In this document: piece after piece, positions 1-64,000 of the stretch
How positions within the stretch are numbered: the first letter of the stretch is position 1
Layout of the letters: each line of letters starts with the position of its first letter
Source: Mariniphaga anaerophila
GTDB lineage: Bacteria; Bacteroidota; Bacteroidia; Bacteroidales; Prolixibacteraceae
Assembly: GCF_900129025.1 (NCBI RefSeq)
Contig: NZ_FQUM01000001.1
Coordinates: 186,001 to 250,000 of the forward strand
Direction: 5' to 3'
Length of the DNA stretch: 64,000 nucleotides
The notes under the pieces: generated by a model
The model's input: the letters and a program-made list of their open reading frames with translations, nothing else
Told to the model about the DNA's origin: nothing
Database searches by the model: none
Position numbers and translations under genes: made by a program

Positions 1-2
1 AT

Positions 3-590
3 TTGAGAAAAGTGACAGCAGGGGTACAACAGTTTTTCAATGAGAACACCGAGTTTTACCTGTATTACCGGAGCGGATCGACCCATTTGGATGAACAGTA
101 TTTTGTCCGCACAGAAATCAGTTGTACCCTGGATTGCCAGCACTTTATATTTGACCCGTTTTTCTCGACCAGCCACGATTACACCCTGGCAGCCATAAAG
201 GCCAACGAGAAGATAGCTGCCTATTGCAATGCAGAAATCAACCGGTTAAGGCACAGGGGCAACTACCGGCTGGTGCGCAGCGATATGTTCTGGAGTTTGA
301 ATAAACGGGATTTGATGCAGGTTATTTACGGGATATATTACACCAATGCAGTGAACCGGGGAAAGGTCCAGATCAAGGAACTGGTGTGCGGTTTTGAGTC
401 GCTGTTTAATGTGAAGCTGTCGGGGTACTACCATACTTTTTATGAAATCACCCAGCTAAAAAAGCAACCGCTGGGTTACCTGGATTTGATGAAGGAGACG
501 CTGACGAAACTGGTGGAAGAGCAGGATGAGCATAAGAGAAGGAAAAGGAGAGGGCACAGCGGTCAGGATCAAAGTCGACAAACAAAATAG
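3..590 (+). CDS. rteC: RteC-like regulator of conjugative transposon excision, 5' end outside window
   Basis: The frame is open from the first base of the window, so this is the C-terminal 195 residues of a longer protein. The visible part matches the RteC family: an FNENTEFYLYYRSG block, a strongly conserved LDEQYFVR segment, a D-x-FFSTSHDYTLAAIKAN block and a basic C-terminal tail (EHKRRKRRG). In CTnDOT, RteC acts below the RteA/RteB two-component system and activates the excision operon; that role is family knowledge and is transferred here by similarity. Its position at the left end of a tra/mob module fits. The TTG at position 3 is probably internal, not the start. Identification is fairly sure, function by analogy. 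Confidence 0.8.
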   Translation: MRKVTAGVQQFFNENTEFYLYYRSGSTHLDEQYFVRTEISCTLDCQHFIFDPFFSTSHDYTLAAIKANEKIAAYCNAEINRLRHRGNYRLVRSDMFWSLNKRDLMQVIYGIYYTNAVNRGKVQIKELVCGFESLFNVKLSGYYHTFYEITQLKKQPLGYLDLMKETLTKLVEEQDEHKRRKRRGHSGQDQSRQTK

Positions 591-714
591 CAATCGTTTT
601 TAAACAGAAGAAGGAAGAAGAATGCAAAACAACTATTATAACGGAAAGACTAAAAACAAGGAGCGATGAAAAGATAGTAGCAAAAAAATATAGACGCGTT
701 AGTTTTTGATTCTT

Positions 715-827
715 GTACCGGAAAATCGTCAAAACATAGTACATCACAGGAATATAAACACAACGCCTGCGCTTCGGCGTGGGCTGGACATACCTGTGGT
801 GTGGGTGTTTGACGATACCTCCGGTAC
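715..827 (+). ncRNA. Long imperfect stem-loop with UUCG tetraloop, candidate structured RNA
   Basis: Four stacked helices can be drawn by hand. 715-722 pairs with 820-827 (GTACCGGA/TCCGGTAC, 8 bp). 725-733 pairs with 808-816 (9 bp), with two more pairs after a bulge. 741-750 pairs with 793-802 (10 bp, one G-U). 765-772 pairs with 777-784 (8 bp, two G-U) and closes a TTCG loop at 773-776. The wobbles are U-G pairs only if the + strand is transcribed, which favours an RNA over a DNA structure. It lies between the rteC-like gene and the next ORF and is followed by a T-run near 846-853. CTnDOT encodes a small regulatory RNA (RteR), but equivalence is not shown. A MITE-like palindrome is the alternative. 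Confidence 0.5.
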
Positions 828-883
828 AGCATGCTTCAGTTCCACGCTTTTTTTATTCCTAATTTATTACCCATATTTATCCT

Positions 884-1141
884 ATGAAAGAGTACCGGAT
901 GGAGAAGAACATTAAAAATACTGATTTAATCGCAGTATTCCAGCGTTGTCCCTTTGGTGAGCCGACCGCTGATTGTCCGTTTGTCCCGTATCACCAGTTG
1001 AACAATATGGAAAAGCAAATCCGGGTTCTCAATACCCTGGATGAAGCTACCCTTGAGCAACTCCGTTCCTTCCACCGGTCCTGTGTTGTTGAAAGACGGA
1101 ATCAGGCAGATGCAAACACGGGCAAATCCAATGAATCGTAA
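884..1141 (+). CDS. Small conserved-looking protein of the element, function unknown
   Basis: This 85-residue protein has a central Cys pattern, RCPFGEPTADCPFVPY, then a predicted helical segment (LDEATLEQLRSFHRSC) ending in HxxC. The three to four Cys/His residues could bind metal, but this is only a possibility. ATG at 884 is taken as the start; an in-frame ATG at 899 (MEKNIKN) is equally plausible. It follows the 715-827 stem-loop and precedes the regulatory block. I do not recognise a named family, although short proteins with this CPFG...CPF arrangement are common in Bacteroidota conjugative elements. Confidence 0.6.
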   Translation: MKEYRMEKNIKNTDLIAVFQRCPFGEPTADCPFVPYHQLNNMEKQIRVLNTLDEATLEQLRSFHRSCVVERRNQADANTGKSNES

Positions 1142-1224
1142 GAGCCTATTTCACCAATGAGATATTTGCAAAAAACGCTTAGATATAAAATTATGATTTT
1201 TAAGCTGTTGTAGCTTTTGATTCA

Positions 1225-1249
1225 AAAAAAACACCACAGTGTGGTATTT
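1225..1249. promoter_or_regulatory. Palindromic operator candidate, copy 1
   Basis: A 13-bp inverted repeat ACCACAGTGTGGT (6-bp arms, one central base, 1233-1245) sits in an A-rich/T-rich frame. The 25 bp at 1225-1249 recur without a mismatch at 4967-4991. The end of this copy is 62 bp before the ATG of the helix-turn-helix gene at 1312; the other copy is 72 bp before the first tra gene. The same palindrome at a similar distance ahead of both transcription units suggests a binding site for one regulator of the element. Which protein binds is unknown; the 1312-1608 product is the nearest DNA-binding candidate. Confidence 0.55.
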
Positions 1250-1311
1250 ATACATTTCAGAAGGGGCAATTTTGGCATCATTCAAAACCGTTCAATACAA
1301 AACAAAAAGTT

Positions 1312-1608
1312 ATGCCAACAGAAATTGTAACCACCGACGATTTACGTGAGTTTAAGCTCGAGCTTATAAAAGAATTCAAAGAGTTGCTGGCAGTGCATCA
1401 CGGGCAGCTGTCCAAAAAATGGATAAAATCCTGGGAAGTCCGAAAATTACTGGGGATTTCCCCGGGTACGCTTCAGAACCTTCGGGTCAACGGCACCCTG
1501 CCTTTCACCAAAATCGGCGGGGTAATTTTTTACGACAGCGAGGACATTCAAAAGATGATGAAGGAGAATTTGGTGCACAGCCGTTTTGATTTCCGCCGCC
1601 GGGGATGA
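1312..1608 (+). CDS. Helix-turn-helix DNA-binding protein (HTH_17/excisionase-like)
   Basis: This 98-residue protein has a charged N-terminal helix (residues 8-26) followed by a MerR/excisionase-type winged helix. WIKSWEVRKLLGISPGTLQN is the helix-turn-helix and LRVNGTLPFTKIGGVIFYDSEDIQKMM is the wing and following helix. Such proteins sit at the head of regulatory and mobilization blocks in many Bacteroidota conjugative elements, where they act as excision or transcription factors; the exact role here is inferred. The start codon follows the palindromic operator by 62 bp, and the stop overlaps the next start (ATGA at 1605), so the two genes are translationally coupled. Confidence 0.8.
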   Translation: MPTEIVTTDDLREFKLELIKEFKELLAVHHGQLSKKWIKSWEVRKLLGISPGTLQNLRVNGTLPFTKIGGVIFYDSEDIQKMMKENLVHSRFDFRRRG

Positions 1609-2090
1609 ACTACATCAGGCACCTGCGCGGTTTTTTCGACCGTTTGGAAGAAGATGCAAATATGACCTCCCACCATATCAGCCTGTACATTACGCTTTTT
1701 CACGTGTGGAATCTGAACCGTTTCCGGGAATACTTTGAAGTGAACCGGCAGGATGTCATGTCCATGGCGCGGATTGGTTCCAGGAACACCTATTCCCGGT
1801 GCATGAAAGAACTGCATGCCTGGGGATATATTATATACTCTCCCGCGGGCAACCGGTACCAGGCAAGCCATGTTAGCTGTATCCGTTTTGATACTGCAAA
1901 AGAGACAGCTACTGATGCCGGAAGAGAGACCACTAATGGGACCGCAAGTGGGACACCTCTTATAAACTATAAAAACAAGATAAAGGATAAACAGGGGCAC
2001 GCTCAAAAAATGAAAAATGGAGAAGAGAAAAGCAACCGCGGTAACCCACTCCACGTCGAAACCGATAAAGATTACGCTGAACCCTTATAA
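1605..2090 (+). CDS. Winged-helix-like protein of the replication/regulation block
   Basis: This 161-residue product has an N-terminal helical region (MTSHHISLYITLFHVWNLNRF) and a segment that reads as a winged-helix fold (MSMARIGSRNTYSRCMKELHAWGYIIYSP). The pattern resembles replication-initiator or DnaD-like N-terminal domains found in plasmids and conjugative elements. The C-terminal 50 residues are low-complexity and polar. It overlaps the upstream gene by 4 bp and the downstream ATPase gene by 74 bp in another frame. An initiator-like protein next to a DnaC-like loader would make sense for element replication, but this is inferred from fold pattern and neighbours only. Confidence 0.55.
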   Translation: MNYIRHLRGFFDRLEEDANMTSHHISLYITLFHVWNLNRFREYFEVNRQDVMSMARIGSRNTYSRCMKELHAWGYIIYSPAGNRYQASHVSCIRFDTAKETATDAGRETTNGTASGTPLINYKNKIKDKQGHAQKMKNGEEKSNRGNPLHVETDKDYAEPL

Positions 2091-2739
2091 AGACATTGCT
2101 ACGCAGGAAGCCGGGGTTTACCAGTTTAGCTTTCCCGGGTGCAGGAGATGGCTGGAGGAAACGGGGAGGCAGCACTACGGAGAGCATTTTCGGTTGTATG
2201 CTGAAGATTATGGCGTGATTTACCGCCTGCTGGTTTATGCCATAGAAGATAAAGCAGAATGTGCCCGGCGGAACCTGGATTTGAGGAAAGGAATCCTGTT
2301 GACAGGTCCAATCGGCTGCGGGAAGTCAACCCTTATGGCATTGATAAAATACTTTTTCCCCCCCGGCAGGCAATACCAGGTTAAATCCACCCGGGATATT
2401 GGCTTTGAGTTTGAGAACGAAGGGTATAAAGTGATCACCCGTTACAGCCGGAACCAGCTGAACCCGGGACAAGCCGTTCCTGTCCCTGCCATTTTCTGTT
2501 TTGACGATTTGGGCGTGGAACAACCCTATAAGTACTTTGGGAACGCATGCAATGTAATGGCCGAAATCCTGCTGAGCCGGTACGATTTGTTTATATCTAA
2601 AGGGATTTTAACGCATGTAACCACGAATCTGTCTGCATCGGAAATCGAAGAAAAATATGGCAATCGGGTTAGAAGCCGGATGCGCGAAATGTTCAACCTG
2701 GTCGCGTTTGACAAAAGTGCGAAAGACAAGCGGGTATAA
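2017..2739 (+). CDS. DnaC/IstB-like P-loop ATPase
   Basis: This 240-residue AAA+-type ATPase has Walker A GPIGCGKST (about residues 98-106), Walker B FCFDDLG (about 161-167) and a sensor-like VTTNLS followed by RVRSRMREMFN. Helicase loaders (DnaC) and IS21 helper ATPases (IstB) share this organisation. Next to the winged-helix protein, a role in loading a replicative helicase on the transferred element is plausible; not proven. The ATG at 2017 gives a 74-bp overlap with the upstream gene, and the first 25 residues are poorly structured, so the true start could lie somewhat later. Confidence 0.75.
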   Translation: MEKRKATAVTHSTSKPIKITLNPYKDIATQEAGVYQFSFPGCRRWLEETGRQHYGEHFRLYAEDYGVIYRLLVYAIEDKAECARRNLDLRKGILLTGPIGCGKSTLMALIKYFFPPGRQYQVKSTRDIGFEFENEGYKVITRYSRNQLNPGQAVPVPAIFCFDDLGVEQPYKYFGNACNVMAEILLSRYDLFISKGILTHVTTNLSASEIEEKYGNRVRSRMREMFNLVAFDKSAKDKRV

Positions 2740-2821
2740 GTCCTGGAATGCTTCTTTCCCCTTCGGGGAGGTGAATCGCTGTTCCCGGAGAAAGACAAAA
2801 AAAGGGTTACTGTGTGGCTTA

Positions 2822-4111
2822 CTAAAACATATCGACCCTGAATACGAGCCCTTTTTGATTAAAGTTGTAGCTGATTTCCCAACCGGACCAGTAAATACCT
2901 GCCACAAAGTCTCCTGTTTTAACCCCGGATTTCAGGCTGAACCCTTTTAACAGGTCATAATACAAGCTGATGTCGTATTCGTTAAAAAACCAGAGCTTAA
3001 TGTCCCGGGTACTAAACAGGAAGGTGCTGTTTTCATTGTAACGGTGATAAATATAAGAAGCTCCAACGGAGAGTTTCGGGGCAAAATAATACCCGGCAGA
3101 GGCCTTTATTCCAAAATTGAAGATGTTTTCATCAAACTCCGTTTGAACGCCATCAATAGTCAATTTTCTTATCCCGGAATAGCGCATGAAAGGACTTACT
3201 TTTATCCCCAGGTTGTTGTTTTCTGATTGATAAAGCTTGATTGGAACAGCTAATGCAATTTCCCGGATACCCCCGGATGTCATGTAACTCGGGTTTATAT
3301 CCAAATACTTGTTTAACTGGCGGTAGTACTGAATACCGGCAGATAAGTTATCCGACAAGTCAAGCCCCAGTACAAACATCAACAGGTGTTCAGTATTCTT
3401 AGCATAGTCCTCAGGATTAATGCCATACCCCGGGTGTAAGCTGTTGTAGTAATACTTCGGGATGAACGGGTGAAAAAAATCAACAGCTGCCTCCTCCTGT
3501 TTCCCGTCAATGAAGCTTCTGGCATAATCTCTTTCTGCCATCCAGGTACTGTCGTTGGGTTCTGAATCCCTGTGCCCCCTGAATCGTTCGGTGTACTTAC
3601 CGGAAGAGAAGTTGATGAACTCCCGGTATTTCTCGTTAGCTTCGTTGGTTTTTCCCAGGTGTTGAAAGGCAAACCCGCTTAAAAAAGCAGCATCGCTAAA
3701 ATAGAGAGCATCCGGGTAAAGCGCCATTAAACTGTCGATTTTAGCAGGAATTTCTTCAAACTGCCCGTTGTTCATTTCAGCGACAGATTCAGCGTACAAT
3801 GATGCGATTTTATGATCCGAAAATTGAATCGAATTGGTTTTTTCATATGTTTTGGTCCCCTGGTATTTATTGTCATTATTCTCCAGTTCTTTTAGGAATG
3901 CCTCGTAGTTGGATTCGGAAATAAGCTCATTGTTTTTGTTCCGCAGGGGAACTGCATTTTCTGGAGAGCCCCCATATTCATACAATGATTTGTCCTGGTT
4001 ATAATGGATAAGGCCGGGATTGAATGACGCACAGCTGCTTAACAGTATTGTTGCCGCTACGATAACGAAGCATTTGTACCTAAAGGCAGAAAAACCGGTT
4101 TTAGATTTCAT
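2822..4111 (-). CDS. Outer-membrane lipoprotein with TPR-like region and beta-strand-rich C-terminus
   Basis: The 429-residue precursor starts with a basic N-terminus, a hydrophobic stretch and the lipobox LLSSC, so it is a predicted lipoprotein. Residues about 100-200 look like tetratricopeptide-type helices (YAESVAEMNNGQFEEIPAKI...LSGFAFQHLGKTNEANEKYREF). From about residue 240 the sequence alternates aromatic and small residues in strands (AGIQYYRQLNKYLDIN, FGIKASAGYYFAPKLSVGASYIYHRY) and ends VFRVDMF, like an outer-membrane beta-sheet or barrel protein. It is antisense to the neighbouring element genes and probably has its own promoter near 4115-4200. Function is unknown; a surface or entry-exclusion role is only a guess. 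Confidence 0.7.
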   Translation of the reverse strand: MKSKTGFSAFRYKCFVIVAATILLSSCASFNPGLIHYNQDKSLYEYGGSPENAVPLRNKNNELISESNYEAFLKELENNDNKYQGTKTYEKTNSIQFSDHKIASLYAESVAEMNNGQFEEIPAKIDSLMALYPDALYFSDAAFLSGFAFQHLGKTNEANEKYREFINFSSGKYTERFRGHRDSEPNDSTWMAERDYARSFIDGKQEEAAVDFFHPFIPKYYYNSLHPGYGINPEDYAKNTEHLLMFVLGLDLSDNLSAGIQYYRQLNKYLDINPSYMTSGGIREIALAVPIKLYQSENNNLGIKVSPFMRYSGIRKLTIDGVQTEFDENIFNFGIKASAGYYFAPKLSVGASYIYHRYNENSTFLFSTRDIKLWFFNEYDISLYYDLLKGFSLKSGVKTGDFVAGIYWSGWEISYNFNQKGLVFRVDMF

Positions 4112-4961
4112 GCAGTATTCAGGTTTTACAGATTCAAATATATGGGATTCTAAAAATGTTCAAATGTAGCAATTGAACGGACTTTCTAATGCACCTCTTT
4201 GTTAAAATGATTTTAAATTTCAGGGTTGGTTCTGAGCTTAATGGGGTAGTTGTTCGTGTGCTTATTTTTTGTAGGAGAAAATTTGGTGCACAGGCCGTTC
4301 ATTCCGGTGGAGATGAACAGCCTTTCGCACCGCGCGGCAAGAGCCGGGTCCCGGTCCACTCCGTTTCCCTTTATCCCGGCACATGCCCTGTGCCTGCCCA
4401 CCAAAAAGGTTTTTCAGGTCAAGTAAGATAACCAATTAATGTCTTCGCCCCGGCCCATTCCCCCGGGCATCTTCCGCAGGCGTCCTTCCCCGCTCGCTGC
4501 CCGTGGGGAAAGCGCCTTAGGACTCCGCACGGCAAAAGCCGCCTTTCCATTCCATTGCACGGCAGCACTTGCCCTTTGCCAGCCCGCATTAAAAGTAGGA
4601 CAGGAACCATCTGAGTTTTATCAAAAAATCAAAAAACCAAAAAGAAAACCCAAGTTAGCCCCCCTGCCTGCTGGCCTTCACTCCATGGAAAATGCAAGGC
4701 CGTGGCAAGTGGCACGATACCCCGGTTTTCAGTTCAGTATTTAAGGTGTTCCTGAAATCGTGCCAGCCCTGCATTTTCGCCCCGGGCGGCAGTAATCGGA
4801 TTTTCTTTTCTTTTTTGACGGTTTTTCTTTTGTTTTTGAAAAAAAGGGTGTGTTTAAACTTAATCAAACAGAACCAAATGCAATGATGGCTTCGTATTGT
4901 TTTCTTTTAAAGCAGAAAAACAATCTGTAAAATACTGTAACATAGTTACTAATGAAGTATT
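4112..4961. other. 850-bp gene-free region ahead of the tra operon, rich in inverted repeats
   Basis: No convincing ORF is present on either strand; the open frames have no recognisable protein pattern. The part from about 4300 to 4800 is GC-rich and contains several hairpins, for example GGCACA (4378-4383) with TGTGCC (4389-4394) and the long imperfect inverted repeat at 4692-4774. The last 150 bases are AT-rich and lead into the second copy of the palindromic operator. The divergent promoter for the lipoprotein at 2822-4111 must also lie here. A regulatory leader, an untranslated RNA or decayed coding sequence are all possible. Confidence 0.5.
4692..4774. repeat. Long imperfect inverted repeat upstream of the tra operon
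   Basis: Outer arms ATGCAaGGC (4692-4700) and GCCcTGCAT (4766-4774) pair at 8 of 9 positions. Inner arms TGGCACGAT (4710-4718) and ATCGTGCCA (4757-4765) pair perfectly, and TTCAG/CTGAA extends the stem inward. The left side carries two 9-nt bulges. The element is some 290 bp before the first tra gene. It could be a regulatory leader hairpin, a protein-binding site or part of a transfer origin. Confidence 0.5.
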
Positions 4962-4966
4962 TTGCT

Positions 4967-4991
4967 AAAAAAACACCACAGTGTGGTATTT
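4967..4991. promoter_or_regulatory. Palindromic operator candidate, copy 2
   Basis: The same 25 bp as at 1225-1249 occur here, with ACCACAGTGTGGT at 4975-4987. The end of the block is 72 bp before the ATG of the first tra gene (5064), where an operator controlling the transfer operon would be expected. No clear TAnnTTTG -7 box is seen right after either copy. Confidence 0.55.
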
Positions 4992-5063
4992 CTCTTTTTT
5001 GGACAGCAGACCTTTGTCCCGGTTCTTATGAATCATAGGTCATCATCAAAAAAAAGAGAACGT

Positions 5064-5420
5064 ATGTTTGGACTTGACAAAATCACCTGGGGACAGTTTG
5101 CCGTATTTATCCTTATTGCATTGGGCATATGGTACGGAGGTGTCCTTTTGTACGCATTTACCCGCCAAAAAGACAAACGAAAATCACCTTTTTATGAAGA
5201 TGCAGATGGCGAAGAAGGTTTTGACGCCGCCGGGCTGGAGCCCGTAAAAGTGTCTTTTCAATCTTTCCCTTCGCAGCTGCTCCCTTACCCCAATGAAAAC
5301 ATCCCGCTGGAAGTTGTTTACTATGAAGATACCGGGCCGGAAGAAGGGTATATCCTCGATGAGCTGACCCGGGGCCATCATCCCGCGCTGCTTCAAAAAA
5401 TGAATGTTCAACAATTATAA
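5064..5420 (+). CDS. First gene of the transfer operon, small membrane protein
   Basis: This 118-residue protein has one N-terminal membrane segment (FAVFILIALGIWYGGVLLYAF), a basic cytoplasmic stretch (TRQKDKRK) and an acidic soluble tail. ATG at 5064 (MFGLDKITWG) is preferred because it follows a GAGAA ribosome-binding-like stretch; upstream in-frame starts would translate through the operator. It occupies the position of the small TraA-TraD proteins in CTnDOT-type operons, but I cannot assign it to one of them. Its 3' end runs almost into traE, so it is very likely co-transcribed with it. Confidence 0.65.
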   Translation: MFGLDKITWGQFAVFILIALGIWYGGVLLYAFTRQKDKRKSPFYEDADGEEGFDAAGLEPVKVSFQSFPSQLLPYPNENIPLEVVYYEDTGPEEGYILDELTRGHHPALLQKMNVQQL

Positions 5421-5430
5421 TCTGATAAAA

Positions 5431-5763
5431 ATGAGAAAGAAAAAAAACAAGAGCACCGGAATGAAACGGTTACCGAAAAAAGAGGCATTGTGGCTCTTCC
5501 TTTTTATTGCAGGCACATACACGGTCCTGGCGCAGAGCTCGGCCGGCATTGACCAGGCTACGGCAGAGGTCAGTTCGTATGTAGACCCGGTTTCCAACCT
5601 GATAATAGCCATTGGGGCTGTAGTGGGCCTGATTGGCGGGGTACGGGTTTACATCAAATGGCAAAGCGGCGACCAGGACACCCAGAAAGCCATCATGGGC
5701 TGGTTCGGCGCCTGCCTGTTCTTGATTCTTGTAGGAGTAGTTATCAAAGCATTTTTTGCCTGA
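5431..5763 (+). CDS. traE: TraE, DUF4134 conjugative transposon membrane protein
   Basis: This 110-residue protein has an N-terminal hydrophobic signal or anchor (ALWLFLFIAGTYTVLAQ) and then two membrane segments (NLIIAIGAVVGLIGGVRVYI and GWFGACLFLILVGVVIKAFF) around a KWQSGDQDTQKAIMGWFGA loop. That loop and the two-helix hairpin are typical of TraE/DUF4134, a VirB2/VirB3-like small component of the Bacteroidota type IV secretion system. The start at 5431 (MRKKKNKS) is chosen; 5461 (MKRLPKK) is possible. The stop overlaps the traF start. Confidence 0.85.
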   Translation: MRKKKNKSTGMKRLPKKEALWLFLFIAGTYTVLAQSSAGIDQATAEVSSYVDPVSNLIIAIGAVVGLIGGVRVYIKWQSGDQDTQKAIMGWFGACLFLILVGVVIKAFFA

Positions 5764-6083
5764 TGAAACCCTATATTCTTCGGAAGATAGACACCAACCT
5801 TTACATCAAGGGATTTACCGGGGCAATGGTGTACCAAGCGCTGTACGGAATCCTTGCCGCACTGTTACTGTTTGTCCTGCTGTACGTGCTCTCCGGGGCT
5901 GTTATTGCGGTGGTGGTCTGTGTCCCGGCATTTTTTTGGTGGCTGTTCCGGTTGACCCGGTTACAGCAAAAGTACGGCCCGGACGGATGGGCCAAAAAGA
6001 AAACCGTGCGGCAGCTTCCCCGGTTTGTGACCATAAAAAAGCGCATCAGCCAACCCCAACCCCATGAAAGCAAAAGCCATTGA
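5763..6083 (+). CDS. traF: TraF, DUF4133 conjugative transposon membrane protein
   Basis: This 106-residue protein begins MKPYILRKIDTNLYIKGFTG and has two adjacent membrane helices (YGILAALLLFVLLYVLSG and VIAVVVCVPAFFWWLFRL), then a basic tail. That is the usual TraF/DUF4133 layout, a VirB3-like inner-membrane component. The ATG overlaps the traE stop (ATGA at 5763), and the C-terminus overlaps the traG start by 20 bp, so all three genes are tightly coupled. Confidence 0.85.
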   Translation: MKPYILRKIDTNLYIKGFTGAMVYQALYGILAALLLFVLLYVLSGAVIAVVVCVPAFFWWLFRLTRLQQKYGPDGWAKKKTVRQLPRFVTIKKRISQPQPHESKSH

Positions 6084-8460
6084 AAAGTGCCTTCCTGTCC
6101 TGGGGTTCCGCGGGGACGCCCTGGTGTCGGACAACCTGGATATAACCTTCGGAATGAAGCTCAGGCTTCCCGGGCTTCTGTCATGCAGCAGTGACCAACT
6201 GTGCCAGTTGCACGACACCTTCCGGCGGGCTGTTCACCTGTTGCCTGAAAACACCCTGTTGCACAAGCAAGACCTTTTTATGTCCCGGGCATTCTCAGAA
6301 ACCACCACCGGGGTCGGCCTGGACAAAAGCTACCTGGCGCATTTCCGGGGGAGGCCCTGCCTGGGTCATGAATGTTACCTGTATATCAGTTTGTTGAATG
6401 CCGGGTTATTGAAAAACTACCTTGGCTCAGCGCTCCTGTTCTCCGGGAAGCAGAAGATGCAGGAATCGCGAATGCATGAAAAAGCCGGGGAGCTACGTTG
6501 CAACCTCGTGTCGCTGTTTACACAAAACGGGATTGCCTGTGAGTCGGTGACCAGGAGTCAGGCTGTCGGGGAGGGGAGAACCCCGGGGCTGATAGAGCGC
6601 TACCTGACCCTGAACTTCCAAGGCCGGCATCCGGTGCTGGGAGGGATGGATTTTCGGGAGCGGCTGCGGGTGATGGATCAGTTTGTAGAAATATTAAGCC
6701 TGAGCGATTATACCCATGTCACCCCGGAGCTCCGGCCTTTGTCTTGCCATCCCCGTACCGGGCTGCCGGTCTCCTTTACGTACCCGGTAACCTGGGGCCT
6801 GCCGTTTACCCATCTCACCAACCAGTTTATTTATGTGCCTGTGCAGCAAGATATCAAGACAATGCTGGAGAGCAGTTACCGGAAAATATACAGCCTTTCG
6901 CGGTTCTCCTCCGAGAACAAGGTGAATGCCGGTTTGCTGGAAAATTTTCTGGATACGGTACAGTCCACCGGCGAGAAAATTGTACAGACCCATTTCAATG
7001 TGATGCTTTTCGACGAATCCATGGCGGAACTGAAAAAGCACAAAAGCGAAACCGCCTCCGCTTTTTCACAGATAAACTGTTTCCCCTACCAGCATACCTT
7101 TGATTTGCCCCTGTTGTTTTTTGCCTGTGTGCCTTTTTCAACCCAATTGCCGGAAACGGAACTGTTTACCACACAGGTTCCGCAAGCCTGCTGTCTGACC
7201 AATTTTGAAGGAGAAGTGCAAAATTCTAAGTCTAATTTTTTTATCAACCTTTCCAACCGGCAGGAAGGGAGCCCGGTAAAAATCGATTTATCAGACGAAC
7301 CCCTGGAACGGAACATCATCCATAACCGCAATAAAATCATCATTGGCGGTTCCGGATCGGGAAAATCTTTTTTCACCAACCACCTGCTGCGGCAATATGC
7401 CGAGAGCGGGAACTGCCATGTGGTGCTGCTGGATGTGGGCCGGAGCTACGAGCTGCTCACCCGGTACCTGGATCAACAGCTCCATGCCAGGGGCGGGGCG
7501 AAGCTGGTGGAGTTTACCGAAACGCACCCGGTGTCGTTTAACCCGTTTATCACCAGTGGGGACACCGGCCTGGAGCGAAAACAAACCATTGTTTCGGTGC
7601 TTTACACCATCTATAAGGAAGGGCTCACCGAAACGGAAAAAGATGTCATCGGGCAGTCGGTCTCTGAATTTTTTAAAGCCGGTAACCGTGAACGCTCCTT
7701 TAACGGGTACTACACCTTCTGCCGGGAGTACATCCCACGGCTGGTCAGCGAACAGTCCCTGGCCTTTAACAGCAACGAGTTCTTTTTTATCCTGGGTAAA
7801 TATTACCAGGGGGGCGAATACGACTACCTGCTGAACCGGCCAATGCAGGAAGATGAGTTTTTTACCTGCCCGTTTCTGGTGTTTGAGCTGGACAACATTA
7901 AAGACCATCCGGTGATATTCCCGGTAGCCACGTTGATTATCATGGATATTTTCCTGCAGAAGATGCGTCGGTTAACCGGCGTACGGAAAGTCATCTGCAT
8001 TGAAGAAGCGTGGAAAGCCATTGCCACGCCCCGGATGGCAGGCTATGTCAGGTATTTTTTTAAGACCGTCCGCAAGTTCTTCGGGGAAGCCATGGTGGTC
8101 ACCCAAGAGGTAGACGACGTGATTGCATCGCCCATTATCCGGGATGCCATCATCAACAACGCTGATACACGCATCTTACTGGATATGGGTAAGTTTAAAA
8201 ACAAATTTGACTCAATCAGCAGGATGCTGGGGCTGACTGAGTTCCAGAAAGAACAGGTGTTGTCAATCAATGAGAACCTTCCGGCAGGCCGCAAATTTAA
8301 AGAAGTATTTATCGCACAGGGAGCCGTTTCAACAGTATATGCGCTGGAAGTCAGCCGGCCGGAGCATTACTGTTATACCACAGAACAAAAAGAGAAGGCG
8401 TCGATACTGGAAAAAGTAAAACAAGGGCATTCCGTAATGGAAGCGCTGGAGTCCATATAA
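6064..8460 (+). CDS. traG: TraG, VirB4-type conjugation ATPase
   Basis: This 798-residue protein has Walker A GGSGSGKSFFTNH (about residues 428-440), Walker B FLVFELDNIK (about 604) and the VICIEEAWKAIA block (about 646) followed by the motif region FKTVRKFFGEAMVVTQEVDDV. These define the VirB4/TraG family, the ATPase that energises pilus assembly and substrate transfer at the cytoplasmic face of the inner membrane. Length is as expected for CTnDOT-type TraG (around 800-830 residues). The start overlaps traF by 20 bp. The gene is intact. Confidence 0.93.
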   Translation: MKAKAIEKCLPVLGFRGDALVSDNLDITFGMKLRLPGLLSCSSDQLCQLHDTFRRAVHLLPENTLLHKQDLFMSRAFSETTTGVGLDKSYLAHFRGRPCLGHECYLYISLLNAGLLKNYLGSALLFSGKQKMQESRMHEKAGELRCNLVSLFTQNGIACESVTRSQAVGEGRTPGLIERYLTLNFQGRHPVLGGMDFRERLRVMDQFVEILSLSDYTHVTPELRPLSCHPRTGLPVSFTYPVTWGLPFTHLTNQFIYVPVQQDIKTMLESSYRKIYSLSRFSSENKVNAGLLENFLDTVQSTGEKIVQTHFNVMLFDESMAELKKHKSETASAFSQINCFPYQHTFDLPLLFFACVPFSTQLPETELFTTQVPQACCLTNFEGEVQNSKSNFFINLSNRQEGSPVKIDLSDEPLERNIIHNRNKIIIGGSGSGKSFFTNHLLRQYAESGNCHVVLLDVGRSYELLTRYLDQQLHARGGAKLVEFTETHPVSFNPFITSGDTGLERKQTIVSVLYTIYKEGLTETEKDVIGQSVSEFFKAGNRERSFNGYYTFCREYIPRLVSEQSLAFNSNEFFFILGKYYQGGEYDYLLNRPMQEDEFFTCPFLVFELDNIKDHPVIFPVATLIIMDIFLQKMRRLTGVRKVICIEEAWKAIATPRMAGYVRYFFKTVRKFFGEAMVVTQEVDDVIASPIIRDAIINNADTRILLDMGKFKNKFDSISRMLGLTEFQKEQVLSINENLPAGRKFKEVFIAQGAVSTVYALEVSRPEHYCYTTEQKEKASILEKVKQGHSVMEALESI

Positions 8461-8502
8461 AAGACAATGCATTTTAACCCTATAAATAAACAATTAGACA
8501 AA

Positions 8503-9159
8503 ATGAAAGCAATTTTTTTATTCCTGATGCCCCTGTTATTGACAGTTGGCCTTTTTATCCGGCCGGTCAAGGGGCAGTCCCCGGTTCCGGTGACGGATAC
8601 GGGTGCCGGAATCCAGCGCGAGTTCCAGTGGACCCAGGAGAAAGGGATTTTAACGGCCATCAATACCTACAATGTCCTGATTAAAGCGCTGAACGGGGAC
8701 ATCAAAGGGTTAACCGCCGAGATACTGGGGATTGACGAGAAGATGCTGGAGAGCGTGGAAAAAGTCTCCTCCCTGATAAAAGACTACCGGCGGGTGCAGG
8801 AAACCCGCGACCTGTTAAGGAAAGTAGTGGAGATATACACAAAAAAAATGCCCCGGCTGCTGCAGGACGAGAGTTTCTCGCCCGGTCAGGTTGCCGTTAT
8901 CGTAGAATCTTTTGACATCATCCTGGAAGAGAGCCGGCAGCTGGTCACTACCATTTTGAACTCCATCTTGCAGGATAACCTGTTTCTGATGGACGACAAA
9001 CAACGCTATGACACCATTAATGAGATCTACACCGGCGTGAAACAGCACTACGGAACCATCAGCTACCTGTACAACAAACTGCGGTATGCCTCTTTTGTTA
9101 GAAGCCATCACCCGGATGCCACGGAAGCCTTTGCTTTCTATTACAGCCTTTACCAGTAA
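8503..9159 (+). CDS. traI: TraI-like (DUF4141) secreted transfer protein
   Basis: This 218-residue protein has a signal peptide (MKAIFLFLMPLLLTVGLFI...VKGQS) followed by mostly helical sequence. The stretch RVQETRDLLRKVVEIYTKKMPRLLQDESFSP and the later MDDKQRYDTINEIYTGVK correspond to conserved parts of TraI/DUF4141, a VirB5-like periplasmic protein of Bacteroidota conjugation systems. An upstream in-frame ATG at 8467 would add 12 residues before the signal peptide; 8503 is preferred. It follows traG within 45 bp in the same operon. Confidence 0.75.
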   Translation: MKAIFLFLMPLLLTVGLFIRPVKGQSPVPVTDTGAGIQREFQWTQEKGILTAINTYNVLIKALNGDIKGLTAEILGIDEKMLESVEKVSSLIKDYRRVQETRDLLRKVVEIYTKKMPRLLQDESFSPGQVAVIVESFDIILEESRQLVTTILNSILQDNLFLMDDKQRYDTINEIYTGVKQHYGTISYLYNKLRYASFVRSHHPDATEAFAFYYSLYQ

Positions 9160-9160
9160 A

Positions 9161-9901
9161 ATGTATCCCATGAAAACCCAAAAAGTTCACTTTACGATAG
9201 GGGGAATAACGTTTTTCTTCGTCATCCTGCTTTTCATTGCAGCAGCAGTCAACCAATCCGCAGGACAGGCGGTTGCAATCAAGTCCTGGACCGGCACTTA
9301 CCCGGAGATGAATAAAAGCTATCCCGTGGTGTTTGTGGCAGTCAAAAAAGGCGTGCCCCACGTGTTTATCCGTTACTTGCCTACACATAACTACAAAGAC
9401 CTTTTTGCCAAATCTGTTGTCGACGGGACCGAAATTGCCGGGAAGACCAAGGCCGATTTGGTGAAAACCCTGCTGAAGCTAGCGGAACGCTCCCTGATGA
9501 AAGGAAGACTTTTGGAAACGGAAGGCATCCTGAGCAACACCGACGCCCAAAAACGGATTGTCCAAGAGCTTTTCGAAGCACGCTTTGACCAGTTGGGAGA
9601 CCAGTGGAACCTAACCCGTAAATTTGTTGCCGTTTATCACAAGATAGACGCTTTCCCCCGGGGGAAGACGAACGAATTCGTCAAAGAAACATTTGAGCAC
9701 GAAGCCGAAGCACTTTTTTTTCGTTTTCTGCTGGTCAATCGGCTGGAGTCCGATCACGGGCAGAAAATGGACTCTTATCGGGAGCTGCACGCAGAGCTCA
9801 GCCGTTTGCTCGGAGAACTGGATTATACCTTTCGAAAACTGCAGTATTATGAAACCGCCGGGGCAACGACTCTGGCAGGCTACTCTGTTCTAACCCCGTA
9901 A
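9161..9901 (+). CDS. Exported protein between traI and traJ, unknown
   Basis: This 246-residue product has an N-terminal signal/anchor (FTIGGITFFFVILLFIAAAV) with a likely cleavage after SAGQA, then a mainly helical soluble domain (DAQKRIVQELFEARFDQLGDQWNLTRKF...). An in-frame ATG at 9170 (MKTQKVHF) is an alternative start. It lies one base after the traI stop and 12 bp before traJ, so it belongs to the transfer operon. The classical CTnDOT order has traJ directly after traI. Its general plan resembles traI (signal peptide plus helices), so it may be a second VirB5-like protein; no direct similarity is evident. Confidence 0.65.
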   Translation: MYPMKTQKVHFTIGGITFFFVILLFIAAAVNQSAGQAVAIKSWTGTYPEMNKSYPVVFVAVKKGVPHVFIRYLPTHNYKDLFAKSVVDGTEIAGKTKADLVKTLLKLAERSLMKGRLLETEGILSNTDAQKRIVQELFEARFDQLGDQWNLTRKFVAVYHKIDAFPRGKTNEFVKETFEHEAEALFFRFLLVNRLESDHGQKMDSYRELHAELSRLLGELDYTFRKLQYYETAGATTLAGYSVLTP

Positions 9902-9913
9902 AAACCAGAAAAT

Positions 9914-10864
9914 ATGTTACTACAGGTTATTAACACCACTGATTTCTTTACGTTCACTGATTTTTTGATCACCTCAGGGATCAGCCACGCCGGCATCCTG
10001 GTCAACATGGCGCGGGCTATCGGGGGAATAGCCGCTTTTTTCTATATCTCCAAACGGATATATGAACAGCTGATAGCTGATAACCCGGTGTATATCCTTC
10101 CCCTGCTCCGCCCGTTCGCCCTGCTGTTGGTCATTACTTTCTGGGGGCCGTTTGTAAACCTGCTGATGGTTCCTGCCCAAGGGCTGACCAGTCTTTCGGA
10201 AGCAGTTTACGCCGATAAGAAGCACCTGGTTCGGGAAAAGCTTGAAGAGAAACACCAGGCAATTGCAGCGACCGATTTACCCGCTTTTTATGAAAATGAA
10301 GATAAAGAGTCCCAGCTGTGGGATAAAGGCATCAACCTGCTGCTGACCTCCTACAACATTGTTACCGGCCGGGCCATCCGGAATCAGATCAACCTTTATA
10401 TCATGGATGCTTGTCGGCAACTGACGGAGACCATTTTTGAAGTGCTGGTCTACCTGATCGCTTTTTTAAGAACGGTGTTTTGTGTCCTGCTGGTCATCTT
10501 CGGACCGCTGGTATTTGCCCTTTCCGTCTTTGACGGGTTTCGGGATAACTACCTGCAGTGGATTGCACGTTTTATCAATGTCAACCTGTACCTGCCCATT
10601 GCACTTCTAATCCTTTCCCTGGTGCAGGAGATCCTGTTGTATGTCCTGGACCGGGAAATTGCACAGATACATGCCCTGCCCGTGTACCAGCCGCAACTGT
10701 TTTATGTCTCCAACCTGGTTGTGCCGGTCTGCGGAATCATCGGGATGGCGCTCGTCCCCAGGATAGCATCATGGATAGTCCAGGCATCGGGCACTGCTTC
10801 CGGCGGGGGAAGGCTGATTCGAACAGCCGCTGTCATGGCAGCCACCAAGGGCGCCATGAAGTAG
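9914..10864 (+). CDS. traJ: TraJ, polytopic inner-membrane conjugation protein
   Basis: This 316-residue protein has about six membrane segments, including LLRPFALLLVITFWGPFVNLLMVP, FEVLVYLIAFLRTVFCVLLVIFGPLVFAL and VNLYLPIALLILSLVQEI. The FGPLVFALSVFDGFRDNYLQWIARFINVNLYLP region matches the conserved core of TraJ/VirB6-like proteins, which form the inner-membrane channel of type IV secretion systems. Length fits the family. It is followed by a 55-bp spacer before traK. Confidence 0.85.
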   Translation: MLLQVINTTDFFTFTDFLITSGISHAGILVNMARAIGGIAAFFYISKRIYEQLIADNPVYILPLLRPFALLLVITFWGPFVNLLMVPAQGLTSLSEAVYADKKHLVREKLEEKHQAIAATDLPAFYENEDKESQLWDKGINLLLTSYNIVTGRAIRNQINLYIMDACRQLTETIFEVLVYLIAFLRTVFCVLLVIFGPLVFALSVFDGFRDNYLQWIARFINVNLYLPIALLILSLVQEILLYVLDREIAQIHALPVYQPQLFYVSNLVVPVCGIIGMALVPRIASWIVQASGTASGGGRLIRTAAVMAATKGAMK

Positions 10865-10919
10865 CAGGACTATCGTGTGAGTTTCGTGAATCATTATCGA
10901 AATCAACAATTATAAACCC

Positions 10920-11546
10920 ATGAAAAAACAATTTGACATCCGGCGCAAGTTCCGGTTTACCGTGTACCTGTTCCTGGCCATCAGCCTGGCGCTGACCGGG
11001 GTGAGCAGTTATGTGTTTACCCTGTCGGTCAGGATGGTGGAGCGCTCCCGGCAGAAGATCTATGTGCTGGACAACGGCAAGTCCCTGCTGGTAGCCTTGC
11101 GTGAAGATATCACGGAGAACCGGGATGCAGAAGCCCGGGACCATGTAAAACGGTTTCATGAGCTGTTTTTTACCCTGGAACCGGACAAGGAGTACATCGA
11201 GAACAACATCCGCGAAGCCTTGCACCTGGCCGATCGGTCAGCCATGAACCAGTACCGCTCGTTTAAAGAAAACAACGTCTACAACCAGGTGATTGCCTCG
11301 GACATTAGCATGACCCTTGCCACAGATTCCATCCGTCTGGATTTTTCGACCTACCCGTATTCATTTGCCTATTACGGGAAACAGAAAATCGTACGCACCT
11401 CCAACATTACGCTGCGTAACCTGGCGACCACGGGCCGCCTGCGCAACATCTCCCGTACCGACAACAACCCGCACGGGTTTTTAATGGAAGGGTGGCGGAT
11501 CGCGGACAACAAAGACCTTGAGACCGTACGCAGAAAATCGTTTTAA
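10920..11546 (+). CDS. traK: TraK, VirB8-like conjugation protein
   Basis: This 208-residue bitopic protein has a short basic cytoplasmic N-terminus, one membrane helix (FTVYLFLAISLALTGVSSYVF) and a periplasmic domain. The segments REDITENRDAEARDHVKRFHELFFTLEP and MNQYRSFKENNVYNQVIASDIS are typical of TraK. VirB8-like proteins nucleate the inner-membrane assembly of the secretion system. It is full length, and the start is clear. Confidence 0.88.
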   Translation: MKKQFDIRRKFRFTVYLFLAISLALTGVSSYVFTLSVRMVERSRQKIYVLDNGKSLLVALREDITENRDAEARDHVKRFHELFFTLEPDKEYIENNIREALHLADRSAMNQYRSFKENNVYNQVIASDISMTLATDSIRLDFSTYPYSFAYYGKQKIVRTSNITLRNLATTGRLRNISRTDNNPHGFLMEGWRIADNKDLETVRRKSF

Positions 11547-11555
11547 TTTTTTATT

Positions 11556-11894
11556 ATGAACAGCCATCGAGATATGAAGCAACCTTCGTTTAAGGACGTC
11601 AGCCGGTTCACCCGGTGGATAAACGGGCTGGACGAAAAAGACCGGTTACTCAGTCCGCGGGGCAGAAAAAAAAAGTGGGTCATCTTCCTTTGTATCCTGT
11701 TTCTGCTGTTTGTGCTCTCCTTTACCTGGTTTCCCCGGGTAACGGTCGAGCATCAAGCCCTGCCGGGCAAGACTCCCGTGAGAACAGATACTGTACAGTT
11801 TCCTTCCGGAACAGGTATCATGGAACTCCCGGCCGATTCATTAGAACACCCATTAAAACAAAAAAGCAATGAAGACACTTTTGAAGCAGAATAA
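11556..11894 (+). CDS. TraL-position small membrane protein
   Basis: This 112-residue protein has a charged N-terminal 45 residues, one membrane helix (WVIFLCILFLLFVLSFTWF) and a short periplasmic tail. Its place between traK and traM and its topology match TraL (DUF3989) of CTnDOT-type systems, but the sequence is too short and divergent for me to assign it by motif. It overlaps the start of traM by 26 bp, which supports translation coupling. Confidence 0.65.
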   Translation: MNSHRDMKQPSFKDVSRFTRWINGLDEKDRLLSPRGRKKKWVIFLCILFLLFVLSFTWFPRVTVEHQALPGKTPVRTDTVQFPSGTGIMELPADSLEHPLKQKSNEDTFEAE

Positions 11895-13026
11895 GGCCCT
11901 GATTATTCTTCCCCTGGCATTATTGCCTTTTGTGCTCCTGTTGTTTTATACACTGGGAGGCGGAACCCCACCCGGGAACGGGCGGAAAAACAGCCCCAAC
12001 AGAGAACCCCGGCAGGGGGCCAACTACACCATTCCCCAGGCTGAAAGCTCCATTGAAATTGCCGATAAGCCGGAAGCCTATGAAAGGCAGGGAGAGCGGG
12101 TAACTACAACGGATTATTACATCTTGGAAATCCCGGATTCACTGACAAGAGCCGACGAAGCATTATCTTTTCCGGGAGATACGGCAGGGAGCGGGAACAT
12201 CCCCCGACAAGAGCAGGTCAATGTGGATGTCACCAATAACCTGCTGGCACACATCCGGCAAAAAGAAGAGGAGATTAATCGCGAGTTGAACATCCCGGGC
12301 AGGGGAACAGAAGAGAACCATCATTCATCCCCGGAAAACACTGATAACCTCAAGGACGCAGACAACCCTTCCGATGTCGTCAACCAACATACAGGGATCG
12401 AAGAACTGGATAGAATGTTTGAGGAGAACAGTGTTTTGACCCGCAGGAACGATTCCCTGGAGCTTGCCCTTGCCCGGCTGCAACAGCTGCAACATGAAGC
12501 GGAACAAAAGCAATACATGCTTACGCCGGAAAAGGAAAACAGTTCAGGGATTCGGGACGAAACAACGACCGGTACTCCTATTCGGGCCGAGGTTTATGAA
12601 ACGGCTACTGTCCTGGATGGTAACCGGGTAAAACTGCGGTTGCTGGAAGACACCTGGCTGGACGGGGTGAAAATTCCCCGGAACACTTTTTTTTATGGGA
12701 TATGCAAAGTCAACCACGAACGGCTGAACATTACAGTCTCCCGTATTCCCGGGGGAAAAACTTTCCTGCCGGTTGATTTGGCAGTCTATGATTTGGATGG
12801 CCTGCCCGGGCTATACGTTCCCGGGAATGCTGCCCGAAGTGTCACCCGTGAGGCAGGGAGCAGCGCCAACACGTCGTCGCTTTTAGGCATGACCGACAAC
12901 CCGTTGGCTTATGCCGGAATCCGGGCTGTAGACCGGACAACCCGCGCCCTGGTAAAAAGGGTACGTCTGAAAAAGGTAACGGTCAAGAAAAATACGCGGG
13001 TTTATCTCATCCCTCGAAGTCAATAA
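11869..13026 (+). CDS. traM: TraM, VirB10-like conjugative transposon protein
   Basis: This 385-residue protein has an N-terminal membrane helix (ALIILPLALLPFVLLLFYTLGGG), a long low-complexity periplasmic linker with a short coiled coil (residues about 180-225), and a C-terminal beta domain (about 235-385) that begins AEVYETATVLDGNRVKLRL. The VKIPRNTFFYGICK and PVDLAVYDLDGLPGLYVPG blocks are hallmark TraM sequence. VirB10-like proteins span the envelope and couple inner-membrane ATPases to the outer-membrane pore. Intact. Confidence 0.9.
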   Translation: MKTLLKQNKALIILPLALLPFVLLLFYTLGGGTPPGNGRKNSPNREPRQGANYTIPQAESSIEIADKPEAYERQGERVTTTDYYILEIPDSLTRADEALSFPGDTAGSGNIPRQEQVNVDVTNNLLAHIRQKEEEINRELNIPGRGTEENHHSSPENTDNLKDADNPSDVVNQHTGIEELDRMFEENSVLTRRNDSLELALARLQQLQHEAEQKQYMLTPEKENSSGIRDETTTGTPIRAEVYETATVLDGNRVKLRLLEDTWLDGVKIPRNTFFYGICKVNHERLNITVSRIPGGKTFLPVDLAVYDLDGLPGLYVPGNAARSVTREAGSSANTSSLLGMTDNPLAYAGIRAVDRTTRALVKRVRLKKVTVKKNTRVYLIPRSQ

Positions 13027-13042
13027 TTTTAAATGCAACAAA

Positions 13043-13843
13043 ATGAAGGTTCTTATCCTTGCTTTTTTAACCAGCTTTCAGTTATCCCTGGCGGCACAAA
13101 ACAGTATTTGTGTCCATGAAACCAAAACTACACACATCATTTGCCCGGAAAGGGTGAGCTACCTCCGGGCGGGCGACTCTTCCCGGATAATCGCCGAGGT
13201 GGTGCCGGAGCATCCTAACCTGGTCCGGGTAAAAGCCACGGAGCCGTTTGAAGGGAAGTCTTCACTGGCAGTGGTTAGTGCCGGTGCGATTTATTCGCTG
13301 GTGGTGTCGTACGGAAAGGCCTGTCCTATAGAATACTGCCTGGAATCTTTTTCAGGAAAAAAGGCAGGTACGCTGTCAGCAGGCCCGGTCCCGGAATATG
13401 TCCTGGAAGAGCTGTGCCGTCAGCTGTTAACCCAGCGCTCCAGGCACGTCAGGCTCCGAAAAACCCAAAAAGACGGGATTGTTCTCCGGCTAAATAATAT
13501 CGGGCAGAACAACGATTGGCTCTTTTTTGAAATCAGCATCACCAATACAACCGCTGCCAGCTACCGCATCGACGGGTTCAACTGGTGGATAGATGACCAG
13601 CGGCAGGTGAAAGCCACCAATGTCCAGGAATACCCGGTACATCCCGAATTTGCCTGTTACGGAGTAGCCACTATCCCGGCAGCCACCACCCTGCGGGAGG
13701 TGTTTGTCCTGCCCCGGCTGAGCCTCCCGGGGAAACGCATCCTGCGTTTGGAGATGCGGGAGAACGCCCTGGGGAACACCGGCCGTACACTGAGCCTGGA
13801 TATAAAGAACAGGGACATTTTGAAAGCACGCCCACTCAAATAA
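13043..13843 (+). CDS. traN: TraN, VirB9-like outer-membrane-complex protein
   Basis: This 266-residue protein has a signal peptide (MKVLILAFLTSFQLSLAAQ). The opening block TKTTHIICPERVSYLRAGD and the C-terminal GFNWWIDDQRQVKATNVQEYP...EVFVLPRLSLP are characteristic of TraN (DUF4138), the VirB9-like partner of TraM in the outer-membrane core complex. It ends 9 bp before the coupling-protein gene. I see no traO, traP or traQ after it, unlike CTnDOT. Confidence 0.9.
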   Translation: MKVLILAFLTSFQLSLAAQNSICVHETKTTHIICPERVSYLRAGDSSRIIAEVVPEHPNLVRVKATEPFEGKSSLAVVSAGAIYSLVVSYGKACPIEYCLESFSGKKAGTLSAGPVPEYVLEELCRQLLTQRSRHVRLRKTQKDGIVLRLNNIGQNNDWLFFEISITNTTAASYRIDGFNWWIDDQRQVKATNVQEYPVHPEFACYGVATIPAATTLREVFVLPRLSLPGKRILRLEMRENALGNTGRTLSLDIKNRDILKARPLK

Positions 13844-13852
13844 CCTCAAGCA

Positions 13853-15802
13853 ATGGTTCAAGAATCCGCAGATTTACAGAAGATGCACGAAGGCTTCCGG
13901 TTCTTCAGCTACCTGTTGTTGCTGCTGACATTGTACACGGCCCTGCCGGAATTTTTCATAAGCAGGGGAATCAGCCTGCCCGGGGTTACCCCGGTGCTGG
14001 CGAAGCTGATGCAGCTGGATTTCCTGGCCAGCCCGGTAGTTTCCAAGCTATCCTGCCTGGGCTTTTTAGCCGTCACCTGCATCGGAACCAGGGGAAAGAA
14101 AGACAGGGATCTGAAAGTCTCCGGGCTGGTGGCACAGGTAACAGCCGGAACAGTATTGTACTGGGGCAGTTTGTTTTTTCTGCACCGTCTGCCAATTGCT
14201 TACCTGCTCTGTTCTTTTGTGGGCTTTGTGCTGCTGAACATCGGGTTTGACAACACCTCCAAACTGATAAACGTGAACCTGATGAAAGACCGGTTTAACC
14301 GGGAAAACGAAAGTTTTCCCCAGGAACAATCCCTGATCTCCAATGAGTTCTCCGTAAACCTGGCAACGCAATATCAATACAGGAACAGGTGGCACAGGGG
14401 ATGGATAAACATTGTCAACCCTTTTCGGGGAACCATGGTCATTGGCACGCCCGGCTCCGGGAAATCTTACTCCGTGGTGCTGCCGTTTATCCGGCAACAC
14501 CTGGATAAAGGATTTGCCATGTGCGTGTATGATTTTAAATACCCGGATTTGTCTCAAGTTGCATATACCCATTTCCTGGGGGCTAAGAAAAGGGGGAAAC
14601 TACCCGGGAACACCCGGTTTTATGTCATTAATTTTGATGACATCCGTAAGTCGTACCGCTGTAATCCCTTGGCTCCGGAGCTGATGGAGAGCACCATCGA
14701 TGCCTTTGAATCTTCCCGTACCGTGCTGTACAACCTGAACCGGGAGTGGATACGTAGACAAGGGGAATTTTTCTCCGAGTCCGCAGTCTCCTTTTTTGCT
14801 GCGGTCATCTGGTTTTTAAAAAAGTACCGCAACGGGGAGTATTGTACGCTTCCCCACGCCATTGAACTGTTGCAACTGGACTACGAGGATCTGTTTCTTG
14901 TGCTTTCTAAGGAGAATGATGTGGCTAATATCATCAACCCGTTTGTCAATGCCCACAAAAGGGGTGCACACGAACAACTGGAAGGGCAATTGGGGAGCCT
15001 GAAGATTGCAGTCTCTAAAATCATCTCAAAAGAAATTTACTGGATCTGCTCCGGGAGTGATTTTTCCCTGGACATCAATACCCCCGGACAGCCCAAAGTG
15101 GTTTGCCTGGCCAACAATCCCCTGCGCATTGAAATGTACGGGGCAGTATTGTCCCTGTTTATCACCCGGATGCTGAAAGTCATTAACCGGAAGCATCAGC
15201 ACAAATGCTCCCTTATTTTTGATGAGTTGCCAACCATCTATTTCCGGGGGCTGGACACGCTGATAGCCACGGCAAGGGGCAACAGGATATCCACGTTGCT
15301 GGGAATACAGACCATTGACCAGCTGGTACGGGATTACGGCAAAGAGCAAGCCAATGCCATCCTGACCAACATCGGGAACATCTTTGCCGGGCAGAGTGTG
15401 GGCGATACAGCCCGGTTTATCCAGAACAGAATGGGGAAAATCCTGCAGGAACGCCAGTCCGTGAACATCAACCGCAATACCCAGTCCACTTCCTTTTCCA
15501 CGCAGCTGGATTACCTGGTGCCGGAAGGCAAAATTGCCACCCTGCCACAAGGGTACATGGCCGGGCAGGTGGCCGACAACTTCGGGGAGCGAATCAGCCA
15601 GAAGAATTTTAATTGCCTGATAAGCCCGGACACAAAAGCGCTTGAGCGGGAAGAAAAACAGGTTGCCCCCATCCCTGACTTTTATGATTTTGACAATAGC
15701 CGTGAAACGCTGGAACGCAACCGCACGCGGATACAAAACGAGATCCGGTCCATTGTCCCTGACATACAGAACAAAAACCATAAACCCGTATCCTATGATT
15801 GA
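13853..15802 (+). CDS. VirD4/TraG-type coupling protein (T4CP, MobC in Bacteroides terms)
   Basis: This 649-residue protein has an N-terminal membrane domain with about four helices, Walker A GTPGSGKSYSVVLPF (about residue 198), Walker B SLIFDELPTIY (about 453) and the typical T4CP block LIATARGNRISTLLGIQTIDQL. Coupling proteins recruit the relaxase-DNA complex to the secretion channel. In many Bacteroides elements this gene follows mobA-mobB; here it sits between traN and a PH-domain gene inside the tra operon. The stop overlaps the next start by 8 bp. Confidence 0.92.
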   Translation: MVQESADLQKMHEGFRFFSYLLLLLTLYTALPEFFISRGISLPGVTPVLAKLMQLDFLASPVVSKLSCLGFLAVTCIGTRGKKDRDLKVSGLVAQVTAGTVLYWGSLFFLHRLPIAYLLCSFVGFVLLNIGFDNTSKLINVNLMKDRFNRENESFPQEQSLISNEFSVNLATQYQYRNRWHRGWINIVNPFRGTMVIGTPGSGKSYSVVLPFIRQHLDKGFAMCVYDFKYPDLSQVAYTHFLGAKKRGKLPGNTRFYVINFDDIRKSYRCNPLAPELMESTIDAFESSRTVLYNLNREWIRRQGEFFSESAVSFFAAVIWFLKKYRNGEYCTLPHAIELLQLDYEDLFLVLSKENDVANIINPFVNAHKRGAHEQLEGQLGSLKIAVSKIISKEIYWICSGSDFSLDINTPGQPKVVCLANNPLRIEMYGAVLSLFITRMLKVINRKHQHKCSLIFDELPTIYFRGLDTLIATARGNRISTLLGIQTIDQLVRDYGKEQANAILTNIGNIFAGQSVGDTARFIQNRMGKILQERQSVNINRNTQSTSFSTQLDYLVPEGKIATLPQGYMAGQVADNFGERISQKNFNCLISPDTKALEREEKQVAPIPDFYDFDNSRETLERNRTRIQNEIRSIVPDIQNKNHKPVSYD

Positions 15803-16310
15803 AAATACCACCTATATCAAATGCAGGCCGTCCCAGCTAACTAACCTGGGTCATTTGGGAGTTGTGTTGCTGTTGGTTCCCCTGCTCTTTATCCCCGCAA
15901 AAGCAATAGGACAGATCCTGCCCATGGCGTTTATGCCGGATTCGTTTGTAAATTACCTTCCCGGGTTGCCAGCCTGTCTGTTTGTGACAGCCCTTTTAAA
16001 GCTGGGGTACCATGTCCTTCAGACCCGCTGCACCGTTTATAAAATTAACCCTGAGGAGTTACAACACACTTCCGGGATTTTACACCGGAAGCACGGCTAT
16101 ATTGAGCTGTACCGGATAAAGGATTTTCGGGTGGACCGGCCATTGATTTACCGCTTTTTCGGGCGGGGCAACCTGGTGATTTACACCTCGGACAAGACCA
16201 CCCCGGTGTTCCGGCTGGAGGCCATCAAAAATCCGGAAGAGGTGTATACCATCCTGCGTGGGTTGGTGGAACTGAACAGGAAAGAAAAACATGTATTTGA
16301 AGTCGATTAA
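15795..16310 (+). CDS. Bacterial PH-domain (bPH2) membrane protein
   Basis: This 171-residue protein has two membrane helices (about residues 18-38 and 50-66) followed by a soluble domain: LQTRCTVYKINPEELQHTSGILHRKHGYIELYRIKDFRVDRPLIYRFFGRGNLVIYTSD. The pattern of TxYKI...SGILxRK...ELYRIKDxxVxxP...GxGxLxIxTSD is that of the bacterial PH-like domain (PF03703). Role in conjugation is unknown. ATG at 15795 is chosen because it overlaps the coupling-protein stop; upstream in-frame codons lie inside that gene. Confidence 0.8.
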   Translation: MIENTTYIKCRPSQLTNLGHLGVVLLLVPLLFIPAKAIGQILPMAFMPDSFVNYLPGLPACLFVTALLKLGYHVLQTRCTVYKINPEELQHTSGILHRKHGYIELYRIKDFRVDRPLIYRFFGRGNLVIYTSDKTTPVFRLEAIKNPEEVYTILRGLVELNRKEKHVFEVD

Positions 16311-16328
16311 CACTTAAATAGTAAAATT

Positions 16329-17003
16329 ATGGAACAGTACACACGCATGAACAAAGAAGAGATTCCCTTTGACAAACTGGAAAAAGTTGGGATAAACCGA
16401 GATTTTGTCACCCACATGGAGAGTAATGAACTGAGGGATTTTTTGAATGGATTCCGCTCGGAAAAACTTTACACCGTCAATGCAACCGTTGACAACCAGG
16501 AGTATAAGATCCCTGCCAAAATCCGGTTGCAGAAGCAGGAAGACGGCTCGGTGAATGTAAGAATCCATCCTATACAACGGCTTTTTATCCCGGATGAATA
16601 CATGGGGCATTCGTTTACCAAAGGGGAGAAGGCCGCTCTGCTGGGAGAAAGAAACCTGGGAAAAACCATTGAGCTGACCGGCAGGGATGGGAAAAAGGAT
16701 ACCTACTACCTGGGCGTTGATAACAAAACCAATGAACTGATACCGCTCCGGACCAAACATATCCAGGTGCCTGACCGGATTAAAGGAGTAGCCCTTTCCG
16801 AAGAGCAGAAGCAAAAGCTGGCCGCCGGGGGAAAAGTCACCTTGGAGGGGATGACCGGGCGGAACGGGAAGAAGTTTGGGGCAACCCTGCAGGTGGATGC
16901 AGCCAACCGGAACATCAGTTTCTCCGGGTTTAAACAAGAAAAAGAACAGGCATTGGAACAGAAACAGGAGAAATCCAAAGGGCTTAAGCCAAAGGCTGGT
17001 TAA
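16329..17003 (+). CDS. DUF4099/DUF3945-like protein of conjugative elements
   Basis: This 224-residue protein has an N-terminal DUF4099-like segment (EIPFDKLEKVGINRDFVTHM, about 10-30) and repeated DUF3945-like blocks: FTKGEKAALLGERNLGKTIEL and LSEEQKQKLAAGGKVTLEGMTGRNGKKFGATLQVDAANRNISF. Such proteins accompany Bacteroidota tra and topoisomerase genes; their biochemical role is not known to me. The C-terminus is a short Glu/Lys/Gln-rich tail. Last gene of the tra operon before the oriT-like spacer. Confidence 0.8.
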   Translation: MEQYTRMNKEEIPFDKLEKVGINRDFVTHMESNELRDFLNGFRSEKLYTVNATVDNQEYKIPAKIRLQKQEDGSVNVRIHPIQRLFIPDEYMGHSFTKGEKAALLGERNLGKTIELTGRDGKKDTYYLGVDNKTNELIPLRTKHIQVPDRIKGVALSEEQKQKLAAGGKVTLEGMTGRNGKKFGATLQVDAANRNISFSGFKQEKEQALEQKQEKSKGLKPKAG

Positions 17004-17234
17004 CCAAAACCACCTCTCTTCGCCAGGGGAGGGGAATCATTTAAAAAAGTTTTCCCTTTCTTTTTGGAAAAGGAAGAACCTGGTTCAGAACCGGAAATTA
17101 ACTTGGGGGAGGGGAGGGCAAGATGTGTTTTTGTATGCACAAAAACCTTTCCATCTTGCCCGGCAGGGGCCAGTCGCTTTTTCCAAAAACGACAAAAATT
17201 CCCTTCCCCTTGAAAACAAAAATTACAGGTATAA
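17004..17234. other. Candidate oriT: spacer with nested inverted repeats before the mob genes
   Basis: The central hairpin runs from 17116 to 17161. GGGCAAGATG (17116-17125) pairs perfectly with CATCTTGCCC (17152-17161). Inside it GTTTTTGT (17127-17134) pairs perfectly with ACAAAAAC (17139-17146) around a 4-nt loop. Smaller repeats flank it: TTTTCC/GGAAAA near 17051-17077 and GAACCTGGTTC near 17087-17097. Mobilization proteins usually act on an origin directly upstream of their genes, and relaxases of this type recognise an inverted repeat next to the nick. Position and structure fit; the nick site cannot be read from sequence. Confidence 0.5.
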
Positions 17235-17603
17235 ATGCGTCCGGCATTATCAGAAAATGAAAAACGGAGTCAGAAACTCATCATCCGGGTGAACCCGGAT
17301 GAAAAGCTACGGATTAAATCGTTGACACGATCCGGAGGCTATCCCTGTATGAGTGATTTTATACGGAACCGTATTTTTCGGCGCCTGGACAAGAAGACGA
17401 TAACTCTTGACAATGAAACCAGTCGACAATTAAAAGAAATGGATTACGAACTCAATAAAATCGGAGTTAACCTGAACCAGCTTTCCAAACGCATGAATTC
17501 TTTTGTTGGTTGTAACATTGGTGATAACGATCGACAACTACTGAGACTAGCTTTCGAAATGATGACCCGATGCCTGGCATTTTTACAAAAACACCTCCGC
17601 TGA
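17235..17603 (+). CDS. mobA: MobA-like relaxosome accessory protein (ribbon-helix-helix)
   Basis: This 122-residue protein has an N-terminal ribbon-helix-helix (RVNPDEKLRIKSLTRSGGYPCMSDFIRNRIF) and a C-terminal block LKEMDYELNKIGVNLNQLSKRMNS typical of the Bacteroidota mobilization accessory (MobA/MobC-type, PF05713-like) proteins. They bind oriT and help the relaxase nick. It lies 74 bp after the oriT-like hairpin and 11 bp before the relaxase start, so the two are co-expressed. Confidence 0.85.
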   Translation: MRPALSENEKRSQKLIIRVNPDEKLRIKSLTRSGGYPCMSDFIRNRIFRRLDKKTITLDNETSRQLKEMDYELNKIGVNLNQLSKRMNSFVGCNIGDNDRQLLRLAFEMMTRCLAFLQKHLR

Positions 17604-17614
17604 ATCTTTTTCTA

Positions 17615-18517
17615 ATGGTTATTGTTATCCATCAGTCTCTGAATACGCAGAACGCTTTGTTTTACAATGAAAAGAAAGTCAGCCAAAAGAAAGCCTTTTT
17701 CTTCCACAGCGGAAATTCTCCAACGGTTAATCCTTTTGCCGGGAGTAAACAAGACCGCTGGAATATCCTGAAAGAAATTGAAGAGCGTAACACGCGGGTT
17801 AAAAAGAAGTGCCTGCATATTTCTGTGAATCCAACGGTCAGCGACCTGGTGAAATTGGGAGATGCGGGCATCCGAATTGAAATCAAAAACCTGATGGAAT
17901 ATCTGGGCTATGGAAACCAGCCATGCTTTGTTTATAAACACGCCGACTTGGATCGGACTCATTTTCATATTGTATCCACTCGGATTGACCAGCAAACAGG
18001 TAAGAAGATCCGAGACAATTACGAAAAGGAGAAAGTACAGCGGTTTATTAAATCCCTGGAGCAGAAATATGATCTGACCAAAGAACTAAACAGAGAACAG
18101 GCAAATTTGAAGTTTTCAGCTGGAAGTAGCAACCTTAAGCGGAATCTTGAAAGTTTATTTTATCAACTGAATCAGATTGAATCTATAACCACTAAACAAC
18201 TTTACGACAAGTCGCTGGAGCTTTTTAATGTAGAGATTCGAAGGTCGGGAAGAGGGTATGTTGTGTTTGTAACCGATGGTAATGGAAATCCGGTTCGTTA
18301 TCCGATTCGGCTTTCAGAGTTTGAGGAACGACCGAGGTTTTATGTTTCCGCCAGGGCTGAAAAGGAATTACAAATCGACAAACCGGTGATTGATAAATTT
18401 CAGCTGGCACAATGGGCGAGAGATTTGAATCGGTTAATTGAGCGCAGCAATCGGCGTAAACAGGAGCCAGCGAAGAAGTATAGAGTAAAGAACAGAGACA
18501 GGGGAATGAGTCGCTGA
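17615..18517 (+). CDS. mobB: MobB-like relaxase/mobilization nuclease
   Basis: This 300-residue relaxase carries the signature QPCFVYKHADLDRTHFHIVS (about residues 100-120), with the three-His metal-binding motif HxDxxRxHxHIVS of MOB-P-type mobilization nucleases, followed by RIDQQTGKKIRDNYE. A conserved N-terminal MVIVIHQSLNTQNALFYNEKKV block precedes it. The enzyme nicks oriT and stays bound to the 5' end of the transferred strand. ATG at 17615 avoids overlap with mobA. The C-terminus (RRKQEPAKKYRVKNRDRG) is basic. It is somewhat shorter than many homologues, but no disruption is seen. Confidence 0.88.
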   Translation: MVIVIHQSLNTQNALFYNEKKVSQKKAFFFHSGNSPTVNPFAGSKQDRWNILKEIEERNTRVKKKCLHISVNPTVSDLVKLGDAGIRIEIKNLMEYLGYGNQPCFVYKHADLDRTHFHIVSTRIDQQTGKKIRDNYEKEKVQRFIKSLEQKYDLTKELNREQANLKFSAGSSNLKRNLESLFYQLNQIESITTKQLYDKSLELFNVEIRRSGRGYVVFVTDGNGNPVRYPIRLSEFEERPRFYVSARAEKELQIDKPVIDKFQLAQWARDLNRLIERSNRRKQEPAKKYRVKNRDRGMSR

Positions 18518-18544
18518 AGCTTTATGTTTTTGGGATTTTTGAAC

Positions 18545-18616
18545 ATTAGTAAATTGTTTAACTATTTTGATTTGTTGTTGCTAACAATATATTTATCTTG
18601 GCAACAACAACTAATA
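18545..18616. repeat. Inverted repeat downstream of the relaxase gene
   Basis: TTGTTGTTGC (18572-18581) pairs perfectly with GCAACAACAA (18601-18610), with ATTAGT (18545-18550) and ACTAAT (18611-18616) as outer arms. There is no T-run, so a classical terminator is unlikely. Base composition turns AT-rich from here on. Confidence 0.45.
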
Positions 18617-18621
18617 TATAG

Positions 18622-18798
18622 GCTTCATACTTAGTCTTAAAACCAGTAATCAATTGGGAGTATAAAAAATTACTCGGACATGGCTCATGCGAAACAAGTG
18701 ATATTAACCCTGTGGTAGTGAAAAATTTCTTGCAAAAAGGTCCATTAGACAGAATATTCATGAAAAACACTAGATTAAAACGGTATAAAGACTATTAG
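18622..18798 (+). pseudogene. 58-codon open fragment without start codon, possible gene remnant
   Basis: Between stops at 18619 and 18796 one frame reads like real protein: it includes KPVINWEYKKLLGHGSCETS and ends KNTRLKRYKDY. There is no usable ATG at its beginning, so it may be the 3' end of a lost gene. I do not recognise the family. Chance cannot be excluded at this length. Confidence 0.25.
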
Positions 18799-18863
18799 CT
18801 AGTAGGATGTATAGTGCATTACAATTTTTACCCTCCCTTAGAACAAAAAGAAATTAGTAATAA

Positions 18864-18895
18864 TTGGAGAATATTATCGAATTTAAATATCTTTG
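18864..18895 (+). promoter_or_regulatory. Bacteroidota-type promoter for abiE
   Basis: The -7 element TATCTTTG (18888-18895) matches the TAnnTTTG consensus exactly. TTG at 18864-18866 lies 21 bp upstream, the spacing expected for the -33 element. Transcription would start around 18900, just ahead of the TTG start codon at 18913. Confidence 0.55.
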
Positions 18896-18912
18896 TCTAA
18901 ATTCTACTAAAG

Positions 18913-19704
18913 TTGACAGTATCAAATTACATAAAACAATTATTATCCTACGAGGAATATTCATTCTCCCTAAATGAATTAATTGCGAATATTCATAAAA
19001 GTGAGATTTCTATAAAAAGTGAATTATCTCGGCTGATTGCTAAAAAAGAAATAGTAAACCTTAGAAAAGGCTTTTATCTTATTATAACACCAAGATATTC
19101 ATCGGCGCAAAAGTTGCCAATTCAGCTTTATTGCGAGAAACTTTTCAAACACTTAGACAGGAATTATTATGTTGCTCTTTTTTCAGCAGCAAAATTTCAT
19201 GGTGCAAGCCACCAGCAGGTTCATAGAGACTACATAATAACTGAGAAACCAAAACTTAACGATATTTCAAAAGGCTCAATTGATATTCGTTTTTTTACAA
19301 CTAGTAACCGGTCGGACAAAAATATTCAAATTAAAAAATCTGATGCTGGTCCATATAAGGTGTCAAGTCCTGCCCTGACAATTGCCGACTTAATTCATTA
19401 TCAAACAAAGTTAGGTGGGATAAACAGAATGCTTGCCGTTATTGAAGAATTGTCAGAAGAATTAAATGAATCGGATTTGGTTGAACTTTTAAGTTGGTAT
19501 CCCAATAAAAGTACATTACAAAGATTTGGCGTTTTGTTGGAACACCTTGGGATTAAGGAAGATCTTCAGGAAATAATATTTGTGAATTTAAAGACGACAA
19601 ATTTCTTTCCGGTTTTGCTGAGCCCAAAGTCAGATGAAAAACCCGGAGCTGTAAATAATAGATGGAAAGTGGCTATTAATATAAAATTGGAGAGTGATTT
19701 ATGA
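18913..19704 (+). CDS. abiEi: AbiEi-type antitoxin (type IV toxin-antitoxin)
   Basis: This 263-residue protein has an N-terminal winged-helix domain (SFSLNELIANIHKSEISIKSELSRLIAKKEIVNLRKGFYLI) followed by the AbiEi core (YVALFSAAKFHGASHQQVH, YKVSSPALTIADLIHYQTKLGG). AbiEi represses its own operon and antagonises the AbiEii nucleotidyltransferase without direct contact in characterised cases. The only in-frame start before conserved sequence is TTG at 18913, right after a stop at 18898; a good promoter lies just upstream. It overlaps the toxin gene by ATGA. Confidence 0.85.
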   Translation: MTVSNYIKQLLSYEEYSFSLNELIANIHKSEISIKSELSRLIAKKEIVNLRKGFYLIITPRYSSAQKLPIQLYCEKLFKHLDRNYYVALFSAAKFHGASHQQVHRDYIITEKPKLNDISKGSIDIRFFTTSNRSDKNIQIKKSDAGPYKVSSPALTIADLIHYQTKLGGINRMLAVIEELSEELNESDLVELLSWYPNKSTLQRFGVLLEHLGIKEDLQEIIFVNLKTTNFFPVLLSPKSDEKPGAVNNRWKVAINIKLESDL

Positions 19705-20492
19705 TACCAAAACCCTTTATAGCAAAATGGCAACAGCATGCTCCATGGAAAGAATTTGCGCAAGTTGAGCAAGATTTAATTATTTCCAGAACTTTGGTAG
19801 AAATCTTCTCCGATGAGTTCCTCCGGGAAAATCTTGCTTTCAGAGGAGGTACTGCTTTACACAAATTATATCTAAATCCTGCTGCAAGATATTCTGAAGA
19901 TATTGATTTAGTTCAAATAAAACCTGGTCCTATTAAGCCAATAATGGAAAGGATTGGTGAAGTGGTCACCTTTTTTGAAGAAAAAAGGACAACACAGGTT
20001 CGTGGACATGGGGCAAAAGCGTTGTATCGATTCACATCGGAATATGAAGAAATACGAATGCGACTCAAATTAGAAATTAACTGTAAAGAACACTTCAATG
20101 TACTTGATTGGGTTAATTTTCCTTTTGACGTTGAAAGTGAATGGTTTTCTGGTAAAACAAAAATAAGAACGTACAATATAAATGAACTTCTGGGAACAAA
20201 ACTCAGGGCACTTTACCAACGAAGTAAAGGAAGAGATTTGTTTGATTTAGATTATTCCCGGCAAAATATTGACTTGGACTATGAGCAAATTATAAATTGT
20301 TTTAAGGAATACACCTCTTTTGCAACGGGCAAAAGACCTCCCAGTAAAAAGGAATTCCTGCTAAATGTTGAAGAGAAAGAAAATAGCACCGAATTTACTG
20401 GTGACATGGAAGCTTTGTTGAGACCTGAAATTAAATACAATCAAAATGAGGCTTTTAATTGGCTGAAAATTGAATTAATAGAAAGAATTTAA
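19701..20492 (+). CDS. abiEii: AbiEii-type nucleotidyltransferase toxin
   Basis: This 263-residue protein carries the AbiEii/DUF1814 nucleotidyltransferase motifs: LAFRGGTALHKLYL (about residues 45-58) and RYSEDIDLVQI (about 63-73), giving the GG and DxD catalytic elements, then KLEINCKE and NINELLGTKLRALYQRSKGRDLFDL with the conserved Lys and Asp. These toxins modify tRNA or other acceptors with nucleotides and act in phage abortive infection or element maintenance. All motifs are present, so it should be active. Start overlaps the antitoxin stop. Confidence 0.88.
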   Translation: MIPKPFIAKWQQHAPWKEFAQVEQDLIISRTLVEIFSDEFLRENLAFRGGTALHKLYLNPAARYSEDIDLVQIKPGPIKPIMERIGEVVTFFEEKRTTQVRGHGAKALYRFTSEYEEIRMRLKLEINCKEHFNVLDWVNFPFDVESEWFSGKTKIRTYNINELLGTKLRALYQRSKGRDLFDLDYSRQNIDLDYEQIINCFKEYTSFATGKRPPSKKEFLLNVEEKENSTEFTGDMEALLRPEIKYNQNEAFNWLKIELIERI

Positions 20493-20549
20493 ATGAGAAA
20501 TAAGCGTTTTGGTTTAGTTCAAGTAACTTATTGATTAACTGTGAACATT

Positions 20550-20776
20550 ATGAATGAAATAAAAATAAGGGAGGAACTGGCTAGAACAGTAGCTAAAGAT
20601 CCTAACAATATTGAAAAAATATTGAAGCTTTCACATGAGTTAGCTTCTCTCGATAACAATAATGTCCGGTTTTCAGTCGACTCTGGCGTAATTAACAGAC
20701 TTGGCAAGGAACTAGTTGCAAGACATGAAACTGCTGTGTCAGAATTAGTTAAAAATTCTTATGATGCAGATGCTGT
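20550..20776 (+). pseudogene. Truncated GHKL (HSP90-like) ATPase gene
   Basis: About 75 residues remain. The end FSVDSGVINRLGKELVARHE and SELVKNSYDADA is the first ATP-binding (N-box) motif of HSP90/MORC-type ATPases, where the Asn binds Mg-ATP. Directly after DADAV the sequence changes into an IS1595-type transposase 3' end and a stop at 20778, so the rest of the gene is gone. It sits 57 bp after abiEii. Stand-alone ATPases of this type occur in phage-defence islands, so this may be a lost defence gene. Confidence 0.7.
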
Positions 20777-20862
20777 TTAAACAGGAGGTACTTTGGGGAA
20801 AAGCTCTTTGACAGGCTTGTTATTGCTGGAATTACAGGATTATGACAGTTTACGGATATTCA
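20777..20862 (+). mobile_element. IS1595-family 3' remnant
   Basis: The frame from 20777 reads LNRRYFGEKLFDRLVIAGIT then GL and a stop, the C-terminal end of an ISXO2-like (IS1595) transposase. The DNA resembles 25676-25762 closely, with similarity ending in both places after GGATATTCAA. Only the extreme 3' end of the element is present; it truncates the GHKL ATPase gene. Confidence 0.75.
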
Positions 20863-20956
20863 AAAACCAATTTCAAAAAGCTTCTCGCTATCCTAATACC
20901 GTCAAGCTATTCAGAGATTTTTACCAACTATTTTTCAGTATTATACCGAAAAATAT

Positions 20957-20988
20957 AAAGCCGGTTCTGTAAAGGAGCCGGCTTTTAT
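20957..20988 (+). terminator. Rho-independent terminator
   Basis: AAAGCCGGTTCT (20957-20968) pairs with GGAGCCGGCTTT over 12 positions, two of them G-U, around a 5-nt loop, and is followed by TTATTG. It closes the abiE/IS remnant side, and may also serve the convergent anti-sigma gene ending at 21064. Confidence 0.75.
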
Positions 20989-21063
20989 TGTTTTATTCCT
21001 GAATTTACAATAGCAGGAATCCTAAGCCGGGAGTTTGAACTGACAGGGAACAAACCTATCCCT

Positions 21064-22320
21064 TTACCAAAAATAAGTCAATATTATTTGACCGCCTGCA
21101 TCTAGTAATTGCGATTCTTTTTCAAAATAAATAAAATCAGTATATATCCCGGCACCAAGCGAGAAATGTGTTCCTATTTTGTAATTCAGGTTCAATTCCA
21201 TATCTGCTGTCGGGCTCCATGTATTTTGTTTTTTCTGATCGATAGAAAATGCCTGTTCGAAATATTTCCCGGAGAACCCGTTTGTGTGCCTTAATTTATA
21301 TGATAATCCAACATTTGAAATCAAATCAACATTCCAGTTACCTCTCGAAAATATTTGGTATTGCAGGCCGGCTTTTATGCTTAGTAGTAGAATATCTCTT
21401 TGGATAACCCCGTCTAAACTGTTGCTGGAGTAGTACTTGCTTTTAAGGTTTATTTGCTGGTATCCGGTTTTTATCCCAACTTTCCATTGGTCGTTTAATT
21501 GATAGAGGATGGCAATATTACTACTCCACGATGTACCTTGCGATTTTTCGGCAAGACCATTCAACGATTCTTTATTTTTTAGAAGAAACGGTAAGCCTAC
21601 CATAGATTTAGATGCTATACTAAAGCCATTTTCGTGCGGTTTCCCCTTTTGTTTTACACGAGAATGACTTTTCCCTTTTACTGAAGCATTCGTGATTCTG
21701 GGAACGGGAACAATTTTGAAAGGGGAGCCGATATCTAACTGGTATTCTTTTTCTGGCAATGGTTTAAGGTTCAACTGGTGGATTTCCGTTTTTATGGGCA
21801 AAAAGCTGTCCGTAATGTTCACATGCTTTTGTTTTTTTTCTCCCGTGGTTATCTGCATCATTTTTTCCTGTTTCTTATTGCCTCTGGGCAATTCTCCATT
21901 TTTGTTTACTTGTTTTTGCAATGGAGTTTTCAGTACCGGGTTTACTTCATCGGTATTAACAGAATGTTCGGATAAACCAGACTTGTTTTCTATGGGGTCT
22001 TTCGGGGTGTGGTTTATTCTTTCCTGTTCAGTAAGCTCATTTGTTTTTGGTATTGCGGATTCATCGAATTTCATAAAAAAATAAACAGAAAGCCCCAAAG
22101 CTGTTGCCAAAACAATGCCGATTACTGTCTTTAAGGTTGTCCAATGGGCGGTTCTTGCAATAGAAATTTCTAATGCAGCAGTTTTCCCAGAATTTGCTAT
22201 AGCCGTTTTTGTCCCGGCATTTATCCCTTCGTAAATTCGGGTATATACGTTGGGTGAAATATCCGGTTTATAGCTTAAAGCCTTTTCCCTTAAAAGGTTT
22301 TCAAACTGCATATTGCTCAT
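21064..22320 (-). CDS. ECF sigma partner: membrane-anchored protein with beta-strand-rich C-terminus
   Basis: This 418-residue product starts with a short cytoplasmic region (MSNMQFENLLREKALSYKP...) of the kind found in anti-sigma-like proteins. One membrane helix follows (residues about 62-83, TLKTVIGIVLATALGLSVYFF), then a charged Lys-rich linker (about 90-240) and a C-terminal region (about 240-418) with alternating strands: WSSNIAILYQLNDQWKVGIKTGYQQINL and YKIGTHFSLGAGIYTDFIYF, ending LTYFW like an outer-membrane porin-type barrel. The start overlaps the sigma gene stop by 20 bp. Anti-sigma function is inferred from neighbourhood; the joining of an inner-membrane helix to an outer-membrane-like domain is odd. 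Confidence 0.7.
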   Translation of the reverse strand: MSNMQFENLLREKALSYKPDISPNVYTRIYEGINAGTKTAIANSGKTAALEISIARTAHWTTLKTVIGIVLATALGLSVYFFMKFDESAIPKTNELTEQERINHTPKDPIENKSGLSEHSVNTDEVNPVLKTPLQKQVNKNGELPRGNKKQEKMMQITTGEKKQKHVNITDSFLPIKTEIHQLNLKPLPEKEYQLDIGSPFKIVPVPRITNASVKGKSHSRVKQKGKPHENGFSIASKSMVGLPFLLKNKESLNGLAEKSQGTSWSSNIAILYQLNDQWKVGIKTGYQQINLKSKYYSSNSLDGVIQRDILLLSIKAGLQYQIFSRGNWNVDLISNVGLSYKLRHTNGFSGKYFEQAFSIDQKKQNTWSPTADMELNLNYKIGTHFSLGAGIYTDFIYFEKESQLLDAGGQIILTYFW

Positions 22321-22864
22321 GACTTTTTAGATTGTGTTCCACTAGAATCTTCTGAAAAGCTTTTTTGGCTTTAAAATATTGCGACCTGGATGTTGCCTCT
22401 TTAATGTTAAGCATTTTCCCTATCTCTTTGTGTGAAAATTCTTCTACTGCATACAGGTTGAGTATTGTTTTGTAGCCGGCAGGTAAATGGTCCATTAACC
22501 CGATTAACTCACTAATTCCCATGTTGTCCATTGCTGTCAAGGATCTAGGTTCATCTTCTTCTGGTAGTTCTGGTTTGTAGTCATTTATATCAATATTTGA
22601 ATTGTTTTTATTGGAAATGGCGTGTAGTGCAGTATTAATTATAATACGCTTGGCCCAGGCTTCAAAATGTTCTATATCCCTTAACTGGTTTAAATTGTTG
22701 AATATTTTAATAAAAGCCTCCTGTACAATATCATCAGTCTCTTCCGGGGAAGCGGTATAACGTCTTGTAATACCCCAAAAGGCAGAAATATAGTGGTTAT
22801 AAAGCTTCTTAAAAGCCTGTTCGTCTCTTTTTAAACAGAGCTTTATCGTTCTTTTTAAATCCAT
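22301..22864 (-). CDS. ECF-type RNA polymerase sigma factor
   Basis: This 187-residue protein has sigma region 2 (FKKLYNHYISAFWGITRRYTASPEETDDIVQEAFIKIF...HFEAWAKRIIINTALHAI) and region 4 (LPAGYKTILNLYAVEEFSHKEIGKMLNIKEATSRSQYFKAKKAFQKIL). Length and pattern are normal for Bacteroidota ECF sigma factors. It is the first gene of a two-gene unit with the membrane protein at 21064-22320. Region 3 is absent, as expected for the ECF class. The target regulon cannot be told from this window. Confidence 0.92.
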   Translation of the reverse strand: MDLKRTIKLCLKRDEQAFKKLYNHYISAFWGITRRYTASPEETDDIVQEAFIKIFNNLNQLRDIEHFEAWAKRIIINTALHAISNKNNSNIDINDYKPELPEEDEPRSLTAMDNMGISELIGLMDHLPAGYKTILNLYAVEEFSHKEIGKMLNIKEATSRSQYFKAKKAFQKILVEHNLKSHEQYAV

Positions 22865-23147
22865 TTATCAGCTGACAGTAAATTCATACATAACAGTATA
22901 TTTTATACAGAGTGTTACTTTATGAAAACGTTGCCTGAAATTATTTTAATATCCGCATTAAGTAATTATTTCGGGATGGAAGACGTTTTTTTTTGATTTT
23001 CTAAAAAAAATATTTTGTGCAGGCAACGAAAAATATAAGTCCGTCTCTTTATAATATCCATACATGGCAGAAGAATGTGAACTTCATGCAAAAATATTTT
23101 TAGACAATATGACAAATTTAATTAGTTTTACTTTAAAACGGATTACA

Positions 23148-24473
23148 ATGAAACAGTTAATTAAGCTTTTTTTTATTACGTGTATCTTTCTGTATGGCTG
23201 TAAGAAAGAAAATACGGACATTGATCTTTCGTCCGAATTTGGTAAGCAGGTTGAAAATATTACAGGAGTGGGTCTGGTAATCCCCGCCTTGGAAAATTTA
23301 GTGGAAATACAATGGAAATGCGACTCATGGAAGATTGATTTTTACAGTGGAAACAGTAAACTATCAGAATGGAACTCTTATAAACAAACCATTAAAGACA
23401 AGGAGAAATTGCAGGTTTATGATATGGGTAACAATCTTTTTTCTGTAATTTCTATTCAGCAAATAGAAACAACTAAATATGAAGATCTTAGTGTTTTTCA
23501 GGAGTATAGTTTTTACTGGAACAGCAATGAGGGAAAACTTACTATTGATGGGGTTTCCCTGGTTCTAAGGCAAGACGGGGACAAACTTGTAATTTTTTTT
23601 AATACTGCCGACATAGCTAAAGTAGGAGATATCTTTAATGTTACGATAGATAATACCTACGGGCAGTCGCTTTACAACGAAGGAGATGTGTTGGGTATTG
23701 GAATAATAACTTTTATCAACTACACTGTTTTTCAACTTGCAGAAGATGTAATGGCAGATTATATAGACCGAAATGAAATCGAAAGTAGTATTTTTAATAC
23801 GATTGAAGTTACAAACGAAGAATACAGCTTTCTGTTTTCGTTCCCGGAAGATGGTTCACAGGTAACTTATAAGGCAAATTTTAAGAATGAACCTGTTGAC
23901 CTGTCAGGCATCACAACAAAAAGGGGCAGTAGATTATTCGAATCATTTTTAAATGGGGAGGTATTTACTTTTAACGGGGTTGATGTGATTATCAATAAAA
24001 TTTCGCATGAAGATGCCGATGGAGAAGGTTTTCTTGTTTATGCTATTACAGAAGAATCAGGAGAAAAAGTAAGCTTTTATTACAACATACAAACAGAAAG
24101 GCAACATTGGCTGACAGCTCCCGGATCTGTCGATTACAGTAATGTGATAATAGGAGTATGGGCGCTTGATACAATAAACCATGTGTTGGCAACATCAATC
24201 CCTAATTCCATTACTTATGAATTTAAAAGCAACGGGGATTTTATTGAGAAAGACACAGAGAGTATCATAACAGGCGCATGGAATCTGAATAGTGGACATA
24301 CTGAATTAACAGTTACCTACAATATTAGAACCGATCTTGTAAGCAATAAAACAACTACAATTAATGAAGATTTTACTTACGAAGTAACCTTTATTGATAA
24401 CAAGGAAATGGTCTTATTCCGCGATTGGTTCAATGATCAGGCCATTCTTCGATTCCATTTCACGAGGCTTTAG
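23148..24473 (+). CDS. Lipoprotein with lipocalin-like C-terminal domain
   Basis: This 441-residue precursor starts MKQLIKLFFITCIFLYGCKK with a lipobox Cys at residue 18. The start at 23148 puts the signal at the N-terminus; an upstream in-frame ATG at 23064 would precede it with 28 residues. The middle is rich in beta strands (FYSGNSKLSEWNSYKQTI, FNVTIDNTYGQSLYNEGD). The last 90 residues (VIIGVWALDTINHV...GAWNLNSGHTELTVTYNI) resemble the lipocalin-like domains common in Bacteroidota lipoproteins. Function unknown. It follows the divergent sigma factor gene and ends in a strong terminator. Confidence 0.75.
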   Translation: MKQLIKLFFITCIFLYGCKKENTDIDLSSEFGKQVENITGVGLVIPALENLVEIQWKCDSWKIDFYSGNSKLSEWNSYKQTIKDKEKLQVYDMGNNLFSVISIQQIETTKYEDLSVFQEYSFYWNSNEGKLTIDGVSLVLRQDGDKLVIFFNTADIAKVGDIFNVTIDNTYGQSLYNEGDVLGIGIITFINYTVFQLAEDVMADYIDRNEIESSIFNTIEVTNEEYSFLFSFPEDGSQVTYKANFKNEPVDLSGITTKRGSRLFESFLNGEVFTFNGVDVIINKISHEDADGEGFLVYAITEESGEKVSFYYNIQTERQHWLTAPGSVDYSNVIIGVWALDTINHVLATSIPNSITYEFKSNGDFIEKDTESIITGAWNLNSGHTELTVTYNIRTDLVSNKTTTINEDFTYEVTFIDNKEMVLFRDWFNDQAILRFHFTRL

Positions 24474-24506
24474 CTTATGTTAAGGTATCTTAAATAGATA
24501 TTTATG

Positions 24507-24541
24507 ATTCCCGGATGTTAATAATATCCGGGAATTTTCTT
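24507..24541 (+). terminator. Rho-independent terminator
   Basis: ATTCCCGGAT (24507-24516) and ATCCGGGAAT (24526-24535) form a perfect 10-bp stem followed by TTTCTTTT. It ends the lipoprotein gene stopping at 24473. Confidence 0.88.
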
Positions 24542-24765
24542 TTGCACTGGTAATATCTGATGAGGCTGTTTGGTAACTAACCATTTTTTTCAAAAAAAGT
24601 ATGCTCCAATGCAATGTTGAACTAAAAATAGTTAGTGACGATATTTAGTAATAACTAGTCAATCCTTAAAAACAGAATAGGCTGTTGATAATCAATTGAT
24701 AACAAATTTAATTTTGTTTTTAAAAATGCAAGTAAATAAGTTTTTTGGTTAAAAAGTTTGCAGAT

Positions 24766-25283
24766 ATGGTTGGAAAACAAGACAAAGCACCGCAGTTGAG
24801 TATTTTTGATCCCCCCTGGAGAGGTTCATCAATTTAAAGTATGAATTGTGTATTCTGTTTAAACAAATAGATTGGGATTCAATAGAGGAAGAATTTTCTG
24901 TTTATTATTCAGAAACAGGACGTCCATCAGTACCAATCCGCAGGATGGTTGGGCTGCTATTACTAAAGCACATTTACAATTTAAGCGACGAAGCAATGGT
25001 TGAGCGGTGGATTGAAAACCCATACTGGAAGTATTTTAGCAGAGAAAAAGTTTTTCAGACCCAAAAGCCCTTCGACCCGACAGAATTTATACATTTCAGA
25101 AACCGAATAGGCAAAGAAGGAGCAGAAAAACTATTGAAAGCACCTATACAGCTATTTGCCAAAGAAGCTCAGGCAAAAGAGGTATTAATTGACAGTACCG
25201 TGCAGGAAAAGAATATTATCTACCCAACCGATGCCAAACTACATAAACGTATTATTGAGCGGATAAACAAGATTGCCAAACAA
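24766..25283 (+). pseudogene. IS5-family transposase, 5' part, frameshifted and truncated
   Basis: The reading begins at ATG 24766 (MVGKQDKAPQLSIFDPP), loses one base in a six-C tract near 24811-24816 and continues in the frame of 24846-25325. There it shows LERFINLKYELCILFKQIDW and the DUF772 N-terminal block GRPSVPIRRMVGLLLLKHIY, WIENPYWKYFSRE and FDPTEFIHFRNRIG, then the start of the catalytic domain (EVLIDSTVQEKNI). Homology stops around 25283, where an IS1595-type reading takes over in another frame. The 3' end of an IS5-type transposase reappears at 27060-27258. Confidence 0.85.
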
Positions 25284-25762
25284 GAAGGGGGCGCGGTGCG
25301 GCAGGTAAAGCACCAGTGTCTGTAATGGCAGAGTCGACTAAACTTGAAGATATTGAGACTGGTAAAAAAACGAGCCAATGTCGGTACTTCAAAGCCAAGG
25401 TTCTCGAAAGTCATCAGGCCAATCAAATAAATGATACCATCAAAGAATCTTTTGATGAAAAAAGCATCGTATTCACCGATGACAGTAGTTCTTATGTTGA
25501 TATCTCCGACTATGTAAAGCTGCATTTTTCTGAGAAGTCCAATGAAAAGCTCACCAAAGAAACATTGCGCTGGATTCATATCACCATTAGCAATGCTAAA
25601 CGGAACTTCCTGGAAAATTACCACAAGATTAAAGGAAAGTATCTTCAGATGTGTTTGAACGAGTTTGTCTACAAGCTAAACAGGAGATATTTTGGTGAGA
25701 AGCTCTTTGATAGGTTTGTCATTGCTGCAGTTACAGGATTATGATAGATTGCGGATATTCAA
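25283..25762 (+). pseudogene. IS1595-family (ISXO2-like) transposase, 3' part
   Basis: From about 25283 one frame reads RRGRGAAGKAPVSVMAEST and continues through RYFKAKVLESHQANQ and VFTDDSSSYVDISDYVKLHF to LQMCLNEFVYKLNRRYFGEK and the stop at 25742. This is the C-terminal half of an ISXO2-like DDE transposase. The N-terminal half is missing and is replaced by IS5 sequence. The final 85 bp are nearly repeated at 20777-20862. Confidence 0.85.
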
Positions 25763-26996
25763 TATAAAATTTGTTGGACAGCCGATATTCAAACAGATAA
25801 TAGATTTGCTTAAAGTCGCCAACATACCGTCACTCATAAAGGCTCACGAAAGCGACCGATATTACAAAGCTTTCAAAAGCAGCACGCATATAATTACGAT
25901 GCTTTTTGGTATTTTAAGCCGTTGTAATTCGATGAATGAAACCTGTGAGGGGCTGCGGGCTTTAGCAGGAAAGCTAAATCATTTAGGGCTTGAGAAAGCA
26001 CCTGCAAAAAGTACTGCAGGAGATGGGTTACGTAATCGCGATAACCGTTTTTTAGAATCATTATATTTTGAATTGGTTCACAAATACCAATCTTTTTTGT
26101 CGGACAGCCGAACTTATGGACTGACTTTCAAAGAGGTGCTATTAATTGATTCCACTACTATTCGTTTATTTAGTGATGTACTAAAAGGCGTAGGGCGCAA
26201 CCCTAAAGGAGATGGTAAAAAGAAAGGCGGACTTAAGGTACATATGCTAATTAATGCTGTGCAATCAGTTGGTAGGTTCGTCAAGGTTACAGCAGCCAAC
26301 GTGCATGACAAAAATTTTCTCAAGAAATTGGAGCTAATATCCCACAGCATGATAGTCTTCGATAAAGCATACAATTATTACCATCAGTTTGCATTATGGA
26401 CTAACCATCATGTTTATTTTGTCACCCGAATAAAGAAGAATGCTGTTTATACAGTGATAGAAACACATAAAACGGGCTATCGAAAAAAAGGTGTTGCCAA
26501 AGTTTTAAAGGACCAAACTATAGAGCTGGAATACTATCCGGAGAATGAGGATGGAGAAAAGCAGTATAAAATTAAAAAGTCATTAAGGCTAAGAGAAGTA
26601 GCATATCAAGATGAGAAGAACCGCTACTTTGAGTTCTTAACCAATAATTTTGAAATCACAGCCGAAGAAGTGGCATTTCTATACAAGAAACGCTGGGGCA
26701 TAGAGCTACTTTTCAAAAAGATGAAGCAAAACTTCCAGCTTCACTACTTCTACGGCGAAAATGAGAATGCCATACGCACGCAGGTTTGGTGTACACTAAT
26801 AGCCCAACTATTAATGACAGTTATTCAAAAGAAAGCGCAAACAAAGAAGGCATTCTCCGTAGTCGCTTCACTTGTGAGAATACACCTGATAAGTATGCTT
26901 GAATTAACAGAACTATTACGTAATACCAATAGAAATTTTAAAAAGCAAATTGGTGGTTCTCCCGGACAATTGAAGTTAAATTGGAATGGGGTCTAA
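25749..26996 (+). mobile_element. IS4-family transposase, nearly complete but lacking its own start codon
   Basis: About 415 residues of an IS4-type transposase are present. The N-terminal FVGQPIFKQIIDLLKV and SDRYYKAFKSSTHIITMLFG block is followed by the DDE catalytic core: VLLIDSTTIRLFS (first Asp), MIVFDKAYNYYHQF (second Asp) and YKKRWGIELLFKKMKQNF (the Y-(2)-R-(3)-E-(6)-K signature with Glu). The frame is open to 26996. Upstream of the FVGQPIF block the sequence is IS1595 DNA, so the original ATG seems lost and translation would need TTG at 25749 or similar. It is probably inactive or poorly expressed. Confidence 0.8.
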
Positions 26997-27059
26997 TTTA
27001 AAATTGAAAAATAAACGCCCATAAAATGAGCGTTACAGAAGATAATTTTATAAATCCCG

Positions 27060-27258
27060 ACCTTAGTCGGTTTATAGTGATTAACCACATTAAACACGAC
27101 CACAGAATGCTAAAAATTATTTAAAAGGTGTTGTTGGTGACCAATTAAATACAATCCTCGCCGGAACAGGGTACAATTTGAAGAAAATGCTCAATAGAAT
27201 TAAAGAGCAAATTCTTTTTGACCTTATTCAAATTTTAAATCTTTGGAAAGTATTATGA
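27060..27258 (+). pseudogene. IS5-family transposase, 3' remnant
   Basis: The reading VINHIKHDHRM, then (after loss of one base in the A-run at 27112-27116) NYLKGVVGDQLNTILAGTGY and LKKMLNRIKEQILFDLIQ to the stop at 27256-27258 matches the C-terminal end of IS5/ISL-type transposases (HLKxDHRMxRNYLKGxxGDxxN). It is the likely other end of the IS5 gene begun at 24766, split by the IS1595 and IS4 sequences. Confidence 0.75.
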
Positions 27259-27534
27259 GATAGTGCTTATTAGTCATTTACTTTTTTTTGACGATTTCTA
27301 TAACCGTATTTCGCAAGCACTTTTCTTGCAGAAAATTTATTGAGTGAATCTGCTAAAGGTTTGTAGAAGGTCGTTGCTTGAGGCTTATACAATTTTGTTC
27401 TTTTTTGTCTTTATTCCGCCATGTTTTTGCTAAATTAGTATAAACATTATGGGAAATTTCAGAGAGTGACTAAATCGATACCTGTAATAGTTGATGATTA
27501 TAAGTGTCAGTAAATAAATTAGTTGTAAAAAAGC
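27259..27534. other. 276-bp AT-rich stretch without recognised gene
   Basis: No supported gene is seen. On the minus strand, 27272-27406 holds a 44-codon open frame (it includes YKPLADSLNKFSARKVLAKY and ends RNRQKKVND) that could start at a TTG at 27404; it may be chance. The stretch links the last IS remnant to the putative attachment site. Confidence 0.3.
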
Positions 27535-27556
27535 ATTCGAATCCCGTCCGGGGTAC
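27535..27556 (+). other. tRNA 3'-end fragment, candidate attachment site (attR)
   Basis: TTCGAATCCCGTCCGGGGTA (from 27536) reads as the T-loop (TTCGAAT), the 3' T-stem strand (CCCGT), the 3' acceptor strand (CCGGGGT) and the discriminator A of a tRNA. The upstream strand that should pair with the T-stem (ACGGG) is absent, so this is only the 3' end, not a tRNA gene. A terminator follows at once, as after a real tRNA gene. Integrative elements that use tRNA 3' ends leave such a partial copy at their distal end. The matching full tRNA should lie left of the window. Confidence 0.6.
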
Positions 27557-27598
27557 AAAAAGAGGCTGTCTCAAAAGGGACGGCCTCTTTTTTTCAAA
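27557..27598 (+). terminator. Rho-independent terminator after the tRNA fragment
   Basis: AAAGAGGCTGTC (27559-27570) pairs with GACGGCCTCTTT (27579-27590, one G-U) and is followed by four more T. Such a terminator directly after a tRNA 3' end suggests it belonged to the original tRNA transcript. Confidence 0.85.
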
Positions 27599-27787
27599 AA
27601 TGCCATGAAATATCATTATTCTTTATTGAGGCAGAACAGAAACGATACCTTCTTTGAAAGAATATTGCAAGGTTGTGTCGAACTTCAATTAAAGAACTTC
27701 AAAATGGCAACATGCAAACCTTCAATTTTGAAATCAGAGAAACAGGCAGATAGAGCGACTAACGTATAATCAGGGTCTGTTGCGATT

Positions 27788-30700
27788 TTACATCTTTTCC
27801 GGCTTGATACCAAATTTCTTTTCAAAGCATTTTCGAAAATAGTAAACATCTGCAAAGCCAACCTTTTCTGATACTTCCAGAATATCAAACTGTTGTTTTT
27901 TTATTAGTTTGGCCGCATTACTCAATCTAACATCCCTGATGTACTGGTTGGGACTAATGCCGGTCAGCGCCTTTAGCTTGCGGTATAAGCTTACACGGCT
28001 CATTCCTATTTCTCTGGCCATTGTTTCAACGTTTAGGTTTACATCCGATAGGTTAGCACTAATATATTGATCAATCTTATTCTTTATTCTTCGATCGTGG
28101 ATCGATAAACTTTCTTCAAAAGACTTGTCGTCAGGATTAAGATTGAATCGTTTGATAATCTGCTGTTTAAGTTTGAGCAAATTATTAATGCGGCTCAATA
28201 ACATTTGAACATCAAAGGGTTTAGAAATATATAAGTCGGCACCAGATTCTACACCAAGCTTTTCATCGGTCTCAGCTGATTTTGCAGTTAGTAATATAAT
28301 GGGGACATGACTTGTTAGTTGGTCATTTTTGAGAGTCCTGCAAAGTTCGAGTCCGTCAACTTCAGGCATCATGATGTCAGAAATAATAATGTCCGGAATT
28401 TTTTTCTTGGCCAATTCGATTCCAGCACGGCCATTGTCAGCCTCAATGCAATTGAAATAACGACTTAAATAGTTAACCATCCAGTTTCTTAAATCTAAAT
28501 TGTCTTCAACAATAAGTATGGTAGTGTTTGTCTGAGACAGCTGTTCTCCTGTATTATCGTACAGCACATCTTCTTCATCAAAGTATCTTAGTGGCTTCTC
28601 ATCATCCACCAAAACTGCAGCAATTTCAGAGTCTTCATAATAACTCTTTTCAACAGGCAGTTTAATGGAAAACCTACTACCAACATATTCCTTTGTTTCT
28701 ACCTTAATTTGCCCTTTATGAATGGCTATAAGCTTGTGTATATAAGACAAACCAATGCCATAGCCTCTGGTTTGATGGTCTTTCCTTTCTATTTGAAAAA
28801 AACGGCCAAAAATATTAGACAAATCTTTTTGAGGTATACCTATCCCTTGATCCTCAACAGAAATAACAATACACCGTATGTTCGGATCAATTGCTTCGCC
28901 TACCACGGTTGATGAAGAAAGCAAGGAATGGTCGGTACAAAAGTCATCTGATATGGAAACGCTTATAGGATTGTTTTCCTTGTTGTATTTAATGGCGTTA
29001 GTTAATAAATTGGAAATTACTTTTTCTAAAATATCGGAGTCCACAAAGCCTTCAACGTTTGTGCTGGTATTATTCAAAGTTATGGTGCTTTGTGCAAATG
29101 ATTCTTTGAATAAATCAACTATTTCGGTAGTCAGGGAGATTAAATTGTATTTACCAACTTTCAACTGTTTATGGTTTTGCTCTACTCGCCTGATATCTAT
29201 TAGCTGATTTATTAAAGTCATTAAACGAGTTGTATTTCTTTTGGCGAGTTTGAGTTGCTTTTTTAACTCAGGTGATTGAGCCAGTTCAATGGCCGTTGTG
29301 AGAGGACCATAGATTAGTGACAGAGGAGTACGTATTTCATGGGAAATATTGGTGAAAAACATAATCTTTTTTTCTTGTAGCTCCTTTTCTTGTTTTTCAA
29401 GCTTGAGGTTATAAAATACTTTTTTCCTGTCGCTAATAACCTTGAGAATGGCTATTAACATTAACAAACCAAGTAAGATAAAAACGATTATGGCAATGTT
29501 GGTTTTATACCACTGCGGTATTATTTCAATTTTAAGCACTAAAGGAGTATTGTTCCAAACATTATCATTATTTGAAGCCCAGACCTTCAATTCGTAATTT
29601 CCGGGCAGAAGATTGTTAATGTGTATGCCTGATGTATTTCCAGTCAAAATTTCGCGGTCATGATTATAGAGCTCCCACTTGTAATTGTTTCGCTCTGGTT
29701 TATTGAAGTTAAGGGCAGCCACCTTCAGTATTATATTATTTTGCCAATAGTTTAGCTTTAGTTTTTTCGTGTATGATATATTGCTGGTTAACACTTTATA
29801 TTTATGATTGGGGCTAATTTCCATGTTGTTTATCGTCAGCTGAGTGAAAGCAACAGGAGGAATGTATTGGTTGGATTTTAGCATGGCTGGGTCAAATGCA
29901 GAAAAGCCTTCATTGCCGCCAAACCATAAACGATGGTCTTTTGATTTGTATGATGCTGTCGGGGAGAATTCATTGCCTTGAATATTGTAGTCGTGGTTAA
30001 AAGTTCTGGCGGTATGGTAATCCAAAGAAATTCGCGTTATTCCTTTAAGTGAGCTCACCCAAATGAGTCCGCTATCATCTTGTGCAACAGCCATTATTGT
30101 GTTGCTAGGCAGTATGTTTGAAGTGTTAAATATCTGCGTTTTGCAATTACCCGACTGATAATCGATTTGATAAATTCGATAAAGTCCCTGAGACGTAGCT
30201 AACCATATGTTGTGTTGTTTATCTTCAAAAAAATGGTGAATCGTATTGTTGTGATGACTCCAATAATAGTGGTTTTTCAACTTAATAAACTGCTTAGAAC
30301 GGTAGTTGTAAAAGTAAACACCATCTTGAGTGCAAACCCACATGGTGTTGGTGCTGCTGGAATAATGCAGATTCTTTAAGGGAGATTTAAAGTGCTTTGG
30401 AATATTGATATTGTTTGTTACAGAATTTTTTGCCTCGTCAAAACAAATCAGTCCCTCTGTTACAGTGGCCAACCATAACAACCCGGTTGTATCTTTGGCA
30501 ATATCATAAATGCCTTTATTGCCCATGTATCGATGTTCTATTGCATTTGTTCTGACGTTGAATACCAATAGCCCGGAGTTATGACCACCAAGCCAAAGAG
30601 TATTTTCATCTCTCTTACTAATAACTTTTATGTGGGTGGCAAATTTATGATTGTCAAGTGGCAGCGTATAATTTTTGAACTCTCCGTTGTTGAATAATGA

Positions 30701-31825
30701 GATTCCTGCACCATCTGTTCCGATCCAAATGCCGTGCTGATCTTCAAAAAATGTATTGATAACATTGGATGTAATGGTATTTTTTTTCGAGGGATCGTGG
30801 TAATAGGTTTGGAATGGGTAGTTGGTCTGGTATTTTACATTTACGCCTCCGCTGTAGGTTCCAAACCACATATTGCCTGCCATATCTTTGTAAATGTCTA
30901 CAATAGAATTGTGACTTAATCCGTATTTGCTTCTGTCGTCTGAAAAATAGGCATTTACTTTGAGTGTAGATTTATCCAAGGTATATAATCCGTTAAATCC
31001 TCCAATGTAGACTATCCCATTCTCATCTTCCGAAAAGCATCGGATAAAACCATTTCTCATTACCGGTGTATTTTGTGGTGAGAAATAGTAGCTGGCATAA
31101 TCGGTGGAAGAATACAATGCAAACCCATTATGAACAAATCCTACAAATATATTCTGGTCTTTATCTACATGAACATTGTAGATTTCTCCTTTCGGAATGT
31201 CTTTGAAAATGTTCAATTCTTGTAGTATCTGGGAGGATATGGAGTAGAGATATATCTGGGTGAATGAAGCCACAATCAGGTTGTCTTTTCCCATCTTGGC
31301 AATACTCCGTATGTCACCAATCCGGAAAGGAATTGCTTTAAAATATACATCATCCTTACTTTTGCAATACAAATGGTTAGACGCAACTACCCAAACTGTA
31401 CCGTTTTCATCAGCAATTATATCGGTTATTTTTTTTCCGGAAAAAGAAAATAAGATGTTATCCTGATCGGTATAGTAAGCAATGTCTATATTGTCAGTTT
31501 TCTGGTTCAGACAATTTAACCCATCGGTAGTTCCTATCCAAATCAACTGCTGCAATGTATCTGGTTCTAAAAATGTAATTTCATTGGAGCATAACTGGGT
31601 TGATGCGTCGATGGTCAGGTTGTAAGTAGTGAAGTTGATACCGTCAAACCTGTTAATGCCCGAATTTCTGGTTCCAAACCACATAAAACCTTTCTTGTCC
31701 TGGCATACGGATGTAATTGAGTTTTCAGACAGGCCGTTTCTAATAGTATAATGATTAAACTGAATTTCTGCCTGGCCTGATATTATAAATATGTTAAGTA
31801 ATATGGTAATAAAAAGAAACCTCAT
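27788..31825 (-). CDS. Hybrid two-component system sensor/regulator (HTCS) of the polysaccharide locus
   Basis: This 1345-residue one-piece sensor-regulator has a signal peptide (residues 1-18), two beta-propellers built of ligand-binding repeats of the KGFMWFGTRNSGINRFDG type (about 25-680), a Y_Y_Y domain (about 690-765) and one membrane helix (about 772-795). Then come HisKA with the phospho-acceptor in NISHEIRTPLSLIYG, HATPase_c (NLLTNAIKYN, GIGIPQKDL, GYGIGLSY), a receiver domain (LIVEDNLDLR, SDIMMPEVDG, LTAKS) and an AraC-type DNA-binding domain at the end. HTCS proteins bind oligosaccharides in the periplasm and activate the adjacent locus. It is divergent from the GH105-susCD operon, its presumed target. 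Intact. Confidence 0.95.
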   Translation of the reverse strand: MRFLFITILLNIFIISGQAEIQFNHYTIRNGLSENSITSVCQDKKGFMWFGTRNSGINRFDGINFTTYNLTIDASTQLCSNEITFLEPDTLQQLIWIGTTDGLNCLNQKTDNIDIAYYTDQDNILFSFSGKKITDIIADENGTVWVVASNHLYCKSKDDVYFKAIPFRIGDIRSIAKMGKDNLIVASFTQIYLYSISSQILQELNIFKDIPKGEIYNVHVDKDQNIFVGFVHNGFALYSSTDYASYYFSPQNTPVMRNGFIRCFSEDENGIVYIGGFNGLYTLDKSTLKVNAYFSDDRSKYGLSHNSIVDIYKDMAGNMWFGTYSGGVNVKYQTNYPFQTYYHDPSKKNTITSNVINTFFEDQHGIWIGTDGAGISLFNNGEFKNYTLPLDNHKFATHIKVISKRDENTLWLGGHNSGLLVFNVRTNAIEHRYMGNKGIYDIAKDTTGLLWLATVTEGLICFDEAKNSVTNNINIPKHFKSPLKNLHYSSSTNTMWVCTQDGVYFYNYRSKQFIKLKNHYYWSHHNNTIHHFFEDKQHNIWLATSQGLYRIYQIDYQSGNCKTQIFNTSNILPSNTIMAVAQDDSGLIWVSSLKGITRISLDYHTARTFNHDYNIQGNEFSPTASYKSKDHRLWFGGNEGFSAFDPAMLKSNQYIPPVAFTQLTINNMEISPNHKYKVLTSNISYTKKLKLNYWQNNIILKVAALNFNKPERNNYKWELYNHDREILTGNTSGIHINNLLPGNYELKVWASNNDNVWNNTPLVLKIEIIPQWYKTNIAIIVFILLGLLMLIAILKVISDRKKVFYNLKLEKQEKELQEKKIMFFTNISHEIRTPLSLIYGPLTTAIELAQSPELKKQLKLAKRNTTRLMTLINQLIDIRRVEQNHKQLKVGKYNLISLTTEIVDLFKESFAQSTITLNNTSTNVEGFVDSDILEKVISNLLTNAIKYNKENNPISVSISDDFCTDHSLLSSSTVVGEAIDPNIRCIVISVEDQGIGIPQKDLSNIFGRFFQIERKDHQTRGYGIGLSYIHKLIAIHKGQIKVETKEYVGSRFSIKLPVEKSYYEDSEIAAVLVDDEKPLRYFDEEDVLYDNTGEQLSQTNTTILIVEDNLDLRNWMVNYLSRYFNCIEADNGRAGIELAKKKIPDIIISDIMMPEVDGLELCRTLKNDQLTSHVPIILLTAKSAETDEKLGVESGADLYISKPFDVQMLLSRINNLLKLKQQIIKRFNLNPDDKSFEESLSIHDRRIKNKIDQYISANLSDVNLNVETMAREIGMSRVSLYRKLKALTGISPNQYIRDVRLSNAAKLIKKQQFDILEVSEKVGFADVYYFRKCFEKKFGIKPEKM

Positions 31826-32212
31826 TTGTTTAGCTTTGGGATTCCAAAATTCGTGACTAATTTAAATAAAAAATAGTGCATGCTCTTTTTTAGAGCACAG
31901 AATGAAACAAATAATGAAAAGGTGAAACAAATGTCAAAAATAAGCAAATAGTAATAGTTTCAGTAAAAAACAGGCCATTCTTTATTCCAGAAGAATCGGG
32001 GGTATTTGAGAAAAAATAGAAGATAGTCGTCTTAAAAAATATGGAGTTGTGAAGCAGGTGAGGGGTGAATCAAAAATCCAAAAGATGAATCAAATGTAAC
32101 TTTTACGGATTGGTTGAAACGAAATTTCAATTTTTGAATTATTCGTTTATGTTAAAAAAGCCAAAGGAAATTTCCTTTACATCTAGATAAATCAGAAACG
32201 AATAATTCAGAA
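31826..32212. promoter_or_regulatory. Divergent control region between HTCS and the GH105-susCD operon
   Basis: This 387-bp AT-rich spacer contains repeats. TGAAACAAATAATG starts at 31903, TGAAACAAATGTC at 31923 and TGAATCAAATGTAAC at 32086; weaker relatives lie near 32066 and 32115. A perfect 16-bp palindrome AAAGGAAATTTCCTTT occupies 32163-32178, 35 bp before the GH105 start. An inverted repeat TGCTCT/AGAGCA is at 31881-31897. The HTCS AraC domain probably binds one of these repeat sets; which one cannot be told. No perfect TAnnTTTG box is evident. Confidence 0.5.
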
Positions 32213-33286
32213 ATGAAAAATGTATTCATTATTAGTATTGGATTTCTTTTGGTGAATTGTCAATTTCAAAAAACAATAACCTCAAAAGAAATTATTAGTC
32301 AGATAAAAAGGGTGGCAGATTATGAACTGAGCCATCCATCAGTTCACGATTACGATTTACAACATGATTTTGCGAACGGATGGATCCCCTCCACTTTTTA
32401 CGTAAGTCTTATACCCCTATATGAGGCCACAGGTGATAAAAAATATTTGGAGGAGGTAAAAAAGTGGGGTAACAAAACCAACTGGACTTGTGCCCCCCGG
32501 CTTAATCATGCAGACGATATTGTTTGTGGGCAGGTTTATTTGGATTTGTATAGACATGAACGGAAGAATGGTTACATCGAGAACCTTGTTGTAAGAATGG
32601 ACTCTGTTCTTCAAACAGCCAGAAGAGGAAGAGAGGAATGGCATTGGTGCGACGCATTATTCATGGCTCCTCCTGTTTATACGATGGCGGGTAAAATTTT
32701 GAACGAGCCATCTTATATTCAGTTTTCCGATTCAATGTATTGGGATGTTTATGACTATTTGTTTGACCATGAAAATTCTTTGTTTTATCGGGATGATCGC
32801 TTTTTTACTCAAAGAGGGCCCGATGATCAAAAAATTTTCTGGGGGCGTGGTAATGGTTGGGTATTGGGCGGACTAGCCCGCCTTATCCCATATGTTGAAG
32901 ATGCCGCGATGAAACAACGCTATATTGAATTGTTTCAGCAGATAGCGGAAAGAATTGTGATAGCGCAACAAGCTGATGGTTTATGGAGAAGCGATTTGTT
33001 AAACCCCAAACACTATCCCAGCAAAGAAACAAGCTCGTCGGGTTTTTTTGTATACAGTTTAGCCTGGGGTATCAATAACGGGTATTTGAGCAGAGCAGAT
33101 TATCAGCCAATTGTAGAAAAAGGATGGCTGGCTTTAAACAAATGTGTAAACGAAGAAACAGGCATGCTCGGATACGTCCAGCCTATTGGTGCCGCTCCTG
33201 ACAGTACCAATGAAAATACAACCTTTTCGTATGGTGCGGGGGCTTTTATTTTGGCAGGAATTGAAATGCTTGAATTAATAGAATAG
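32213..33286 (+). CDS. GH105 unsaturated glycuronyl hydrolase (YteR-like), lipoprotein
   Basis: This 357-residue protein has a short lipoprotein signal (MKNVFIISIGFLLVNC, Cys 16). It matches the GH88/GH105 (alpha/alpha)6-barrel family: APRLNHADDIVCGQVYLDLY (Asp about 101/102) and EEWHWCDALFMAPPVY (Asp about 147, the expected general acid/base), then FWGRGNGWVLGGLARLI and a C-terminal SYGAGAFILAG. Enzymes of this family hydrate the 4,5-unsaturated uronic acid left at the non-reducing end by a polysaccharide lyase. It is the first gene of the operon and the only recognised catalytic CAZyme in the locus, so the substrate should contain uronic acid cleaved by a lyase. Confidence 0.9.
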   Translation: MKNVFIISIGFLLVNCQFQKTITSKEIISQIKRVADYELSHPSVHDYDLQHDFANGWIPSTFYVSLIPLYEATGDKKYLEEVKKWGNKTNWTCAPRLNHADDIVCGQVYLDLYRHERKNGYIENLVVRMDSVLQTARRGREEWHWCDALFMAPPVYTMAGKILNEPSYIQFSDSMYWDVYDYLFDHENSLFYRDDRFFTQRGPDDQKIFWGRGNGWVLGGLARLIPYVEDAAMKQRYIELFQQIAERIVIAQQADGLWRSDLLNPKHYPSKETSSSGFFVYSLAWGINNGYLSRADYQPIVEKGWLALNKCVNEETGMLGYVQPIGAAPDSTNENTTFSYGAGAFILAGIEMLELIE

Positions 33287-33346
33287 ACAAGTGTAAACAC
33301 CATTAAATCAGTAAAAAAGTACAACTAATCAATATAGATAAATTTT

Positions 33347-36300
33347 ATGAGGAAAATTAGGTTACTTAGCGCTCGACTATTTGTTATGAGCATGTGTTTA
33401 TTGTGTTCCATAACCGTAGTCAGTCAAATAAAAGGGAAAGTGACTAATGTCAGTGGCATTGGCATTCCTGGAGTTAATATCATAGAGAAGGGGACCAGCA
33501 ATGGCACAATCTCAGATTTTAACGGTGATTATGTAATTAATCTACAGAATGGAGACGCCGTATTGGCCTTCAATTTTATCGGGTTTAAACGAACCGAGGT
33601 TAACGTAGCAGGCAAAACAGTAATAAATGTTGTGCTTGAAGAAGAGGTAACTTTACTGAATGAGGTTGTTGCTGTAGGGTATGGAACACAGATTAAAAGA
33701 GAGGTAACGTCTTCCATTTCCACCATTACATCTCTTAACGACGAAGGAGGCGCCTCAATTGGTGAAGTATTGCAAGGGAAAGCTTCGGGTCTGCAAATCA
33801 CAAATACTGGTTCTACGCCGGGTGCTTCGATGAGAGTCCAGGTAAGAGGCACCAATTCAATAAATTCAGGAACTGAGCCATTATGGATTATCGATGGAGT
33901 TCCTGTTAATTCCGACCAGGAAAACAGCAATCTGCGATCCAGCGGAGTGTTGGATATTACTAATCCACTAGCAGACCTCAATGTTGATGATATTGCATCT
34001 ATCCAGGTTTTAAAAGATGCAGCATCAACATCTATTTATGGTTCAAGAGGTGCTAATGGAGTAATACTCGTTTCTACTAAGCAAGGTAGCACTGGCGTGG
34101 CCAACATATCGTTAACCACTGAATATGGCACATCGGAAGCAGTTAATTACAAAACGTATTTAAATACAGCTCAGCATTATGAGTTGCTGGATGAAATGGG
34201 TAAAAACTCAGGTAGAGATTTCAGTCATTGGGTGCCCTTTTACTTTGATGATGACAGAGGCCTTTATCCTTTTTACAACCGGGCGTATGCTGAAACGGTT
34301 GATAATAACTGGATAGATATGGTATTGCGCCAGGGCATGTTCAAAAGAATATCCACTTCGTTAAGCGGAGGCGGCAAAGGTGCCAGATACTATATCTCTT
34401 TTTGGACTAAAGATGCTACCGGAATAATGATTGGCGATGAGCGCACAGAATATGGGTTAACATCGAACCTGAATTTTGATGTTACAAAAAAACTCAGTGG
34501 CGCCATTAAAGCGAAAATTGGCTACAATAAATATGATTATGCACAGAAAGGCGGAAGTCTGGGCATTAACGAAGTTGGAAGAAATAACTGGGGAGCTAGA
34601 GCTGGTTGGAGAACCATAAACAGAAGTTCAACACCGATGATGCCTAGTCATACACCAAGTGGAGAACTTTTTGACCCATATGGAGGCTATAACCCATATC
34701 CTTCATTAATGGAAAATAATCAAATCAATAGAAATCAAGATTATAGAGGCAGTATAGTTGCTTCACTTGATTACAAACTTCTGGAAAACCTGGTGATATC
34801 AGCCAGAGGAGGTTATGATCATAACATACGTTCTCAGTTATTTCATATTACTGATGCGATTCGGTTAAAAAGCTCGGACAATAGAACAGGCTCAGCCAGA
34901 GGTACTCAGAATACAAGAATAAAATCAAATACAACATTAAACGCATTTGCTAACTATTCTAGGCGAGTAAATAGCCTGAAATTGGAATTGATGGCAGGAA
35001 CTGAAATGTTTGAAAGAAAAGATGAAGTACAGTTGGCCGATTTCGAAGACCTTCAAACGCAAAGGATTCAACTCGGGAATACAGAAGGAGCAACATTCTT
35101 AATGGGACGGTATTCAGTTGCCAGTGATCGGTTTGTGTCTTTCTTTGGAAGAGCAAATTTCTCTTTGAATAATCGATATCTATTGGGAACCAGCTATAGA
35201 CGCGACGGAGCTTCTGTTTTTGCTCCCAAAAATCGTTGGGGCGATTTTTGGTCAATCTCGGGCGGTTGGATTTTAAGTGACGAAGAATTTATGAGCAATC
35301 TCAAGGCATTTAATTTATTAAAACTCCGTTCAAGTTATGGTTCAACCGGAAATGCCAGTATTCCTAGTTTCAGCTGGATAAATACCTATCAAACATGGCC
35401 GTTGTATGGCAATTCCAATTCACTTGTTCTTGGAAATTTAGCCATTGATAACCTGACATGGGAGAAATCATTTACGTTCGATTTAGCTCTTGATTATGGA
35501 CTGTTTGAAAACCGAATTAATGGTTCAATTGGTTATTACCATACGCGAACTGAAGATATGTTGTTGAATACTCCTATTGCACTTAGCCATGGAGTTTATT
35601 CAGGTAACGCAGGACCAACGTCTTTAATTAATGTAGGCCAGATGTTCAATCAGGGTTTTGAAATTCAGATAAGTGCCGCTATTGTAAACATTAAAAATTT
35701 CAAATGGGAAGCAGATGTCAACTTGTCTACAAATAGGAACGAGGTAGGAAAGCTATCCAAGGAAATTAGCAATCCACTGCAGATAGGCTACTCTCCTGCA
35801 TTTGGAAACACACTTCAACTTAATTCTGTATGGACTGGTGAGCGGTTGGGGCGCTATTATATTGCAGAATACGCAGGTATGGATGAGCAAGGATTTGAAA
35901 CTATTTATGAAATTGATCAAGAAAAGTTTGCGCAAAGTGGCGGCCAGATTACCGAAAAAACCGGTAACATAGTGAGAGCTACATCCGAAAATATTCAGAA
36001 AAACAGGATGTTTCATAATAATAAAACAGGGTTGCCAACTTATTTTGGTGGTATAACTAATTCTTTTACCGTTAAAAATTTCACATTAGACGTTTCTTTT
36101 ACATTCTCCGGGGGAAACTATATCTACGACCAAACAGTTGCCAACAATGGCTTTGTATTACAGGGAGTTAATCCGATTGATGACAGGATCTACGGAAAAA
36201 CGTTTATCCCGGGTGTCAGGGAAGATGCAGAATACCCCATTCAAACGTATAATAATCTGGACGATACCGGAGCTCAGGTGGGGACACAGCACAGCAGGTA

Positions 36301-36580
36301 CCTGTACAAGGGTGACTATATAAGACTACAAAACATTGGGCTAAAATACAAGTTGCCTTATGCTTTACTAAAGAAAGTAGGAGTTAAGTCTGCAACACTG
36401 TATAGTACAGTGTCTAATTTATGGGTGTGGTCACCTTTCAAATCGTTCGACCCTGAGTTTGTTAACTATGGAGACATACATGCTGTCACTGCAGATCGCA
36501 ACCTGGGGCAGGGTTACGTAAAGTATGATCCTTTTCCAAAAGCTCGGACTATCACTATCGGAGCCAGACTTAGTTTTTAA
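33347..36580 (+). CDS. susC: SusC-like TonB-dependent outer-membrane transporter
   Basis: This 1077-residue protein has a signal peptide, a carboxypeptidase-regulatory-like domain (IKGKVTNVSGIGIPGVNIIE...NGTISDFNGDYVI), the TonB-box region (EVVAVGYGTQIKREV), a plug domain (VRGTNSINSGTEPLWIIDGVPV, VLKDAASTSIYGSRGANGVI) and a 22-strand barrel to the terminal TITIGARLSF. It imports oligosaccharides captured by its SusD partner, which follows after 20 bp. Length and motifs are normal for the class. Confidence 0.95.
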   Translation: MRKIRLLSARLFVMSMCLLCSITVVSQIKGKVTNVSGIGIPGVNIIEKGTSNGTISDFNGDYVINLQNGDAVLAFNFIGFKRTEVNVAGKTVINVVLEEEVTLLNEVVAVGYGTQIKREVTSSISTITSLNDEGGASIGEVLQGKASGLQITNTGSTPGASMRVQVRGTNSINSGTEPLWIIDGVPVNSDQENSNLRSSGVLDITNPLADLNVDDIASIQVLKDAASTSIYGSRGANGVILVSTKQGSTGVANISLTTEYGTSEAVNYKTYLNTAQHYELLDEMGKNSGRDFSHWVPFYFDDDRGLYPFYNRAYAETVDNNWIDMVLRQGMFKRISTSLSGGGKGARYYISFWTKDATGIMIGDERTEYGLTSNLNFDVTKKLSGAIKAKIGYNKYDYAQKGGSLGINEVGRNNWGARAGWRTINRSSTPMMPSHTPSGELFDPYGGYNPYPSLMENNQINRNQDYRGSIVASLDYKLLENLVISARGGYDHNIRSQLFHITDAIRLKSSDNRTGSARGTQNTRIKSNTTLNAFANYSRRVNSLKLELMAGTEMFERKDEVQLADFEDLQTQRIQLGNTEGATFLMGRYSVASDRFVSFFGRANFSLNNRYLLGTSYRRDGASVFAPKNRWGDFWSISGGWILSDEEFMSNLKAFNLLKLRSSYGSTGNASIPSFSWINTYQTWPLYGNSNSLVLGNLAIDNLTWEKSFTFDLALDYGLFENRINGSIGYYHTRTEDMLLNTPIALSHGVYSGNAGPTSLINVGQMFNQGFEIQISAAIVNIKNFKWEADVNLSTNRNEVGKLSKEISNPLQIGYSPAFGNTLQLNSVWTGERLGRYYIAEYAGMDEQGFETIYEIDQEKFAQSGGQITEKTGNIVRATSENIQKNRMFHNNKTGLPTYFGGITNSFTVKNFTLDVSFTFSGGNYIYDQTVANNGFVLQGVNPIDDRIYGKTFIPGVREDAEYPIQTYNNLDDTGAQVGTQHSRYLYKGDYIRLQNIGLKYKLPYALLKKVGVKSATLYSTVSNLWVWSPFKSFDPEFVNYGDIHAVTADRNLGQGYVKYDPFPKARTITIGARLSF

Positions 36581-36600
36581 ACCAAAAAAATTTAATCGTT

Positions 36601-38073
36601 ATGAAATATATTGTAACTGTGTTAATCTCCCTCTTACTTCTAAGTTGTGAAGACTTTTTTCAAGAAGTAGAAATGCCTGCAGATATTCTAACCACAGATA
36701 TTTCGTCTAATAAGGAATTAGAACAGTTGGTTAGTTCTGCTTATTTCGCCTGGCAAGGGTACCATGAAGGCATCTGCGATTTAAGCTTTATTATTCCGTC
36801 GTTTGCGTCAGACGAGGGAATTATTAGCGCAAGTCATGACATAAATGTAGAATATGGAAATCATGATCAATTGTATAACAGGAATACCTGGAATAATTCA
36901 ATTCCTTATTTGCAGTATGTATGGCAGTCAGGCTATGGAAGTGTGCATTTCGCCAATTTGGTTTTAACGCATTTGAACAGCAAGGGGCCATTTAACGACA
37001 GCGAAATTGGATGGGCAGACAGAATGAAAGGAGAAGCCTACTTCAACCGGGCATTTGCGTTTTACACATTGAGCAAAATATTCTGTCCTCCTTACGACGT
37101 AAACGGGGATATGACTCAACCCGGTATTATTTGTGATACGACAATATCTGAAGGGCCTTTTGATACAAGAGCATTGCAAAGCATTGATGGTACTTATAAA
37201 CAAATTATTAGTGATTTAAATAATGCCATTCAATTTCTTCCGGAAGAATACGAGGAAAATCGCGATCCGGAGTCATACCAGGATCGAGCTAAGCGAGATG
37301 CTGCCGAGTTTTTGTTGAGTCGGGTTTTCTTCCAGATGGGGCCTGAATTCTGGGAGAACTCTTTGGCATTAATAAATGAAATATTAGGAGACAATAAATA
37401 CCCGCTGAATGGTTCCCCTGCTGATGCTTACACTCAATCAGGGTTAGGACAAATGTCAAGTGAAACAGTATTTCAGTATGCCTCTTATAACGGTAACTCT
37501 CAGTGGAGATATCCGAGGGTTTATCACTTTTTTTCGGGAGGTTCGGCATCTGGCCGCCGAAAAATGTTTCATATGAACGACTCCTTTGCCGCTTTTGTTG
37601 GTTGGGATAATTCGGATGAAGCTGCAAAGGATTTACGATATAGCGAGTTGTTTACTATTTCTTACGGTAAAATATGGGCTGACAAATGGAAAGCAAGAAC
37701 CTACAGCTTCCCAATGATGCGCTCTCCTGAATTACACTTAACCCGTGCGCTTATTTGTCTTCTTACCGGAGAAGGTGGAGGTAATCAACAGGCGATAACC
37801 GATCTGAATATTGTTCGGAAAAGGGCTTACGGCGACAATTACGAACCACTGGATAATAGTTACAGTACCTCCGAGCTACTTGATATTACTCACAGGGAAC
37901 GTGCTATCGAGTTGTTTTTTGAAGGAGATCGATTGTATTATGTGCAAGCAATCAGAGGCCAGGTAAGCCCTGGTGACAGAACAGATCAGGTTGAATTGCC
38001 TTACAATAGCGACAAACTATACTGGCCTATCCCAGAACGCGAAGTTTTTACAAATGATAATTTAACTAACTAA
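36601..38073 (+). CDS. susD: SusD-like glycan-binding lipoprotein
   Basis: This 490-residue lipoprotein (signal MKYIVTVLISLLLLSC) has the SusD/RagB helical TPR scaffold: WADRMKGEAYFNRAFAFYTL, RAKRDAAEFLLSRVFFQMG, then SPELHLTRALICLL, ITDLNIVRKRAYGDNY and the end motif ITHRERAIELFFEGDRLYYV...LYWPIPEREVFTN. It forms the lid of the SusC transporter on the cell surface. The pair is the core of the polysaccharide utilization locus. Confidence 0.95.
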   Translation: MKYIVTVLISLLLLSCEDFFQEVEMPADILTTDISSNKELEQLVSSAYFAWQGYHEGICDLSFIIPSFASDEGIISASHDINVEYGNHDQLYNRNTWNNSIPYLQYVWQSGYGSVHFANLVLTHLNSKGPFNDSEIGWADRMKGEAYFNRAFAFYTLSKIFCPPYDVNGDMTQPGIICDTTISEGPFDTRALQSIDGTYKQIISDLNNAIQFLPEEYEENRDPESYQDRAKRDAAEFLLSRVFFQMGPEFWENSLALINEILGDNKYPLNGSPADAYTQSGLGQMSSETVFQYASYNGNSQWRYPRVYHFFSGGSASGRRKMFHMNDSFAAFVGWDNSDEAAKDLRYSELFTISYGKIWADKWKARTYSFPMMRSPELHLTRALICLLTGEGGGNQQAITDLNIVRKRAYGDNYEPLDNSYSTSELLDITHRERAIELFFEGDRLYYVQAIRGQVSPGDRTDQVELPYNSDKLYWPIPEREVFTNDNLTN

Positions 38074-38084
38074 ATATTAATAAA

Positions 38085-39320
38085 ATGAAAAAATCTTATG
38101 GTATAGCAATTACAGTGATGTTGTTTGTGGCACACTTTGCACAGGCATCTGTTTTCGAAAATTTTAATGCAAGTAATGCTCCGGAGGGAACCTATGGAGA
38201 CGTTAGTTTTACCAGTTCATCTAACGGTTTAACATGGAATTTAACACAGTGCCGTTATATACCGGGCTTATATACAAATATTAATGGTAAAAGTGTCGCT
38301 TTAAAAAGCGATGGTGCAGGAATTATTCAATCACCGGTATTTCAAGGTGGGTTAAAGGAACTCTCTTTTAACCAGAGAGCCGGATGGATAACAGACGGTC
38401 AGGAGCGTTTAATTTCGGTTGAAATTGTTGATGAAGACTTAGGACAGACTACAACTTACGATTTTTCCAATGCTGGTGCGGATCAGACTATTTACGAAAT
38501 TCAAATTAATGGTTTAAACATAACTGGAAGTTATTCATACAAAATCACCAATAAAACAGAAGGAACGATTATTATAATTGATAATATAATGATGGTTGGA
38601 ACTGAAGATAATCTGGAAACAATAGAAAACGCCAGCATTGCTGACAATAGTTATGAAACAGGTTCCTTTACCGGTAATAATGGTGGCACGTGGCTGTATT
38701 CAAACGGAAGAACACCACTGGAATATATTATCGGAGGAGACAAAAGTATCATGTTAAAAGACACTTATGGCTATATCCAGTCAAATTTATTATCTAACGG
38801 GTTGAAAGAATTGAGCTTTCTGGCGGTACAGAATTGGATTGGAAATTCGGGAGTTCAAAATTTTCAGTTGAAAGTTTATGATGCCAATGATGACTTGGTT
38901 TTTGAAAAAAATGATTTGACATATGAGCGTCAAAGCGAACATCGGTTTGAATTGTTTCAATATACAATCAGCGGAATAGATATAGTGGGTGCTTGTTCAT
39001 TCCGCATTGTAAATGCTTCATCTAATATCGGAGAAATTGTGATTGATAACATTACCTGGAAGGATAAACCAATATCTACCGGTATTAAAGATACAGAAGT
39101 TGATAACCTTACGGTGTTTAGCCGGGAAAAAAATATTGTAATCAGAAAGGCTGGCAGAGAGATTGGGAAGGTGAGCGTTTATAATGTTTCGGGCCAGTTG
39201 GTTAACAGTATAGAATCAGCCAACAGAGAAGTCTCTATTCCCGTAGAAAGTAAGGGTATTTACCTAATTATGGTATCAGATCCTCTGGGTGTGTCTTCTA
39301 GCAAGGTACTTGTAAAGTAA
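38085..39320 (+). CDS. T9SS-secreted surface protein with two beta-sandwich modules
   Basis: This 411-residue protein has a signal peptide (MKKSYGIAITVMLFVAHFAQA) and a C-terminal type IX secretion sorting domain (VYNVSGQLVNSIESANREVSIPVESKGIYLIMV). Between them lie two copies of a module of about 150 residues (about 22-172 and 183-330) sharing the pattern kS-LK--G-IQS----GLKELSF----W and ending GEIVIDNITWKD or TIIIIDNIMMVG. Related modules occur in the next two proteins. The position after susD is that of surface glycan-binding proteins; binding is inferred, no catalytic motif is seen. Confidence 0.8.
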   Translation: MKKSYGIAITVMLFVAHFAQASVFENFNASNAPEGTYGDVSFTSSSNGLTWNLTQCRYIPGLYTNINGKSVALKSDGAGIIQSPVFQGGLKELSFNQRAGWITDGQERLISVEIVDEDLGQTTTYDFSNAGADQTIYEIQINGLNITGSYSYKITNKTEGTIIIIDNIMMVGTEDNLETIENASIADNSYETGSFTGNNGGTWLYSNGRTPLEYIIGGDKSIMLKDTYGYIQSNLLSNGLKELSFLAVQNWIGNSGVQNFQLKVYDANDDLVFEKNDLTYERQSEHRFELFQYTISGIDIVGACSFRIVNASSNIGEIVIDNITWKDKPISTGIKDTEVDNLTVFSREKNIVIRKAGREIGKVSVYNVSGQLVNSIESANREVSIPVESKGIYLIMVSDPLGVSSSKVLVK

Positions 39321-39357
39321 TAGAATCCAGAATTTAAGACGCATTAAAGAGTTAATT

Positions 39358-41640
39358 ATGAAATATATTATACTGTTATTATGTGTTTTCGTTTCTATAT
39401 CTTCATTTGCGCAAGATTTAACTGTTAACGTGCAGCTGGAGTATCAGTCCGAAAATACATTTAAACTGAATTTTAGTGAAAATGTAGATCCAGCCGAAGC
39501 CGCGGAAGTGACAAACTATACCATTAGTGGCACAGGCGGATTAACCGGAAATCCTGTTTCTGCTGATATTAGTGGAAGTGCAGTAACTCTGCTGCTGGCA
39601 TCTGACATGTCAGAACTTGAACCCAATGCGGGTATTGAAGTAAGAGTGAGTAACGTAACCGCTGTATCCGGCAAGGAACTAAATCCTCAACAATCCGTAG
39701 CAAAATATTTTGTTTGGCATTTTTGCGAAACTTTTTCTAAGGCTCCGTTAACAGGTGCTTATACCGATTATACTTATGTTGGAGAGCACAATCTGAACTG
39801 GACTTATTCCAGCGCTCGTGAGGATACAGAATATGAAAAAGGAATTATGTTGCGATTCAAAGATAGCAGTACTTTGAAACACAATTTTGGACAAGGTGTA
39901 GCATCCGTCTCTTTTCAGTTTTACACGGTTTGGTCAAACTATGATGATCGTTACTTTGAATGTGCAATAGCAGATCAGCTTTTAGCCGAGAATGCCATTG
40001 CTATTTCCGGAAATCCTTCAGAGGTAAAACTGTATACATATGATGACTTGAACATAATGCCAAAGGAAGAAGGGGTTCCTTTTGAGATAAAAAACACCAC
40101 CGTTACCAATCAAAATATTGTTATAGATAACGTGAAATGGACTAGCTATTCCCCGGCATTTGTCGATACTGTTTTGCTAAGTTCACAAAAACAATTTGTA
40201 TTGGGTTATAATCAGTTAATAGATTCCCGCGATGTGACCATCGATAATTTTAAGGTGGAATTTGATGGGGTTGAAACGGAACTTTCAACAGTGGAGTATT
40301 TCGAAGGCAACATGGTTAAAATAACGACAAAAGAAGACATCTCGGGCTTGGATAATAAGTCTGTGATTACTGTTACATCCAATAATGTCAGAAATTTAAT
40401 CAATGGTTTATCTGTTGAAAATAAAAAGAGTATTACCGTTGAAAAACCCGAGGTAGTTAAGCAGTTGGAATACATCGATTTTACTACCCTGCGTTTGCGT
40501 TATACGTATGCTATTGACGAAACTGACGCCCTAATGACCGACAACTATAAATTGGTTTTTTCTGATGGCGTTGAAACCAATCCGTCAGCAGTAGTTATGG
40601 TAGATGACAAAACATTTGATTTAACAGTTCCATCTACTCAGCACAGCGCTGATGGCACAACAATAACCGTTGATGTAATAAATGTAAAAGGTAAAAACGG
40701 AGTTTTTACTGTTGCAGAACCTAATAATCGTGCTGCCATAATTATTGACCGAACAGCTCCCGAAGTATTGCCTGAGTTAGAGTTTATAAATTCAGGTACG
40801 CTAATCCTTTATTTCTCGGAAGCTGTGAAGCCATCCCTTGAGGTTTCTGACTATGTTATTGGCGGCACTGCAGGACTAAATGGAAACGTGCTAAACGTTG
40901 ACATTAATGACTCTGCAAGTGTTGTACTAACAGTCGCTGATATGAGTGAGTCGTTGGTTCATGATAACACAATAACAGTTTCAGCGAACAATGTTTTTGA
41001 TGTTGCTGGCAATAATTTGTCAGAAAACAATACTGCAACTTATGTTATCAACCTTTCGAAACCATTAAATAAAATTGTTGATGTTAAAAACATTAGGCAT
41101 AGAACCGCTGATGTAATCATTGATGTAGACAGACCGGGAACAGTTTACTGGAGTGCTTATGTTGGAGGGAGCTCTGGTCCTGATGCCGATGCTGTATATT
41201 ATGGAGATGGTTTTGTAAATGGAATGCAAGTAGTTGATAAGTCTGTTTCTCAAGCAACCATTACGGTTGATGAGTTGGTTTGGGCAACAAGTTTCGACGT
41301 TTATACATTAGTTGAAAGCAGGGAAGGAGTTTTGTCTGAGCTGGATATGACTACAATTGAAACGACGAGTGTTGAAGAAGGGTTTGATGATGGTGAGCTT
41401 GGAAACTATAAGTCGGTGAAAGTGACGTTAAAATCAGGTGTCATCCAACTTGAGCGAATGGACAAACAGGCATCTTATGAACCTATCCACGTGAAGGTTT
41501 ATAATCTGGCAGGAGCAATTGTTTACAGTAAACAATTCCGCAATGAAACCATGGATATACATGGTCTGCCTTCAGGAATATATCTGGTGTCTCTTTGGTT
41601 TGAAGATCATATAGAAACCACAAAAATAATTATGGAATAG
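39358..41640 (+). CDS. T9SS-secreted multi-domain surface protein with Ig-like repeats
   Basis: This 760-residue protein has a signal peptide (MKYIILLLCVFVSISSFAQ). The first Ig-like repeat (about 20-115, FKLNFSENVDPAEAAEVTNY) recurs near 475-570 (LILYFSEAVKPSLEVSDYVI), with related units between. One copy of the beta-sandwich module (about 120-265) ends QNIVIDNVKWTSY. A T9SS sorting domain ends the protein (VKVYNLAGAIVYSKQFRNETMDIHGLPSGIYLVSLW). It probably binds the polysaccharide at the cell surface. It closes the first part of the operon, with a terminator following. Confidence 0.8.
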   Translation: MKYIILLLCVFVSISSFAQDLTVNVQLEYQSENTFKLNFSENVDPAEAAEVTNYTISGTGGLTGNPVSADISGSAVTLLLASDMSELEPNAGIEVRVSNVTAVSGKELNPQQSVAKYFVWHFCETFSKAPLTGAYTDYTYVGEHNLNWTYSSAREDTEYEKGIMLRFKDSSTLKHNFGQGVASVSFQFYTVWSNYDDRYFECAIADQLLAENAIAISGNPSEVKLYTYDDLNIMPKEEGVPFEIKNTTVTNQNIVIDNVKWTSYSPAFVDTVLLSSQKQFVLGYNQLIDSRDVTIDNFKVEFDGVETELSTVEYFEGNMVKITTKEDISGLDNKSVITVTSNNVRNLINGLSVENKKSITVEKPEVVKQLEYIDFTTLRLRYTYAIDETDALMTDNYKLVFSDGVETNPSAVVMVDDKTFDLTVPSTQHSADGTTITVDVINVKGKNGVFTVAEPNNRAAIIIDRTAPEVLPELEFINSGTLILYFSEAVKPSLEVSDYVIGGTAGLNGNVLNVDINDSASVVLTVADMSESLVHDNTITVSANNVFDVAGNNLSENNTATYVINLSKPLNKIVDVKNIRHRTADVIIDVDRPGTVYWSAYVGGSSGPDADAVYYGDGFVNGMQVVDKSVSQATITVDELVWATSFDVYTLVESREGVLSELDMTTIETTSVEEGFDDGELGNYKSVKVTLKSGVIQLERMDKQASYEPIHVKVYNLAGAIVYSKQFRNETMDIHGLPSGIYLVSLWFEDHIETTKIIME

Positions 41641-41650
41641 CTTTTCCGTC

Positions 41651-41688
41651 ACCAAGTTAAGGACTTAATGTCTTTAACTTGGTTTTTC
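41651..41688 (+). terminator. Internal terminator of the polysaccharide locus
   Basis: ACCAAGTTAAGGAC (41651-41664) pairs with GTCTTTAACTTGGT (41670-41683) over 14 positions, one of them G-U, around a 5-nt loop, and is followed by TTTTCCTT. It separates susCD and the binding proteins from the three beta-helix genes, so the latter are expressed by read-through or their own promoter. Confidence 0.88.
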
Positions 41689-41731
41689 CTTAAAATCAGA
41701 AAATTAAAGCTGTTAAATAAAATCCTCTGAT

Positions 41732-44083
41732 ATGGATGGTTTTTTTCGAAAGAGTTTTTTGTTGTTTTTCGTGAGTCTTATGCTCACGAATTCCGACTTG
41801 CTCGTGGCGCAAAACTCAATTTTTCATGAAGACTTAGAAGCGGAGAATTGTCCGGAAAGTAATTATAACTATGGAACGTTCAAAAGCTCATCAAATGCTT
41901 ATTGGTGGACATATAAAGATTGCAGAAAAGCAACAGGAACATATACGATAGAGGGCAAAAGCCTGATTCTTAAAAATAACACGGGAAGCGTAGAATCCTC
42001 TTGGCTTAATGGTGGAGTCAATTATGTTTCATTTAAAGTTAATAAGTGTTGGTCCTCCAATGAAAAAAGAGTATTTAAACTGGAAATAATTCCGGATAAT
42101 GGAAGTTCCACAGTCTCACAACAGTTTTCTTTGGATGGAAATATTGCTGAAGACACTGAATACTCTCTTGATAATATAAATATTCAAGGATTATTCAAAA
42201 TAAAAATTTCTAACCTAACTTCATCTACAGCGATAGTTGTAGATGAAATTAAGTGGCAAAGTTACGGGATAGTGTCTGAAACGTGGGAAACTAATATTTT
42301 ATCTGATTTTGAAGCTGATCCCGAAAATAGTGTTTTATATGATTACTCATATGCGGGCTATAAAGGTGGGGAAGAGGCTTTTCCTGATGTTGCCGAAATT
42401 GCTGTAGTAACAGATTTTGGAGCAGTGGCTGATGATTTAATTGATGACACCCAGGCTTTTCAGGATGCTATCGATTATGCGGCGTCTCAAGGAGGAGGGG
42501 CCGTTGTTATCCCGAAAGGTAAGTTCCTGTTCAATGCTGCAGCTGATGATTCTTATGTTACAATGAAAGACAATGTAGTTCTGAAAGGAAGTGGAAACGC
42601 AGAAGATGGAACTATTCTATTTCTAGCTAATTACATTAATGAAGCTTATGGACGCGGAATGATTTATGCTGCCTCCGGTAGTTTCGTCGGTGCTCCCTAT
42701 CTTTCTGTTACCAAAAACGCAGCTAAAGGCAGCCACCTTCTAACCGTAGCTTCAACAAACGGATTGGTTGCCGGAGATGCTGTGCGCTTACGGATGTTTA
42801 ATCCAGCAAAGAATGGTGAAAGACAAGATGACTTAAGCCGATTATTGTCTCATCCGTTGCCCCCTGAAACAACCTGGACATTTTATAAGAGATTTTCTCC
42901 ATTCGAATGCTTTTTTGAAATTGAAGAGGTGGTAGATGGAAAAACGGTAAAATTGAAGGAATCTTTAATGCAAACAATATCAACAGAGTGGAATCCCAGA
43001 TTGGAAAAACTAACTTTTATTGAAAATGTGGGTATTGAAAACCTCAGGCTCGAGTCTGATTTTCAGGGAGGATACAGCCATCATTTAAATTGGGAAGTTG
43101 ATTATGGTTGGTGTGGAATAGAATTAGCGAATGTCAAGAACGGATGGGTTAAGGATTTGGTTATTAAAAATATGGTATGCGATATACAAATAGCTTCTTC
43201 AAAAAATGTTACCGTTCAAAATGTTGTAATAGAAGGATTGGATGGACATCATGGTGTAAAAACTCCTTCTTCGTCTTTTTGCTTGGTTAAAGATGTTTTT
43301 TTTAATGCATTCAGAACACATACTGTTGGTACGGAAGGGGGTGCGCACGGCAATGTATTTACTAACATTGGAATAAATTACCTCGATGGAATGATCGATT
43401 TTCACGGAGGCGGTTTTGCATCCCACAATCTTTTTGAATGTATTAATAATGTTTATACTTATGGCGGAGGAGCTGAACAAAATATGCCACACTCCGGTCA
43501 ATACAATGTTTTTTGGAACCTGATAGGTTCTAAGAAACAAGATTCGAGAAGGCCCGGCATGGACTTCTTTTCCGGGCTATGGAACTACTGGGATTATTAT
43601 TCTAAGTATGGGTTAAATTACGAATGCTATAAACTATATCCCAAAAGTGTGTTAGCCGGCGTTTATCATCCCGACTATTTAATGGAAGTAGAACACAGCA
43701 CTACCGACCGGTCTGATGAATGGATAGAAATCGAAGGGTTCAATCAAGAAGGCATAAGGCCGGCATCGTTATATCATTACCAGCTAAACAACAGATTGTC
43801 GGGATATAATGATGTTGTCTCGAGCAACAAAAAACTGAATAAGCAAAATGTGAATACATCAGGAAAGGCTTTGTATGCAGTAGAGCAGGGCGTTATTTTT
43901 GATGAACACTTTGGGAAGAGTAAACTCACAGTGTACGATATTCAGGGAAAGGTCATTGCTTCTTCAAAGGTTAATATAAATAAAGGATATATGTATCCAT
44001 TGAATATTCCTTTTGGCATTTATATTATCTCAATAGAAGGTGAGAGAGGGAACTATGTTGAGAAGGTAGTAAAAAACAGATAA
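41732..44083 (+). CDS. Right-handed beta-helix protein with T9SS sorting domain, candidate lyase 1
   Basis: This 783-residue protein has a signal peptide (about 1-27), one beta-sandwich module (about 28-188), [20 protein letters not shown] and a Pectate_lyase_3-like start of a beta-helix ([20 protein letters not shown], then [16 protein letters not shown]). The helix core has [15 protein letters not shown] (about 449), [14 protein letters not shown] (about 504), [15 protein letters not shown] (about 556) and [15 protein letters not shown] (about 584), then [17 protein letters not shown]9SS sorting domain is at the end. It shares all these blocks with the next two genes. Uronate-polysaccharide lyase activity is inferred from the GH105 in the locus; a GH28-like hydrolase is the alternative. 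DUF4955-type annotation is likely. Confidence 0.75.
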
Positions 44084-44100
44084 TCAAAAATGTTATCAAA

Positions 44101-46911
44101 ATGAAATACAGGTATTTAATAACAATAATAGCATTGCTGGTTGTGACATTTAGGCCTGCTAATGCTCAAATAAAATTGCAGGCTATTGAGGATTGCTACA
44201 TTAATAACGGCGAATTCGCTAATGATAATTTTGGTGATGCCACCAAACTGTTAATTAAGAATGGAAGTGCAGGTTATACACGCGAAATACTTTTAAAGTT
44301 TAGAAACAAAAAGAATATAGAGGTTAAAACGGCAGTGTTATTTGTTCGCGGAAGAAACTTTGCGAAAGACGATAAAAAGCTAATAATCGACGTATTGGGC
44401 TCTGACTCTAATTGGAAAGAATCAAAAGTAAACTGGAACTCCAAACCGAAAGCTTATGGTACGATTGGAACTTTTGAACTTATTGCCACACCTAAAAGTG
44501 AATGGCATACAGTTGTTTTGGATGCCGACTATGTAAACAAGCATTTGCAAGAGGGCAATTTGTCCGTAACGTTGGTTCAAAAAGAAAACAATGGTTTAAT
44601 GGGGTTTATTTTATCCAAAGAATCAGAATGGGCGGGAAAGATTGGTGGTATGCAGGCTTACCTCGAATTAAACGGAGAGTTGCCTGAGAACAATGAAAAC
44701 ACTGATGCTACTTTAAATGCAACTGTATCACCGGAAATATCTCAAGAAGTAATTTTGTCAGGTCCTAAAACTATTTCTGTAACAACAGATTATTCGATTA
44801 GCCCAAATGGCTTTAGCACAGAAGAGTTAATTGTAAAGGGCAGCAGCGATCCTCAGAAGCAGGTTGAATGTTTTTTGAGTTACGATATAGGCAGTATAGA
44901 CGGGTATGTGGTAAAAGCATCTCTATATCTGAATGCAAAAGCACTTCAGGGGGCTGCAAACATACAATTATACGACGGAAAAGGCAGTAAGCTGACAACG
45001 CCCGTTACATGGGAAAAGAGACCTTCAACAATGTCGAATGTCGGGAATGTCACAATCGACAATAACGATGAATTTAAATTGTATCAAATAGACATCTCTA
45101 AGTTTGTGCGAACAAACCATAATACGGGAAAGCAGTATTGCACTATTTTATTGAAAGGAGACGACAATGGTAACCCTGTTGAGATAGGTTCTCTTGCCTC
45201 TAACAGCAAAAGATCTTTTTTGGTAGTTAACACCATCGACAGGAAAAAGCAGGAAACTCATTCAGATCAAGCTCTTGCCCCTGTGTACCCTGATGTAAAA
45301 GAGGATAACAGGTTATGGGAGCAGTGGATAAAAAAGAATCCTTTGCCCGAAAATGGTTGGGTGCCCGAATTATGGAAAAAATATGTTTGCCAGGGAGGAA
45401 TCTCTCAATTGCACAATTTTTCTTATGCTGGTTATAAATATGGAGAAGAGGCTATTCCGGAAATTCAAAATGTACGCTTAAAAGTTACTGATTTTGGTGC
45501 TGTTCCTAACGATGAAATTGACGACACAGACGCCATTCAAAAAGCTTTGGATAAAATTTCTAATAAAGGTGGGGTACTGTTGTTCCCTAAAGGAAAATAC
45601 ATTATAAACGGAGATGTTGACGAATTTAAAAAGTTAACGCTTAACAGTAGCAATGTAATTATCAGGGGAGAAGGTTCCGGAAATGATGGAACAGTGTTGT
45701 TTATGGCTAATAAGTTTCTGCCTCCTGATGGGTGGGGAGACTTTATTTTTGAGGTAGGAAATAAAAAACCACACCTGGAAAACAAAGCTTTCACTGAATT
45801 AAGCCAAAACGCCAGAAGAGGTACATTTCAAATAGAAGTAGAAGATGCAAGTAATTTTAGTAAAGGAGATAATATACAAATATATTTAAAGTCTCATGTA
45901 GTTAATGGAAAGCGTCAGCAAGAATTAGGTCAGATTTTAACTTATCCATTAGTTCCTGAAATTGAGTGGACCAATTTTAAAAAATTTAGTCCTTACAACA
46001 CGTTTAATCAGATTGTTAGTATAAACAACAACACAATAACTCTGAAAAAGCCGTTGGATATAGATATGGATCTCAAGTGGAAGCCAACAGTAAAAAGGCA
46101 GGCTTTTTATGAAAATATCGGTTTTGAGAATATTCGTTTTGAAGGAAATTGGCATGGGCCATATATCCATCACGGCTCCAGAGAGATGGATTATGGATGG
46201 TGTGCGTTGCGTATTGCTAATGCGTGCAATAGCTGGGTGAAGAATGTGGCATTTCATAACTTAACATGGGATTTAACAGTTTTAGAATCAGCTAACGTAA
46301 CCGTACAGAATGTAACGGTTTCCGGAACTGATGGCCATCATGGTATTAAAGCACCGGGCTCAAGCAGTGTGCTTGTAAAAGACTGTGAATTCACTGCTCA
46401 TCGAACACATAATATTGGAGGATCTGGTGCGATGGATGGGTGTGTGTTTACGAATATAAAAATAACCGATCCTCATGGTACTATTGATTCGCATGGAGGA
46501 GGCTTTCCTGTGTATAACCTTTTTGAAAATATTACCAATGTAAAAGTGTCGGGAGCAGGCTCCATTGATAACATGCCACATATGGGGAGAGAAAATGTGT
46601 TTTGGAATTTGCATGCTCAAGCAAAAGAAAAGTCAAGCCACCATTCGGAACTTGATAATGAATTCTTTCCATATGGTGTCTGGAATTATTACGACAGCAT
46701 TAAAAAGCGGGGAGGAATATCTTTCGATTGTTACAAGCTATACCCGGGAAGCGTGGTTATTGGAGTGTACAACGATGCTAAAGCACTTCAGATCGGACAA
46801 AATTCTGAAGATAGAAACGAAGATTTTATTTATGTTGAAGGTCTTAACAGAACAAATGTATGGCCGGCTTCGCTGTATAATGCTCAATTTAATATGCGAC
46901 TAAAAAAGTAA
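44101..46911 (+). CDS. Right-handed beta-helix protein with two CBM96/DNRLRE-like domains, candidate lyase 2
   Basis: This 936-residue protein has a signal peptide ([23 protein letters not shown]). Two DNRLRE/CBM96-like domains follow (about 24-196 and 215-380), recognisable by [42 protein letters not shown] and the matching second set ([24 protein letters not shown]). Then [39 protein letters not shown] and the beta-helix with [15 protein letters not shown] (about 690), [14 protein letters not shown] (about 743), [14 protein letters not shown] (about 795), [15 protein letters not shown] (about 823) and [16 protein letters not shown]. No T9SS domain or lipobox, so probably periplasmic or secreted otherwise. 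Paralogue of its two neighbours. Confidence 0.75.
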
Positions 46912-46918
46912 TGTCAAA

Positions 46919-48643
46919 ATGAAAATATTCAGTTATGTTTTGGGACTGCTGTTGATGATAACATCATGTGAAAACAGCAAACACAATCAGTTATTTCTAG
47001 ATTTTAAAGAAAAGGGGGTAGATGCTTTGTTACCTGACTTTTCGTATGCCGGATACAAATATGGCGAGACTTCAGTTCCTACTGAAAAAGGAAATGAATA
47101 TGATGTAACCGATTATGACATTTACCCGGATATCGATACGGATCAAATACAAAAAATTCAGGCTTTAGTAGATTCTGTGGGTCGAAACGGTGGCGGAGTA
47201 ATTTTTTTCCCGAAAGGAGAATATTTATTTAACGCGATAGACGGGGAACGGAATTTTCTGTCAATCGATTATTCTCACATCACATTACGAGGTGAACAAG
47301 GGACACAATTTGTAAAATGCCAAACATTAATACAGTTAGAAAAAGAACCATGGTTAAGCCCCGCTATTATACGTGTTGGAAATAAGATACAAGGCAGTGA
47401 GAAATTTTGGGGGTTAGATAGTAAATACAATAGCGGAACTGCTGATAGTTGCGAAATATATCATCCAGATTACCTTGTAAGTTTGAAAGAGTCGGCACGA
47501 AAGGGAAGCACACAAATAATTACCGAAAATAATTCTTTTATAAACAGTGGTGATTTTGTACTTGTAGCTATGTACGGCCAAAAGGATGATGAAAGCCTGA
47601 TAAAAAGGATACTGAGTCCTTGGAAGGAATTCGAATCCTACATGACGTCAGCACTAGAATCTGATGAAAAAAGTATGCCCTCATATCAATGGTTGGTTGA
47701 AGTAGAACAGACAAAAGGAGATACCATCTGCTTAAAACAACCCTTGAGGGAAACAATAGATATGAAATATGATCCTGTTGTGGCTAAAGTTCCGATGCTT
47801 ACCGAAGTGGGACTCGAAAATATTGAATTTACCAGTCGTTGGAATGGACATTACTGTCACCATGGTTGTGAGGGGTCAATAAACAGAGAGGCTCTAATTA
47901 TGGACTATGGCTGGAATGCTATTCAATTTGTAAGAGTTGCGCATGGGTGGATTTCAAATGTTAAGATTAAGGATTATGTAAATCCCATTTATATTCTTGA
48001 CTCCAGAAATGTGACCATCGATAACTTGGTATTAGACGGAGCCAACGGGCATAGTGGCGTTAAGTTCTATTCTCATGCCTGTGATAATTTATTGCAAAAC
48101 GCGGTTTTTAAAGCCAGTTATACTCATATGGTTAGTTTAGAGGGTAATGCATATGGAAATGTTGTAAGAAAAATAAAATATGACACAGAAGGAAATGTAT
48201 CGAGAGGTGATTTTGATTTTCATGGGTTCAGCTATAAGTCATTTTCCCCACCTTCATGCAACCTTTTTGAACTGATCGAAGGTTTTGGTCATATAACTGG
48301 AGGTGGTGCATTGGAGAATCTGCCTCATACAGCTGCTAAGAATACTTTCTGGAATGTTTCTTTAGATGGACTTAAAAATGGCGACGATGTGTTTCAATAT
48401 TGGGTATATGAATTTGAGAGATTTGGTTCTCGAAAAAGTTACGATGATTACAAATATTTTCCCGGGACTATCCTGGTTGGTGTAAAATCAACACAAGGCG
48501 AACTGGTCATAGACAAGAGAAAAGACACTTGGAATAAAGACTGGATATATGTTGACAGGTTAAATAACTCTGTTTCACCTCTGTCTTTGTATGAAGCACA
48601 GCGTAATTACCGGCTTAAAAACAACAGTGCAGCTAAGAAGTAG
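46919..48643 (+). CDS. Right-handed beta-helix lipoprotein, candidate lyase 3
   Basis: This 574-residue lipoprotein (MKIFSYVLGLLLMITSC) starts its mature part almost directly with [19 protein letters not shown], then DVTDYDIYPDIDTDQIQKIQ and GGGVIFFPKGEYLFNA. The core has HHGCEGSINREALIMDYGWN (about 314), DGANGHSGVKFYSHACDN (about 376), FDFHGFSYKSF (about 433) and ENLPHTAAKNTFWNV (about 466), then DYKYFPGTILVGV. It is the most compact member of the three and lacks extra binding domains. Compared with the other two it has Ser for the second His of GHHG and Phe-Ser for GG of DFHGGG. Lipidation suggests a periplasmic or surface anchored enzyme. Confidence 0.75.
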   Translation: MKIFSYVLGLLLMITSCENSKHNQLFLDFKEKGVDALLPDFSYAGYKYGETSVPTEKGNEYDVTDYDIYPDIDTDQIQKIQALVDSVGRNGGGVIFFPKGEYLFNAIDGERNFLSIDYSHITLRGEQGTQFVKCQTLIQLEKEPWLSPAIIRVGNKIQGSEKFWGLDSKYNSGTADSCEIYHPDYLVSLKESARKGSTQIITENNSFINSGDFVLVAMYGQKDDESLIKRILSPWKEFESYMTSALESDEKSMPSYQWLVEVEQTKGDTICLKQPLRETIDMKYDPVVAKVPMLTEVGLENIEFTSRWNGHYCHHGCEGSINREALIMDYGWNAIQFVRVAHGWISNVKIKDYVNPIYILDSRNVTIDNLVLDGANGHSGVKFYSHACDNLLQNAVFKASYTHMVSLEGNAYGNVVRKIKYDTEGNVSRGDFDFHGFSYKSFSPPSCNLFELIEGFGHITGGGALENLPHTAAKNTFWNVSLDGLKNGDDVFQYWVYEFERFGSRKSYDDYKYFPGTILVGVKSTQGELVIDKRKDTWNKDWIYVDRLNNSVSPLSLYEAQRNYRLKNNSAAKK

Positions 48644-48705
48644 GAAAGATATAATTTTTCAAGAATTATAGCCGGGTTCAATAATGTGTATTTGAGCAGG
48701 GCTAA

Positions 48706-48745
48706 GAGCAGGAGGGAAACTATTTTATTTTCCTCCTGCTCGGTT
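48706..48745 (+). terminator. Terminator at the end of the polysaccharide locus
   Basis: GAGCAGGAGGGAAA (48706-48719) pairs with TTTTCCTCCTGCTC (48728-48741) with a single G-U. The T-run after it is short (GGTTT), but the stem is very strong. It marks the end of the operon started at 32213. Confidence 0.75.
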
Positions 48746-48835
48746 TAAAATTCTATTTGAAAAAGCTTTTCTATCTTGTTTTCAAGGAATACAGAAAAAA
48801 ATTCTGCCCGGAATTGCACTAATTTCTAAAATGGG

Positions 48836-49075
48836 TTACGTCGCTTCCTCACTTTTTTTATCGCCTTTCCGAATTTTCTGCTCTAATTCTTTAATGACTT
48901 TTTTCAATCTGGCAATTTCAATATTGTATAAAACGAAGCCAGAAATAAAGCCAATCCAAAGAATTGCACTCCCATTTGGGTAGTGCTGTAATTTAAAGAA
49001 CGCACCAATCAGAACCAATAACGCAGAAACACCGAAAAGTACATTCATTAATTTTTCAAGTTGTTTGTCTTTCAT
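48836..49075 (-). CDS. Small membrane protein resembling the GldL membrane region
   Basis: This 79-residue protein has two membrane helices (VLFGVSALLVLIGAFFKLQHY and AILWIGFISGFVLYNIEI) followed by a charged coiled-coil tail (LKKVIKELEQKIRKGDKK). The GAFFKLQHYPNG stretch at the end of helix one resembles the A-x-FKIxHWPG motif in the membrane part of GldL, the T9SS/gliding motor protein. It lacks the long cytoplasmic domain of GldL, so it is not GldL itself. It stands alone, antisense to its neighbours. Function unknown. Confidence 0.65.
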   Translation of the reverse strand: MKDKQLEKLMNVLFGVSALLVLIGAFFKLQHYPNGSAILWIGFISGFVLYNIEIARLKKVIKELEQKIRKGDKKSEEAT

Positions 49076-49501
49076 CGCTTTTTTTCATTTAATTGTCAGT
49101 TACATTTATAGTGATGCTTTTTAGCAATATCCATCAGGGGTTCTCGTAAAATGTTGCTCCGTAAAAATAGGAATTTTAGCGTATCGCTCTTCAACTTTTT
49201 ATTCTAAAAGTAAATGCTGACAGCCGGTTGTTCACTCCGTTTTTAAATTATCCAATACGAGTACGGTTCCTTTTGAAACTGCTCTCTCGTTTTTGCTCAT
49301 GAAACGAATTCCTTTGGGTTGCGAAGGGCAGACATCATGGGCAATTCCTTTGAGCTGGGGCACACTTTATTATTTTTTATTCGATATTTGTGGTTTATTA
49401 TTATTGTTTAGTAAAAAATATCGTCAAATAGTATTTTTTCGTAAATCATGCTTTGTGTTTCTGTTTATGAATGCTAAGTGTGCATTTAATATTGTTGCCT
49501 T
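49076..49501. other. 426-bp spacer upstream of the TPR regulator
   Basis: I see no supported gene. It must hold the promoters of the small membrane protein (minus strand) and the TPR/LuxR-type regulator. A partial direct repeat, AATTCCTTTG followed by GGTTG or AGCTG, occurs at 49309 and 49340. Confidence 0.35.
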
Positions 49502-51112
49502 ATGAAACCAATTTTCTTCATATTACTTGTATTTGCCAGTTTCATTGCATTTAGTCAAAACCAAATACTCGTTGACAGCCTAACTGTAAAATACGAAAAC
49601 ACAACCGAAGACACAGTTAAAATGTCGGCGCTGGAAGAACTATACAAATTATATTTTCGGACAGATAATTATGTTGCGCTGAATTATGCCGAGAAAATTT
49701 TAGTACTGGCTAAACGCGCCAATAACGACATGTACAAAAGCACAGGCCTTTACTATAAAATGCTGTCGTATATGTATATAGGCAACTATGAAAAATGTCT
49801 GGAATTAAATATGGAAAGGCTGGAATTGAATAAACGTAAAAACTACATTGCCAGTATTTTTGGAACATATCACGACATAGGTGTTACCTATGATCGGTTG
49901 CGCCAGTTCGATTTAGCACTTGAATTCTATTTTAAAGCACTAAACACTTATTACGAGAATTATGAGGCGAATTCAAAAGAGTTTTCCTTATTTAAAATCC
50001 AATCATTATATAATAATATCGGCAATATTTACAGTTCAAACGGAGATTTGGAGAAAGCCGAACAATACTACAAAAAAGGAATATCTATTTGTATTCAGAA
50101 AAAGGATTTTTTGAACCTGGGAACTGGCTACAATAACCTGGGAAAGGTTTACATGGAAAAAAATGACGACAAAGCGCTATGGTATTTAACCCGCGCACTT
50201 CAAATCAGAGATTCAATAAACGACGAAAACGGACTGGGAACTTCTCACACATTTATGGCTCAGTACTATTTTTTAAAAGACAACTATAACACAGCTATAT
50301 CGCACGCACGTAAAGCTTTTGGTATCGGGAAAAAAATTCAGTCACTTTCTATTGAATCCGAAAGTGCTTCGGCGCTGGCCAATGCATACAACGGCCAGCA
50401 AAAATATGATTCTGCCTTTTTTTACTATAAAATCCATAAAAATCTAAATGATAGTATTATCAATAACGAAACCTATAGTAAAATAGAAGGCATGAAGTTG
50501 CAAAACGAATTTGAAATTCAGACCCAGAAACAAAAACTGGAGTCGCAAAAAGTCAAATTCAGGTTTGTTACTTTTATATTGTTATTGGTATTGGCGCTAA
50601 TTGTTCTGTTTCTGTTAATACGATATTTCAGAGAACGAAAAGAACGAATAAGCTCTGAAAACAAAGATTTGAAAATGGAAGTTGAATTAAAAAATAAGGA
50701 ATTAACTTCCATTGCCATGCAGCAAATGCGAACAAATAACCTGGTCGATTCCATTAAAGAACGCCTGTTGTTATTAAAAAAGAAAGTAACCCCGGATCAA
50801 AAAGAGCAAATACAAAAGATAATCATGGAGTTGCATGCACTCTCTGACAAAGAAGTCTGGGACGAATTTGAATTACGCTTTCAGCAGGTACACGAAGTTT
50901 TTTATAACAACCTGAAAAGCAAATTTCCACAGCTTTCTCCCTCTGAAATTAAACTGGCTGCATTTCTTCGGTTAAACATGACTTCGAAAGACATTTCGTC
51001 GTTAACCGGGCTTAGCGTTAAAAGCATTGAATCGTCGAGGTACCGGTTGCGAAAGAAATTGGGAATAGCGAAAAAAGAGATTAACCTGGTAAATTTTTTA
51101 ATGGAAATATAG
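49502..51112 (+). CDS. TPR sensor with LuxR-type HTH, membrane-bound transcription regulator
   Basis: This 536-residue protein has a signal peptide (MKPIFFILLVFASFIAFSQ) and six to seven tetratricopeptide repeats (about 40-330; for example SLYNNIGNIYSSNGDLEKAEQYYKKGI and GYNNLGKVYMEKNDDKALWYL). One membrane helix follows (FVTFILLLVLALIVLFLLIRYF, about 352-375), then a coiled coil and a C-terminal LuxR/GerE-like helix-turn-helix (LSPSEIKLAAFLRLNMTSKD and the recognition helix VKSIESSRYRLRKKL). This architecture is common in Bacteroidota and links a periplasmic TPR domain to DNA binding. The downstream giant protease gene is a possible target. Confidence 0.88.
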   Translation: MKPIFFILLVFASFIAFSQNQILVDSLTVKYENTTEDTVKMSALEELYKLYFRTDNYVALNYAEKILVLAKRANNDMYKSTGLYYKMLSYMYIGNYEKCLELNMERLELNKRKNYIASIFGTYHDIGVTYDRLRQFDLALEFYFKALNTYYENYEANSKEFSLFKIQSLYNNIGNIYSSNGDLEKAEQYYKKGISICIQKKDFLNLGTGYNNLGKVYMEKNDDKALWYLTRALQIRDSINDENGLGTSHTFMAQYYFLKDNYNTAISHARKAFGIGKKIQSLSIESESASALANAYNGQQKYDSAFFYYKIHKNLNDSIINNETYSKIEGMKLQNEFEIQTQKQKLESQKVKFRFVTFILLLVLALIVLFLLIRYFRERKERISSENKDLKMEVELKNKELTSIAMQQMRTNNLVDSIKERLLLLKKKVTPDQKEQIQKIIMELHALSDKEVWDEFELRFQQVHEVFYNNLKSKFPQLSPSEIKLAAFLRLNMTSKDISSLTGLSVKSIESSRYRLRKKLGIAKKEINLVNFLMEI

Positions 51113-51604
51113 AACAATACTATTTCCCATCTGGGTGCAAATTGCGGCAAAATTTTCGAATAAATGTTCAAAACAACGCCCCCGTCTGTTACAAAAATCA
51201 TTATGGCAAACAATAAAAATATGGAATTGACAGCAAAACACAGGTTTTTATTTAACATTGAAAGGCTGAAGATTCCACATCGACAAATCAAAATGCATTT
51301 TTATTCATATTTTTTACATTTAAAATGAATACTGAAAATTAGAAGTTTGCATCGTTATTGAGTGGTATTGCATGGGTGTGTGCATAATATTGTTGTTGTG
51401 CTGCGCCATGCAAGTGGATTTTTTTCGAGGCTGTTTCTTTTTAATAATGGCTTTTCGTGTGGCTTCCCAAAACAATTGTAAATCGATTTTAAATAAACTT
51501 GTGTTTAAGAACAGCTTTTTTGACGGGGTAATCTCAATTTCCCCGCCGTGTTGGGCTATGGCGCATTTTGAATTTCAGAAATTATATTCCATAAATAAAT
51601 TAAT
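51113..51604. other. 492-bp spacer upstream of the giant protease gene
   Basis: Only weak open frames occur here (for example 51372-51608 on the + strand), without protein-like features, so I treat the stretch as non-coding. It should contain the protease promoter; no perfect TAnnTTTG box is seen. No terminator is evident after the regulator gene. Confidence 0.4.
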
Positions 51605-54600
51605 ATGAATGTAAAATTTTTACCTCTAAAAATTGTGTTAATGGTCCTGCTAAGCTTTGCTTTTGGCAGCAATGTAGCAGGACAAAGTGTATCCTATTCG
51701 AACGGGATGCAAAAAGGTGTTGTCCGGATAAAAATAAAACCTGAATTATCAGGAACACTGAAGGAACAGAATGCTACAAAATCGGCTTATGTTGTTACTG
51801 GTTTTTCATCCTTCGACAAGTTGAACAAAGAAGTAAAAGCCACGCAGCTAAAGCGGGTTTTTAAGTATTCACCCAAACACGAAGACAAGTTAATAAAACA
51901 CGGACTTAACTTGTGGTACGAGATTAAGGTTTCAGGCGATACTGACATCAAAAGTGTAGTTTCGCAGTACAAAAAACTGGAAGTAATTGAACTTGCCGAA
52001 CCGATTTACGAAAAGTCGTTGATAAATCCGGGCACTCCGGTCAGAGTAAATTCAATCGGAACAAAAAGTGTAAATGCCGACGAAACACTTCCTCCGTTTA
52101 ACGACCCGTACCTGCCGCGCCAGTGGCATTATAACAATACCGGGCAAAGTGGTTTTATGCCCGGAGCCGACATAAATCTTTTTAAAGCCTGGGAAATTGA
52201 AACCGGCTCGAACAACGTGGTTGTTTCAATTCATGATATGGGCGTGCAATGCGACCACGAAGACCTCGCTTCAAATATGTGGACCAACCAGGCCGAACTT
52301 AACGGAAAAGATGGCGTTGATGATGACGGGAACGGTTACGTGGATGATATCTACGGATTTAATTTTGCTGATAATGTAGGTGGAATTATTCCGGGCGACC
52401 ACGGAACCCACGTTGCAGGTACTGTTGCGGCAGTTAATAATAACGGTATTGGAGTTTCCGGAGTAGCCGGCGGAGACGGAACAACTCCCGGAGTCAAAGT
52501 TATGTCGTGCCAGATTCTTGGTGGTGTAAGCCAGGGAAATACTCCCGATTCATACGTGTACGCTGCAAATAATGGCGCAGTTATTTCCCAAAACTCATGG
52601 GGGTATCAAGTTGAAGGTGCCTACGAGCAGTCGGTTTTGGATGCCATTGACTATTTTATTGCCGAGGCCGGAAATTATGAAGGAAGCCCGATGAAAGGCG
52701 GAGTAGTAATTTTTGCCGCAGGAAATAGTTATGTAGACGGTGACTGGTACCCGGGCTGTTATGAAAATGTTCTTGCTGTGGCATCTCTTGACGCTAAAAA
52801 CGAAAAAGCAGGATATTCCAATTATGGAACATGGATAGATATTTCGGCCCCGGGTGGCGAGTTGGAAGATAACACCGAAGAATACTACTCCAACGGTGTA
52901 TTAAGTACGCTTAAAGATGACGGATACGGATACATGGACGGCACTTCCATGGCATGTCCGCATGTTTCAGGAGTTGCTGCTTTGGTGGTTTCGCAGTTTG
53001 GATCGGCAGAATTCACTCCGGTGGCTTTAAAAACCCATTTACTTACCGGAATAAACGATATTTATAAGTTAGCGGGAAATGCTGCTTACGCTGGTCAGCT
53101 GGGAAAAGGAAGCACAAACGCTTACCTGGCCTTAGGAAAAGACGAAGGCGTAGCTCCCGATGCAATAGCAAACCTCACGGTTAAAGGTATATCACAGGAT
53201 TTTGTAACTCTCGAATGGGTAATTCCTGCCGACGAAGATGACGAAAAACCTGTTAACTTTCAGATTTTATACTCCAAACAAAACATAACAGCTGCAACTC
53301 AGGAGTATGCAAAAAAAGATATCATTAGTGTTGAAGGGAAGGTAGGAGATACAATTACTTATGACGTTCAAAACCTGGATGCACTAACCGAGTACTATTT
53401 CGCTGTTCGTTCCATCGACAGATGGAGCAATGTATCTGAATTTTCAAACATTGTTACGGCGAAAACCAACGATGGTCCCGATGCATGGATCGACTATTCG
53501 GCTTTTGCATACGAACTCGAATATATTGGAGAAAACCAGGAAACATTTGAGCCTGTTTACGACACTGTTTACCATCTTCCGTTTGATATAGATGCACAAA
53601 CCACTACTGCTGCTGAGAACTCATTTTTTCTGCACAATTCAGGTGCGGGAATACTAAAATGGGATGCCGAACAACGCCATGTTTCTACTATTGATGCGTG
53701 GGGCGCAACTTACCTGCGTTACCCCAAACTTGTTGGTACCCTCACCGAAAAAAAGGCCGAAGTAAAAGAAGTTCTTTTACCAAAAACCAGCATCCAGGTT
53801 CTTGCCCAGGAATCAACAGAAGAATCGATGCTTTATTTCGACGATTATTCCAGTTTCTATTATGTGGGAGAAACCGACCTTTCCTATTCTAATTCAGAAG
53901 CAACACGTTTTCAGGTTACTTCCACCGAAGGGTTTAACTTAACCAATGTACAGACGCTTTTGAATTATACGAGTTCGAAAAAATCGCCGGTAATTCTCGA
54001 AGTCTATGCAGGTCAGACGCTCGAAAAGGCCAAGCTGAAGTATCAACAGGAATTGACCGACGTTGTTCCAGGTTGGAACAGTGTTCAGTTAACAGAGCAA
54101 TTATTTCTGGATGAAGGAACATATTTCTGGCTGGTATTACACGTTCCTGCAGGTCCGTTATATCCTTTGGGAACCGGTGTTGAAACCAATAAAAGTTATT
54201 CAGAAAACTGCTATATAAGTTTCAACTTTGGTAAATCGTGGACTCTTTTTGAAGATTTATACGGAAACAACCTGCTTACCTGGGCAATTGTTCCGAGTAG
54301 TTTTTACAAAAATATGGGAGAATATTTTACTGTAGCTCCCTTGTCTGGAAGTATTGATACTAATGATAGTACGAAAATTGATATCGATATTGACGCCTCC
54401 AAATTGATTAACGGTACTTACAATGCAAATGTGGTTGTAAATACCAACGAATCTGGCGAACCCATGCTGCGTGCCCCGCTAAAGTTTAACGTAACCGGGC
54501 AAAAACCAATTATCAACAGCAAACAGGTAGTTGACCTCGGCAGCACGGTTGTCGGAACAGAAAGTGTGCATACTGTATCTTTATCCAATACCGGATATGG

Positions 54601-57600
54601 TAATTTTTCATATCCTGATATCAGCTTTTCTAATTCTGAGTTTTCGCTGGCTTCCAGCTTTTTAAATACTATTAATCCTCAGAGTGAGTATTCTTTTCAA
54701 ATAAAATACAAACCAGAGAAAGCCGGTAATTCAAATGCAAAAGTTACATTATCAAACTATTTAGGCGATAAATATTCATTTCTTGTTTCCGCAGTAGCGG
54801 CTGAACCGCCGGTTGCAAAACTGATACCCGACAGCAAGTATTTTGATGATGTTACCATTGGCGATACCGTGAGTGGCGAATTCTTTCTGAAAAATGAAGG
54901 GAAATATCCGCTTACTTATTACTTCCCGACATTTACTAATTCCGACGATATAAAAGTGGGAGAAGACGTACATATGTTTGGGTATTCTGCTAAAAATAAC
55001 CAGGGCGGAGTTCTTTCAACTCCTGAATACAAATGGTACGAAATTTCTGGTTCAGGAACTTCAATAACTGATTACAGCCGTGAGAATAGATACTGGTTTT
55101 ACCCGGTTGAATTGGGCTTCGGATTCCCGTTTTTCGGAGAAACTGAAACACAGGTTTATGTTACTAACTACGGGTTGCTGTCTTTCGATACGAATTCTTC
55201 TTTTAATTTCTCCGCGGTCAGATTTAAAGATAGTGACAATCCCGATAGAATGATATCTGCATATGGTCAGCAAATTGACCTGGGCAAAGGTGGCGCTGTT
55301 TATTATCAGGATTTGGGCGATATGTTTGTTGTTCAGTACGAGAAAGTTATTCTTGATACTTATGACTGGAATACAGACCAGTTCAGCACCAATGAGCTGA
55401 CATTTGAAATTGTGTTGCATAATGACGGTAATATCAGCATTTATTATAAAGATACAGACGGCCTCGATCCGGAATTGTTAGCCTCGTCATTCGTAGGTAT
55501 CGAAGATCAAAATCAGAACGATGGATTGCTTATTACAGAATACAACAATCACAATCTGAATTTGACAAACAACACAGCAATTGAAATTACAAACCCGGGA
55601 CTGGGACTGGTATTTGAATTGTCCAATCCGAATGGAACAATAGGTATTAACGATTCTGTACTCATCGAATACAAAGCAAAAACCGATATTTTGAATATGG
55701 GATTGCATACCGAAAAGGTACCTGTAATTACAAACGATCCGTTTAATAATCCGGGAATCTATTCTCTGAATATAAATGTTACAAAAGGTGGCGATGCAGA
55801 TTTGAGCGTACTCGATTCTTCTATTGATTTTGGTGATGTTTTCCAATCAGACGAAGTTTCGTACAACCTATGGGTTATAAATGCCGGAAAAGCAAGCGAT
55901 ACTTTAATTTCGGTTACTACAATCGAAAACAATTTTTCTGTTGATGGTAACACTACGGCTATTCTTTCTCCAAACAGGAAACAGCTTTTAAAAGTATCAC
56001 CAAAAACTTCTGAGCTGGGCGAATACAAAGATACGATTGTAGTGGTCTCAAAAACAAAAACACTGAAAGTAGCGCTTCATGCCAATATTGTAGAAGCACC
56101 TGAAATTCATCTGAATCTGGCTTCAATTACAGATACATTGCAAGCTGGCGAGTTAAAAACATACCCGCTAACTGTTTCGAACAACGGAGGCAATAATCTT
56201 TATGTAGCTCCCGAAAACACAGACTGGATACGCATTGCAGAGCATAAGGCTGACAAAGAAGCTGCGGCTGTGGAAATTCCCGAATTTACCTATAACTGGT
56301 CAACAAGTAATCAGGAAAAAGGTCCTCAATATTCGTGGGAAGAAATTAAAAACAGCGGAACAAAGGTGGAATTATCGTTATTCCCAGGGGATGGCATGCC
56401 GTTCTTTTCAGACGCTGTTGAATTGCCTTTCAGCTTTAACTTTTACGGGAAAACTTATAATTCCATACACATTGGTTATAATGGTGTAATAACCCTAAAC
56501 AACCCGGATGGAAATTCCTATCCAATGGGCGCAACAGGAACTTTCCCCAATAGCGACGAGCCCAACAATATTATAGCTCCGATGTGGGCATTTAGTTCTG
56601 AATACTCATTTGCTGATGAATATGGGATATTCTATAAAATAGACGAAGACCACATTACGGTAGAATGGGTGAACTTTATAGATGGATTTGGAATGGGAGA
56701 AGCCATCTCTTACCAGGCAATAATTTATGCCAGTGGAAATATTAAATACCAATACAATTATGGTAATTCCACGTCTGTGTTGATACCTTCTATGGGAGCA
56801 GTAGGAATTGAAAATGAAGATGGGACTGTCGGTACAACCATATCTTACAGAGAGGGAGGATTAATTTTCGATAAAACAGCTATTCTGTTAACACCAATCC
56901 AAAGATATACCGTTGCTCCCGAGTCGTCAATGGCTTTCGACCTGACAGTAAATACCTCAAGTTTGTATTCGGGTACATATACCAATAGTTTGAGCTTGTT
57001 AAACAATGCTCCGGGTGCAGAACAACTTTCAATACCTGTAAGCATCACCGTAGAAGGAAGCGCAAAACTGGAGTATGAAGGTTATTACGATTTTGGAACA
57101 TTAATGGTTAAAAAAAATCCGGATGCCGCTGCATGGGAGCCTCCATATACCGCTTACCGAAAAAAATTCGAAATTAAAAACAGCGGAGTTGATTCTGTTG
57201 AAGTATCGGGATTTGACGTTTCAAAAGCTCAGAACGTAACCATCGAGGCTTATGTTTTGGGAACCGATTTCTTTGGAAATCCGTCATGGCAATGGAACGA
57301 TGTACAAAATTTGCCTGGCTTTAACTGGTCTACAGGAACAGCCAACCGAATTTTTATTGAACCGAAATCCAGCATGCAATTGCGTGCAACAATAACTCCG
57401 GAAAGCAGTTTTAGCATTGAGGATACACTTTTAATTGAAACCAATTATCTTGACGGTACTCCTTTGCAAATAGCTTTTGGCGGGAAGACAGAACTTCCTC
57501 CGGTATTCAATTCTTCAGAAAAAGAAATTCATGTTTATACAAATACTGAAGATGACATCAAAGAATACTCGTTCTCAATTGATAATAAAAATGGGGCATC

Positions 57601-59293
57601 GTTACTGGACAGCAGACTCGAATTGTCCATAAAACGAGCATCCGGAGCCGCAACAGCTGCAACAAAATCGGCATCGGTAAATTCTGTTACTCTGAACAAA
57701 ATTGCAGCAAATCCTAATTTGGCAAAAACGCAAACAGCAACTGCAACAACTGCACAAGAAAACGAAGAATACAATCGCGTGTTGCAGCACGAAGAGACAA
57801 CTGTTTCTGAAGGCGCAATGGGATTTGGAGGCAACTCTCCGTTTGCTACCGGCACCCGTTTTCAGGCTCCTGCCGATGGATTTAATCTTACGCATGTACA
57901 AACCTGGTATGCTCCGGGCGACTGGATGAGTTCCGATATCGTGGTGGAAATTTACGCAGGCGATTCACTCATTCACAATGCAACAGTTATCTATTCCGAA
58001 AAGGTAAATCATACGGTTACCGAAAGCGATCAGCAGGGAGAATTGTTGACGTTTAACCTAAAAGAAAACCAGCTTATTTATCCGAACGAATATTTCTTTA
58101 TCGTGTTTAAATACCCCACAGGAGCAGCATTTCCGCAGGGAGTTGCATCGGTAAAGGAAAATGTGCCACACCGTTTTATGTACGGCGATGGAAGTGTGTG
58201 GGAAGATTTCAGCGAGTCAGGGTACGAAAGCCACGGATGGTTGGTTCATGCAGTGGAAGCAGAGGCTAAAAGCTCGTTGTGGGTTGAGTTGACTTCCGGT
58301 TCTTCAAACAGTATTGAAGCGGGAGAGGCGTCTAATGTTGAACTTAAATTTACGGCTGCATATGCTCCCGATTTTGAAAACTACGCAGAATTGCATGTCC
58401 GCACCAACGACCCGAAAAATGCAGATGCGGTAATTCCTGTGTTCCTGCACAAAAACAGGGGACCGCAGTTCAGCCTTGGAAACGAAACTACAGTAACAGT
58501 TAACGAGAATGAACAACTGCAACTGGACATTATTGCCAGCGACCCTGAAGAAGACGACTTCAGTTTAACCTTTGCTGATGCCGCCAGCTTTGTTACTTCA
58601 GAGCAAAAACAAGATGCGCTGGGATTGACAGTAACTCCCGATTTTGAATCGGCAGGAAACTATCAGTTTTCCATTACCGGTACCGATGAACACGGAAATT
58701 CAAGCGATTTTACACTGAATGTAAATGTGGTTAACGTAAACAGAGTGCCCGAAACTACAAAACAAGACACCATTGTTTTGCACGAAAACGGACACAATGC
58801 TTTTCTTTCTCTCAACGAGTTATTTGCTGACCCGGATGAAGATGTACTTAATCTGATTTCGTACAACGTTGAAAACAGTTCGGTTGCAAAAGCGTACGCA
58901 ACCAACAACGACTTTGTAATTGTTTCCGGAGTTCCCGGTATCACAGCGGTAACTTTCTCGGTAGAAGACGGAAATGGCGCCACTGCCTCCAACAAAGTTG
59001 TAGTAAAAGTGCTTAAAGGCGTTGGAACCGGCATCAACGACAAAGGAACTGCCGAGATAAAAATTTACCCCACAATTACTGCAACCAAGGTGAATGTTGT
59101 ACTGCCAAACATCGCGCAGAACAAACTGAACATTTCAGTTTTAAGCATGTCTGGCCTGGTGGTAAAAGAGTTTGTTGCTGAAAATAACAGCATTAACACA
59201 ATTGATGTAAGTGATTTGCCATCGGCCATGTACCTTATACAGGTTTCGGATGACGAAAAATCAATTTACATGCAAAAGATTATTAAGCGTTAA
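51605..59293 (+). CDS. Giant T9SS-secreted subtilisin-like (S8) protease with adhesin-type repeats
   Basis: This 2562-residue protein has a signal peptide (1-27), a propeptide-like region (about 40-140) and an S8 domain with Asp 211 (VVVSIHDMGVQCDHEDL), His 266 (GDHGTHVAGT), oxyanion Asn 374 (FAAGNS) and Ser 448 (DGTSMACPHVSG). A fibronectin type III domain follows (about 515-615). After that come long beta-rich stretches with choice-of-anchor-D-like units (VVDLGSTVVGTESVHTVSLS, SIDFGDVFQSDEVSYNLWVI), two copies of a module with a YNGVITLN-type core, two copies of a FNLTxVQT module, cadherin-like units near 2300-2480 (VTVNENEQLQLDIIASDPEE) and a C-terminal T9SS sorting domain. All catalytic residues are present. 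A cell-surface or secreted protease is the likely product; its substrate is unknown. Confidence 0.9.
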   Translation: MNVKFLPLKIVLMVLLSFAFGSNVAGQSVSYSNGMQKGVVRIKIKPELSGTLKEQNATKSAYVVTGFSSFDKLNKEVKATQLKRVFKYSPKHEDKLIKHGLNLWYEIKVSGDTDIKSVVSQYKKLEVIELAEPIYEKSLINPGTPVRVNSIGTKSVNADETLPPFNDPYLPRQWHYNNTGQSGFMPGADINLFKAWEIETGSNNVVVSIHDMGVQCDHEDLASNMWTNQAELNGKDGVDDDGNGYVDDIYGFNFADNVGGIIPGDHGTHVAGTVAAVNNNGIGVSGVAGGDGTTPGVKVMSCQILGGVSQGNTPDSYVYAANNGAVISQNSWGYQVEGAYEQSVLDAIDYFIAEAGNYEGSPMKGGVVIFAAGNSYVDGDWYPGCYENVLAVASLDAKNEKAGYSNYGTWIDISAPGGELEDNTEEYYSNGVLSTLKDDGYGYMDGTSMACPHVSGVAALVVSQFGSAEFTPVALKTHLLTGINDIYKLAGNAAYAGQLGKGSTNAYLALGKDEGVAPDAIANLTVKGISQDFVTLEWVIPADEDDEKPVNFQILYSKQNITAATQEYAKKDIISVEGKVGDTITYDVQNLDALTEYYFAVRSIDRWSNVSEFSNIVTAKTNDGPDAWIDYSAFAYELEYIGENQETFEPVYDTVYHLPFDIDAQTTTAAENSFFLHNSGAGILKWDAEQRHVSTIDAWGATYLRYPKLVGTLTEKKAEVKEVLLPKTSIQVLAQESTEESMLYFDDYSSFYYVGETDLSYSNSEATRFQVTSTEGFNLTNVQTLLNYTSSKKSPVILEVYAGQTLEKAKLKYQQELTDVVPGWNSVQLTEQLFLDEGTYFWLVLHVPAGPLYPLGTGVETNKSYSENCYISFNFGKSWTLFEDLYGNNLLTWAIVPSSFYKNMGEYFTVAPLSGSIDTNDSTKIDIDIDASKLINGTYNANVVVNTNESGEPMLRAPLKFNVTGQKPIINSKQVVDLGSTVVGTESVHTVSLSNTGYGNFSYPDISFSNSEFSLASSFLNTINPQSEYSFQIKYKPEKAGNSNAKVTLSNYLGDKYSFLVSAVAAEPPVAKLIPDSKYFDDVTIGDTVSGEFFLKNEGKYPLTYYFPTFTNSDDIKVGEDVHMFGYSAKNNQGGVLSTPEYKWYEISGSGTSITDYSRENRYWFYPVELGFGFPFFGETETQVYVTNYGLLSFDTNSSFNFSAVRFKDSDNPDRMISAYGQQIDLGKGGAVYYQDLGDMFVVQYEKVILDTYDWNTDQFSTNELTFEIVLHNDGNISIYYKDTDGLDPELLASSFVGIEDQNQNDGLLITEYNNHNLNLTNNTAIEITNPGLGLVFELSNPNGTIGINDSVLIEYKAKTDILNMGLHTEKVPVITNDPFNNPGIYSLNINVTKGGDADLSVLDSSIDFGDVFQSDEVSYNLWVINAGKASDTLISVTTIENNFSVDGNTTAILSPNRKQLLKVSPKTSELGEYKDTIVVVSKTKTLKVALHANIVEAPEIHLNLASITDTLQAGELKTYPLTVSNNGGNNLYVAPENTDWIRIAEHKADKEAAAVEIPEFTYNWSTSNQEKGPQYSWEEIKNSGTKVELSLFPGDGMPFFSDAVELPFSFNFYGKTYNSIHIGYNGVITLNNPDGNSYPMGATGTFPNSDEPNNIIAPMWAFSSEYSFADEYGIFYKIDEDHITVEWVNFIDGFGMGEAISYQAIIYASGNIKYQYNYGNSTSVLIPSMGAVGIENEDGTVGTTISYREGGLIFDKTAILLTPIQRYTVAPESSMAFDLTVNTSSLYSGTYTNSLSLLNNAPGAEQLSIPVSITVEGSAKLEYEGYYDFGTLMVKKNPDAAAWEPPYTAYRKKFEIKNSGVDSVEVSGFDVSKAQNVTIEAYVLGTDFFGNPSWQWNDVQNLPGFNWSTGTANRIFIEPKSSMQLRATITPESSFSIEDTLLIETNYLDGTPLQIAFGGKTELPPVFNSSEKEIHVYTNTEDDIKEYSFSIDNKNGASLLDSRLELSIKRASGAATAATKSASVNSVTLNKIAANPNLAKTQTATATTAQENEEYNRVLQHEETTVSEGAMGFGGNSPFATGTRFQAPADGFNLTHVQTWYAPGDWMSSDIVVEIYAGDSLIHNATVIYSEKVNHTVTESDQQGELLTFNLKENQLIYPNEYFFIVFKYPTGAAFPQGVASVKENVPHRFMYGDGSVWEDFSESGYESHGWLVHAVEAEAKSSLWVELTSGSSNSIEAGEASNVELKFTAAYAPDFENYAELHVRTNDPKNADAVIPVFLHKNRGPQFSLGNETTVTVNENEQLQLDIIASDPEEDDFSLTFADAASFVTSEQKQDALGLTVTPDFESAGNYQFSITGTDEHGNSSDFTLNVNVVNVNRVPETTKQDTIVLHENGHNAFLSLNELFADPDEDVLNLISYNVENSSVAKAYATNNDFVIVSGVPGITAVTFSVEDGNGATASNKVVVKVLKGVGTGINDKGTAEIKIYPTITATKVNVVLPNIAQNKLNISVLSMSGLVVKEFVAENNSINTIDVSDLPSAMYLIQVSDDEKSIYMQKIIKR

Positions 59294-59315
59294 ATGTTCG
59301 AACTACACTAAAAAT

Positions 59316-59358
59316 AAAAGATGGTTGTTACCGGTTGGTTTCAACCATCTTTTTTTTA
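59316..59358. terminator. Bidirectional terminator between protease and AlkD-like genes
   Basis: AAAAGATGGTTG (59316-59327) and CAACCATCTTTT (59342-59353) form a perfect 12-bp stem with a T-run after it on the + strand and an A-rich stretch before it, so it can serve both convergent genes. It overlaps the last codon of the minus-strand gene. Confidence 0.88.
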
Positions 59359-60069
59359 ACCCGCTTTATTCATCGCTTTTTGTTTCAGTTCAGGCGGCAT
59401 TTTTTCAATGGCGTACCGTAACGAAGTGCGCGGTATTGCCAACCTGTTTTGCATCACATAATTAAATACCTCCGATTGATGCGCCTGGCTCGCGGCTTTC
59501 AGCATCCAGCCATATCCTTTTTGTACCAAATCATCGTTGTCGGCAAGCAGCCTGTCTGCAATTTCAAAAATGGTATTCAAAAACAAACCTTTCCTCGCCG
59601 GGACAATCAACGAAACGGAAGAAGCTCTTCGCATCCACCGGTTTTTCGATTCAGTAAATTTCTTTAATTCGTCCAGAAAATCGGGGTACATTTGGATAAA
59701 AGTCCCCATCGAATGGTTACAAAAAGTATCGCACGATGCCCAGTTGTTCACATAATTTTCAATCCAGTTTTTAAAGATTTTAAAGTCGCCGGGCAAAAAA
59801 TTTTTCCGAAGTGCGTATGTCCATTCACAGGCTACAAACGACTCTTCAATAATTCCGGATTTCCAAAGAATTTCAATTAGACCGAAAATTTCCGTTTTAT
59901 CCAGCTCCTTTATTTTCGCAAACGATTTTTTACTGATTTCTTTTACAACCGGAACTCTGACTCCGTAAAAATCAATTTTTTCTTTGAAAAAACGCTGGCT
60001 GTTTTTCTTCGTTTTTATATCTACACTGCTACGCAGTTGCGTTCTTACTTCAGAAATAATGTCAGTCAT
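59356..60069 (-). CDS. AlkD-like DNA alkylation repair glycosylase
   Basis: This 237-residue all-helical HEAT-like protein carries the AlkD residues in context: NYVNNWASCDTFCNHSMG (Trp and Asp), ESKNRWMRRASSVSLI (Arg) and VQKGYGWMLKAASQAH (Trp), besides FYGVRVPVVKEISK near the N-terminus. AlkD-family enzymes remove positively charged alkylated bases such as 3-methyladenine without base flipping. Length fits. Single gene, convergent with the protease gene. Confidence 0.88.
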   Translation of the reverse strand: MTDIISEVRTQLRSSVDIKTKKNSQRFFKEKIDFYGVRVPVVKEISKKSFAKIKELDKTEIFGLIEILWKSGIIEESFVACEWTYALRKNFLPGDFKIFKNWIENYVNNWASCDTFCNHSMGTFIQMYPDFLDELKKFTESKNRWMRRASSVSLIVPARKGLFLNTIFEIADRLLADNDDLVQKGYGWMLKAASQAHQSEVFNYVMQNRLAIPRTSLRYAIEKMPPELKQKAMNKAG

Positions 60070-60132
60070 AACTACCTGGTCTGTTCTTTAATTTATAAAT
60101 ACCAATGTCGCGCGTAAATTCGGGTGAAGCGA

Positions 60133-61782
60133 CTAATCTTTATTTCGAATTTCCACCCGTCGTATTTTACCACTGATTGTTTTTGGCAACGCTTCTACAA
60201 ATTCAACCATTCGCGGGTATTTGTAGGGAGCCGTTACTTTTTTAACATGATTTTGGATGTCTGAAGCCAATTCGTCGGATGCATGGTAGCCTTTTCCTAA
60301 AACAATGGTAGCCTTTACCACCTGCCCCCGAATCTCGTCGGGAACACCTGTTACGGCGCACTCAACCACGGCAGGATGGGTCATCAGAGCGCTTTCCACT
60401 TCAAAAGGCCCAATGCGGTACCCCGAGCTTTTAATTACATCGTCGGCACGGCCTACAAACCAATAGTAGCCATCTTCGTCGCGCCAGGCAATATCACCGG
60501 TGTAATAAATTCCGTCGTGCCAGGTTTCGCGGGTGCGTTCCTCTTCGCGGTAGTAGCCTTTAAACAGTCCTAAGGGCGCTGTGTTACCAACACGAATAGC
60601 AATTTGCCCCTGTTCTCCATCTTCGCACGGAACACCGTCTGCGTTCAGCAAAACAATGTCGTACAGCGGCACCGGAATCCCCATTGACCCAGGTTTGGGT
60701 TCCATCCACGGGAAAGTAACCAACTGCACCACCGTTTCAGTTTGGCCAAATGCTTCCATCAGTTTTATTCCAGTTTGCTGAAAAAAAGTATCGTAAACTT
60801 TTGGGTTGAGTGCTTCGCCTGCCGTAACGCAATATTTCAGCGCAGAAAGGTCGTATTTCGACAAGTCCTCGCGAATGAGAAAACGGTAAATTGTTGGCGG
60901 CGCACAAAACGACGTCACCTTGTATTTTGAAATCACCTCCAGCATGTCAGACGGTGTGAACTTCTGATGGTCGTACACAAAAACGCTGCACCCGGCCAGC
61001 ATCTGTCCATAAAGCTTTCCCCAGACTGCTTTTGCCCACCCGGTGTCGGCAATGGTCAGGTGCAAACCGCCTTCCTGTACATTCTGCCAAAACACGGCTG
61101 TGGCAATATGCCCCAACGGATAAGTATAATCGTGTGCTACCATTTTAGGTTCACCGGTGGTTCCCGAGGTAAAATACAAAAACAGTAAATCGTCGTTTTG
61201 CGACGGGTTTTCAGGCCTAACAAACGGCGGTGCATTGTCCACTCCTTTAGAAAAGTCAACCCATCCGTCAGGAATATCAGGACCAATTGAAATAAGTGTT
61301 TTTACCGAAGGGCACGCCGGCATTGCGCTGGCAATATTCTGAATCACAACTTCCTCTCCAACAGAAACAACCGCGTTTATTGTAGCTGCATTGCAACGGT
61401 AAACAATGTCTTTCGGAGTAAGCAAATGGGTTGCCGGAATAGCCACTGCACCTATTTTGTGCAAAGCCAAAACCGCAAACCAAAATTCGTAACGCCTTTT
61501 CAAAATAAGCATTACTTTGTCGGTACGGCCAATGCCCTGTTGCTGCAGAAACGATGCGGTAGCATCTGTTTTTTCTTTTAATTCGGCATAAGAAAACTCA
61601 ATATGCTCTCCCATATCGTTTACCCACACAAGTGCCGTTTTTTCGGGCTCCAGTCTGGCGTATTCATCTACCACATCGTAGGCAAAGTTGAAATTCTCAG
61701 GAACATTTATTTTAAAGTTCTTTTGAAAATCTTCCAGTGAGTTAAATTCGGGCTTCTCGAGGTACTTTTTATAAAGCTGCAT
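60133..61782 (-). CDS. AMP-forming acyl-CoA synthetase (AMP-binding family)
   Basis: This 549-residue enzyme has the adenylate-forming motifs: [17 protein letters not shown] (P-loop), [48 protein letters not shown] (hinge and C-terminal domain) and the catalytic Lys in [14 protein letters not shown]. It should activate a carboxylic acid to acyl-CoA; a medium-chain or aromatic acid is more likely than acetate from overall resemblance, but the substrate cannot be read. It lies 12 bp downstream of the XRE-cupin regulator gene in one operon. Confidence 0.9.
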
Positions 61783-61794
61783 AAAATAAGTTGG

Positions 61795-62349
61795 TTATAA
61801 AATGATTGCTAAAAAACGGCACTGTTTGTCATCGAGGGCCAGCATTCCATGGGGTTGTCCTGAGTCGAAATAGACGGAATCGCCTTCTTCCAATATTATC
61901 TCTTTGTTATTGATGAAAAAAGTCATTCTGCCTTCGAGAATAAAGTTAAATTCCTGCCCGGAGTGGGTATTCAAATGGACAGTTGTACTATCGGGTTTGG
62001 GCTCGCAGGTAACTATAAAAGGTTGTCCTTTTCTGTTTATAAAACTTTGCGCCAGCGCCTGGTATTTGTACGCGCTGGTGCGCTCTGCCCCGGCTCCGCT
62101 GTTTTTTCGGGTAACGGCATACCGATGCATGTGCGGATCTTCTCCGGTGAGCAACACGGTTAATTCAATTCCGTATTTATGGGCAATTTTGTATAGAATA
62201 CTGACAGGAATATCAATTTTTCCCGATTCAAACTCTAAATAATCTTCTGTTGATATGCCGCAGGTTTGGGCGGCATCGGCAGCATCAATATCCAAAACTT
62301 CCCGAAGCCCTCTCAACCTTTTGGCGGTTTGTTTGATTTGTTCTTCCAT
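61795..62349 (-). CDS. XRE-family regulator with cupin sensor domain
   Basis: This 184-residue protein has an N-terminal helix-turn-helix of the XRE/Cro type (KRLRGLREVLDIDAADAAQTCGISTEDYLEFESGKIDIPVSILYKIAHKYGIEL). A C-terminal cupin barrel follows (VHLNTHSGQEFNFILEGRMTFFINNKEIILEEGDSVYFDSGQPHGMLAL). ATG at 62349 (MEEQIKQTAKRLRG) is chosen because the longer reading to 62466 adds 39 residues without domain sense. Such regulators bind a small metabolite in the cupin and control the adjacent gene; here that is the acyl-CoA ligase, a pairing I recall as common in Bacteroidales. Confidence 0.88.
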   Translation of the reverse strand: MEEQIKQTAKRLRGLREVLDIDAADAAQTCGISTEDYLEFESGKIDIPVSILYKIAHKYGIELTVLLTGEDPHMHRYAVTRKNSGAGAERTSAYKYQALAQSFINRKGQPFIVTCEPKPDSTTVHLNTHSGQEFNFILEGRMTFFINNKEIILEEGDSVYFDSGQPHGMLALDDKQCRFLAIIL

Positions 62350-62654
62350 AGTATTATTGGTTTTTGAGCAAAAAAATACGAATAATCCTGGAAAAAGAGA
62401 GTCTGTACAAGAAAATAGCCGAAGAAAAAACACGGTATTAAAATAAAGGTAATGTTCTGGTTGCAAATAACCTGTGTGTAAAAAAGAAGACTATTCAATA
62501 TGAATTTATTTTTGAAACGCGTATTTGAGAAGGCAAGCGCGGCCCTATTTTTTTCAGTTACTTGCTCTCTCAGATAAATAAATAAAGGGCGCTTTCGGGG
62601 TAGATTAATTGCGAAAATATGACTTTGCTTACTCCCTTTTCATCTTCTGTTTTG

Positions 62655-62662
62655 TAACTTTG
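62655..62662 (+). promoter_or_regulatory. Bacteroidota -7 promoter element of the M49 peptidase gene
   Basis: TAACTTTG (62655-62662) matches TAnnTTTG exactly and lies 24 bp before the ATG at 62686. A TTTG at 62624-62627 is 27 bp upstream, a little far for the -33 element. Confidence 0.45.
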
Positions 62663-62685
62663 GCGGCAAATTAAATTCCCGTAAA

Positions 62686-64000
62686 ATGAAACAGCTTGTA
62701 TTCCTGATCCTGATTTCAGCCGTTGTGTGGAGCTGCAAATCAACTACAAAAAAAAGTGAAACGATGACGAAGAAAACAGAAATTCAACAGAAAGTGGAAG
62801 AATTTGCCACATTCAAACTTACAACCGATTTAAGTGTCCTGTCGGAAAAAGAAAAGCAAATGATTCCGTTGTTACTGGACGCTGCTAAAATTATGGACGA
62901 CATATACTGGACGCAGGCTTACGGAGACAAAAACGAACTGTTCACTGAAAATATTGATGAATACACAGAACAGTTTCTGAAAATAAACTACGGTCCGTGG
63001 GAACGACTAAACAACAACGAACCTTTTATTGAAGGAGTTGGGCCGAAACCGGCGGGTGCAAATTTTTACCCGGCAGATATGACCAAAGCAGAATTTGAAG
63101 CCTGGGATGAACCCACAAAAACCAGTCTTTACACTTTAATTAAAAGGGATGCCAACGGAGGTTTGATTTCTGTGCCGTACCACGAAGCCTGGAAACAACA
63201 GCTCACCCAAGCGGCTGACTTAATTCAAAAAGCGGCTGAGCTGGCGGAAGATCCGGGACTGAAAAATTACCTCGAAAAAAGAGCCGATGCATTGCTCACC
63301 GACGATTATTACGAAAGTGATGTAGCCTGGATGGAAATGAAAAATAACACCATCGAATTTATTGTTGGGCCAATTGAAAACTACGAAGATCAGTTGTTCG
63401 GGTACAAAACTGCGCACGAATCATTCATTCTGATAAAGGATAAAGAATGGAGCCAGAAACTGGAAAAATACGCCTCTTTGTTGCCCGGACTTCAAAAAGA
63501 ATTACCGTGCCCCGCGCCTTACAAAGACGAAACACCGGGGATGGATTCTGACATGAATGTTTACGATGCTGTTTATTATGCTGGCGACACCAATGCGGGA
63601 AGCAAAACCATCGCAATTAACCTGCCCAACGACGAAAAAGTTCGTGAAGACAAGGGCAGCCGCAAGTTGCAGCTCAAAAATTCAATGCAGGCAAAATTCG
63701 ATAAAATTGTAATTCCCATTTCAAATTTGTTAATTGCTGAAAGCCAGCGGAAACACGTGAAATTTGATGCGTTTTTTGAAAACACAATGTTTCACGAAGT
63801 GTCACACGGACTGGGACTGGGAAATACCGTAGACAAAAGTGCAACGGTTAGAGAAGCGTTGAAAGATGCTTACACATCGGTAGAAGAGAGCAAAGCAGAT
63901 ATTCTGGGCCTCTGGTGTGTTTACCGGTTAAACGAAATGGGAGAGCTGGGCGATAAAGATATGATGGACAATTTTGTGACGTTCATGGCCGGAATTTTTC
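62686..64000 (+). CDS. M49 (dipeptidyl-peptidase III family) lipoprotein, 3' end outside window
   Basis: The frame is open from ATG 62686 to the window end (438 codons). The signal peptide MKQLVFLILISAVVWSC gives a lipoprotein. The sequence follows the M49 family of zinc metallopeptidases: NYGPWERLNNNEPFIEGVGP near residue 104, NTIEFIVGPIENYEDQLFGYK near 224, the zinc motif FHEVSHGLG (HExxH at about 370-374) and the second zinc/Glu motif EESKAD (about 400-405). Classical DPP III has the six-residue HExxGH motif; the five-residue form here occurs in a subset of the family. It should cleave dipeptides from oligopeptide N-termini in the periplasm or at the surface. Confidence 0.85.
   Translation, partial: MKQLVFLILISAVVWSCKSTTKKSETMTKKTEIQQKVEEFATFKLTTDLSVLSEKEKQMIPLLLDAAKIMDDIYWTQAYGDKNELFTENIDEYTEQFLKINYGPWERLNNNEPFIEGVGPKPAGANFYPADMTKAEFEAWDEPTKTSLYTLIKRDANGGLISVPYHEAWKQQLTQAADLIQKAAELAEDPGLKNYLEKRADALLTDDYYESDVAWMEMKNNTIEFIVGPIENYEDQLFGYKTAHESFILIKDKEWSQKLEKYASLLPGLQKELPCPAPYKDETPGMDSDMNVYDAVYYAGDTNAGSKTIAINLPNDEKVREDKGSRKLQLKNSMQAKFDKIVIPISNLLIAESQRKHVKFDAFFENTMFHEVSHGLGLGNTVDKSATVREALKDAYTSVEESKADILGLWCVYRLNEMGELGDKDMMDNFVTFMAGIF

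Follow-up and report, generated by a model that had tools for sequence, protein, structure and literature searches.

The closest described systems belong to polysaccharide lyase family PL29. Its founder BT3328 (BtCDH) of Bacteroides thetaiotaomicron is the one well-studied member, a surface endo-lyase acting on chondroitin sulfates and hyaluronan (PMC6994673, PMC9067506), and it shares an N-terminal region with its neighbour BT3329 (Ndeh et al., PMC6994673). No solved structure of the catalytic part of PL29 was found in the searches made here. In a verrucomicrobial isolate, automatic annotation placed PL29 "chondroitinase" labels in an operon induced by alginate (PMC13274419), which fits with a specificity varying across the PL29 superfamily.

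The window considered here (the whole analysed stretch of 64,000 nucleotides from Mariniphaga anaerophila, contig NZ_FQUM01000001.1, positions 186,001 to 250,000) harbors three adjacent paralogous genes, A, B and C. Their products are likely to be polysaccharide lyases with a beta-helix fold that act on a uronic-acid polysaccharide; within the PL29 superfamily they belong to a divergent clade, designated W.

The three paralogues and their locus

The three genes were intact open reading frames, all on the + strand and separated by short gaps. They displayed the following parts:

41732..44083, + strand: paralogue A, 783 aa, with an N-terminal module, a PL29-like beta-helix domain and a T9SS C-terminal sorting signal
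41807..42307, + strand: N-terminal module of A (aa 26-192), with homology to the 411-aa and 760-aa proteins encoded upstream
42320..43834, + strand: predicted PL29-like catalytic domain of A
43901..44077, + strand: T9SS type A sorting domain of A (TIGR04183, E 6e-7, 29.4 bits against a cut-off of 23)
44101..46911, + strand: paralogue B, 936 aa, with a signal peptide (read by eye), a CBM96/DNRLRE region and a PL29-like domain
44170..44625, + strand: CBM96/DNRLRE module of B, the better of two matched stretches (PF24517, E 2.4e-38)
45397..46908, + strand: predicted PL29-like catalytic domain of B
46919..48643, + strand: paralogue C, 574 aa, with a lipoprotein-type signal (MKIFSYVLGLLLMITSC, read by eye) and a PL29-like domain only
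47015..48640, + strand: predicted PL29-like catalytic domain of C

The shared domain of about 500 aa displayed 43% identity between B and A and 35% between B and C, and the BLASTP match of A to B (E 2e-137) was far past chance. An earlier note on this DNA had described three adjacent paralogues sharing SYAGYK-GE and a Pectate_lyase_3-like start. This was borne out: the reading frames lay where it had placed them, all motifs were recovered in the alignment, and PF12708 (Rhamnogalacturonase A/epimerase, Pectate_lyase_3-like) matched the domain start of all three (E 2e-11 to 6e-8). The search for DUF4955 (PF16315) that it had proposed gave matches at the C-terminal part of the helix above the gathering score of 25 bits for B (35.2) and C (29.7), A falling just short (23.1). 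This Pfam family is a name without function, with no papers attached, and Pfam alone thus left the function of the paralogues open.

The accessory parts differed among the three. The CBM96/DNRLRE module of B was also matched by NF033679 (E 3e-22) and 8wab (E 5e-12), and no sorting tail was found in B. The N-terminal module of A recurred as two copies in the 411-aa protein and as one stretch in the 760-aa protein (35% identity, E 8e-22; 26%, 5e-8; 30%, 4e-8). This sharing between A and its neighbours parallels that of BT3328 and BT3329, although the modules themselves need not be related; where BT3328 has its N-terminal region, the window proteins display a CBM96 and T9SS tails instead. Judged from these parts, A with its T9SS tail would work outside the cell or at its surface, C would be a lipoprotein, and B, with a signal peptide and a CBM96 and no sorting tail, would probably be periplasmic.

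Upstream of A, the locus displayed the following genes:

27788..31825, - strand: hybrid two-component regulator (HTCS)-like protein, resembling the regulators of relatives' loci
32213..33286, + strand: unsaturated uronyl hydrolase of GH88/GH105 type (PF07470, E 3e-77)
33347..36580, + strand: SusC-like TonB-dependent transporter, from sequence reading and likeness to SusC of relatives' loci
36601..38073, + strand: SusD-like protein, from position and sequence reading
38085..39320, + strand: 411-aa surface protein carrying the module of A twice and a T9SS tail, a candidate surface glycan-binding protein
39358..41640, + strand: 760-aa Big_5/T9SS protein sharing the module of A, a candidate surface glycan-binding protein

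Relationship to family PL29

The top NCBIfam family for all three paralogues was BT_3328_fam (NF058554, "BT3328 family hyaluronic acid endo-lyase"), with E-values over the catalytic domain of 1e-41 (A), 2e-57 (B) and 4e-42 (C), the runner-up family being many orders weaker. The catalytic part of the profile was covered in B and C, while A reached profile position 665 of 840. Scores of 143 (A), 195 (B) and 145 bits (C) stayed far below the equivalog cut-off of 1100, which is set for whole BT3328-like proteins and was passed by a single genome among the 395 genomes of the phylum that were searched. All of the 92 homologues scanned matched this family. An HMM built from gut PL29 alone was matched over 98-99% of its length (B, E 1e-56; A and C, E 8e-42 to 4e-37), so that the similarity extended across the whole catalytic domain; it gave 195, 146 and 131 bits for the three paralogues, against 688-850 for gut proteins and 360-456 for a marine clade here called M. 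Identity of the window paralogues to gut PL29 was 25-30%. With such E-values and coverage, ordinary dbCAN thresholds would be expected to give A, B and C a PL29 call.

The claim that the locus contains no recognised lyase was therefore only half sustained: it stood as far as Pfam names inside the locus go, but BT_3328_fam, and with it PL29, matched all three proteins. Their link to BT3328 also ruled out a wholly new family.

A scan of named genomes gave 80 relatives, drawn among other groups from Bacteroidota, Verrucomicrobiota, Planctomycetota and Spirochaetota, and this set was enlarged by whole-genome searches. The tree built from 138 domains placed A, B and C with 14 others in the 17-member clade W (SH-aLRT 99). 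These others came from Labilibaculum, Lutibacter, Wenyingzhuangia, Ochrovirga, Flavicella, a Puteibacter-like genome and other genomes; one genome is taken to be Puteibacter since its copy matches the named record identically. Within clade W, A and B were sisters (95) and C paired with a protein of an uncultured Flavobacteriaceae. A site-mixture tree of 63 domains recovered W as one clade again (93), with gut PL29, M and the others opposite (100), and in these trees W stood outside the group formed by PL29 and its nearer relatives. A topology joining W and gut PL29 as one clade was rejected (AU p 1.1e-12). Broad searches gave no close relative of A and B above about 45% identity, and a plasmid search gave one Flammeovirga homologue (39%).

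Clade and score thus ruled out simple membership of PL29, and on these sequence comparisons W is a deep, separate branch of the PL29 superfamily and not an unrelated family. Of the new lyase group proposed in the earlier note, the separate clade was retained and the novelty reduced, as it belongs with an established CAZy relative. That A, B and C might nevertheless be ordinary PL29 endo-lyases of chondroitin sulfate and hyaluronan is suggested by BT_3328_fam being their best family, and is opposed by the low identity to gut PL29, the separate clade and the rejected joint topology; together with the gene context considered below, this makes it unlikely.

Conserved residues and predicted fold

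Residue conservation was determined as column counts over the 138 domains and is given in the numbering of B. The columns invariant across A, B and C included S-Y-A-G-Y-K-x-G-E, HH, D-Y-G-W, G-H-x-G-x-K, T-H, D-x-H-G, N-x-P-H and Y-K-x-x-P. The four His blocks announced in the earlier note, HH...DYGW, GH(H/S)G(V/I)K, D(F/S)HG and N(M/L)PH, were found in that fixed order in A, B and C, followed by YK-x-x-P. The principal positions in B were:

46168..46173, + strand: H690-H691, the HH block, conserved in clade W and PL29
46336..46350, + strand: H746 to K750, GHxGxK, with His in all W, gut PL29 and M
46408..46410, + strand: H770, conserved in 99% of the 138 domains
46486..46494, + strand: D796-x-H798, E-x-H in gut PL29
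46579..46581, + strand: H827 of NMPH, an invariant His in W and Asn in gut PL29 and clade M

A superfamily core common to W and gut PL29 consisted of H690, H691, D697, H746, H770, D/E796, H798 (95% of all 138 domains), P826 and Q929. As the HH/D/H/H/(D,E)xH arrangement, like the HTCS-SusCD type of locus, is thus found in PL29 as well, the blocks are not the signature of a new group. Only K750 and H827 were W-specific among the His blocks. Both occurred in 17/17 members of W; K750 is replaced by Arg in 90% of gut PL29 and by His in half of M. For PL29, with its single well-studied founder, the comparison of 138 relatives narrows the candidate catalytic residues of the whole superfamily to a few positions.

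Each of the three paralogues carries every core residue that is conserved in W. This bears on the idea that not all of the paralogues cut and that one or two serve instead as non-catalytic binding proteins, an idea drawing on the occurrence of three paralogues with differing accessory parts in one locus and on the module that A has in common with putative binding proteins. Since the core is equally complete in each, such a division of labour appears quite improbable.

An AlphaFold2 model of B (45250-46908, computed with 92 relatives; pLDDT 88.9, pTM 0.92) was a right-handed beta-helix, as was that of the gut PL29 domain (pLDDT 94.3, pTM 0.94), with a similar order of elements. The top structural neighbour of both was the K1 capsule-specific lyase 7W1C/7W1D (Z 24.6 for B, 23.4 for gut PL29), and the alginate epimerase/lyase 8JA4/8JAZ gave Z 23.9 and 20.8, respectively. 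Structural alignment of B with the K1 lyase and 8JA4 displayed 12-17% identity, the sequence relation being limited to the common N-terminal stretch; the fold that they have in common says nothing of function. Polygalacturonases and AlgE4 followed further down the list (GH28 polygalacturonases and AlgE epimerases at Z 21), and beta-helices of this type thus occur also in hydrolases and epimerases.

These neighbours, and the match of the domain start to Rhamnogalacturonase A/epimerase (PF12708), could be taken to indicate GH28-like hydrolases or C5-epimerases acting on a uronic-acid polymer in place of lyases. As a whole, however, the catalytic part matched only PL29 by sequence; no solved structure matched it, the PDB sequence matches being confined to the first 80 residues or so, and a GH105 in the locus would imply unsaturated products. 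We consider a hydrolase or epimerase very improbable. A lyase function of A, B and C is likely and best supported, as their nearest characterised relative is the PL29 lyase BT3328 and as the fold and the conserved His, Lys and Asp residues agree with it. The lyase reading of the earlier note thereby survived, with the qualification that the motifs on which it relied are mostly PL29-wide.

Rung starts in B, placed from sequence and DSSP, were at about residues 711, 733, 757, 781 and 807. H746 and H770 displayed an equal rung offset (13), and the rung holding D796 and H798 was longer by two residues and had them at offsets 15 and 17; the HH/D loop immediately preceded the corresponding strand in an earlier rung. 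By this register, the conserved His, Lys and Asp residues of the model would lie on one helix face, so that the rung register of the beta-helix speaks for a single groove and the placement on one face is deduced from it. The proposed active site would comprise HH and Asp in the loop, followed by H746/K750, H770, D796/H798 and H827 on successive rungs, and residues of this groove would take the roles of base and acid. Among the groove candidates, Lys replaces the Arg and His the Asn of PL29; with the place of W outside PL29 and its nearer relatives, this weighs against the preferred explanation in that chemistry or substrate may differ.

Gene context and probable substrate

Twelve PUL-type loci of W-clade relatives were examined (L031-L035, L042, L047, L048, L064, L141, L143 and L157). 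Every one of them had a divergent GH88-like gene, and most had an M-clade PL29 relative; SGSH-type sulfatases occurred in at least nine and PL8 in eight (L033, L034, L035, L042, L047, L048, L064 and L143); HTCS and SusCD genes accompanied the W-clade relatives. L141 encoded, beside its W member, a clear chondroitinase B (PF14592, E 4e-136), which is of a different family (PL6); A, B and C displayed no PF14592 match. A gut PL29 gene taken as control (L100) had PL8 and a sulfatase adjoining. The GH88-like, PL8, sulfatase and chondroitinase B genes point to glycosaminoglycan-like substrates for most of W, a deep branch frequent in marine Bacteroidota and on which a literature search on marine chondroitin loci gave nothing.

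The window locus differed from these, and from PL29 loci, in its lack of glycosaminoglycan partner genes: sulfatase, PL8, chondroitinase B and a GH88-like gene of the relatives' kind were all absent from it. The GH105-type gene that the earlier note had placed in the locus was confirmed at 32213-33286. Its nearest solved structure was 4CE7, an ulvan unsaturated rhamnoglycuronyl hydrolase (208 bits), then 5NOA and 4Q88; it was thus closest to ulvan and other GH105 structures and not to glycosaminoglycan GH88. These differences count against ordinary PL29 activity, on whose side stand the partner genes of the W relatives, the PL8 and sulfatase matches elsewhere in the genome and the consideration that hyaluronan, being unsulfated, would require no sulfatase. 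The automatic equation of PL29 with chondroitinase would be unsafe for proteins of the W type.

The rest of the genome harbored five PL8, eight heparinase II/III-type and 48 sulfatase matches. Lyase activity in general is therefore not dependent on A, B and C, and the GH105 would be equally required if the products came from lyases outside this locus, such as the five PL8, which also weighs against the preferred explanation. Of the findings that the earlier note had named as speaking against its proposal, similarity to an established CAZy family was thus encountered in part, and conventional lyase genes were present elsewhere in the genome, none of them in the locus.

Under the preferred explanation, lyases of clade W, the three proteins would act on a uronic-acid polysaccharide through beta-elimination. 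The 4,5-unsaturated uronyl ends so produced would then be taken off by the GH105 encoded in the locus. The lack of sulfatases in the locus and the ulvan/arabinogalactan-type GH105 make an unsulfated, acidic, glucuronate-rich polysaccharide the probable substrate. The CBM96 of B, whose founding member binds alginate (PMC9971899), is taken together with the GH105 in this choice of an acidic target. More tentatively, W might constitute a separate lyase family beside PL29, with Lys and His replacing Arg and Asn and a substrate that PL29 enzymes do not cut, the window locus operating as a three-compartment relay (secreted, periplasmic and lipoprotein) for an unsulfated glucuronate polysaccharide; this is possible, though doubtful.

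At E 1e-50, 199 relative genomes yielded neither a SusD ortholog nor a sister PUL. Directly upstream of the locus lies a conjugative element that has a transposase. Recent acquisition of the locus is therefore possible.

Sulfated-polysaccharide genes of the genome

Matches to sulfatases (48), PL8 (five) and GH88/105 (eight) were present in the genome of Mariniphaga anaerophila and, given this gene content, the organism is well equipped for sulfated uronic-acid polysaccharides beyond the window locus.

Surroundings of the window locus

Genes of mobile elements were encountered upstream of the locus, the transposase gene lying between the conjugative element and the locus regulator:

6064-18517, genes of a conjugative element, for a TraG ATPase, TraM, a coupling protein and a MobA/VirD2 relaxase
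25692-26996, DDE transposase (DDE_Tnp_1 with DUF4372)

Within the locus, a module of ~150 residues occurred four times across three adjacent proteins (38085-42307), being present twice in the 411-aa protein and once each in the 760-aa protein and in A, the first of the three PL29-like paralogues. A Pfam scan of this module returned no named family above cut-off; it is possibly a surface or glycan-binding module. By eye, the translation of 51605-59293 (2562 aa) displayed the subtilisin-like motifs HGTHVAG and GTSMACPHVSG and a T9SS-like end.

Relatives in other genomes

The W clade, the branch holding the three paralogues, had the following members in one related genus (g181), all starting past the SYAGYK segment:

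L144, 10431-12062
L145, 9463-11079
L115, 1357-2985

Those of L144 and L145 did not lie within any sugar locus; both were adjoined by a protein of ~1220 aa, a histidine kinase in L144.

In L042 (9878-13054), a predicted W-clade lyase domain and a GH43 domain were naturally fused in one protein, whose locus also contained GH2, GH95 and PL8. A megaplasmid of Flammeovirga kamogawensis harbored the gene of a W-like protein (L157, 17865-23372; 1835 aa) with CBM96 and a T9SS tail, neighbored by a sulfatase, a DUF4955 protein and GH88.
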